From NCBI GenBank assembly GCA_947258695.1, contig CAMYJG010000021.1, positions 1 through 37,289 on the forward strand: a stretch of 37,289 nt of DNA. The letters are read 5' to 3'. Source of the stretch: an uncultured Ectothiorhodospiraceae bacterium (lineage in GTDB: Bacteria > Pseudomonadota > Gammaproteobacteria > UBA6429 > Thiohalophilaceae). The notes below the pieces were generated by a model. That model ran no database searches. It was not told the DNA's origin and saw only the letters and a program-made list of their open reading frames with translations. Position 1 is the stretch's first letter. The number at the start of each line of letters is the position of its first letter. This document shows, piece after piece, positions 1 to 37,289 of the stretch. The translations under genes and the position numbers were made by a program.

Positions 1-43
1 AAAGGCGTGTAATATACTGGAAATACATAGGTAACTGAAATAA

Positions 44-2062
44 ATGAATAAGGCTTTTGAGCTGGTATCTGAATTTGAGCCACAGGGTGATCAACCTGCC
101 GCGATTAAAGCGTTAACCGAGGGTTTGCAGGCCGGCGAGGCGGGTCTGACCTTGCTTGGGGTGACGGGCTCGGGTAAGACTTTTTCGATTGCGAATGTGA
201 TCCAGGATCTACAACGGCCCGCATTGATTCTGGCCCATAATAAGACGCTGGCGGCGCAGCTCTATGGTGAGATGCGCGAGTTTTTTCCGAATAATTCCGT
301 TGAATACTTTGTCTCCTATTATGATTACTATCAGCCTGAAGCGTATGTGCCGTCATCGGATACCTTCATCGAAAAAGATGCTTCGATTAATGAGCATATT
401 GAACAAATGCGCTTATCTGCGACCAAAGCGTTACTTGAACGTCATGACACGATCATCGTCGCGACGGTATCTGCTATTTACGGGCTGGGTGATCCTGAAT
501 CATATATGAGCATGCTACTGCACGTGGTACGGGGAGATATCATCAACCAGCGCGATATTCTCAGACGTCTGGCGGAACTGCAATATAGCCGTAATGATGT
601 TGAATTACGGCGAGGTACCTATCGGGTGCGTGGTGAGGTTATCGATATTTATCCAGCTGACTCCGAGAAAGATGCGGTTCGGATTGAGTTGTTTGATGAA
701 GAGGTCGAGAATATCAGCTACTTTGACCCATTAACCGGCGAAGTGCTGCAACGAGTCCCGAGGGTGACCATTTACCCGAAAACCCATTACGTAACGCCAA
801 GAGAACGAATCCTGGCCGCGATCGAACAGATCAAAGTTGAATTGCGGGAGCGCTTAGAGCAACTGCATGCCAACAATAAATTGGTTGAGGCACAGCGATT
901 GAGTGAGCGCACCCAGTTTGATCTGGAGATGATGGTTGAGTTGGGCTATTGCTCTGGGATCGAAAATTATTCCAGGTATTTATCCGGTCGACAGCCGGGT
1001 GAGCCACCACCGACCTTGATGGATTATCTGCCTGAGGATGCTTTATTAGTAATTGACGAGTCACACGCGACGATCCCACAACTGGGTGCGATGTACAAAG
1101 GCGATCGCGCACGCAAACAAAACCTGGTGGAGTATGGGTTTCGTCTGCCGTCAGCGATGGATAATCGTCCATTGCGATTTGACGAATTTGAAAAACTAGC
1201 ACCTCAGACAATTTTTGTCTCGGCCACCCCTGGCAAATATGAATCAGAAAGTGGCAGTACGATTGTCGAACAGGTGGTTCGTCCGACGGGCTTGATTGAT
1301 CCGACAATTGAGATAAGGCCCGCGACGAGCCAGATAGATGATTTACTCTCTGAAATCCGACCGCGTGCAGAACAAGGTGAAAGGGTATTAGTGACCACCT
1401 TAACGAAACGCATGGCGGAAGATTTGACTGATTATCTCAATGATCATGCGGTGCGGGTGCGCTATATGCATTCCGATATCGACACCGTAGAACGGGTCGA
1501 GATCATACGCGATTTACGTCTGGGCGAGTTTGATGTGCTTGTAGGGATTAATCTACTCCGAGAAGGCCTGGATATCCCCGAAGTGTCATTGGTTGCGATT
1601 CTCGACGCCGACAAAGAAGGCTTTTTACGCTCCGATCGTTCCCTGATTCAGACCATTGGCCGAGCTGCTCGGAATTTGAAGGGGATTGCTATCCTTTACG
1701 CCGATAAAATAACCGGTTCGATGCAGCGAGCGATGGATGAAACCGATCGGCGCCGTGAAAAACAGCTTCAATACAATAAAGACCACAATATCACCCCTAA
1801 AAGCATTACAAAAAAAGTGGCAGACATCATGGAAGGGGCTTATGGCGCGGTGAATGCGCGTAATCCAAAGTCTTATGGGAGAATAGCTGAAGATTTGGCG
1901 GATTATTCTTCATTATCGGGACAGGAGTTAGGCAAGAAGATCGTGCAGCTAGAAGAGCAGATGTATAACCATGCCCAAAATCTGGAATTTGAAGAGGCCG
2001 CCCGATTGCGTGATGAAGTGTTGTTACTTCAAAAGCGGCAATTGGATATCTTGGAAGCTTAA
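44..2062 (+). CDS. uvrB: UvrABC system protein B (excinuclease subunit)
   Basis: This is the DNA-damage recognition helicase of nucleotide excision repair; it is loaded by UvrA and recruits UvrC. The 672-residue product matches the usual UvrB length. Visible motifs are Walker A GVTGSGKT near residue 40, the tyrosine-rich beta-hairpin that clamps DNA ([12 protein letters not shown], about 92-103), the DEAD-type box VIDESHAT near 335, helicase motif VI with QTIGRAARN near 540, and a C-terminal UVR motif (LEEQ...[11 protein letters not shown], about 635-662) that contacts UvrC. Upstream, TAATATACT at 10-18 could hold a -10 element, but the promoter is cut by the window edge. Base composition is more balanced than in the following locus, as expected for a core gene. 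Confidence 0.98.
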
Positions 2063-2083
2063 TCAATAACTTATCTTTACAAT

Positions 2084-2121
2084 GTTCAGCGGTTGAACTA
2101 TCGTTTGTTCAAGGGTTGAAC
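2084..2121. repeat. Two 15-bp dyad repeats, 23 bp apart
   Basis: GTTCAGCGGTTGAAC (2084-2098) and GTTCAAGGGTTGAAC (2107-2121) are near-identical. The second is a perfect GTTCAA-GGG-TTGAAC dyad; the first has one arm mismatch. The 23-bp period puts them on nearly the same DNA face. They could be paired operator sites or short RNA hairpins at the uvrB 3' end. No T-tract follows, so a terminator is unlikely. Confidence 0.5.
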
Positions 2122-2243
2122 GGCGCTAGTTTGGGTAACTACCAGTGTGAATATATTTTTGCTTAGATTTGGATTCTGATTAAAGTTCGACTTGTTAAAT
2201 ATGGGCTAATAGATTCTTTGGATGTTGTGAAATGGTACAGCAG

Positions 2244-2254
2244 GGCGGTAGCGT
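2244..2254 (+). promoter_or_regulatory. ops element (RfaH recruitment site)
   Basis: GGCGGTAGCGT matches the ops consensus (GGCGGTAGnnT) that pauses RNA polymerase and recruits the antiterminator RfaH. It lies 41 bases before the first gene of a co-directional run of about 30 kb, where ops sites sit in enterobacterial LPS and capsule operons. The rest of the longer JUMPstart sequence is not evident. The match is seen; RfaH control is inferred. Confidence 0.75.
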
Positions 2255-2295
2255 CTTTAAAATAATGACTAAACTCTTATTTGGGAGTATCGATA

Positions 2296-3282
2296 TTGAT
2301 TAATAAAGTCGCTCTAGTGACAGGGGCAGATGGTTTTATTGGCTCACAACTTACGGAAATGTTAGTAAAAGAGGGCTATAAAGTTAAAGCTCTCTCTTTG
2401 TATAATTCGTTCAATAATTGGGGATGGCTTGAGGATATTGATACGCTAGATGATATTGAAGTTTTAACAGGAGATGTCAGGGATCCTCATTTTTGTAAAC
2501 ATATTACCAAGGACGTTGATATGATTTTTCATTTAGCAGCTCTAATTGCTATACCGTACTCATATATTGCGCCGGATAGTTATGTCGATACAAATATAAA
2601 TGGTACTCTTAATATTTGTCAGGCAGCGTTAGAAAATGAAGTTGAGCGAGTGATTCATACTTCAACAAGTGAAGTCTATGGTACCGCTCAATATACGCCC
2701 ATTGATGAAAAACATCCTCTTCAACCACAATCTCCCTACAGTGCAACTAAGATAGGCGCAGACGCAATGGCGATGAGTTTCTTTAACTCGTTTGATTTGC
2801 CATTAACCATTGCCCGACCGTTCAATACATATGGCCCCAGGCAGTCTGCCCGAGCCGTAATACCAACGATTATTACTCAAATAGCCAATGGCAAAAAGAC
2901 AATTAAATTAGGTGATGTTAGCCCAACCAGAGACTTTAATTATGTTATAGATACATGCCGTGGTTTTGTGGCTGTGGCAGATAGCCAGGATAGTATAGGA
3001 GAAATTATCAATATTGGTTCTAACTACGAAGTATCAATAGGGGATACTTTGAATCTTATAAAAGATATTATGAATAGCGATGTAGAATTTATTACTGATA
3101 AACAACGTATACGACCGAAAAAGTCAGAGGTGAATCGTCTTTGGTGTGATAACACAAAAATAAAAGAAATTACGGGTTTTGAACCAATATATGATTTGAG
3201 GAGTGGCCTCAAAGAGACTGTTGAATGGTTCTCTGATACTAAAAATCTTGGTAAGTATAAATCAGATATTTACAATGTATGA
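2296..3282 (+). CDS. legB: LegB-like NAD-dependent sugar-nucleotide 4,6-dehydratase
   Basis: An extended short-chain dehydrogenase expected to convert GDP-GlcNAc (or UDP-GlcNAc) to the 4-keto-6-deoxy sugar, the first dedicated step towards legionaminic acid. The NAD-binding motif GADGFIG is at the N-terminus, followed by TSTSEVYG (about 122-129) and the catalytic YSATK (Tyr148, Lys152); RPFNTYGPRQ is typical of dehydratases. I prefer the TTG start at 2296 because GGGAG at 2283-2287 sits 8 bases upstream; the frame stays open to a TTG at 2281 that would include this ribosome site in the gene. That gives 328 residues. It is the first gene after the ops site. A GDP-linked substrate is inferred from the PtmE-like gene at 17511. 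Confidence 0.85.
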   Translation: MINKVALVTGADGFIGSQLTEMLVKEGYKVKALSLYNSFNNWGWLEDIDTLDDIEVLTGDVRDPHFCKHITKDVDMIFHLAALIAIPYSYIAPDSYVDTNINGTLNICQAALENEVERVIHTSTSEVYGTAQYTPIDEKHPLQPQSPYSATKIGADAMAMSFFNSFDLPLTIARPFNTYGPRQSARAVIPTIITQIANGKKTIKLGDVSPTRDFNYVIDTCRGFVAVADSQDSIGEIINIGSNYEVSIGDTLNLIKDIMNSDVEFITDKQRIRPKKSEVNRLWCDNTKIKEITGFEPIYDLRSGLKETVEWFSDTKNLGKYKSDIYNV

Positions 3283-3312
3283 TTATCCCTTTCGAAAAAA
3301 ATCGCCATTTAG

Positions 3313-4392
3313 ATGAATGCAATTAGTGAGAGAAATATTTTGCAGAAGATGTTTATAGCTGAGCGTGAAGTCTCTATTAATACACCTCCGTTAGTGATTG
3401 CAGAGCTGGGTATTAATCATGGCGGTTCACTAGAAACAGCATTCGAAATGGTCGATGCGGCCGCTGCCGCAGGTGTTGAAGTGCTTAAGCATCAAACACA
3501 TGTAGTTGAAGATGAAATGAGTGGTGTTGCTAAAAATGTAATCCCAGGAAATGCTGATATTTCTATTTATGAAATTATGGCTAATTGTGCTTTATCTGAA
3601 GAAGAGGAATATAAGCTTAAAGAATATGTAGAATCGAAAGGAATAATATTTATCAGTACACCATTCTCTCGTGCTGCTGCAGATAGACTAAAAAAAATGG
3701 ATATTCCAGCATACAAAATTGGTTCAGGAGAATGCAATAACTATCCATTAATTAAGCATATTGCTGATTTTGGCAAACCTATAATTCTAAGCACTGGAAT
3801 GAATACGATTGATAGTGTGAGTAAGGCAGCCAAAATTATTGAAGAAGCAGGCGTGCCATATGCGTTGCTTCATACAACAAATATTTATCCTACACCTCAT
3901 CATTTAGTGCGTTTAGGTGCAATGGTTGAGCTGGCAAAGGCTTTCCCTAACGCTCTTATTGGATTGTCAGATCACACGACTGATAACCTAGCCTGTTTGG
4001 GTGCGGTAGCATTAGGTGCATGCATTCTCGAGAGACACTTTACTGACCGTATGGATCGAGAAGGTCCTGATATTGTTTGTTCAATGGATATTCAAGCATG
4101 TCGCGAGCTTATTGACGGAAGCCAGATTCTGCAGTTGGAACGTGGTGGTGTAAAAGGCCCTGTAGCTGAAGAACAGCCGACAATTGATTTTGCATTTGCA
4201 ACTGTAGTTGCTATTAAGCCAATAAAAGCTGGAGAAAAGTTTGACGAAACAAATATTTGGGTAAAACGTCCAGGAACGGGGTCTATTCACGCGGAACGAT
4301 TTGACGAGGTGCTTGGGAAAATTGCTTTGTGCGATATTTCTGTTGATGAGCATATTTCACCGAGTCAAATTGATAACTTCATCAAGTTTTAA
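3313..4392 (+). CDS. legI: N-acetylneuraminate/legionaminate synthase family (NeuB/LegI)
   Basis: A PEP-dependent nonulosonic acid synthase expected to condense 2,4-diacetamido-2,4,6-trideoxymannose with PEP. The NeuB TIM barrel shows [10 protein letters not shown] near the N-terminus, STPFS, and the metal-binding histidines in LSDHTT (His221) and LERHFT (His242). The C-terminal part (about 290-359, including [11 protein letters not shown]) is the antifreeze-like SAF domain that in NeuB helps hold the N-acyl group. An internal ATG at 3349 (MFIAEREV...) resembles the usual LegI N-terminus and may be the true start; neither start has a clear Shine-Dalgarno sequence. It differs from the second NeuB-like protein at 8525, which has no SAF domain. 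Confidence 0.88.
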
Positions 4393-4425
4393 CGCCAATA
4401 TACAAAGTAGTTATATAACGGTTTC

Positions 4426-5277
4426 ATGGAAATTCTAGTAACTGGTGCATCTGGTTTTATTGGAAGACATTTGACAATTGCATTGCAAAAGATATCTGAT
4501 GTAAATGTTATTCCAGTGTCAAGAAAAAATATAGATCTTCCTGGTGCAATAGTGCTGGAAAATTATAAAGATATACCATTAGCGGATGTGATAGTGCATC
4601 TTGCAGAAAATCCTGATCGAAATGCGGTGAATGAATTGTCTGTTAGCTCTACACCACCTTCTGTTCCCATTTTAGAAAGTTTTCTGAATAAAGGGTTTAA
4701 AAATATAATTTATAGTTCATCAAGTGCAGTTTACGGTGATGAAGAGGCAACTCCACATAAAATATCAGATCCCGTTTTTGGTGCTGATGTCTACGCGAAG
4801 GCTAAAATAATGTGCGAGAAAATGGTGCTTGGTTCTTCTGGAGGATTAGTTGCCCGGTTTTCAAATTTATATGGTCCTGGAATGTCGCAAAAGAACGTTA
4901 TCTCAAAGATCCTAAGTCAGTTGCCATGTAAGGATGTTGTGAAAATCTGGGATGATACTCCTATTCGTGATTTCCTCTGGATTGATGATGCAGTCGATCT
5001 TTTAGTGAAAATGGCGTTAAGTAGAGGTTCGGGGATATACAATGTGGGTTCAGGAGTAGGTACTTCAATTCGGGAGCTAGTTAAACAGGCTACGGAGATA
5101 ATGAAGTGCAATGATTGTTCGATTGAGGTTGCTCATTCTAAAAACAAGTTATCCTGCATTCAGTTAGACATTACAGAAACAAAAAAAAATTTTAACTGGT
5201 CTCCTGAAACCAGCTTGGCTGATGGCCTCAGGATTATTTTAAACGGACATGATAAAGCAGAAAAAATAAATGGCTAA
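4426..5277 (+). CDS. NAD-dependent epimerase/dehydratase family protein
   Basis: A 283-residue extended SDR with the N-terminal dinucleotide motif GASGFIG, a serine-rich SSSSAVYG segment and a YAKAK catalytic pair. C-terminal elements include RDFLWIDDAV and YNVGSG, as in sugar 4-epimerases and reductases. It overlaps the LegG-like gene by 8 bases, so the two are probably translationally coupled and in the same pathway. It is short for a 4,6-dehydratase, and a dehydratase already exists at 2296, so a 4-epimerase or a ketone reductase is more likely. The exact substrate cannot be read from sequence. Confidence 0.75.
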   Translation: MEILVTGASGFIGRHLTIALQKISDVNVIPVSRKNIDLPGAIVLENYKDIPLADVIVHLAENPDRNAVNELSVSSTPPSVPILESFLNKGFKNIIYSSSSAVYGDEEATPHKISDPVFGADVYAKAKIMCEKMVLGSSGGLVARFSNLYGPGMSQKNVISKILSQLPCKDVVKIWDDTPIRDFLWIDDAVDLLVKMALSRGSGIYNVGSGVGTSIRELVKQATEIMKCNDCSIEVAHSKNKLSCIQLDITETKKNFNWSPETSLADGLRIILNGHDKAEKING

Positions 5278-6490
5278 ACGTGTTATAGCAATATTTACAG
5301 GTAACCGTGCTGAATACGGGCTTCAGTTTCCAATACTGCAAGCTGTAGATCAACACCCAGAGCTTGAGTACAAATTATTGGTGTCAGGGGCGCATTTAGA
5401 TGAGAACTTTGGACGAACATTAGCTGAAATAGAAAAAGATGGTTTTCGAGTTGACGCTGAAGTAAAAATAGAAATGGATGCAGATTCGTTATTTGCAACT
5501 GCGCAAGCGATCGGTTCTGGTGTCTTGTCGCTTAGTAAAGTGTTAAATGATATCAAGCCCGACTTAATGGTGGTTTATGCAGATAGATTTGAGGGGTTAG
5601 CTGCGGTAATTGCATCCAGTCAAATGAATATACCCACAGCTCATATCGAAGGTGGTGATTTAACTGAAGGTGGTGCATTAGATGATTCCGTACGTCATGC
5701 GATGACAAAATTATCACATTTACATTTTACAACTAATCAGCAGGCATCAAATCGAATTCTAGGTATGGGCGAAGAAGCATGGCGCGTTCATACCGTCGGA
5801 TTCCCAGCAATTGATATGATATCCAACGGTAATTATGCCTCAGAGAAAGAAATTATCGATAAACTTGCTTTGGATCTGGATAAGCCGATTGTTTTATTTA
5901 CTCAGCATTCTGTTACAACAGAGTTTGATGATGCTTCAAGTCAAATTAAGCCATCTTTAAATGCGCTTAAAAAGTTGGCGAGTGATGGAGTGCAAGTGAT
6001 ATGCACATATCCAAACAATGATGCAGGTGGTCAAGCAATAATAGAAAAGTTAGCTCAGCTAGAAACTGAAAATATCGCAGGCATTCAGATACATATATCT
6101 CTTGGGCGTTATTTGTATCATGGTATTCTTGGGTTAGCGAAAGACATGAATAAAAAAATTGCTTGTGTCGGCAATTCTTCATCTGGGATTAAAGAAACCC
6201 CAGTGTTTGGCTGTCCAACAGTGAATATTGGCTCACGTCAAGAGGGGCGATTAAGAGGCAAAAATGTCCTCGATGTTACTTATAATGAAAAAGAAATTCA
6301 CGATGCAATAAAGAAATGTCTTTTCGATGGTACTTTTAGGCAACAATGCAGCTCTACGGATAACCCGTATTACCTGGGAGATGCCGGGAAAAAAGTAGCG
6401 GATGTCCTAGCCTCTGTTGTGCTAGATCAAAATTTAATTCGAAAAAAAATGACATTGCGTGGTGAGGTCAAAGATGGTTGGTATCGGTGA
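5270..6490 (+). CDS. legG: Hydrolysing NDP-N-acetylhexosamine 2-epimerase (NeuC/LegG family)
   Basis: Expected to invert C2 and release the nucleotide from NDP-diacetylbacillosamine (or UDP-GlcNAc), giving the mannose-configured substrate for the NeuB-type synthase. The GT-B-fold epimerase family is shown by TGNRAEYG at the N-terminus, YADRFE, HIEGGD, the nucleotide-binding GNSSSGIKE and NIGSRQEGR. At 406 residues it is slightly longer than typical NeuC, with a short C-terminal tail ending in GWYR. The start overlaps the end of the preceding SDR. NeuC and LegG cannot be separated by eye; the LegB and PtmE-like genes favour LegG. Confidence 0.87.
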   Translation: MAKRVIAIFTGNRAEYGLQFPILQAVDQHPELEYKLLVSGAHLDENFGRTLAEIEKDGFRVDAEVKIEMDADSLFATAQAIGSGVLSLSKVLNDIKPDLMVVYADRFEGLAAVIASSQMNIPTAHIEGGDLTEGGALDDSVRHAMTKLSHLHFTTNQQASNRILGMGEEAWRVHTVGFPAIDMISNGNYASEKEIIDKLALDLDKPIVLFTQHSVTTEFDDASSQIKPSLNALKKLASDGVQVICTYPNNDAGGQAIIEKLAQLETENIAGIQIHISLGRYLYHGILGLAKDMNKKIACVGNSSSGIKETPVFGCPTVNIGSRQEGRLRGKNVLDVTYNEKEIHDAIKKCLFDGTFRQQCSSTDNPYYLGDAGKKVADVLASVVLDQNLIRKKMTLRGEVKDGWYR

Positions 6491-6563
6491 AAAAAATTTG
6501 GCGGCTATAAATGTTTGATGTTTTAATGATTTTTCCGCGAATAATAAAAGCACTTAGATATTT

Positions 6564-7283
6564 ATGAGAATATTATGTGTCATAGCGGCGAGAGGTGGGA
6601 GTAAAGGTGTCCCAGGTAAAAATATTCGTTTATTGCATGACAAACCTGTCATTGTCTGGGCAATAGAAAAAGCACTTCTTATACAAAAAATAGATCGGGT
6701 AGTGGTTAGTACCGACTCGCCTGTATTTGCCGATATAGCAAAAAAATCTGGGGCTGACGTTCCATTTCTTCGTCCTGCAGAACTGGCAAATTCTCAGGCA
6801 GGAAAATTTCAGGTGTGGCAGCATGCACTCAAAGCGTGTGAAGAATTTTATAATGAGAAATATGATATATACATTGATCTGGACTGTACAAATCCACTGA
6901 TTGATATAGAAGACATAGAATCATCCATCAGTAAATTCCAGAAAAGCAGAAAAAAAGGTGTTGATGCAATTTTTACTGTTTGCCAGGCGCGCCGAAATCC
7001 GTACTTCAACTTAGTTGAAGCCGATTCAACAGGAGCCTTAAAGATGAGCAAAAGTTTGCCAGAAAAGATTTTGTGCCGGCAGAATGCGCCTGTCGTATAT
7101 GAGCATGTTGCCGGAGTGTATGTACTTGACCCCGACTATATTCGTACCGCTAATCATTTATTGGATGGACATACAGAAGGGTATGAGGTGCCTGAAGGAA
7201 AGAATCTTGATATTGATAGTGAATTCGATTTTCAACTTATAGAATATTTAATGTCGAACAAAATAAAATCGAGTGATCAGTAG
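6564..7283 (+). CDS. legF: Acylneuraminate/legionaminate cytidylyltransferase (NeuA/LegF family)
   Basis: Activates a nonulosonic acid with CTP to the CMP-sugar donor. The CTP-binding motif ARGGSKGVPGKN begins near residue 8, with DRVVVSTDS, the acidic YIDLDCTNPL where a more usual enzyme has LQ(P/A)TSPL, and the C-terminal NLDIDSEFDF segment that contributes metal ligands. At 239 residues it has the single-domain size, with no fused hydrolase. It is the last gene of the legionaminic-type block. A second, different cytidylyltransferase (9939) lies in the next block, which suggests two different CMP-ulosonates. Confidence 0.88.
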   Translation: MRILCVIAARGGSKGVPGKNIRLLHDKPVIVWAIEKALLIQKIDRVVVSTDSPVFADIAKKSGADVPFLRPAELANSQAGKFQVWQHALKACEEFYNEKYDIYIDLDCTNPLIDIEDIESSISKFQKSRKKGVDAIFTVCQARRNPYFNLVEADSTGALKMSKSLPEKILCRQNAPVVYEHVAGVYVLDPDYIRTANHLLDGHTEGYEVPEGKNLDIDSEFDFQLIEYLMSNKIKSSDQ

Positions 7284-7363
7284 CTTGGGTATACTGTGAT
7301 TACAAATGAGAAATGAAGGCATGAATTATTTTCAATTTTTGAATACCGGCTAGGGAATTAAAC

Positions 7364-7987
7364 GTGGAAGAAACAACAAAGATTAATTTGGATGGGATTC
7401 GCAAATTATTTATTGATTCGATTGAAACAAAAAAACAATTGCTTGATGGTGATTGTTTAAATGTGCTTGCTCGAATGGGGGATTCTATTGCAAACGCTAC
7501 AAAACAGGGTGGAAAATTAATGCTCTGTGGCAATGGAGGTTCTGCCGCAGATGCACAACATTTAGCAGCTGAAATGTTGGTACGATTGAGGCCTAAAAAT
7601 AACCGTGAAGGGATCGCTGCTCTAGCCCTATGCCAGGATACTTCAACGATAACTGCATGCGGCAATGATTTTGGTTATAACAAACTTTATGAACGTATGG
7701 TGAAGTCATTAGGGAAAGAAGGGGACATACTTTTAGCAATTACGACATCTGGCAATTCAGAAAACATTATTCTAGCATTGAAAGCAGCAAAGGAGCTTGG
7801 TATTAAAGCTTTTGGATTTTTGGGCGCTGGAGGTGGTAGTGCTCTTTCCTTGTGTGATGAAGCTTTTCTTGTGCCAAGCAATGATACTGGGAGGGTGCAG
7901 GAGTCACATATAACAGCAGGGCATGCCTTAATGGAATACGTGGAAGATAGATTGCTTGAAGATGGTTTTATTGCTCTTGAAGATTAA
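7364..7987 (+). CDS. GmhA-like SIS-domain sugar-phosphate isomerase
   Basis: A single SIS domain of 207 residues in the sedoheptulose-7-phosphate isomerase (GmhA) family. The phosphate-binding CGNGGSAADAQHLAAE segment, TTSGNSEN and the C-terminal ESHITAGHALME are clear. Glu70 and His182 match the catalytic Glu/His pair known for E. coli GmhA. The start is GTG, with AGGGA at 7352-7356 as ribosome site. It sits immediately before the KdsC-like phosphatase and the SAF-less NeuB-like synthase, so it may supply an aldose phosphate to that synthase rather than heptose for the LPS core. A duplicated heptose-pathway role remains possible. Confidence 0.8.
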   Translation: MEETTKINLDGIRKLFIDSIETKKQLLDGDCLNVLARMGDSIANATKQGGKLMLCGNGGSAADAQHLAAEMLVRLRPKNNREGIAALALCQDTSTITACGNDFGYNKLYERMVKSLGKEGDILLAITTSGNSENIILALKAAKELGIKAFGFLGAGGGSALSLCDEAFLVPSNDTGRVQESHITAGHALMEYVEDRLLEDGFIALED

Positions 7988-8005
7988 CCGAAAGATATAA
8001 GTTAT

Positions 8006-8515
8006 ATGAATAAAATTGAGATTCGTTTGAGAGACTTGGATGCACTAGTTTTTGATTTTGATGGTGTTTTGACGAATAACCGAGTCATTTTAGATGAAAA
8101 CGGCAATGAGTGGGTCAGTTGTAATCGTAGCGATGGATTAGCTTTTGATGTATTCCGTAAACTTAGAACTAAAGTATATATCTTTTCTACTGAAAAAAAT
8201 CTTGTTGTGAGTGCTCGAGCTAATAAGCTGGGTGTACCTGTTCTACAGGGAATTGGGAACAAGGTAGATGCATTAAAAACATTAGTGACTGATGAAAAAC
8301 TCAAGTTATCAAGGATTCTATATATAGGCAATGATCTAAATGATTTGCGCGCAATGAAGTTGTGTGGTTATTCGGTATGCCCAGCTGATAGTCATCCGAG
8401 AGTCGTAGAAGAAGCCACCATTACTTTGCAAAAGAATGGTGGCGATGGTGTTGTTAGAGAACTTGTCGAAGATATTCTGAACGAAGATATTCTTCAAATA
8501 CTTTATCCTGAATGA
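8006..8515 (+). CDS. KdsC-like HAD phosphatase
   Basis: A 169-residue HAD-superfamily phosphatase without a cap domain, like KdsC (KDO-8-phosphate phosphatase) and the N-terminal part of some CMP-sialate synthetases. Motif I is DFDGVLT (nucleophile Asp17, acid/base Asp19), motif II is the STE segment, and GNDLNDLRAM carries the motif III/IV acidic residues. It is expected to remove phosphate from an ulosonic acid phosphate. It lies between the sugar-phosphate isomerase and the second NeuB-like synthase, and its stop codon overlaps that gene's ribosome site (TGAGGA). Together these imply that this block works through phosphorylated intermediates. Confidence 0.82.
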   Translation: MNKIEIRLRDLDALVFDFDGVLTNNRVILDENGNEWVSCNRSDGLAFDVFRKLRTKVYIFSTEKNLVVSARANKLGVPVLQGIGNKVDALKTLVTDEKLKLSRILYIGNDLNDLRAMKLCGYSVCPADSHPRVVEEATITLQKNGGDGVVRELVEDILNEDILQILYPE

Positions 8516-8524
8516 GGAAAAAAT

Positions 8525-9367
8525 ATGGCTATTTTTGTAATTGCAGAGATCGGTATAAATCATAACGGTGATTTAGATGTTGCCAAAGATCTGATTAATG
8601 TTGCTGTTGATGCGGGTGCTGATGCGGTGAAGTTTCAAAAGCGTGACATTGATAAAGTGTATACGCAAGAGCTTCTTGACTCACCAAGAGACAGTCCATG
8701 GGGAACAACCCAAAGAGAACAAAAAGCAGGCCTCGAGTTTGGGATCGATGAGTACCAGGAGATCAACAACTATTGTAATGAAAAAGATATTGAGTGGTTT
8801 GCTTCTGCCTGGGATTTAAATAGTCAAGAATTTCTCCGGCAATTTCCTTGTAAGTACAATAAAATTGCATCAGCTATGATTGTTGATGAGGGGTTGCTTA
8901 AAATGGTGGCCTCAGAAGGGAGGCATAGCTTTATATCAACAGGTATGAGTACACATAAAGATATAGAAAGGGCAGTAAATATTTTCCGTGAGGCAAACTG
9001 TCCTTTTGAATTAATGCATACTGTTTCCACTTATCCAATGAAAGATGAACACGCAAACTTGAAATGTATTCCTATGCTCAGTGAGCGATATGGATGCGAT
9101 GTCGGATATAGTGGGCACGAGGTAGGATTAGCCGTTTCCTATGCTGCAGCTGCATTAGGAATCACATCCCTGGAACGGCATATCACATTAGATCGTTCTA
9201 TGTATGGCTCTGATCAGTCTGCTTCAGTTGAGCCTGCAGGTTTCCGGCAGTTAGTTGGGGCTGTGCGAAAAATAGAAGCGGCGATGGGTGATGGCGAGAA
9301 AAGAATACTAGACTCAGAAGTGCCAATTGCAAAAAAATTGCGTGAACATTTAAGTTGGGAAGCATAA
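8525..9367 (+). CDS. NeuB-fold ulosonic acid synthase lacking the SAF domain
   Basis: The NeuB TIM barrel is complete: IAEIGINHNG near the N-terminus, KFQKRD, SAWDLNS, and the metal-binding histidines in GYSGHE (His198) and LERHIT (His219). The protein ends at 280 residues without the antifreeze-like domain that in NeuB contributes an arginine contacting the N-acetyl group of ManNAc. I infer an acceptor without that N-acyl group, plausibly a phosphorylated neutral aldose, because a GmhA-like isomerase and a KdsC-like phosphatase lie directly upstream. The ribosome site GAGGAAAA is strong. It may be a KDN-9-phosphate-synthase-like enzyme or something undescribed. Confidence 0.82.
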   Translation: MAIFVIAEIGINHNGDLDVAKDLINVAVDAGADAVKFQKRDIDKVYTQELLDSPRDSPWGTTQREQKAGLEFGIDEYQEINNYCNEKDIEWFASAWDLNSQEFLRQFPCKYNKIASAMIVDEGLLKMVASEGRHSFISTGMSTHKDIERAVNIFREANCPFELMHTVSTYPMKDEHANLKCIPMLSERYGCDVGYSGHEVGLAVSYAAAALGITSLERHITLDRSMYGSDQSASVEPAGFRQLVGAVRKIEAAMGDGEKRILDSEVPIAKKLREHLSWEA

Positions 9368-9386
9368 TAGGACAAAATTAAGCGAT

Positions 9387-9926
9387 ATGCTGACACCCAT
9401 TGTACTCAAAAATGATTTTTTATCTATTGAGCCTGTATCAATGCAGTGGCTTGATGATTTTCATGAATACTCAGTTAAAGAAGAATTGTATGACTACCTA
9501 GAGTTTAAACCGTTTCAGTCTATCGATGAGACCAGGGCTTACCTGCAAAAATTAATGAATCGTTCAGCTAAAGATACAGCACAATATTGGTTTATTAGGC
9601 TAATAGACGAGGACAAGGTTGTAGGTTCAGTTGGTTTGCATGGTCATGATCCAGTCAGGCAAAGCATTGAAATTGGATATGGAGTTTCACCTGATTACTG
9701 GGGGCAGGGCGTTTTTAGTTCGGCTGCTTTATTGTTAATTGAATATGTATTTAAAGATATTGGTGTTCATAGGCTTGTTGCCAGGACTGCATCTGAAAAT
9801 GAGGCTTCGATCAGAGGTCTGGAAAAGTTAAAGTTTAAACGAGAAGGGATTATGCGTGATTATTATAAGTTTTCAAATGGAAATTGGCATGATGCAATTT
9901 TGCTTTCCAGGCTAAGTACGGACTGA
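9387..9926 (+). CDS. GNAT-family N-acetyltransferase (RimJ/RimL type)
   Basis: A 179-residue acetyl-CoA-dependent acyltransferase. The GNAT core shows GSVGLHGHD, EIGYGVSPDYWGQGVFSSAA (the acetyl-CoA pyrophosphate loop) and the ARTASENEASIRGLEKLKFK segment usual in the RimJ/RimL subgroup. Flanked by ulosonate synthesis genes and an aminotransferase two genes on, it probably acylates an amino sugar, as the GNAT enzyme PseH does in pseudaminic acid synthesis. Canonical LegH is a hexapeptide-repeat protein, so this would be an unrelated solution if it serves the legionaminic pathway. Confidence 0.82.
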   Translation: MLTPIVLKNDFLSIEPVSMQWLDDFHEYSVKEELYDYLEFKPFQSIDETRAYLQKLMNRSAKDTAQYWFIRLIDEDKVVGSVGLHGHDPVRQSIEIGYGVSPDYWGQGVFSSAALLLIEYVFKDIGVHRLVARTASENEASIRGLEKLKFKREGIMRDYYKFSNGNWHDAILLSRLSTD

Positions 9927-9938
9927 ACTTAAAAAGAT

Positions 9939-10670
9939 ATGGTTTGTGCACTAATTACTGTACGTTCGACTTCTAGCCGACTTCCTGAAAAGTGTTTCCT
10001 GCCCTTTGGAGAATTCAGTGTTCTTGAACATATAATAAAACGTACGCTACATTTTGGTTTAGAACCTATTGTGTGTACAACGCGAGATAAGGATGATGAT
10101 AGGATTCAGCAATTAGCCTCTAGCTCAGGTGTGCGCTGTTTTCGAGGATCAACAATTAATAAGCTTCAACGATGGCGTGATTGCTGCAGGATGTTTGATC
10201 TCGACAAGTTCCATACTGTTGATGCCGATGATCCTTTCTTTGATGGCAGGCTCGTACTCGAAAGTATGAAAAAACTTAATACTGGGTATGATGTTATCGA
10301 ACCAACTATCTCATCTAGCGCAGGTGGTGCTAGTGTTGGTTATTCTTTGAGATATCAAATAGTAGAAAAAGCCTGTGAGAACTTAGAAGATACGGCTGAT
10401 ACTGAAATGATGTGGTATTTCCTTGAAAAGATACCCGGTGTAAGGAAATGTACACTAAACGAAATTGATTCTAATATACCGGATAAGCTTCGCCTTACTC
10501 TTGATTATGAAGAAGACTATTGGTTGCTACAGAGCGTTAGAAGAATGTTAGGAAATTTGGCGAGCAGGACCGAAATCAATCAACTCTTCATTGATAATCC
10601 GGATTTGTACAAAATAAACTGGTTCAGAAATGAAGAGTGGCAGGCGGGCCAGAAAGATAAAAGTATATAA
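9939..10670 (+). CDS. SpsF/KdsB-type cytidylyltransferase family protein
   Basis: A 243-residue protein of the cytidylyltransferase fold shared by KdsB, NeuA and SpsF. The N-terminal nucleotide loop reads VRSTSSRLPEK, as in SpsF-type proteins (RxxSSRLPGK), and HTVDADDPFFD carries the aspartates expected to bind the metal. SpsF-type members occur in surface-glycan loci, often beside NeuB-like genes. Here it would be the second CMP-transferase in the locus and may activate the product of the SAF-less synthase. The fold is clear; the substrate is inference. Confidence 0.78.
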   Translation: MVCALITVRSTSSRLPEKCFLPFGEFSVLEHIIKRTLHFGLEPIVCTTRDKDDDRIQQLASSSGVRCFRGSTINKLQRWRDCCRMFDLDKFHTVDADDPFFDGRLVLESMKKLNTGYDVIEPTISSSAGGASVGYSLRYQIVEKACENLEDTADTEMMWYFLEKIPGVRKCTLNEIDSNIPDKLRLTLDYEEDYWLLQSVRRMLGNLASRTEINQLFIDNPDLYKINWFRNEEWQAGQKDKSI

Positions 10671-10690
10671 ATTTAAGGGTTACATATTTT

Positions 10691-11899
10691 ATGGCAAATA
10701 GTGAAAAAGCATCTGTTGGTAAATTCTCTGGTAACGAACTTAAATACATTACGGAATACCTGGAACACGAGAATCCAAATAAAGATCCTCGATCATGGAC
10801 ACAACGACTAGAAGAATCATTTCGTAATTACATGGGTGTTAAACACGCGATTACTTGTAACTCAGGGACATCTGGATTACATATGGCGTTGGCTGCAGCC
10901 GGGGTTGGTCCTGGGGATGAAGTGATCAGTCCAGCACTTACTGTCGTGATGGATGCATATGCGATTCTACACAGGGGCGCGGTACCAGTATTTGCTGATG
11001 TTGACTTGTTAACATATAACATTTTGCCTGAAGATGTTGAAAGAAAAATTACTAAAAAAACAAAAGCAATTATAGTTGTGTCCCTTGAAGGGCTGTCGGT
11101 TCACATGAATCCTATCATGAAATTGGCTGAAAAATATAATTTGATAGTTATAGAAGATACTGCACAATCTTTGCTTGCAAAATACCATGGGAAATACACT
11201 GGAACCATTGGGCATATTGGTGTTTATAGTTTTGAAAATAAAAAACACATGACCTCAGGCAGTGAAGGTGGCATGGTTGTTACTAATGACGAAAGACTTG
11301 CTATAAGGGCAAGAAAATTCGGAGGTATTGGATACAAGCATATGTCGGCGGATGCAGGACGTACATCTTTAGCGCTATCATCTGTGCAAGATCCTGATTA
11401 CGAGAGATTTGATACTATTGGTTTAAACTATCGTATGTCAGAAGCTTGCGCAGCCATAGGGTTAGGCCAGTTTGAAAGAATTGAGAAAATAATTGAAAGA
11501 CGACAAGAGTCTGCGCAATTATTTTCTGATGCAATTGATGGTTGTGGCTGGATGGTACAACAATATGTGCCAGAAGGCTATGTGAATTCTTATTATACAT
11601 TTGCTGTCGATTATAAGGGCGAAGATAATATAGGAGTAAGCTGGAAGGAATTCTATGCTAGTTATGTAGAAATGGGCGGTGATGGTTTCTATAGTGCATG
11701 TGTTATACCATACTTGGAGCCAGCATTGCGTGACAAAGAAATAAATGGAAAGAAACTTAGTGATAGCAAATGTACTGTGGCAGAAGGATTGCAAAAAAGG
11801 ATTATGCAATTCAAGACAAATTATAGAGATATGGATATTGCAAAACGCAAGGCAGAAGTATTAAAAAAATTACTCTGTAGACTGGATATGCCAAAATGA
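10691..11899 (+). CDS. DegT/DnrJ/EryC1/StrS-family PLP aminotransferase
   Basis: A sugar aminotransferase that would convert a keto-sugar to an amino-sugar using glutamate. Family features are CNSGTSGLHMAL (PLP phosphate site), VIEDTAQS (Asp binding the pyridine nitrogen) and SFENKKHMTSGSEGG with the Schiff-base Lys185. LegC and PseC relatives usually read closer to NK-x-(I/L)-T-TGGGG; the SEGG form resembles perosamine-type or KdnA-type members more. It overlaps the next gene by 4 bases (ATGA), and a Gfo/Idh/MocA dehydrogenase follows, a natural keto-then-amino pair. It is the only aminotransferase in the window, so it could alternatively serve the legionaminic pathway. Confidence 0.85.
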   Translation: MANSEKASVGKFSGNELKYITEYLEHENPNKDPRSWTQRLEESFRNYMGVKHAITCNSGTSGLHMALAAAGVGPGDEVISPALTVVMDAYAILHRGAVPVFADVDLLTYNILPEDVERKITKKTKAIIVVSLEGLSVHMNPIMKLAEKYNLIVIEDTAQSLLAKYHGKYTGTIGHIGVYSFENKKHMTSGSEGGMVVTNDERLAIRARKFGGIGYKHMSADAGRTSLALSSVQDPDYERFDTIGLNYRMSEACAAIGLGQFERIEKIIERRQESAQLFSDAIDGCGWMVQQYVPEGYVNSYYTFAVDYKGEDNIGVSWKEFYASYVEMGGDGFYSACVIPYLEPALRDKEINGKKLSDSKCTVAEGLQKRIMQFKTNYRDMDIAKRKAEVLKKLLCRLDMPK

Positions 11900-12720
11900 A
11901 AAATAGTAGCCACGGAATATATGGAGCAGTTCAGGGCAGGTTGATACAATCTCCACCTGGAGAGTTACAGTGGTTTCCACAAGAAAACTGGGAATCCGAG
12001 TTTTTTTTAGCGAATGCTCTTGGGTTTTCTTATATTGAGTTGATAGCTGAAGAACAACATAATGAATTAAATCCTATATGGACAGATGCTGGAATAGAAA
12101 GAATAAAATCGCTAGTAGAGGACAACCAGCTAATTTTACCATCAATATGTAATGACTATATTATTCCTCACTCGTTACTAAATAGCTCTGAAGTAGTTGA
12201 GCAAACAAAATCTGTTATAGAACAAGGCAAAAAGCTTGGCGTGTCAATACTGGTATTACCACTATTTAAAGAAAGCGAGATAACAAAATATAACTACAAA
12301 AAATATGTAGATGTTTTGCATGATCTAGCTGAATTTTCAGAAGATAGAAGTATGACTGTATGTCTTGAAACTATTTTAACAGGTGATGAGTTGTTGGGCT
12401 TGTTTGAAGCGGTAAATCATAAAAATATAAAATGTGTTTTTGATACGGGCAATCGAATAGCATTTGGCCACGATATATATACTGACATTGTTAAACTTGG
12501 AGACCACATAGAGCATGTTCATATTAAAGATAAAAATGCTGATAATGAGAATGTATTTTTGGGTACTGGGTTAGTGAATTTCAATCGTGTTTTTGAATCA
12601 CTTAATACAATAAACTACCAGGGGCTTTATACTTTTGAAACAACACGAGGAAAGAATCCATTGAAGACTGCCAGGTTACACAAAGATACAATCGAGTTCT
12701 TCTTACAGGAAAACCTATAA
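11896..12720 (+). CDS. Xylose-isomerase-like TIM-barrel sugar epimerase/isomerase
   Basis: A 274-residue AP-endonuclease-2/xylose-isomerase-like barrel. Metal-ligand positions are visible in CLETIL (Glu), CVFDTGN (Asp), HVHIKDK (His and Asp) and TFETTRG (Glu), so a divalent-metal sugar epimerase or isomerase is likely. It is coupled to the upstream aminotransferase by an ATGA overlap and lies two bases before the Gfo/Idh/MocA gene, so these three act together. The family covers hexulose epimerases, inosose dehydratases and 3-dehydroshikimate dehydratases; the specific reaction is unknown. Confidence 0.75.
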   Translation: MKNSSHGIYGAVQGRLIQSPPGELQWFPQENWESEFFLANALGFSYIELIAEEQHNELNPIWTDAGIERIKSLVEDNQLILPSICNDYIIPHSLLNSSEVVEQTKSVIEQGKKLGVSILVLPLFKESEITKYNYKKYVDVLHDLAEFSEDRSMTVCLETILTGDELLGLFEAVNHKNIKCVFDTGNRIAFGHDIYTDIVKLGDHIEHVHIKDKNADNENVFLGTGLVNFNRVFESLNTINYQGLYTFETTRGKNPLKTARLHKDTIEFFLQENL

Positions 12721-12722
12721 CA

Positions 12723-13760
12723 ATGCATAAAAAAGCTTTATTTATAGGTCTAGGTGGGGCTGGGCAGAGACACTTGAGGAATTTTAAACAATTATATCCT
12801 GATTCGGATGTGGCTGCGATACGTAAAAAGAAACGAACATTTGAAATAGGTATTGATCTAAAGTCTAATGATACGGTCGACATTGTTGAAAAGTATAGAA
12901 TAACTGAGTACGAGGATATCAGTTCCGCGTGTTCATTCGAACCAGACTTTGCAATTGTGGCAAACCCAACATCATTACATTATCAGACAGCAATGGAATT
13001 GTTGGAGAATCGAATTCCTATGTTATTAGAAAAACCGGCATGTACGGAAAATGATAACATTCAATTAGTGTTACAAGCTGCTAAAAAAGCATCCGTTGAT
13101 TTGATGGTTGCATATCAATTGCGCTTCCATCCCTGTGTGACAGAAGCAAAGAAAATTATCGAGTCTGGTAACCTGGGAAAAATTCATTCTGTTGCAGCGC
13201 ATGTTCATTCTTATATGCCTGGGTGGCATCCATATGAAAAATATGAAGACTTATACGCAAGCAGGAAACAATTAGGTGGAGGTGTGATCCTTACTGAAAT
13301 ACATGAGATTGATCTGATATCCTGGTTCTTTGGCCTTCCTGATAGCGTTGTTGCTTTTGGCGGAAAGCTTAGTGATTATAATATTGATGTGGAAGATACT
13401 GTAACATCATTAATGTATTATCAGAATGAGCAGGGTAGTTTTCCTCTAACTTTAAACATGTCATTTATCCAGAATCCTCCGACACGCAACTTTTCTGTTT
13501 TTGGCGAACTAGGGAATATGCACCTGGATATTCCTAATGATGAACTGGCAATTAAATACCACAGCATAGAAGCCGAAGAAATCATGAAGTTGAAGGATTT
13601 TGACAGAAACTCCATGTTTGTAGATGAGTTAAAGCATTTTATAAGTGCAATCGATGAAAATAAACATTCAATGTTATCAATAGAGCATACTATGAAGGGC
13701 CAAATACTGGCGAACGCAGCCAAACATTCATTAAACGAAAACAAGATTATTCATTTATAA
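12723..13760 (+). CDS. Gfo/Idh/MocA-family NAD(P)-dependent oxidoreductase
   Basis: A 345-residue two-domain sugar oxidoreductase. The N-terminal Rossmann domain has GLGGAGQRHLRN, followed by the conserved LLEKPACT motif (catalytic Lys) and the second-domain GGGVILTEIHEIDL helix carrying the usual histidine. In comparable loci such enzymes oxidise a hydroxyl to a ketone for a DegT aminotransferase, for example WbpB with WbpE. Its position after the aminotransferase and TIM-barrel gene fits that. It closes the second biosynthetic block; a 76-base gap precedes the ABC transporter. Confidence 0.82.
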   Translation: MHKKALFIGLGGAGQRHLRNFKQLYPDSDVAAIRKKKRTFEIGIDLKSNDTVDIVEKYRITEYEDISSACSFEPDFAIVANPTSLHYQTAMELLENRIPMLLEKPACTENDNIQLVLQAAKKASVDLMVAYQLRFHPCVTEAKKIIESGNLGKIHSVAAHVHSYMPGWHPYEKYEDLYASRKQLGGGVILTEIHEIDLISWFFGLPDSVVAFGGKLSDYNIDVEDTVTSLMYYQNEQGSFPLTLNMSFIQNPPTRNFSVFGELGNMHLDIPNDELAIKYHSIEAEEIMKLKDFDRNSMFVDELKHFISAIDENKHSMLSIEHTMKGQILANAAKHSLNENKIIHL

Positions 13761-13836
13761 GCAGTTACCTATTATCAATACGACTCTACTCTATGCTTGG
13801 ATTGTATCTTTGAATGCTTTTATTATTATCTGCTAA

Positions 13837-15615
13837 ATGCTTAAACAAAATAAGCCAGCTATGCCATACTTAAAATTATGGCGTCATTTGAGTTATCGAA
13901 GACGAAAACAATTCTTTTTGTTGTCACTTCTTATGATATTTGCTGCCATGGCTGAAGTGATGACTCTTGGGGCTGTTTTACCTTTCTTGTCAGCGTTAAT
14001 TCAACCAGAAAAATTATTTCTGCATCCGTATGCACAACCATTCATTCAGTACCTTGATATTAAAGAACCTACGCAGGTTATTTTACCGTTCACACTGGTA
14101 TTTGCCTTAAGTGCGTTGATCGCTGGAATAATTAGATTATTAATGATTTATGTGTCAACGCGTCTTTCGTATGCGGCAGGAACGGATCTTAGTATTACTA
14201 TATATAAGAAAACCTTGTATCAGCCATATTCAGTTCATATGTCGAGAAATAGCAGTGAAGTTATTAACGGTGTTGTACGTAAAACAGATATAATAACTCG
14301 TAGTGTATTAATGTCGTTGTTAACGCTCATTAGTTCATCTGTGATTTTAATATTCATTGTGGTGACTTTGATTTTTCTTGAGCCAGTAGTTGCTATCCTA
14401 TCCTTTGTTGGTTTTGGTTCTATATATATAATAATAATTAGAGCAGTACGAAAAAAACTGGTAGAGAATGGTAAGTCGATAGCATTGGAATCAACACAGG
14501 TTGTGAAATTACTACAGGAAGGCTTAGGCGGGATAAGAGATATTATTATTGATGGGAGCCAGTCTCACTTTTATAACATCTATAAAAATGCAGATAAGAG
14601 ACTACGACAAACACAAGGGAGCAATCAGTTTCTTAGCATATTTCCACGTTATGCAATAGAATCGTTGGGGCTGATTCTTATTGCATATCTTGCATATAAA
14701 CTTAGTCTGCGCGAGGAAGGTCTTAGTAGTGCTGTGCCGATTTTAGGTGTTATGGCATTAGGTGCACAACGATTATTACCAATCCTACAACAATGTTATG
14801 CTGCAATTACTCAAATTAAAGGATCGCAAGCGTCATTGATGGATACTCTTGATCTATTGGAACAACCGCTTCCAACTAACTTTACACAGGAAAAAATAGA
14901 CCTAATACCCTTTAAAAAAGATATTAAATTGCAAAACGTAGGATTTCGTTATGGCTCTACCGAGCCGTGGGTTTTTCGCAATATTGATATCACGATACGA
15001 AAAGGTGAGCGTGTAGGATTTATTGGTTCGACAGGTAGCGGTAAAAGTACCCTGCTTGATATTATTATGGTGCTTCTAAGTCCTACTGAAGGAGAAATTA
15101 GAATTGATAACCAATGTTTGACACCTAATAATCTGCAAAACTGGCAAGCACATATTGCGCATGTGCCACAACAAGTATTTTTGTCTGATAACACAATTGA
15201 AGAAAATATTGCTTTTGGTATACCTGCTGATAAGATAGATAAATCACTTGTCATCCAGGCTGCAAAAAAGGCACAAATATATGACTTAATTGAAGGTTGG
15301 CCAGAAAAATGTCAAACAGTTATTGGTGAGCGAGGAACAAGATTATCCGGTGGACAACAACAGCGTATTGGTATTGCAAGAGCTCTGTATAAAAAAGCAG
15401 ATGTAATAATATTTGATGAAGCGACAAGTGCTCTAGATGCGGGAACTGAACGTGCGGTGATGGATTCGATTGAAAAATTGGATAGAGATCTAACTGTTCT
15501 GGTCATTGCGCACAGGCTTACAACATTACAGGGGTGTGATCGGATTATCGAGATAGGAGATTGTGGTGTTATGCGTAGTGGTACTTACAATAATATCATT
15601 GACAGCAGCGCATAA
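13837..15615 (+). CDS. PglK/MsbA-type ABC transporter (putative lipid-linked glycan flippase)
   Basis: A half-size ABC exporter of 592 residues: about six membrane segments in residues 20-320, then a nucleotide-binding domain. Walker A is GSTGSGKST (397-405), the signature LSGGQQQR starts at Leu503, and Walker B ends in Asp527-Glu528; a switch histidine follows in VIAHR. The size and single-chain layout resemble PglK, the Campylobacter flippase for undecaprenyl-linked oligosaccharide, rather than the two-protein Wzm/Wzt exporter. As no Wzx gene is seen, this is the best candidate for flipping the repeat unit. An ATG at 13861 is an alternative start. Confidence 0.85.
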   Translation: MLKQNKPAMPYLKLWRHLSYRRRKQFFLLSLLMIFAAMAEVMTLGAVLPFLSALIQPEKLFLHPYAQPFIQYLDIKEPTQVILPFTLVFALSALIAGIIRLLMIYVSTRLSYAAGTDLSITIYKKTLYQPYSVHMSRNSSEVINGVVRKTDIITRSVLMSLLTLISSSVILIFIVVTLIFLEPVVAILSFVGFGSIYIIIIRAVRKKLVENGKSIALESTQVVKLLQEGLGGIRDIIIDGSQSHFYNIYKNADKRLRQTQGSNQFLSIFPRYAIESLGLILIAYLAYKLSLREEGLSSAVPILGVMALGAQRLLPILQQCYAAITQIKGSQASLMDTLDLLEQPLPTNFTQEKIDLIPFKKDIKLQNVGFRYGSTEPWVFRNIDITIRKGERVGFIGSTGSGKSTLLDIIMVLLSPTEGEIRIDNQCLTPNNLQNWQAHIAHVPQQVFLSDNTIEENIAFGIPADKIDKSLVIQAAKKAQIYDLIEGWPEKCQTVIGERGTRLSGGQQQRIGIARALYKKADVIIFDEATSALDAGTERAVMDSIEKLDRDLTVLVIAHRLTTLQGCDRIIEIGDCGVMRSGTYNNIIDSSA

Positions 15616-15672
15616 TGTATTTTAGGTAAAACCGTCCTGCCATAATTGATTATTATTAAACATGCATAAAAT

Positions 15673-16512
15673 ATGAAAAATATCATCTTGGACAAATACA
15701 ATTTGGAAGGTAGAGCTGCCCTTATAACTGGTGGGGCAGGCCTTTTAGGTGTGGAGCATGCATATGCATTATTAACTCTTGGTGCTACTGTCATTTTGAC
15801 CGATTTTGATTATGAATCACTGATAGAAGCAGAAGAAAAACTAAAAGATAGAACTGATGCTGGCAAACTGATTATCCAGAAAATGGATGTTACAAGTTTA
15901 GTTGATATTAAAAATACTGCCGAACATATACAAAGCAACAGTCGTATTGATATTTTAATTAATAATGCAGCCATTGATCCCAAGGTAACAAAGAGCGATG
16001 GCATTCTTGAAACATCTCGATTTGAAAATTTCCCATTAGAACAATGGAATTTACAAGTGAATGTCGGCTTGACCGGCGCATTTTTGTGCAGTCAGATTTT
16101 TGGTAGCGCTATGTCACGAGATGATAAAGGTGGGGTGATTTTAAATATTGCATCTGATCTTTCTGTGATATCACCTGATCAACGTTTATACCGAAAAAAT
16201 GATATTGAAGATCATATGCAGCCAGTAAAACCTGTTACCTATTCAGTTATTAAATCTGGGTTGGTTGGGTTAACTCGCTATATCGCAACCTATTGGGCAG
16301 ACAAAGGTGTTAGAGCGAATGCTCTATCACCAGGTGGTGTTTTTACGGGACAAGACAATGATTTTGTGAAAAGGCTGGAAAACTTGATACCAATGGGGCG
16401 CATGGCAGATCGTGATGAGTATCACGCAGCCATTCAGTTTTTATGTTCAGATGCATCTGCATATATGAATGGTCAGAATATTGTAATGGATGGCGGCCGT
16501 TCGATTTGGTGA
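15673..16512 (+). CDS. PtmA-like short-chain dehydrogenase/reductase
   Basis: A 279-residue classical SDR with cofactor motif TGGAGLLG, NNAA in the central sheet, the catalytic serine in NIASDLS, and YSVIK (Tyr190, Lys194), ending in MDGG. It resembles PtmA of Campylobacter, one of the proteins assigned to the GDP-linked legionaminic acid pathway, and sits two genes before a PtmE-like gene. The insert RLYRKNDIEDHMQPVKPV before the active-site Tyr is usual in this subgroup. Its reaction here is inferred from that similarity only. The last 23 bases overlap the next gene. Confidence 0.8.
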   Translation: MKNIILDKYNLEGRAALITGGAGLLGVEHAYALLTLGATVILTDFDYESLIEAEEKLKDRTDAGKLIIQKMDVTSLVDIKNTAEHIQSNSRIDILINNAAIDPKVTKSDGILETSRFENFPLEQWNLQVNVGLTGAFLCSQIFGSAMSRDDKGGVILNIASDLSVISPDQRLYRKNDIEDHMQPVKPVTYSVIKSGLVGLTRYIATYWADKGVRANALSPGGVFTGQDNDFVKRLENLIPMGRMADRDEYHAAIQFLCSDASAYMNGQNIVMDGGRSIW

Positions 16513-17440
16513 TAACCTGTATAAGAATCTAAAAAACATTATTGCTAACTTGATATCTTTTCCGTTGAAAGAATTAATAAGAAAACATTTCCCACTCTTG
16601 TTTGTTGTAGTATTTCTATGCGTGAAGCTGTTGGTTATTCTTAAGCTGCTCCGTGTATCGAATCGATTTTATTATAAAGATCTTTTACGGTTTAAAGAAA
16701 AAAAACAAGAGGTTGTGATACTTGGGTCTGGCCAGACAATAAATGAGCTGACAGAAAGTGATTATGCGGCTATTTCTGAGCGTGTTTCGATAGCTCTGGG
16801 ACGATGGATCTATAAGGATTTTGTGCCGGATATATATATATTAGAGGCAAATGAATCAGAAAAAATGATTATATGGTTAAAAGACTTTTGTAATCTTTTA
16901 CTCAAAAGAATGTCAGACTATAAAAACACCATCATAATTATTGATGGAGCAAAAGGCTCAAAAAAAATAAGGAATATTGTGGATGAAATGCTGCCAGTAT
17001 CAATCAGAAAAAATATTAGATTCTCTATTACTTTAAAGTCGCCATCAGGTTCAACAGAAGTTTTTTCGACTTTTTTAAGAATAATATTGAAATCAAGAAT
17101 TTATAGGTTTTACAACGTATTATTACATTGTCGCTCGAGTACAGTTATGGCTACATTATTAGGATTATATTTTAGGCCAAATAAGATTATATTGGCAGGT
17201 GTCGATGGTTATGCAGGTTATTTTGCGTCTTCTGATAATGCTCGGTTCCATGGAGATTATGGAGGGCTAGATAAAAACTATAATTATAGTTTGCATAGCA
17301 CAGCTAATCCTGAGTTCGGATTGCCAACGGTCACTGATTGTATCCGTGTGATATCAGAAGATGTTGTTCCATGTGAAGTTACATCTGAACATACAGTCTT
17401 AAGCAAATATCTACTGATTTGTTCTTTTGATCAAAAGTAA
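16490..17440 (+). CDS. Membrane-anchored protein, putative GT42-like sialyltransferase fold
   Basis: I do not recognise this 316-residue protein by name. A single strong membrane segment lies at about residues 34-56. The soluble part begins with VVILGSGQTINEL (Gly79-Ser-Gly81), then HCRSSTVMATLLGL...KIILAGVDGY (Asp239) and a conserved-looking histidine in YSLHSTANPEFG (His269). This order of a GxGxS-like loop, a serine-threonine segment before a helix and strand ending in xGxD, and a late catalytic-type His resembles Campylobacter CstII (GT42), and more loosely the MAF/DUF115 proteins. A role as ulosonic acid transferase would fit the locus. It starts inside the upstream SDR with no strong ribosome site. 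Confidence 0.55.
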   Translation: MAAVRFGDNLYKNLKNIIANLISFPLKELIRKHFPLLFVVVFLCVKLLVILKLLRVSNRFYYKDLLRFKEKKQEVVILGSGQTINELTESDYAAISERVSIALGRWIYKDFVPDIYILEANESEKMIIWLKDFCNLLLKRMSDYKNTIIIIDGAKGSKKIRNIVDEMLPVSIRKNIRFSITLKSPSGSTEVFSTFLRIILKSRIYRFYNVLLHCRSSTVMATLLGLYFRPNKIILAGVDGYAGYFASSDNARFHGDYGGLDKNYNYSLHSTANPEFGLPTVTDCIRVISEDVVPCEVTSEHTVLSKYLLICSFDQK

Positions 17441-17481
17441 AAATCCTTCAGGTGTATTTAATTTTATCGAGCTCTGAATTG

Positions 17482-17487
17482 TATAAT
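17482..17487 (+). promoter_or_regulatory. Possible -10 element before the PtmE-like gene
   Basis: TATAAT at 17482-17487 is a perfect -10 hexamer, 23 bases before the GTG start at 17511. No good -35 is seen at 16-18 bases upstream (TTTAAT at 17457 is 19 away). In AT-rich sequence this may be chance; a weak internal promoter is possible. Confidence 0.25.
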
Positions 17488-17510
17488 AAAAACCAAATTA
17501 TAAAACGAAA

Positions 17511-18590
17511 GTGAATATTAAAGATTCTATGATTGAAGCACCATTACCTCCTGATGCAACTCTTACAGACGCAATTACTGCGATTGAAAAAACACACCGA
17601 CGAATTGCTGTTGTTACAAATAATGATGGGCGTGTAGTTGGGACATTAACTGATGGTGATATACGTCGGTGCATTCTTAATGGTGGAAATATGCAAACCA
17701 CGGTCGATGCCGCCATGAATCACAACCCAATAACTGTCGAAGAACATAGCTCTGATAGCTACGTCCTTGAACTTATGGGGCAAGCGAATATTGAAGCGCT
17801 TCCAATGATCGATGTTACCGGTAATTTCAAACGCATTGTACATGTTACCGATATAGGTTCTGACGTTGAAGAATTTGGAGATGCGAGTAATTTTGCATAT
17901 GCAGTAATTATGGCTGGAGGTGAGGGGATGCGGCTTAGACCTATTACGGAGAATATACCTAAACCAATGGTTGAGATTGGTGGAGCGCCCTTGATCGAAC
18001 ATCAGATACGAAGGCTAGCAACTGCAGGTATTAAAAAAGTATATATATCAGTAAATTATTTAAGTCATATAATTGAGGACTATTTTGGTGATGGAAAGCA
18101 ATATGGCATAGAGATTGTGTACTTGCGCGAAAATGTCAAGCTGGGTACAGCTGGCCCGTTATCGCTTATTAAAGATAAACCTTCCTCGTCAATTCTTGTT
18201 ATGAATGGTGATATTTTAAGTACCTTCGACCTAGCATCATTATATGAATATCATATTGCGCATGATTCAATTATCACAGTTGCTGCAATTGATTATTTAA
18301 TCAATATTCCATTTGGTGTTATTCATTCAAGTGGCGTTTCTGTAACGGGACTTAGTGAAAAACCATCTCAGAGGTTTTTGTGTAATGCCGGTATTTATGT
18401 TATGTCGCCTTCTGCTTTTGAGCTTATCCCCGGGGTTTGTCATTGGAACATGACTGACTTAATAGAGACTTGTCTTGCCAATGAAAAAGAGGTGACAGTT
18501 TTTCCGGTGCATGAATATTGGAGTGATGTAGGTACGCATGATGATCTTGAAAAGGTACAGGAATATCTTAAAAACAATAAAATCACGTGA
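17511..18590 (+). CDS. ptmE: PtmE-like CBS-domain sugar-1-phosphate nucleotidyltransferase
   Basis: A fusion of two CBS domains (about 1-120, with RRIAVVTNNDGRVVGTLTDGDIRR) to a nucleotidyltransferase (about 128-355). The nucleotide-binding loop starts at Met134 (MAGGEGMRLRPIT), followed by PKPM, GTAGPL, NGDIL and the C-terminal YWSDVGTHDDLEK. This architecture matches Campylobacter PtmE, which makes GDP-glucosamine derivatives for legionaminic acid. Its presence suggests the LegB/LegG pair acts on GDP-linked sugars. Other members of this architecture make GDP-heptose or other NDP-hexoses, which matters because a GmhA-like isomerase is present. The start codon is GTG. Confidence 0.8.
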   Translation: MNIKDSMIEAPLPPDATLTDAITAIEKTHRRIAVVTNNDGRVVGTLTDGDIRRCILNGGNMQTTVDAAMNHNPITVEEHSSDSYVLELMGQANIEALPMIDVTGNFKRIVHVTDIGSDVEEFGDASNFAYAVIMAGGEGMRLRPITENIPKPMVEIGGAPLIEHQIRRLATAGIKKVYISVNYLSHIIEDYFGDGKQYGIEIVYLRENVKLGTAGPLSLIKDKPSSSILVMNGDILSTFDLASLYEYHIAHDSIITVAAIDYLINIPFGVIHSSGVSVTGLSEKPSQRFLCNAGIYVMSPSAFELIPGVCHWNMTDLIETCLANEKEVTVFPVHEYWSDVGTHDDLEKVQEYLKNNKIT

Positions 18591-18690
18591 AGATGTACGG
18601 TTAGTTATCGGCTATTTACGCAACAATTTCAAGTCTCATTTTGAATGCATGTAGAATAATGATGTGCTTAGTTAACAAGACAGGTGTAAT

Positions 18691-19455
18691 ATGCGAGTTA
18701 TAGCTCGTTTGGATGTTAAAAATGAATTTGTTATTAAGGGTATCCATCTCGAAGGGTTGAGGAAGGTTGGCGATCCTTTTCAATTAGCCAAGGCATATTA
18801 CGAAGCTGGAATTGATGAGATAGTTTTCAATGACGCTGTTGCAAGCTTATATGATAGGAATAATTTGTTTTCTGTAATAAGAAAAGCTTCTGAGGAAGTA
18901 TTTGTTCCTATTACTATTGGTGGAGGATTACGTAGTATATCTGATGTTGAGCAAGCGCTGGATTCTGGGGCTGATAAAGTTGCGATAAATACTGCAGCCG
19001 TTAAAGATCCATCAATAATTGAAAAAATCTCAGCCCGCTATGGTAGTCAGTGCGTCGTGGCATCTGTGCAGGCAAAAAAAACCAATAATGGCTGGGAAGC
19101 GTATATTGAGTCCGGGAGAGAGACAACAGGGTTAAATGTAGAAGATTGGGTAATGCGACTGGAAGAATTAGGAGCAGGTGAATTATTGCTTACATCTGTA
19201 GATCAGGAAGGAACAAAATCTGGATTTGATGTTGCTCTTGTGAAAGCAGTAAATCAAACAGTCAATATACCAGTACTAGTCAGTGGTGGATATGGAAAAC
19301 CTGAACATTTAAATGAATTATTCAGTCAGGTTATACCAAGCGGTATATGCTGTGCCTCGGTTTTGCATTACAACATTTATGATGTGAATGAACTTAAACA
19401 GCATGTGCTGAAATCAATGAAAGAGTATACAAATGACGAATATTGCTGTTCTTGA
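18691..19455 (+). CDS. hisF2: HisF-like imidazole-glycerol-phosphate-synthase cyclase homologue (surface-sugar amidation)
   Basis: A 254-residue HisF-fold barrel that in O-antigen loci channels ammonia from the HisH partner to a PseA/WbpG-type amidotransferase. HisF motifs are present: RLDV near the N-terminus, ITIGGGLRS, NTAAV, LLTSVD...GTKSG and VSGGYGK. Asp8 aligns with catalytic Asp11 of T. maritima HisF, but the Asp130 position is Gln127 (ASVQAKK) and the Asp176 position is Glu173, so histidine-pathway cyclase activity is doubtful. The ribosome site AGGTG precedes the ATG. It overlaps the HisH-like gene by 23 bases. Confidence 0.88.
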   Translation: MRVIARLDVKNEFVIKGIHLEGLRKVGDPFQLAKAYYEAGIDEIVFNDAVASLYDRNNLFSVIRKASEEVFVPITIGGGLRSISDVEQALDSGADKVAINTAAVKDPSIIEKISARYGSQCVVASVQAKKTNNGWEAYIESGRETTGLNVEDWVMRLEELGAGELLLTSVDQEGTKSGFDVALVKAVNQTVNIPVLVSGGYGKPEHLNELFSQVIPSGICCASVLHYNIYDVNELKQHVLKSMKEYTNDEYCCS

Positions 19456-20065
19456 CTATGGTTTAGGTAATGTTCGAAGTGTTCGAAATGCACTGCAAGC
19501 TGTTGGCGCAAACGCAATTGTTACCCGTGAACCAGAACAAATTCAAGAGTCTGATGGATTAATTATTCCTGGTGTCGGTTCGTTTCCTCATGGAATGGAA
19601 TGCTTGAATAAATATAAATTAACACCAATTTTGCATAAATATTTTTCAAGTGACCGCCCTGTTTTAGGCATTTGCTTAGGTATGCAGTTGTTGTTTGATA
19701 AGGGACTAGAGTTTTCGAGTACTAATGGGTTGGGAACAATCCCTGGTGTTGTAGATCGAATACCGATTAGTCAAGAAGAAGGACGATTGCCACATATTTC
19801 ATGGTCGACTATAAAGAAAACTCGCTTAGGAAAAGATACGATATTTTTCGATCTAAAGGACAGTGAGCTTCGATTTTATTTCGTCCATAGCTATGCGGCG
19901 GTTGGGGTAGATAAAACAAATATATCAGCAACTGTTAATTACCTTGGAAAAGAGATAGTGGCTGCTGTACAGCATAATAATATATGGGGAACGCAGTTTC
20001 ATCCAGAGAAAAGCGGGCCAAGTGGTTTACACTTGTTATCTAATTTTGTTGCAAGATGCCAGTAA
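19433..20065 (+). CDS. hisH2: HisH-like glutamine amidotransferase
   Basis: A class I glutaminase subunit of 210 residues that releases ammonia from glutamine. The triad is intact: Cys81 in GICLGMQ, with His190 and Glu192 in QFHPEKS. The N-terminal VLDYGLGNVRSV and PGVGSFPHGM are standard for HisH. It overlaps the HisF-like gene and is followed at once by the PP-loop amidotransferase, the same trio as hisH2-hisF2-wbpG in Pseudomonas aeruginosa B-band O-antigen. It should feed that enzyme rather than histidine synthesis. Confidence 0.9.
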   Translation: MTNIAVLDYGLGNVRSVRNALQAVGANAIVTREPEQIQESDGLIIPGVGSFPHGMECLNKYKLTPILHKYFSSDRPVLGICLGMQLLFDKGLEFSSTNGLGTIPGVVDRIPISQEEGRLPHISWSTIKKTRLGKDTIFFDLKDSELRFYFVHSYAAVGVDKTNISATVNYLGKEIVAAVQHNNIWGTQFHPEKSGPSGLHLLSNFVARCQ

Positions 20066-20076
20066 AGGAGAAATTA

Positions 20077-21279
20077 ATGACGGAAACATTTTTTGGGCTT
20101 CCTAGCCAAGTGTTGTTCTGCAAACACTGCGTAATATCTAATCAGCGTCCAAGTTCATCTGTAGAATTTAAACATAGTAAAACTGATTCAAAAGAAACCA
20201 TAGGTTTTGATGATGAGGGGGTATGTGATGCTTGTCGATTTCATGAGAAAAAAGACAAAGAAATTGATTGGGAGAAACGAGAACAAGAGTTAATTAATTT
20301 GTTGGATAAACACCGCCGAAGCGATGGCGGATATGATGTGGTCGTACCAGGTAGTGGTGGTAAAGATAGTGCATACGTATCGCATATTTTGAAATACAAA
20401 TACGGGATGAATCCACTTACTGTTACATGGGCGCCACACAAATATACTAAAATTGGCTGGACTAACTTCGAAAATTGGGTCCATGTTGGTGGTCTAGATA
20501 ATATGTTATTTACACCAAATGGGCGATTACATAGATACCTTACTCAACAAGCATTTTTAAACCTTTTACACCCGTTTCAACCATTCATAGTTGGGCAACG
20601 GATTATTGGCCCAATGATGGCAGCAAAATTTGGTGTTGAGCTAATAATGTATGGTGAAAATCAGGCTGAATATGGGAATAAGCCGGAAGAAAACTATAAA
20701 CCCACAATGGATAAAAAGTTTTTTTCTGCGGGGAATCCAGAGGATATGATATTAGGTGGTAAATTAGTAAAAGACATCATAAAGGAAGGCGAGTTTAAGT
20801 TGAATGACTTTGCTCCCTACATACCACCAAAAAAAGAATTTTTGGAGAGCAAATCAGTAGAAGTTCATTATCTAGGATATTATCATAATTGGGATCCGCA
20901 GGAATGTTATTATTATGCAGTAGAAAATACGGGGTTTCGTGCTAATTCTGAACGTACAGAAGGTACTTACTCCAAATATAGCAGCATAGATGATCAAATT
21001 GACATGTTTCATTACTATACAACGTTGATCAAATTTGGGATTGGTCGAGCAACCTATGATGCAGCACAAGAAATCAGGAATAGCAAAATCACTAGAGAGG
21101 AAGGTGTACGGTTAGTACATAAATATGATCAAGAATTTCCTAAAAAATATTTTAAGGAATTCCTACAATATATTGATGTTAGCGAAGATCTTTTTCGTGA
21201 GACAGTGGATAAATTCAGGTCACCTCATTTATGGGAAAATAAAGATAATGAGTGGGTATTAAAGCACCAAGTCACATAA
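20077..21279 (+). CDS. N-acetyl sugar amidotransferase (PseA/WbpG family)
   Basis: A PP-loop ATP pyrophosphatase-type enzyme that replaces the oxygen of a sugar N-acetyl group with nitrogen, giving an acetamidino group. The PP-loop is PGSGGKDS (91-98). Two CxxC pairs, Cys15/Cys18 and Cys50/Cys53, probably bind zinc. I choose ATG 20077 (400 residues) because AAAGGAG at 20064-20070 lies 6 bases upstream; the frame also opens at 20056 inside hisH. With the HisF/HisH pair it forms the known three-part system. Acetamidino derivatives of legionaminic and pseudaminic acid are known products, so a nonulosonate is a likely substrate here. Confidence 0.9.
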   Translation: MTETFFGLPSQVLFCKHCVISNQRPSSSVEFKHSKTDSKETIGFDDEGVCDACRFHEKKDKEIDWEKREQELINLLDKHRRSDGGYDVVVPGSGGKDSAYVSHILKYKYGMNPLTVTWAPHKYTKIGWTNFENWVHVGGLDNMLFTPNGRLHRYLTQQAFLNLLHPFQPFIVGQRIIGPMMAAKFGVELIMYGENQAEYGNKPEENYKPTMDKKFFSAGNPEDMILGGKLVKDIIKEGEFKLNDFAPYIPPKKEFLESKSVEVHYLGYYHNWDPQECYYYAVENTGFRANSERTEGTYSKYSSIDDQIDMFHYYTTLIKFGIGRATYDAAQEIRNSKITREEGVRLVHKYDQEFPKKYFKEFLQYIDVSEDLFRETVDKFRSPHLWENKDNEWVLKHQVT

Positions 21280-21351
21280 ATATTATAGATATAGTACCAT
21301 TCTTTGGTGATATTGTTTCTTTGGGCGGTTAACAATACTGGTTGGAAACAA

Positions 21352-22242
21352 ATGCAGTTAATAAAAGATGTTCTTATTAAAATAATAGATTATAGCTTGC
21401 CAGGGCAAGGTCCGATCGATGAACATGGCGGTCTTACAACATTCGATTGTAACAAATCAAATCTTGAAGTTTATGATTATATGAAAAATGTCAGTAAGAC
21501 GTTGTTTGGCTCGAATCTCCTCATGGATTTTATCGCACAAAAAGGCTTTGGTGGTTTAAGTGATTTTACGGATTTCTTTTACATGTATCCCGGCGCAGCA
21601 AAGTTGATCGACACAAGAGTTATAGGTGCAATATATCAATATCTTGGTGCCGGGGCGAAAATTGATTTTGCAGGATTAGCCGCTTTTAATATGGATGAGA
21701 AGGCCGGAGAATTAATTAATTACTCAGGCTTGTTTCATCATGATTCTGTAGGTAGTCGGTTGAAGTTATTTTTTCCATTAAACCCTGAGGGCAATCGTGA
21801 TTATCCTACAGCATACATAAGTGGAACTCATAAGTTGAAATGGAAAACATATATAAATCCTGTTAATTCAAACGGCTCAAGAATCCCTGATGAACTGCTT
21901 AAGCTATATAGTGATGTTTCAAAGAACGAAAAAGTTGTTCCATTTGGGACATCATATTTGTTTGACACGAATGGAATTCATTCAGGATGTTATAGGCCAT
22001 CAAGCCAACCGCGCCTGGTAGTTCAAATGGAGTTTAGTAATAGAAAGTCCTTGCTTGTTAGAGGTAAAGTTGGTCCATCACAATTTAATTTACATTCTAC
22101 GGCATACGAGCATTTTTCTGAATTAAAATTACTAAGACGAAGTAATATCAAGCGTCAGAGTGATGATAATTACTTGCATATAGGAAGGTCAAACCGAAGA
22201 AATATTCTAAATCTCTCAGACGTGCTTAAAGAGTCAGAATAA
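21352..22242 (+). CDS. Phytanoyl-CoA-dioxygenase-like Fe(II)/2-oxoglutarate oxygenase
   Basis: About 296 residues with the double-stranded beta-helix iron motif: HxD in GLFHHDSVG (His129, Asp131), a distal His in DTNGIHSG (His210), and an Arg in QPRLVVQMEF (Arg221) suited to binding 2-oxoglutarate. The spacing fits the PhyH family. The frame is open to a TTG at 21304, but ATG 21352 gives a normal N-terminus; neither has a strong ribosome site. In this setting it might hydroxylate a sugar or lipid-linked intermediate. The fold and metal site are well supported; the substrate is unknown. Confidence 0.75.
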   Translation: MQLIKDVLIKIIDYSLPGQGPIDEHGGLTTFDCNKSNLEVYDYMKNVSKTLFGSNLLMDFIAQKGFGGLSDFTDFFYMYPGAAKLIDTRVIGAIYQYLGAGAKIDFAGLAAFNMDEKAGELINYSGLFHHDSVGSRLKLFFPLNPEGNRDYPTAYISGTHKLKWKTYINPVNSNGSRIPDELLKLYSDVSKNEKVVPFGTSYLFDTNGIHSGCYRPSSQPRLVVQMEFSNRKSLLVRGKVGPSQFNLHSTAYEHFSELKLLRRSNIKRQSDDNYLHIGRSNRRNILNLSDVLKESE

Positions 22243-22316
22243 AATGTATTATAATTCCTGTCTGAACCATTTCAGAAAAATCTTTAAATTGATTATGTTA
22301 TTAGTGTGATCTAAAG

Positions 22317-23711
22317 ATGCGAATAGTATATTTGCCAGCCGAAACGCAAACGCGAGAGATGGATTCGAATATCATTCTCGCCCTATATTTAGTAGAAAAA
22401 TATGGTTTTGATCATGTGATGGTGGGAGATAAGCGCCTATTGTCAGTAATGGTTCGACTGCACCTTCTTCCGCCCGGCGTTTTTCATATGAAGAGCGCGC
22501 AGCATTATTTGCTACCGTTTATAAAAAAGTCACGAGCTAAAGGTTTTAAATTCACTGTGCAAAATGCTGAGTCAATTGTAACATTTGATGATGATGCTCG
22601 AACAGACACTTTCATGATACCGCCAGAAACAATTAACTATATAGATAAGGTTTTTTGTTCTAATTCTAGTGAATATAATCAGTTGACAAACATTTACAAT
22701 TGCCATGATTGCGGCGATGACAAATTTGTAAATAGTGGATTTTTGCGCGCACAGGGAAGCGCTGAAGAGTTGTCACGATTTTATAAAAAAGAAATAAGCG
22801 ATATCAAAAAACGCTGCGGAACTTTTATATTATATAATTCAACAGCAGGGTTAATGTATCATGGAACGAAAAGTGTAGACAGCAAAGAAATGAAAAAAAT
22901 GCTACTTGGTCAAGGGATAATGGATGAGCATGTTGATATACTTATCGAATGGGGAGTGCAATCGCAGGCCACTTTTTTTTCCTTTCTTGAATTTACAAGG
23001 CTATTTAAAAATAAGCTAGGAGAACAAGATATAAATATCGTTTTTAGGCCACATCCGTCTGAAAATCTAGATTTTTTTAAGTTGGCAATTGGTAATGACG
23101 AAAGAATAATAATAGACACCTCTTATTCAGTTGTTCCATGGATTCTCGCAAGTGAGTTAGCGATTGGTTCTACAAGTACGACATTGGTAGAGTCTGCCGG
23201 ATTAGGTAAACCAACATTGAGTTTTTTACCAGATGTTAATTTACCCGTCATGAAAATACTACGTAACAATATTGGAAATAAATGTGGAAAGATATCAACT
23301 TCACCATCCGAGCTACTTGCTGATGTTTGCGGGGTTCTTGATGGCAGCGTTTCCGAACAATACTTTGATGGCGATCTTGCTGAAGAATTATTAGGAAAAA
23401 AATATAATGCTTATAAGGTCTTTTCAAGTAACTTTAAACAGGTATCGGACAAGATACACCAAAATAAATATTTATTTCGACTTAAAATCCTTATCTTAAA
23501 GATAACGTGCGCTATATCTAATGTGGCGATAGAATTAAATTCTATAAGCCCCTATAAAAAGAAGCGTTCTGCTTATGCGAAGTCAAAATTTAATTCAAAT
23601 ATTGATATAGGTGGCTATAGATATCGAGAGTATCCGTGCGACCTGGATGCCTCTGAAATATCATGGAAGAAGATACATGGGAAATGTATACTTCTATCAA
23701 AGTCAAAATAA
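22317..23711 (+). CDS. Putative surface-carbohydrate glycosyltransferase (capsule-synthesis-like)
   Basis: A 464-residue protein resembling the 'surface carbohydrate biosynthesis protein' group found with PseA-type amidotransferases. It has an RPHPSE motif, then SELAIGSTSTTLVESAGLGKPTLSF, the pattern of the C-terminal nucleotide-sugar domain in capsule and CDP-glycerol-type GT-B transferases. A lysine- and serine-rich tail (about 385-464) is extra. No signal peptide is seen. It could be the enzyme adding the amidinated ulosonic acid. The assignment to GT-B is moderately supported; donor and acceptor are unknown. Confidence 0.6.
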   Translation: MRIVYLPAETQTREMDSNIILALYLVEKYGFDHVMVGDKRLLSVMVRLHLLPPGVFHMKSAQHYLLPFIKKSRAKGFKFTVQNAESIVTFDDDARTDTFMIPPETINYIDKVFCSNSSEYNQLTNIYNCHDCGDDKFVNSGFLRAQGSAEELSRFYKKEISDIKKRCGTFILYNSTAGLMYHGTKSVDSKEMKKMLLGQGIMDEHVDILIEWGVQSQATFFSFLEFTRLFKNKLGEQDINIVFRPHPSENLDFFKLAIGNDERIIIDTSYSVVPWILASELAIGSTSTTLVESAGLGKPTLSFLPDVNLPVMKILRNNIGNKCGKISTSPSELLADVCGVLDGSVSEQYFDGDLAEELLGKKYNAYKVFSSNFKQVSDKIHQNKYLFRLKILILKITCAISNVAIELNSISPYKKKRSAYAKSKFNSNIDIGGYRYREYPCDLDASEISWKKIHGKCILLSKSK

Positions 23712-23899
23712 ACTTAAGCTAGCAAATATACTTGTAAGCCGTATTTTCAATGGCAATTCTAGAGTATTAAAGCTTTTGTTTGTTCAACGAGAATACAATG
23801 TGTATAAAATATTTTTAACTCTGATTAATGCTGCGAAAAATTTTGCTAAATGTTGGAGTGTTTTAATAGTTCGCAACTATATGATTGTCTAGTTAGCCT

Positions 23900-25075
23900 A
23901 TGTATTATCAAGCAAAAAATACTATATATTTATATGTGCTTCTATTAGGGCTAAGTTTTGCTCAGCTTCTATACAATATGGGGGTTAACGGTAATTTTTC
24001 AAATAGCATTTCCGAGCAGGCTAAATTAGATGCGAGCGATCAAAATACAATTTACAAAAAAGCAGATCAGTATAGAAAAAATAATTACGATTTATTATAT
24101 ATACCATATAAGTACAAGTTGTCTACAATATTAATTGTTTGCGCGGAAGATTTATCAAACACAACAAATATCATCCTACCATTTGTTAAATGGTGTGGTT
24201 ATGTTTTGTGTGTAATGTTTTTCCTGGGCAGTATAAGCAGTTTTTCGAGCATGCTTGCAAATAGATTGTTTTGTGGTTATTTGTTGTTGCACCCATTAAT
24301 TAATAGTTGGCATCCTTTGTTGCTGAGAGACGATCTGGTTGTAGCTTTTTCGTTAGTGGTTATAGGTTTTTTAGCAAAGTTATTGGCTTCAATTAAAAAT
24401 AATAAACCAAAAATAATTAGTTTGGCTGGGATAGTTCTATTTCTGGCGATGGTTTTAATGCTGAGGCCAGAGCTTTCAGCAGTTTTGGCTTTGTTTGCGA
24501 TATTTTCGATATTCATATATCTTAGAAAAATCAAAAAAATTCTATTTGCAATCATTGTTGGGTTAGCTGGCATATATTTTTATTCTGATATTCTCCAATT
24601 TTATGCATTTGGTTTACGAGATGTAAAAGGTTCTATAGCGAATATTCTGATAACCATTAGAACATTTCATTTCTCACCTGCGCCCTGGAATATTATTGCT
24701 ATAGCTTCTAAAGAGATTAATAGCGATACTTTTAATGCGTGGTTATGGTTCTATTTGTCTTTTCCGATTTCCTTTATTACGCTGATAACATGGTTTCTTT
24801 TTGTGCTGACAAAAAAAATCAAGGTGGAGTTATTTAGTATTAAGTCGATTATATTTTTATTATTACCAGTCTTTATTGATTTTAGTTATGGGTATACTTC
24901 AGGGTCTACTGTGGCGCTAGGGCCGCGCCAGGGGGCGTTATCATCATTGCTTTTATTTTACTTCTTTTTTGTGCCAACAATAATTACCTTGCTTCGGATG
25001 AGTCTGCGATCCGGTGTATCTGGAAAAACATTGTTACGGTTAAAATATAATAATCGTATTGACCAGAAGGTTTAG
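23900..25075 (+). CDS. Polytopic membrane protein, candidate O-unit polymerase (Wzy-like)
   Basis: A 391-residue hydrophobic protein with roughly nine to ten membrane segments and a large loop at about 30-80. LLLRDDLV (about 139-146) and VALGPRQGALSS near the C-terminus are polar motifs inside an otherwise hydrophobic chain, as seen in O-antigen polymerases and GT-C-like membrane proteins. It is the only polytopic non-ABC protein in the middle of the locus, so Wzy is the best guess by elimination. Wzy families diverge too far for a firm call by eye. Base composition is very AT-rich. Confidence 0.55.
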   Translation: MYYQAKNTIYLYVLLLGLSFAQLLYNMGVNGNFSNSISEQAKLDASDQNTIYKKADQYRKNNYDLLYIPYKYKLSTILIVCAEDLSNTTNIILPFVKWCGYVLCVMFFLGSISSFSSMLANRLFCGYLLLHPLINSWHPLLLRDDLVVAFSLVVIGFLAKLLASIKNNKPKIISLAGIVLFLAMVLMLRPELSAVLALFAIFSIFIYLRKIKKILFAIIVGLAGIYFYSDILQFYAFGLRDVKGSIANILITIRTFHFSPAPWNIIAIASKEINSDTFNAWLWFYLSFPISFITLITWFLFVLTKKIKVELFSIKSIIFLLLPVFIDFSYGYTSGSTVALGPRQGALSSLLLFYFFFVPTIITLLRMSLRSGVSGKTLLRLKYNNRIDQKV

Positions 25076-25126
25076 TAGCTAAAAACAATAAATTCGCGGT
25101 GCTTGATTTAGATTAAGAAGGTTAAT

Positions 25127-26275
25127 GTGAAAAGAAAGAAAAAGCTGATTATTCACATTATAAGTGGGCTAGAGCCACATGGTGCTGAGTTAATGTTGTA
25201 TAAGTTGTCTGGGCGGCTTGCAAATTCAAAATACAAACAACATGTTATTTCATTGACTTCTGATGGAGATTTAGGTGATCAAATACGTGAATTTGGCATT
25301 AGTGTTACTGCCCTTAATATGAAATCGGGCAAGCTTGCTATATTCAGGTTTTTTAAGTTGATCAAACTACTTTATAAACTAAACCCTGATATTGTGCACA
25401 CTTGGATGTATCATGCAGATTTTCTGGGTGGGCTAGCTGCAAAATTTACCGGTTGCAAAACAATAATCTGGGGGATAAGACATAGTAATTTGTCACCACG
25501 CTATAATAAAAAGTTAATGCTTCTTCTTGTTCGACTGTGCGCATTCTTGTCACGCTGGGTGCCCCAGCAAATATTTTGTTGTTCTGATTCCGCAAGAATT
25601 ACTCATATTCAAGCAGGTTATAAGGCTGACAAAATGTGTGTAATACCAAATGGATTAGATCTTGATCTGTTTCAACCAAATAAGGAAATGCGGGTATCGG
25701 TTCGCGATGAATTGAGTTTGGGTTTGGGCGTACCATTGGTAGGTTTTGTCGCACGATATAATATTCAAAAGAACCATTTAGGCTTTTTAGAGGCAGTTTC
25801 AAAACTCCATAAAATAGATAAGGATGTGCATTTTCTTTTTGTCGGTAGCGAAGTTGATAATGAAAATACTGAGCTTGTCAAGGCGATAGAAAACGCAGAG
25901 ATTGGTGATGTTGTCCATTTGCTTGGTGAGCGTAAAGACATACCAAGAATAATGGCATCTCTAGACATCCTCTGTTCTCCTTCTGTTGGAGAAGCTTTTC
26001 CGAATGTTTTATGCGAAGCAATGGCGTGTGAAGTTGTATGTGTTGTTACTGATGTGGGTGATTCATCAGAAATAGTTGGTAATACTGGGGTGGTTGTACA
26101 GTCTGGAGATATGCAGGGTTTAGCATCAGGAATGCTTCAAATATTTTCGTTACCAGCTCCGGAGCTTAGAGTTTTAAAGCAGAAAGCAAAGGAGAGAGTA
26201 CAAAATAAGTATGATATTTCAAATGTTGCGCTTCAATACGTTAGTGCATATGATAATTTAATTAAAAACAATTAA
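25127..26275 (+). CDS. GT4-family glycosyltransferase
   Basis: A 382-residue GT-B glycosyltransferase. The N-terminal domain has GLEPHGAELMLYKL (acceptor-side loop) and DIVHTWMYHAD; the C-terminal donor domain has VIPNGLDLDLFQP, GFVARYNIQKN and the EX7E-type segment GEAFPNVLCEAMACE, which is characteristic of GT4. It starts at GTG with AAGAAGG at 25115-25121 as ribosome site. It probably transfers a hexose or amino sugar from an NDP donor to the lipid-linked acceptor at the cytoplasmic membrane face. Linkage and donor cannot be read. Confidence 0.88.
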   Translation: MKRKKKLIIHIISGLEPHGAELMLYKLSGRLANSKYKQHVISLTSDGDLGDQIREFGISVTALNMKSGKLAIFRFFKLIKLLYKLNPDIVHTWMYHADFLGGLAAKFTGCKTIIWGIRHSNLSPRYNKKLMLLLVRLCAFLSRWVPQQIFCCSDSARITHIQAGYKADKMCVIPNGLDLDLFQPNKEMRVSVRDELSLGLGVPLVGFVARYNIQKNHLGFLEAVSKLHKIDKDVHFLFVGSEVDNENTELVKAIENAEIGDVVHLLGERKDIPRIMASLDILCSPSVGEAFPNVLCEAMACEVVCVVTDVGDSSEIVGNTGVVVQSGDMQGLASGMLQIFSLPAPELRVLKQKAKERVQNKYDISNVALQYVSAYDNLIKNN

Positions 26276-26356
26276 TTATTGAAGAATAAATTAGAGTTTC
26301 AAGGCTATAACACGTTGAGCAATACTTCTATATTATTATTTCGGAGTTACAGCTGA

Positions 26357-27199
26357 ATGGGTAATGAGATTAATTCAAAGGATTCTGTGCTGGATAACTG
26401 GAACGATATTTCTTCATGGTTGGAATGGTGGTTTATTAAGCCTAGGCTTTCACCAGAAAATCAGGATATTTTTGATAAGTATTATGGCTCATATAAGCAG
26501 TCGTTCTCCTTTTACATTAAAAAGTATTACTCTAGACAGTCACAAGAAATAATACAGCTAATGGAAAAAAAAGATGGCATCTCTAGGTTGCTTGAAATTG
26601 GTAGTGGGTGTGGAACTGAATCTCTATGGTTTGCTATGTTAGGCGCATCTGTTCTAGGAATCGACATATCTGATGACAGACTTTCCGTGGCTAGGGAAAG
26701 GTGTGACTTAATTGAAAATAACCTATCAAAAAATATTGACTTGACATTTAAGAAGGAAAATTTATTTTCTCTTGGGGATGAAAATAAATTCGATCTTATC
26801 TGGATGGAGCAGGCATTTCATCATATAGAACCCAGAGAAAAACTGCCTGAAAAATTATTTAACTTACTTAATCCAGACGGAAATATTGTAATTTCTGAGA
26901 CAAATGCTTGGAATCCACTAATACAGCTGCAGCTAATTAAACAGAGAGGGTTTAAGACAAAAAAAACGTTTACCGATTCTGATGGTGAATCATTTGCATA
27001 TGGTGTCGAACGTATCACAACGGCCAAAAGAATTGCTAAATTATTTATGACGAATGGGTTCGAGTTGTCCAGTATTAAGTATTACAGGAAATTGCCAAAC
27101 TTTATTGGGATTAATAAACTGGTTTGGCTTGAGAAAGTAATCCCTGACTGGTTTGTGCCAGCATATACGCATTTTAATATCGTATTAAGAAAAGTTTAG
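26357..27199 (+). CDS. Class I SAM-dependent methyltransferase
   Basis: A 280-residue methyltransferase. The SAM motif LLEIGSGCGTESLWF begins near residue 76, with GIDIS (acidic end of strand 2) and DLIWMEQAFHH (motif at strand 4). About 75 residues precede the SAM fold, rich in aromatic and basic residues. In a polysaccharide locus an O- or N-methylation of a sugar is expected; Campylobacter legionaminic loci also carry methyltransferases. GGAG at 26343 serves as a distant ribosome site. Confidence 0.82.
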   Translation: MGNEINSKDSVLDNWNDISSWLEWWFIKPRLSPENQDIFDKYYGSYKQSFSFYIKKYYSRQSQEIIQLMEKKDGISRLLEIGSGCGTESLWFAMLGASVLGIDISDDRLSVARERCDLIENNLSKNIDLTFKKENLFSLGDENKFDLIWMEQAFHHIEPREKLPEKLFNLLNPDGNIVISETNAWNPLIQLQLIKQRGFKTKKTFTDSDGESFAYGVERITTAKRIAKLFMTNGFELSSIKYYRKLPNFIGINKLVWLEKVIPDWFVPAYTHFNIVLRKV

Positions 27200-27216
27200 T
27201 AATCAGGGTATTTAGT

Positions 27217-28359
27217 TTGACGCTATTAAAGCGAAAAAAAAAGTTACTTTTTTTTGTTACAGAGGATTGGTATTTTTGTTCGCACAGGCTTCCTTTAGCT
27301 ATATCTGCGAAAGAAGCTGGTTATGATGTTTCTGTTGTTACCCGTGTTAATCATCATGGGGATGAGATTAAGCTTGCAGGGATAAATTTGATCCCGCTGG
27401 AACTTTCTAGACGAGGGGTTAACTTCGTTAAAGAATTGAAAACTATTGCTCGTTTGGCCAAAATATACAAAAAAGAGCGGCCAGACTATGTTCATCACAT
27501 CGCATTAAAGCCTGTCATTTACGGGACAATTGCGTCAATAATTACCGATGTTCCTCGCGTGGTAAATGCGATGGCTGGTATGGGATTATTATTCAGCTCT
27601 AAATCCTATAAATTTCGTGTGCTGAAGCCATTTATTACGTTAATGTTTCGTTTTTTATTAAATCGTAAAAGGAGTCGCGTAATACTGCAAAACCCGGATG
27701 ATGTAAAGCTTCTAACTCAGGCTAAGATCCTAAATAAAGATCGTGTTGAATTGATACTCGGTTCGGGTGTGGATCCGCAAAAGTACTTCTATGTAAAAGA
27801 GCAAACTGGTCCCCCTGTAGTAGTTTTGGCGTCAAGATTATTATGGGACAAAGGCATTAAAGAGTTTGTTGATGCTGCAAGAATTTTGAAAAATGAAGGT
27901 GTTATAGCTCGCTTTGTATTAGTTGGTGAGGGTGACTCAGAAAACCCATCAGCGATTCCACATTCCAAATTAAAAGAATGGCATGAGCAAGGTGACGTGG
28001 AATGGTGGGGACGTAAAGATAATATGCCTGAAATATTTGCACAGTCGAGCATAGTATGTTTACCGTCATTTTATGGGGAAGGTGTACCGAAAGTATTAAT
28101 TGAGGCCGCATCATGTGGTAGAGCAATCGTAACAACTGACACTCCAGGTTGTAGGGAAATTGTTAAAGATGGGATAAATGGACTGTTAGTGCCACCTCGC
28201 GATGCTGCAGCAGTAGCAGAAGCAATTAAGAAGTTAATTGTTTCTCCAGAGTTGCGATCGAAAATGGCAATTAAAGGTAGAGAGTTAGTAAAAAAGAAAT
28301 TCTCTTTAAAGAAAGTTAATATTGAAACCTTACAAGTTTACAAGGATTTGCTTAATTGA
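27217..28359 (+). CDS. GT4-family glycosyltransferase (PglA/WbpT-like)
   Basis: A 380-residue GT-B enzyme. The N-terminus FFVTEDWYFCSHRLPLA, HHIALKPVIYG and NAMAGMG form the signature of the PglA-like group that often adds HexNAc to undecaprenyl-linked QuiNAc, FucNAc or bacillosamine; the C-terminal LPSFYGEGVPKVLIEAASCG is the EX7E segment. It starts at TTG, with AGGG at 27205-27208. A run of nine A (27234-27242) and one of eight T (27248-27255) lie in codons 6-13. The next gene starts within its stop codon region. Placed beside the WbpL-like gene, it may add the second sugar. Confidence 0.88.
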   Translation: MTLLKRKKKLLFFVTEDWYFCSHRLPLAISAKEAGYDVSVVTRVNHHGDEIKLAGINLIPLELSRRGVNFVKELKTIARLAKIYKKERPDYVHHIALKPVIYGTIASIITDVPRVVNAMAGMGLLFSSKSYKFRVLKPFITLMFRFLLNRKRSRVILQNPDDVKLLTQAKILNKDRVELILGSGVDPQKYFYVKEQTGPPVVVLASRLLWDKGIKEFVDAARILKNEGVIARFVLVGEGDSENPSAIPHSKLKEWHEQGDVEWWGRKDNMPEIFAQSSIVCLPSFYGEGVPKVLIEAASCGRAIVTTDTPGCREIVKDGINGLLVPPRDAAAVAEAIKKLIVSPELRSKMAIKGRELVKKKFSLKKVNIETLQVYKDLLN

Positions 28360-29324
28360 GTCGGGTTTTAGTAACTGGCGCAAATGGATTTATAGGAAGC
28401 CAAGTATGCCGGGTTCTATTAAATAATAATTTTGTAGTTCGTGCTGCCTTACGTCATCGGAATCTTGTTAAAAACCCGATAGTTAAGAATCAGATTGTCG
28501 TTGGTGATATCGAGGCTAAGACCCAATGGGAAGAAGCCTTGAGTAATGTGGATTTTGTAATTCATCTTGCTGCACGTGTTCATATTATGCAGGATACCGT
28601 ATCTGATCCGCTTGCTCAATTCCGCAAAGTAAACACGGATGGCACTTTGAATTTTGCGCATCAAGCGGCCGTTGCTGGTGTCAAACGTTTCGTGTATCTC
28701 AGTTCTATCAAGGTGAATGGGGAGCAAACGCAACCTAAATGTTCCTTTAGTGCTGAAGATATTCCCGCTCCTATCGATCCGTATGGTAAAAGTAAACATG
28801 AGGCTGAGCAAGGATTAATCAAATTGGCTAACGAAACTGGGATGGAGGTCGTTATTATAAGACCTCCATTAGTTTACGGGCCAGGAGTCAAAGCTAATTT
28901 TTTATCGATGATGAGCTGGATCAATAAAGGTATACCTTTGCCATTCGGTGCAATAAACAACAAACGCAGTTTTGTAGCGTTGGATAATTTAATTGATCTA
29001 ATAATGACATGTATTACGCATCCGTCAGCAGCCAATGAGGTATTCTTAGTTAGTGATGGAGAGGATTTGTCAACTACTGAGTTGTTACAATCGATGGCGC
29101 AAGCTATGAATAAATCAGCCAAGTTAATTCCCGTTCCATCGAAATTACTTAAGATAATTGCGATTATGCTTGGTAAAAGTAATCTAGCCGTACGACTATT
29201 AGGATCATTGCAAGTCGATATTAGTAAAACCAGAAAATTATTAGACTGGAATCCCCCAGTTAGTGTAAAGGCTGCATTAAAAGCGACTGCTGATGATTTT
29301 TTGGCGAAGCAGTATAATATTTAA
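28356..29324 (+). CDS. NAD-dependent 4-reductase/4-epimerase (WbpV/WbpK-like)
   Basis: An extended SDR of 322 residues with GANGFIG, AARVH, SSIKVNGE and the catalytic YGKSK, and the segment RPPLVYGPGVKANF typical of the reductases that pair with WbpM and WbpL. In P. aeruginosa such enzymes reduce the WbpM 4-keto product to UDP-QuiNAc (WbpV) or UDP-FucNAc (WbpK). The TTG start overlaps the preceding stop codon (TTGA), with AAGGAT upstream. The order reductase-WbpL-WbpM is conserved in many loci, which supports the role strongly; QuiNAc versus FucNAc is not decidable by eye. Confidence 0.85.
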   Translation: MSRVLVTGANGFIGSQVCRVLLNNNFVVRAALRHRNLVKNPIVKNQIVVGDIEAKTQWEEALSNVDFVIHLAARVHIMQDTVSDPLAQFRKVNTDGTLNFAHQAAVAGVKRFVYLSSIKVNGEQTQPKCSFSAEDIPAPIDPYGKSKHEAEQGLIKLANETGMEVVIIRPPLVYGPGVKANFLSMMSWINKGIPLPFGAINNKRSFVALDNLIDLIMTCITHPSAANEVFLVSDGEDLSTTELLQSMAQAMNKSAKLIPVPSKLLKIIAIMLGKSNLAVRLLGSLQVDISKTRKLLDWNPPVSVKAALKATADDFLAKQYNI

Positions 29325-29346
29325 TAGTTTAGAGTGTCCCGTATAT

Positions 29347-30390
29347 ATGAACGATGTTTTCTGGTTATGTTTGTTGGTTGCTACGGCATCATGGATTCTT
29401 ACATGGTTTGTTCGACATAATGCTCTTGCCAGAAATTTACTGGACATTCCTAATAGTAGAAGCTCACATTCAATTCCAACGCCACATGGTGGTGGTTTAG
29501 CTATTGCGATTACCTTTCTAATTGCTTTAGTAATTTTAGCTGTAACAGGACGACTTAGTTGGTCGTTGATGCTTAGTTTATACGGACCTGGGATGTTAGT
29601 AGCTATAGTAGGTTTTATTGATGATTATCGACCGATTGCTGCTCGCTGGCGTTTGGCCGTGCATTTCATTTCTGCCGGATGGATACTATATATAATGAAT
29701 GGTTTACCTCCACTACTGTTGTTTGGTATGAAGCTGGATTTAATGTGGTTAGGATATATAATAGCAGTGTTGTATTTGGTCTGGTTGCTTAATCTTTACA
29801 ACTTCATGGATGGTATAGATGGTATCGCTGGTATAGAAGCAGTTACAGTTTGTATGAGTGGAATAGTGCTTTATTGGCTAAATGATACAATTGATCTTTC
29901 GTATATTTTACCAGCTTTATTACTTGCTGCGGTTGCTGGATTTTTGTTCTGGAATTTTCCGAAAGCAAAAATCTTTATGGGTGACGTTGGAAGCGGTTTT
30001 TTAGGATTAATGTTGGGGGCGCTATCGATTCAGGCTGCTTGGGTTGACCCTAACTTATTCTGGGCTTGGTTAATTCTACTTGGTGTATTTATAGTGGATG
30101 CAACGGTTACCTTATTTCGGCGTATTATAAGAAAAGAAAAGTTTTATCAAGCTCATTGTAGTCATGCTTATCAACATGCATCCCGTCAACTAAATAGTCA
30201 TGTGCGCGTTACTATAAGTGTAGGCCTTATCAATTTACTCTGGTTATTGCCGATAGCCGTGTTGGTTACTCTGCAATATTTAGAGGGAGCATTGGGTTTA
30301 ATAATAGCTTATACCCCATTGATAATATTGGCATTTTACTTTAAAGCTGGGGCTCACGAATTGCAGCTTGCTGGTACCAATAGTAAATAA
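29347..30390 (+). CDS. WbpL/WecA-family initiating glycosyl-1-phosphate transferase
   Basis: A polytopic MraY/WecA-superfamily enzyme that transfers a sugar-1-phosphate from UDP to undecaprenyl phosphate and so starts repeat-unit assembly. Motifs are LLDIPNSRSSH with PTPHGGG, VGFIDDYRPI, NLYNFMDGIDGIAG and FMGDVGSGFLGL, all in cytoplasmic loops between about ten to eleven membrane segments. I choose ATG 29347 (347 residues); the frame is open to 29293, but that would overlap the reductase by 32 bases. Given its WbpM and WbpV/K-like neighbours, UDP-QuiNAc or UDP-FucNAc is the likely donor. Confidence 0.92.
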   Translation: MNDVFWLCLLVATASWILTWFVRHNALARNLLDIPNSRSSHSIPTPHGGGLAIAITFLIALVILAVTGRLSWSLMLSLYGPGMLVAIVGFIDDYRPIAARWRLAVHFISAGWILYIMNGLPPLLLFGMKLDLMWLGYIIAVLYLVWLLNLYNFMDGIDGIAGIEAVTVCMSGIVLYWLNDTIDLSYILPALLLAAVAGFLFWNFPKAKIFMGDVGSGFLGLMLGALSIQAAWVDPNLFWAWLILLGVFIVDATVTLFRRIIRKEKFYQAHCSHAYQHASRQLNSHVRVTISVGLINLLWLLPIAVLVTLQYLEGALGLIIAYTPLIILAFYFKAGAHELQLAGTNSK

Positions 30391-30431
30391 GTAGAACCAA
30401 ATGGGCTGCATTAGCGTTAAATTTATTAAGT

Positions 30432-30460
30432 GGTTGTTTTTCTTAAGAAGCAGCTATAAT
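30432..30460 (+). promoter_or_regulatory. Possible sigma-70 promoter before the wbpM-like gene
   Basis: TATAAT at 30455-30460 is a perfect -10, with T-rich GGTTGTTTTT around 30432-30440 as a poor -35. Transcription would start near 30467, giving a leader of about 34 bases. It lies in the 110-base gap between the WbpL-like and WbpM-like genes and may give the latter independent expression. Confidence 0.4.
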
Positions 30461-30500
30461 TACATCTTAAAATCAAAATAGTCGGAAGAATTAACTGATC

Positions 30501-32525
30501 ATGAAGATCGATAAAGTTACTGAAAAATTCGTCAATTTACCCCGCTTTTATAAGCAAGCACTTATCGCTTCTACTGATTCGGTTCTATTAATTGGTGCTG
30601 TTTGGTTAGCGTTTAGCCTGCGACTCGGGGAATTTTATCAACCGGCCAATAACCTTGTGATAGGTTTATTTGCGGTCATACCATTATTGGCCATTCCTAT
30701 ATTTATTCGATTTGGCCTTTATCGTGCCATCATTCGCTATATCGGTTTTCGGGCTTTATGGGCGGTATTGCAGGCTGTGACTCTGTATGCGATGAGTTGG
30801 GGGTTATTCGTTTTGCTTGCAAAAATAGAAGGTATCCCTCGTTCAGTTATAATTATAAATTGGCTGATTTCTGTACTATTGATTGGTGGTACTCGTATGA
30901 TTGCCCGTTGGTGGTTGTCAGGTGTGCTTACTGACTCACTTCCCAAAAACACAAGTTCGCGAAAAAAAGTCCTGGTGTATGGTGCTGGTTCGGCCGGCGT
31001 ACAACTCGCGACCGCTTTAAGCTATAGCAATGAATATAAGCCAATGGCCTTTGTAGATGATAAATCAGAGCTTCACAATACGCACGTCAACTCACTCAAA
31101 GTACATCCCTTTGCAAAAATTGATAACTTGATCGAAAAATTGAAAATAGAAGAAGTGTTGCTGGCTATTCCGACGGCTTCACGTCGTCGTAGAAATCATA
31201 TTATACACTTGCTTGAAAAATACCCTGTTCATGTCCGAACTTTGCCGGGTATGGCTGAAATAGCGGGTGGCCAAGTTAAAATAGAGGATATTAAAGAAGT
31301 TGAAATTGAAGATCTATTAGGTCGAGATCCGGTTGTTCCTTTCACTGAATTGCTGGATATGAATATCAAAGATAAAGTAGTGATGGTCACTGGAGCCGGG
31401 GGGTCTATTGGTTCAGAGCTCTGTAAACAAATCATAACTCAAAAACCGCAACGGCTTATTCTATATGAACAAAATGAATATGCATTATATAACATCGATT
31501 CTGAATTAAATTGCATTAGCAAAGAAATGACAACAACGAGTTTAGAAAAAAACGGTGAAATAATTCCTGTCTTAGCCTCTGTTCTGGATAAACACCGCTT
31601 CGAACAGATCTGTAAAATATTTTCAGTTGATACTATATATCATGCAGCGGCTTACAAACATGTTCCCTTAGTTGAAAAAAATCCTATCGATGCGATTCGA
31701 AATAATATATTTGGAACGTTAACCGCTGCGCATGCGGCAAATGAAGCCAAAGTAGAAACATTCGTATTAATTTCGACTGATAAAGCGGTTCGTCCGACTA
31801 ATATAATGGGGGCAAGTAAACGTTTTGCGGAATTGATCTTGCAAGGCTTGGCTGAACGGGAAAGTCATACTAAATTTTGCATGGTACGCTTTGGCAATGT
31901 ATTAGGTTCTTCTGGTTCGGTTGTGCCGTTATTTAGAAAACAAATACAAGACGGTGGCCCTGTTACCATTACCCACCCGGATATTATTCGTTACTTTATG
32001 ACGATACCGGAAGCCGCACAGCTGGTTATTCAAGCGGGTGCGATGGCCGTAGGGGGCGACGTGTTTGTCCTGGATATGGGAGAACCCGTTAAAATTACTG
32101 AACTGGCTACAAAAATGGTTCGTTTGTCGGGGCTTGAAGTGAAAGATGAAGAACATCCCAATGGTGACATCGAGCTTGAATTCACCGGCCTGCGTCCTGG
32201 CGAGAAACTCTATGAAGAATTACTGATCGGCAATAATCCTATCGGGACTCAACATGCACGTATTTTCAGGGCAACAGAAGACTCACTAGATTGGGATGAT
32301 TTACAGTCCTATTTGTCACTGCTAAATAAAAGCATTGATGCGGCTGATTGTGAGGCCGTACTGACCTTGTTACTCAATGTGATTTCAGATTATAACCCTA
32401 CAGGTACGATCGAAGATTTTATCTGGAAAGAAAAACGTCTCAGAAAAGACATGGACCATGTAGTCAGCCTCAAAGATTTTCGTGATAGTCACCCCCCCCC
32501 ACACTCAACAAAATCAAGCGCTTAG
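30501..32525 (+). CDS. wbpM: WbpM/CapD-like UDP-GlcNAc C4,6-dehydratase
   Basis: A membrane-bound nucleoside-diphosphate-sugar dehydratase of 674 residues. Four membrane segments fill about residues 15-140; a first Rossmann domain has YGAGSAGVQL (about 157), and the catalytic SDR domain has TGAGGSIGSE (from about 297) and STDKAVRPTNIMGASK, where Met replaces the usual active-site Tyr as in WbpM. It makes UDP-2-acetamido-2,6-dideoxy-4-keto-hexose for the WbpV/K-like reductase. A C9 tract (32492-32500) eight codons before the stop encodes a short proline run and is a possible slippage site. It is the last gene of the co-directional run. Confidence 0.92.
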   Translation: MKIDKVTEKFVNLPRFYKQALIASTDSVLLIGAVWLAFSLRLGEFYQPANNLVIGLFAVIPLLAIPIFIRFGLYRAIIRYIGFRALWAVLQAVTLYAMSWGLFVLLAKIEGIPRSVIIINWLISVLLIGGTRMIARWWLSGVLTDSLPKNTSSRKKVLVYGAGSAGVQLATALSYSNEYKPMAFVDDKSELHNTHVNSLKVHPFAKIDNLIEKLKIEEVLLAIPTASRRRRNHIIHLLEKYPVHVRTLPGMAEIAGGQVKIEDIKEVEIEDLLGRDPVVPFTELLDMNIKDKVVMVTGAGGSIGSELCKQIITQKPQRLILYEQNEYALYNIDSELNCISKEMTTTSLEKNGEIIPVLASVLDKHRFEQICKIFSVDTIYHAAAYKHVPLVEKNPIDAIRNNIFGTLTAAHAANEAKVETFVLISTDKAVRPTNIMGASKRFAELILQGLAERESHTKFCMVRFGNVLGSSGSVVPLFRKQIQDGGPVTITHPDIIRYFMTIPEAAQLVIQAGAMAVGGDVFVLDMGEPVKITELATKMVRLSGLEVKDEEHPNGDIELEFTGLRPGEKLYEELLIGNNPIGTQHARIFRATEDSLDWDDLQSYLSLLNKSIDAADCEAVLTLLLNVISDYNPTGTIEDFIWKEKRLRKDMDHVVSLKDFRDSHPPPHSTKSSA

Positions 32526-32783
32526 ATAACAAAAAAATCCACTCGTATTCGCCTCCAGGACCACACTGGCATCGCTCACAACTGTCGAATAACATTACAC
32601 ATGGATATTTTTACTAACTAGTTGATAGTTCGAAATATTTTCGATTTGTAACACGCTTATCTAAGTCGGATAGCTTTACATATCTTTTTGATCAGTAGAG
32701 AATATACAATTAAAACAACAGGTTAAATAATGGCATAAATATTGTATAAATTATAACTATTATGAGTGTTATGAGTTTCTAAA
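32526..32783. other. Intergenic region before the PEP-CTERM gene
   Basis: This gap of about 260 bases has no credible gene. Its 3' part carries the sigma-54-like site at 32731. The middle is AT-rich, with short inverted motifs around TTCGAAATATTTTCGA (32629-32644) that could be activator sites, but I cannot assign them. No terminator with a T-tract is seen after the wbpM-like gene. Confidence 0.5.
32731..32746 (+). promoter_or_regulatory. Candidate sigma-54 (-24/-12) promoter
   Basis: TGGCATAAATATTGTA matches the sigma-54 consensus TGGCAYR-N4-TTGCW except for T in place of C in the -12 element. The GG and the -12 G are exactly 12 bases apart. Transcription would start near 32757, 27 bases before the ATG of the PEP-CTERM gene. 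PEP-CTERM genes in several proteobacteria are associated with sigma-54 and the PrsK/PrsR regulators, which supports it. Confidence 0.55.
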
Positions 32784-33518
32784 ATGAAAAATAAGATGTT
32801 CAAAAAATCACTATTGTTTGTTGGGAGTCTGCTATTAAGCTGCAATGCTTTTGCTATTCCGACTTTACAACTGGATATCGATGGCGGCACCTATGTTGGC
32901 GGCGAAGAATCTTCCGTCATTACGAGCGCTAATGAGTTTACTTTGTATGCCTATGGAAATCCGAATGGTACATCCCAAGGGGGAGGGAATGTAACCACAG
33001 CTGACATGCTATCTACAGAATATTTACTTTCTATAGCATTATCGCCACAGGTTTCGGATTTAAGTGGGCTGGTAGGTAGTGATATTACTGTCAATGGCAC
33101 AAGTTATGATATCAGTGGCAATTTTACCTATGGCACACCACCGCTTGATGCAACGGCGAACCCGCTGCTTGGTGGTCATGGTATTTATGATACATATTAT
33201 CTGGAGCTATCTTTTTTCTTTGATGCATCTATGACCGCTTCATTGGTTAATACGCAGGATGCTGGTGGTTTGGGTCCAGATACCTCGGGATCAGATATGT
33301 ACTATGTGCCTTTCGCAATCGATATGTCTGGATTAGCTGCAGGCTATGGTTTGCATTTTGATTTATACAACATTGATCTTAAGCGCGGAGATTTAGTTCG
33401 GGGTGATTTTGCACCGTTTTCACATGATGCGGGGGTAAATGTACCTGAACCGTCGTCACTTGCTTTGTTTGGCTTAGGATTATTAGGTTTAGGTTTCATC
33501 AAGCGACGTAAGCAATAA
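32784..33518 (+). CDS. PEP-CTERM sorting domain protein
   Basis: A 244-residue exported protein. The N-terminus is a signal peptide (KKSLLFVGSLLLSCNAFA, cleavage near residue 24). The C-terminus is a full PEP-CTERM tripartite signal: VPEP at 220-223, a hydrophobic helix with LFGLGLLGLGF, and a basic end RRKQ. It should be processed by an exosortase and exported to the surface or matrix. The middle is rich in Gly, Ser, Thr and Asp with no cysteines and looks like a beta-rich passenger, perhaps of the choice-of-anchor type. No exosortase gene is in the window. It has a candidate sigma-54 promoter and its own terminator, so it is a separate unit from the O-antigen-like locus. Confidence 0.88.
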   Translation: MKNKMFKKSLLFVGSLLLSCNAFAIPTLQLDIDGGTYVGGEESSVITSANEFTLYAYGNPNGTSQGGGNVTTADMLSTEYLLSIALSPQVSDLSGLVGSDITVNGTSYDISGNFTYGTPPLDATANPLLGGHGIYDTYYLELSFFFDASMTASLVNTQDAGGLGPDTSGSDMYYVPFAIDMSGLAAGYGLHFDLYNIDLKRGDLVRGDFAPFSHDAGVNVPEPSSLALFGLGLLGLGFIKRRKQ

Positions 33519-33537
33519 ACTCAATTAGTTTTTATTG

Positions 33538-33551
33538 TCACGTGCACGTGA
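33538..33551. repeat. Perfect 14-bp palindrome TCACGTGCACGTGA
   Basis: A perfect palindrome lies just before the terminator hairpin that ends the PEP-CTERM gene. It could be a protein-binding site or a second short hairpin; nothing more can be said. Confidence 0.4.
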
Positions 33552-33552
33552 T

Positions 33553-33579
33553 AGCCTGCTTAGCTGCAGGCTTTTTTTT
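33553..33579 (+). terminator. Rho-independent terminator of the PEP-CTERM gene
   Basis: A stem AGCCTGC / GCAGGCT of seven pairs with the loop TTAGCT is followed by a run of eight T (33572-33579). It lies 34 bases after the stop codon. Confidence 0.9.
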
Positions 33580-33635
33580 GCGTATTTTCTAAAGGATCAT
33601 AAATTAAACATTTAGAGAGTGACTAGTATGATCTT

Positions 33636-34775
33636 CTAATTTCGATTCATTAATCGGGAGTAAAGCCGATTAATTCGGATTTTGAAACTGTGGAATTTAG
33701 ACTTGCTCCCAGGAACTTCCGCAATCAAAATTGCAGTTAATGCGTGAAAGTGATTGTTTGTACTATTAGCATCTTTTAAATATGCGTGCCAGATTCGTAA
33801 GCAATTAGTGTATCCAATAACGCTAAAAAAAATTCCACGTTGAAATAGGTAATTCTTTATTATTGTTCGCATTAATAACCTGCCTACTATGCCTGCGGAA
33901 TCTTTCTGGTGACGTATGTCATGTTGAATATTTTTGGGGAGTTGAACAAGATTATTCTTAATTATGAAATCTAGGGTGACTTTGATTTCGGTTGCGTGAA
34001 CGGGAGTCTCAATGAGATTAATGAACTTATCCCAGTCGATCTGGTTTTCTTTAATGATTAAAATAATGTCAACGATTTGAATTAAGCTATTTGCGATCTT
34101 GAATTCCTGGACCCAGTGAGTAATTGTATAGTGTAGGTTGAGCTCTATATCCAATCCGTAAACATTTTCAGGACATGATTCGATATGTGACATATTTTCG
34201 AATAGATATTGTGGCTGATATAATTTTCTTTTGTTTTGTTGTGACTTCATAGAGAAAAGTCGAGTGTGAACTTCTACCCATGTGTTTTTTTTAGGGTGAT
34301 GAAATGGTTTTAAATGTTGGTGGGTTAGAAAAAATTCATCTGAGAGATGTCCCTCTTGAACGTAGCCTAATGTGAATAAGGCTTCTGAGACAATTTGTGT
34401 TTGATCTTTTGGGATCAGAATATCGATATCCCCCATTTTTCTTTGGTATGCATGCTTGTAGTAAGATTTAGAGAGATGCATGCCTTTAAGTAGGACGATA
34501 ATTATTTCAGATTTCGATAATTTGTCGATAAGCTCATTTACGGCGGAGTCAAATAATGCAGAATAATATTGAGCTGTTATCTTAATGGCGCGGAGCTTTT
34601 CTATATCGCTGTTATTTAACCCGGAATCATCTTTTAAGTATATGTCAGCAAGGATGGGGCCAAGACCATATTGTATGCATAATTCAATATCCTGTTCCGT
34701 TAAGTTTGGCTTAGTGGTTGGTGAAGATATATAGGTTTTTATCGTGTTAATAAGGATGGAGGGGTTATTTTTCAT
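33636..34775 (-). CDS. Nucleotidyltransferase family protein (NTP_transf_5-like)
   Basis: A 379-residue protein of the nucleotidyltransferase group often found in exosortase/PEP-CTERM exopolysaccharide loci. The core reads VLLKGMHLSKSYYKHAYQRKMGDIDILIP (about 93-121), with the LKG...R..DIDIL pattern of this family, followed by a helical C-terminal half and a basic tail. The aspartates of DID are the likely metal ligands. It is convergent to the PEP-CTERM gene. Its substrate is not known. No clear promoter was found upstream on the minus strand. Confidence 0.78.
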   Translation of the reverse strand: MKNNPSILINTIKTYISSPTTKPNLTEQDIELCIQYGLGPILADIYLKDDSGLNNSDIEKLRAIKITAQYYSALFDSAVNELIDKLSKSEIIIVLLKGMHLSKSYYKHAYQRKMGDIDILIPKDQTQIVSEALFTLGYVQEGHLSDEFFLTHQHLKPFHHPKKNTWVEVHTRLFSMKSQQNKRKLYQPQYLFENMSHIESCPENVYGLDIELNLHYTITHWVQEFKIANSLIQIVDIILIIKENQIDWDKFINLIETPVHATEIKVTLDFIIKNNLVQLPKNIQHDIRHQKDSAGIVGRLLMRTIIKNYLFQRGIFFSVIGYTNCLRIWHAYLKDANSTNNHFHALTAILIAEVPGSKSKFHSFKIRINRLYSRLMNRN

Positions 34776-35108
34776 GCTTAGAGTCTAACTGTTTTGATAG
34801 CTGGCAGTATATAACTGAATATTTTGCAAATTATTTAATTTTTATTGTAGGTAAATAAATTGGTGATTAGAAGTTTAAATTGAAAGTCTATGACATGAAT
34901 TCAATCTCGTTTGTTCTATTAACTCCATCGCCATCATGAATCCAGGTTGTCCGAATCAGTCGTTTGCATAACTATTAAATGGATATTGGTACTATGGATA
35001 ACAGATAATTTTACAATTAGTTTATCTATCATGGCTTTTGAAATTAGTCTTAGTGACACAAAAACTTGCGTTTCATTACTCATATCGAGTATCTTTCGCC
35101 CGTGTAAT
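34776..35108. other. Intergenic region before tRNA-Val
   Basis: About 330 AT-rich bases between the divergent nucleotidyltransferase gene and tRNA-Val. I see no credible gene; a short frame (34947-35144) runs into the tRNA and is rejected. The right end carries the tRNA promoter. Confidence 0.6.
35066..35094 (+). promoter_or_regulatory. Probable tRNA-Val promoter
   Basis: TTGCGT (35066-35071) and GTATCT (35089-35094) are separated by 17 bases. A GC-rich stretch (CGCCCGTG) follows before the tRNA start at 35109, as in stringently controlled stable-RNA promoters. Confidence 0.5.
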
Positions 35109-35185
35109 AGTCGCGTAGCTCAGTTGGTTAGAGCATCACCTTGACATGGTGGGGGTCGGTGGTTCGAATCCACTCGCGACTACCA
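35109..35185 (+). tRNA. tRNA-Val (anticodon GAC)
   Basis: A complete cloverleaf: acceptor stem AGTCGCG / CGCGACT, D-loop with AGTTGGTTAGA, anticodon stem CACC / GGTG with loop TTGACAT (anticodon GAC), T-arm with GGTTCGAATCC, discriminator A and encoded CCA end. The body is close to E. coli tRNA-Val(GAC). It is the first feature of the conserved right flank. Confidence 0.97.
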
Positions 35186-35237
35186 AATTTTAATAAATAT
35201 ATGCAATTGTTTCGTTTATATTGAATATAATTATTCT

Positions 35238-35327
35238 GTCATTCCCGCGCAGGCGGGAATCCAGAAATTTACTTTAAAAGAACTCAAGATTCCCGCCTGC
35301 GCGGGAAAAGTGCCCTGCGGGTATGAC
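35238..35327. repeat. Inverted-repeat element of the ATTCCC...GGGAAT type (small MITE-like)
   Basis: GTCATTCCCGCGCAGGCGGGAAT at 35238-35260 is mirrored by ATTCCCGCCTGCGCGGGAA at 35289-35307, and the ends GTCAT and ATGAC (35323-35327) are complementary. Each arm is itself an ATTCCC-N8-GGGAAT-like dyad, the pattern called dRS3 in Neisseria and dispersed in other proteobacteria. The pair is about 90 bp. It lies between tRNA-Val and the thrS leader. Confidence 0.75.
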
Positions 35328-35346
35328 GACGAACTAGATTCCTCTT

Positions 35347-35374
35347 GCCGGATATCACTTGTACGATAACCGGC
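35347..35374 (+). promoter_or_regulatory. thrS operator, upstream anticodon-arm mimic
   Basis: A hairpin GCCGG-A-TATC / GATA-A-CCGGC closes the loop ACTTGTAC. The bases CUUGUA equal positions 32-37 of the tRNA-Thr(UGU) anticodon loop. It lies about 90-117 bases before the thrS ATG, where the E. coli operator has its upstream structured domain. Confidence 0.6.
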
Positions 35375-35419
35375 GGGAAAATAGCAATGGCCTCACGTAC
35401 TGGTCGTTGAAACAAACAT

Positions 35420-35440
35420 GCGGTTCTTTGTAGAAATCGC
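35420..35440 (+). promoter_or_regulatory. thrS operator, downstream anticodon-arm mimic
   Basis: A hairpin GCGGTT / AATCGC (one G-U pair) with the loop region CTTTGTAGA; read as a seven-base loop it is UUUGUAG, with U33-UGU-A37 as in tRNA-Thr(UGU). It lies 24-44 bases before the ATG, the same place as the ThrRS-binding anticodon mimic in E. coli thrS mRNA. ThrRS binding here should block ribosome access to GAGGA at 35452-35456. Confidence 0.65.
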
Positions 35441-35463
35441 CACTGAAAATTGAGGACAACAAC

Positions 35464-37289
35464 ATGCCTGTTATTACTTTGCCTGATGGTAGCCATCGGG
35501 AATTTTCCAATCCCCTTACGATTGCTGAAGTCGCGGCCGATATTGGCGCGGGTTTAGCCAAAGCAGCGATTGCCGGTAAAATCGACGGTCAGTTGCTGGA
35601 TACGAGTTTCAAGATCGAAAATGATGTTGAGCTGGCCATTATCACCGATCGTGATGAAGAAGGACTCGAGGTCATTCGTCATTCAACGGCACACTTGCTT
35701 GCACAAGCCGTTCAACAAATCTATCCCAAAGCCCAGGTCACAATCGGTCCCGTGATCGATGATGGCTTTTATTATGATTTTGCCTATGAACCGGGTTTCT
35801 CTGAGTCTGATCTCGCCAAAATCGAACAAAAAATGAATGAGTTGGTGAAACAGAACTTACCCATCGAACGCCAGATTATGGAAAGAGACGAGGCCGTCAA
35901 ATTCTTCAAGGATATGGGTGAGGATTACAAAGCCGAGATCATCGAGGCCATTCCGAGTGATGAACCGCTCTCCTTATATAAGCAGGGTGATTTCATTGAT
36001 CTGTGCCGAGGCCCGCATGTGCCATCTACGGGCAAACTTAAGTCTTTCAAATTAATGAAGCTGGCCGGCGCCTATTGGCGGGGTGACAGTAATAACGAAA
36101 TGCTGCAACGGGTCTATGGTACCGCTTGGGCAAACAAAAAAGATCTCAAGGCCTATCTGCATCGCCTTGAAGAGGCCGAAAAACGCGACCATAGACGAAT
36201 TGGCAAGCAACTCAACCTGTTCCATTCCCAGGAAGAAGCCCCGGGCATGGTGTTCTGGCACGATAAAGGCTGGACACTCTACCAACAGGTTGAGCAATAC
36301 ATTCGTAACAAGCTCAAGCAACACGATTACCAGGAAGTGAGAACCCCTCAAGTGGTGGATCGCAGCCTGTGGGAGAAGTCAGGCCACTGGGATAAATTCC
36401 AGGACATGATGTTTACCACCCATTCCGAACATCGAGACTATGCGGTTAAACCGATGAACTGCCCATGCCATATCCAGATATACAATCACGGCCTGCGCAG
36501 CTACCGGGATTTACCATTGAGAATGGCCGAGTTTGGTTCGTGTCATCGTAATGAGCCATCTGGCACCTTGCATGGCCTGATGCGGGTTCGAAATTTCACC
36601 CAGGATGACGCTCATATCTTCTGTACCGAAGAACAGATCCAGGATGAAGTGATTAACTTCAACAATATGTTGTTCGAGGTCTATAAGGATTTTGGCTTTG
36701 ATGACGTCATTATTAAATTATCCACGCGTCCGGAGCAGCGAGTCGGATCAGACGAGGTTTGGGATAAGGCTGAGGCCGCTCTGGAACAAGCCCTGAATGT
36801 CATGGGTTTGGACTGGGAGCTGCAGCCGGGGGAAGGGGCCTTTTATGGACCTAAAATCGAATTCTCTTTACGGGATTGCATTGGACGCGTTTGGCAGTGT
36901 GGTACGATTCAGGTCGATTTTTCGATGCCGGGCAGGTTGGATGCGGAATACGTCGCAGAAGACGGATCTCGCAAGACTCCGGTCATGTTGCACCGGGCCA
37001 TTGTCGGTTCCATGGAGCGTTTTATTGGCGTTTTGATCGAACACTATGCGGGGATTTTCCCACTCTGGTTAGCCCCGATACAGGTCGCGATTCTGAATAT
37101 TACGGACCGTTCGAGCGATTTTGTGAATAAAGCGGCAAAAACCTTGCAGAATCAGGGCATTCGGGCCATTACGGACTTGAGAAATGAGAAGATCGGCTTT
37201 AAAATCCGCGAACATACGCTACAGAAGATCCCCTATTTGCTGGTTGTCGGTGATAGGGAAGTTGAGAATAATACTGTGGCCGTGCGTAC
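35464..37289 (+). CDS. thrS: Threonyl-tRNA synthetase (3' end cut by the window)
   Basis: Charges tRNA-Thr; a class II synthetase with N-terminal editing. 608 codons are present, and about 30 are expected beyond the window. The order is a TGS domain (1-61), an editing domain with [10 protein letters not shown], a catalytic core with MNCPCH (motif 2 follows as [15 protein letters not shown]), and the start of the anticodon domain (about 535 onward, [10 protein letters not shown]). The zinc ligands Cys333, His384 and His510 are in place. The ATG is preceded by GAGGA at 7 bases' distance. Two upstream hairpins mimic tRNA-Thr anticodon arms, indicating translational self-repression. Composition is balanced like uvrB. 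Confidence 0.97.

Follow-up and report, generated by a model that had tools for sequence, protein, structure and literature searches.

A gene block in an uncultured Ectothiorhodospiraceae bacterium suggests a phosphorylated route to an ulosonic acid with a GmhA-like isomerase

We analyzed a 37,289-nucleotide stretch of DNA from an uncultured Ectothiorhodospiraceae bacterium (the window). Positions 7364–13760 contain eight ORFs on the plus strand, with intergenic gaps of 2–20 bases and a single 4-base overlap. A sequence-only reading had assigned eight gene families to this block, and ORF calls, Pfam, and NCBIfam placed all eight where it had put them. The block and one further gene downstream comprise the following features.

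7364..7987, plus strand: GmhA-like ketose-phosphate isomerase (SIS_2), from Pfam, NCBIfam, and GmhA catalytic residues
8006..8515, plus strand: KdsC/KDN-9-P-phosphatase-like HAD phosphatase, from Pfam HAD (Hydrolase_3) and NCBIfam
8525..9367, plus strand: SAF-less NeuB-fold PEP-condensing synthase with a KFQKR motif, from Pfam NeuB (PF03102) and the predicted structure
9387..9926, plus strand: GNAT acyltransferase, proposed N-acylation, from Pfam GNAT and homologues in L033 and L050
9939..10670, plus strand: SpsF-like cytidylyltransferase, proposed CMP activation, from a partial Pfam CTP_transf_3 match (32 bits)
10691..11899, plus strand: DegT-family aminotransferase, from Pfam DegT and homologues in L033, L050, and L126
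11896..12720, plus strand: TIM-barrel sugar 3-epimerase-like protein, from Pfam AP_endonuc_2 and a homologue in L033
12723..13760, plus strand: Gfo/Idh/MocA dehydrogenase, from Pfam Gfo/Idh/MocA and homologues in L033 and L126
15673..16512, plus strand: SDR dehydrogenase, probable further block member, from its recurrence beside SAF-less NeuB

The SDR gene lies beyond the eight first named, and it is probably also part of the block because homologues (49–56% identity) adjoin a SAF-less NeuB in all five loci compared gene by gene (L030, L033, L048, L050, and L126). Genomes G007 and G015 also carry a counterpart.

The synthase at 8525 matched NeuB (233 bits) as its only Pfam family; Pfam detected neither a SAF domain nor a KdsA family match in it, and the neighboring NeuB at 3313 consists of NeuB plus SAF. 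Its predicted structure (pLDDT 95) reached a Z of 35 to NeuB structures, and SpsE (1vli) is a solved homologue. The claimed NeuB-fold synthase without SAF was thus borne out by Pfam as a type distinct from SAF-type NeuB. For the HAD protein at 8006, the nearest NCBIfam family was KDN-9-P phosphatase (NF058599), at 102 of the 180 bits of the cut-off, and KdsC was matched at 95 of 107 bits. Ten HADs taken from related loci also stayed under the NF058599 cut-off, with L022 coming closest (154). The nearest family of the 7364 protein was phosphoheptose isomerase, again below cut-off (165 of 209 for TIGR00441; 176 of 276 for PRK13936). That the isomerase and the phosphatase both fall below every named-family cut-off counts against the interpretation developed below. 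The isomerase keeps H61, E65, R69, Q172, and H180 (E. coli GmhA numbering), of which we take H61, E65, Q172, and H180 to be the Zn/catalytic positions. These four are retained in 37–39 of 41 NeuB-linked GmhA copies, a point in favor of that interpretation.

The block follows the isomerase, PEP synthase, phosphatase, and CMP transferase logic of the KDO pathway (KdsD, KdsA, KdsC, and KdsB) and shares its HAD family, but its synthase belongs to the NeuB family rather than KdsA, and its isomerase is GmhA-like without CBS domains. In the Bacillus subtilis Sps set (SpsC–SpsF), DegT, GNAT, NeuB, and SpsF-like genes occur together as in the block; unlike the block, this set to our knowledge has no GmhA and no KdsC-like gene. 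Among the Kdo8N enzymes KdnA and KdnB, too, there is a DegT aminotransferase whose substrate is an ulosonic acid. The KdnA-type structure 5k8b ranked fifth among the solved relatives of the block DegT, whereas the nearest were perosamine synthetases, and among the block genes we noted no alcohol dehydrogenase of the KdnB type. The KDN-9-phosphate pathway (B. thetaiotaomicron BT1714 and its neighbors; Prymnesium parvum), as presented in excerpts of PMC6200933, shares a NeuB-fold synthase that joins an aldose phosphate to PEP, a KdsC-like phosphatase, and CMP activation. Its known substrate, however, is Man-6-P, those excerpts describe no GmhA, DegT, GNAT, TIM, or Gfo component, and the match of the block phosphatase to it is below cut-off. 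No described route joining a GmhA-like isomerase with a NeuB-fold synthase was found among the open-licence papers listed, in agreement with what the sequence-only reading had claimed; the entry for PMC6461280 names kdsC, gmhA, and one neuB, and a term search of PMC7371886 gave no mention of phosphatase, SAF, KDN, isomerase, or phosphorylated.

We favor, at a probability of about 0.65, the reading that this is an O-antigen-type locus whose block makes an ulosonic acid by way of phosphorylated intermediates. The sequences show the gene content, its recurrence, the fusions, the kept GmhA residues, the SAF absence, and the motif association; we infer all reactions, their order, and their substrates. 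Starting from a ketose phosphate, a dedicated GmhA-family isomerase would form an aldose phosphate of manno configuration, and its condensation with PEP by the SAF-less NeuB would yield a 3-deoxy-ulosonate phosphate. From this intermediate, the KdsC-like HAD would strip the phosphate, and the SpsF-like transferase would join the dephosphorylated ulosonate to CMP. The Gfo/Idh protein, the TIM barrel, and the SDR may edit the sugar by oxidize–epimerize–reduce steps, and DegT and GNAT may install an acylated amine. If GmhA shares with its named relatives the substrate sedoheptulose 7-phosphate, the aldose would be d-glycero-d-manno-heptose 7-phosphate, whose C2–C5 configuration is that of mannose, and the product would have ten carbons, which we regard as possible but tentative. 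This would be an undescribed ulosonate class, in which sedoheptulose 7-phosphate might pass via GmhA to 3-deoxy-dec-2-ulosonate 10-phosphate and on to the phosphatase and CMP transferase, a proposal we put at somewhat under even odds. Just as tentatively, the class, with amination and epimerization variants, could extend from SAR11 and Prochlorococcus to Lachnospiraceae of the gut, one archaeal MAG, and certain viral contigs.

Recurrence was assessed in the best 80 of at least 580 candidate genome loci and the best 80 of at least 553 viral ones. As controls, we used 35 of 45 listed places other than the window's own, all from Gammaproteobacteria; full-length matches were taken to indicate SAF, and Pfam confirmed it in L202 alone. 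GmhA lay within 6 kb of the synthase in 31 of the best 80 genome SAF-less loci and in 0 of 35 controls, and a HAD phosphatase in 46 of 80 versus 1 of 35, leaving out a weak HAD match on the opposite strand of control L230 (40 bits). In 18 of these 80 loci, GmhA was no more than 50 bp from the synthase. All three counts argue for the favored reading; the Fisher tests in the analysis take no account of relatedness between loci. The link of a GmhA-like isomerase to a NeuB-fold synthase is real and extends to fusion, as HAD and GmhA form one ORF in 9 of the best 80 genome loci. The CMP transferase is fused to HAD in 8/80 and to both HAD and NeuB in 4/80. These fusions also speak for the favored reading. 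Two of the nine HAD–GmhA fusions have lost the glycine-rich motif of GmhA, which speaks against it.

The expectation that the eight genes would co-occur in other genomes did not hold: of 160 loci from genomes and viruses, only L033 had all eight families together, and its GmhA is a divergent long-branch row in the GmhA tree. This counts against the favored reading, and a fixed eight-gene module was rejected. What does recur is a core made up of a SAF-less NeuB and a CMP-sugar transferase, and a KdsC-like phosphatase is often present as well; a subset of core loci adds the GmhA isomerase, the TIM barrel, and SDRs, and GmhA is missing from many SAF-less loci. Three viral GmhA candidates (L138, L145, and L149) were divergent SIS proteins and were dropped, lowering the count within 6 kb from seven to four of the best 80 viral loci.

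The presence of QKR in the best 80 loci is partly circular because their ranking followed similarity to the query and one search pattern held VKFQKR. In a wider Pseudomonadota sample (60 of 128 listed places, best-scoring first, with the window and G549, equal in score to G535, left out and several stretches stopping at contig ends), a HAD phosphatase was near 8 of 26 QKR synthases versus 0 of 38 others. In the controls, the only locus with a HAD was also the only one with QKR. A Mantel test showed the HAD and the synthase to co-vary (r = 0.51), a value that none of 2000 permutations reached. These three results favor the phosphorylated reading. Two results for the isomerase count against it: GmhA was near only 1 of the 26 QKR synthases, and it co-varied weakly with the synthase (r = 0.19; 41 of 2000). 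The phosphorylated logic claimed from the sequence appears well supported by inference from the HAD and GmhA neighbors, the fusions, and the QKR–HAD association.

Which sugar enters the route is a separate matter. The main alternative, which is quite possible, is a nine-carbon product of the KDN type: the synthase would turn Man-6-P into KDN-9-P or a modified form of KDN, with the GmhA-like protein serving as a fructose-6-P/mannose-6-P isomerase or as an auxiliary. The characterized phosphorylated NeuB-fold routes are KDN routes, and in the excerpts of PMC6200933, Man-6-P alone was converted among the seven sugars given to the P. parvum synthase, a panel that did not include heptose 7-P. The KDN-9-P phosphatase that the 8006 HAD matches best, below cut-off, is that of B. 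thetaiotaomicron. SAF-less synthases are also present in genomes without GmhA; three such genomes had no GmhA at E <= 1e-10, which weighs against the favored reading. Moreover, no synthase column clearly separated 34 GmhA-positive from 39 GmhA-negative rows in a mutual-information ranking judged by eye. A KDN-type product fits less well with the retention of the GmhA catalytic positions, and a dedicated Man-6-P isomerase looks needless in the window genome (G000), G007, and G012, where a search for the type II form of mannose-6-P isomerase showed such a domain to exist already.

GmhA could alternatively serve a separate ADP- or GDP-heptose branch that merely shares the locus, which we consider improbable. 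HldE is over cut-off in the window genome, and GDP-heptose genes can occur in polysaccharide loci. However, the window genome (G000) has a second, housekeeping-type GmhA on contig 37, and a separate GmhA was also found in G007, G012, and G015. Six genomes (G458, G660, G661, G662, G664, and G665) have a NeuB-linked GmhA without HldE over cut-off, the absences being soft for G660–G665, which lack a completeness value. Both observations support a dedicated isomerase. In the Prochlorococcus genome G663, HldE is ambiguous (205 of 345 bits), and G458 has a further GmhA elsewhere. Also at odds with a heptose branch, the GmhA fusion partner in L058 is KdsC-like; 17511, the one sugar-1-P nucleotidyltransferase of the window that was scored, reached 79 of 300 for HddC; and the 25 commonest families in 83 neighbor ORFs include no kinase, although rarer ones are possible. 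In the GmhA tree, which leaves out the G015 GmhA, three housekeeping rows (L265–L267) fall among the NeuB-linked rows; rows were classed as housekeeping because they matched the contig-37 copy best, on sequence likeness alone.

The neighboring set at 2296–7283 had been called legionaminic-type. Its LegB dehydratase is over cut-off (522 versus 475 bits), and this part stood; no LegC- or PseH-like gene in the window is. Against the LegC cut-off of 420, the window's only DegT reached 197, and against the PseH cut-off of 93, the block's only GNAT reached 33, so that the label is doubtful. The block DegT and GNAT might then be the missing LegC and LegH of this set, with the second acid made by GmhA, HAD, NeuB, and SpsF only. 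DegT is indeed common beside SAF-type NeuB (21/35 controls), but we consider this assignment unlikely, as homologues of the block DegT adjoin SAF-less NeuB in L033 and L050 (49% each) and L126 (43%). In the stretches compared, L033 and L050 have no LegB match and L126 only a 30% epimerase. L033 also keeps the order NeuB-GNAT-DegT-SpsF-TIM-Gfo, with DegT and SpsF swapped relative to the window. GNAT homologues adjoin SAF-less NeuB in L033 (40%) and L050 (45%); the other tailoring genes have homologues in L033 and L050 (SpsF-like, 55 and 46%), L033 (TIM barrel, 55%), and L033 and L126 (Gfo/Idh/MocA, 33 and 38%).

In this surface-sugar locus, a sialic-acid-like pathway appears to run on phosphorylated sugars, and here and in unrelated microbes it is tied to a heptose-type isomerase. 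Because that enzyme normally makes seven-carbon sugars, the product may be an acidic sugar with a longer chain than sialic acid. If this is true, some of the genes that now carry the name N-acetylneuraminate synthase are part of a distinct phosphorylated route, recognizable by SAF absence, the QKR motif, and KdsC-like and GmhA neighbors or fusions. In marine and gut bacteria and in viral contigs, its GmhA-bearing branch could give ulosonic acids that exceed sialic acids in chain length, and predicted surface-sugar structures would change in many genomes.

Transketolase was considered as evidence of sedoheptulose supply and set aside because transketolase-like or E1-like ORFs, seen near several SAF-less loci and in control L227, also lie near a non-QKR NeuB (L301). 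A transaldolase/F6P-aldolase-family ORF touches GmhA in L126 alone, a hint. According to partial text of PMC9000132, the Serratia marcescens KL1/KL2 capsules contain KDN and Neu5Ac, and a NeuB fused to a COG1082 TIM barrel is required for sialic acid; in the window, by contrast, the TIM barrel is a separate gene and the 8525 NeuB has no SAF. A NeuB-SAF-TIM single ORF was also seen in L291. A plasmid search gave no matches for DegT at E <= 1e-60 and seven weak matches for SpsF. PHROGs held no family for the synthase; among phage genome records, 3 matched the synthase and 11 matched GmhA.

The eight ORFs of the ulosonate block were present as the sequence-only reading had described them, all on the plus strand, separated by gaps of 2–20 bases with one 4-base overlap, and family scans upheld its assignment for each.

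2281–7283: neighboring LegB-containing set, with a NeuB at 3313
7364–13760, plus strand: the block, with GmhA-like isomerase (7364), KdsC-like HAD phosphatase (8006), NeuB-fold synthase (8525), GNAT, SpsF, DegT, TIM-barrel, and Gfo genes
15673–16512: SDR

The 8525 synthase consists of a NeuB domain alone, confirming that it lacks SAF; the NeuB at 3313 has both domains. The predicted model of the 8525 protein (mean pLDDT 95) finds its nearest solved folds in the Leptospira synthetase 6ncs and meningococcal NeuB (Z 35–36), with DAHP and KDO-8-P synthases matching at Z 22–25. Within its KFQKR (QKR) motif, Lys-39 and Arg-40 come directly after the Gln that binds the sugar in NeuB, a position from which we infer a role in phosphate binding.

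Seven aligned synthases were used to search 84,980 species genomes, and the best 80 of at least 580 candidate loci were taken; viral contigs likewise gave the best 80 of at least 553 candidates (L110–L189, part of which may be misassigned host contigs); neighbors were counted within 6 kb of the synthase on the same strand. At the genome loci we found GmhA in 31/80, HAD in 46/80, and both in 18/80, together with CMP transferases of the LegF type (48/80) or SpsF (5/80), TIM (30/80), SDR (38/80), DegT (12/80), Gfo (9/80), and GNAT (4/80). The viral loci, with SAF-less NeuB, carried LegF-type CMP transferase (66/80), SDR (47/80), DegT (22/80), and TIM (13/80); HAD occurred in only 2/80 and GmhA in 7/80, three of these being divergent SIS proteins. 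Among 35 control NeuB1-like loci of Gammaproteobacteria, none had GmhA and one had HAD on the same strand; this locus, L227, also has the only QKR synthase of the set.

Because the 80 loci had been selected in order of similarity to the query, with VKFQKR as part of one search pattern, a separate sample was taken from NeuB matches in 397 Pseudomonadota genomes (60 of 128 listed places, best first; 64 NeuB ORFs). The QKR motif occurred in 26 of the 64. HAD lay within 6 kb of 8/26 QKR synthases versus 0/38 others (Fisher 0.0004, relatedness ignored), namely in 7/13 without SAF and 1/13 with SAF. The proposed GmhA–NeuB link, which held at 31 of the best 80 genome loci, extended to only 1/26 QKR synthases here. 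On these counts, the QKR synthase type regularly goes with the phosphatase but, beyond the relatives of the window genome, only occasionally with GmhA. Ten ORFs of this sample (L279–L288) combine QKR, SAF, and a LegF-type transferase with no HAD within 6 kb, and possibly form a further synthase class.

Membership of GmhA in the pathway is indicated most strongly by its fusion with the phosphatase, which is proposed to act two steps later. HAD–GmhA is a single ORF in 9/80 genome loci; in one (L058), one half matches KdsC/KDN-9-P phosphatase models and the other phosphoheptose isomerase. In two of the nine (L054 and L060), the GmhA half no longer has its glycine-rich motif and is perhaps a structural or regulatory remnant. 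CMP transferase–HAD is fused in 8/80 (the L103 fusion is on the opposite strand, next to a second NeuB) and CMP transferase–HAD–synthase in 4/80; outside the 80 loci, the triple fusion occurs in a Nonomuraea record and the CMP transferase–HAD fusion in an Azospirillum record.

The window copy keeps the E. coli GmhA residues His-61, Glu-65, Gln-172, and His-180, as do 37–39 of 41 NeuB-linked copies. In a GmhA tree of 72 rows, including 30 gammaproteobacterial copies and E. coli for comparison, the window copy belongs to a supported 12-member clade drawn entirely from NeuB loci: the window, relatives G007 and G012, another gammaproteobacterium, an Azonexaceae MAG, SAR116, three SAR11, Prochlorococcus, Chloroflexi, and one viral contig. 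Most comparison rows fall elsewhere, three among other NeuB-linked rows; the E. coli placement is not supported. The window genome's other GmhA, on contig 37 beside ORFs read as YraN- and RsmI-like, scores 296 bits against one phosphoheptose isomerase cut-off of 276, and G007, G012, and a third relative, G015, also have a further GmhA above the gmhA cut-off. HldE is above cut-off in all four genomes. It was not found above cut-off in G458 (a 100% complete single-contig genome, top score 32 bits), SAR11 G664, SAR86 G665, or Lachnospiraceae G660–G662, all of which carry a NeuB-linked GmhA; therefore, with the caveat that G660–G665 carry no completeness value, ADP-heptose is not a general explanation for NeuB-linked GmhA.

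We put the probability of a ten-carbon product, from heptose 7-phosphate, at a little under two in five. Counted in its favor are the GmhA family identity, the dedicated extra copy, retention of GmhA where HldE was not found, the type II mannose-6-phosphate isomerase domain (the type covered) already in the window genome, G007, and G012, and a transaldolase/F6P-aldolase-family ORF touching GmhA in viral contig L126. The manno configuration common to both candidate sugars was also counted. The rival is a nine-carbon product made by a KDN-type route from Man-6-P. GmhA-less SAF-less loci exist, and GmhA was not found at E ≤ 1e-10 in Microbacterium G655, Herbidospora G656, or Caulobacter G647, all with a SAF-less synthase. 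No synthase column clearly tracks GmhA presence, and GmhA–synthase co-variation is weak (r 0.19, 41/2000 permutations as high); that of HAD and synthase is strong (r 0.51, 0/2000). The phosphorylated NeuB-fold routes found in the literature are KDN routes from Man-6-P, and the P. parvum synthase is reported to be strictly Man-6-P-specific, with heptose 7-phosphate outside the substrate panel (PMC6200933).

Among the open-licence papers listed, none connected GmhA with a NeuB pathway, in line with the earlier claim, and none named a decaulosonic acid; in one paper mentioning both gmhA and nonulosonic, gmhA is a core-heptose gene. We grouped the block, as a novel variant, with the phosphorylated, KDN-like ulosonate routes rather than counting it as a KDN pathway member because its phosphatase scores below cut-off and its substrate is only predicted.

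Among 58 relatives, a 76%-identity synthase occurs in G007, G012, and G015, which share with the window GmhA, HAD, synthase, and a nearby TIM barrel. The G015 GmhA is less window-like (132 bits versus 314 and 318), and a methyltransferase-like ORF separates it from HAD. The amination gene differs in family: the window has DegT, G012 and G015 have class III, and G007, read by eye, apparently has class IV. By our reading of the translations, a UvrB-like ORF (44–2062) lies shortly before the sugar locus in the window, and one in G012 (L028, 8104–10173) lies directly before GmhA, perhaps a common boundary of the locus.

DegT, GNAT, and SpsF homologues lie beside SAF-less synthases in L033 (Rhodospirillales MAG) and L050 (Thermoplasmatales MAG), and DegT also in L126. 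In the stretches covered around these synthases there was no LegB match in L033 or L050 and just a 30% epimerase in L126, which makes membership of the three genes in this block more likely than in the neighboring set. In L033, all eight window families fit within 11.5 kb, together with SDR and an ABC transporter. The weakly UlaE/IolI-like TIM barrel would, as a best guess, perform an oxidize–epimerize–reduce step with Gfo and SDR partners. A link between TIM barrels and ulosonate synthesis has been described for the Serratia capsule NeuB, which carries a COG1082 domain (PMC9000132), and the L291 synthase similarly combines NeuB, SAF, and TIM domains within a single ORF. The NeuB ORFs of L289–L292 (635–641 aa; QLR or QMR motif) have a separate TIM-barrel gene nearby.

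The "legionaminic-type" label of the neighboring set is doubtful: LegB is above cut-off, but the window has no LegC or PseH-like gene that is. The NeuB of the set, with a KHQTH motif, is 66–67% identical to the L202 and L203 synthases, beside NeuC-like genes without a LegB match, and its product may be a Neu5Ac-like or 9-deoxy acid instead of legionaminic acid. The order LegB–NeuB–SDR recurs in L191. Farther along the window (18691–21279) are HisF-like, HisH-like, and WbuX/PseA-like genes, a combination known for adding acetamidino groups to sugars.
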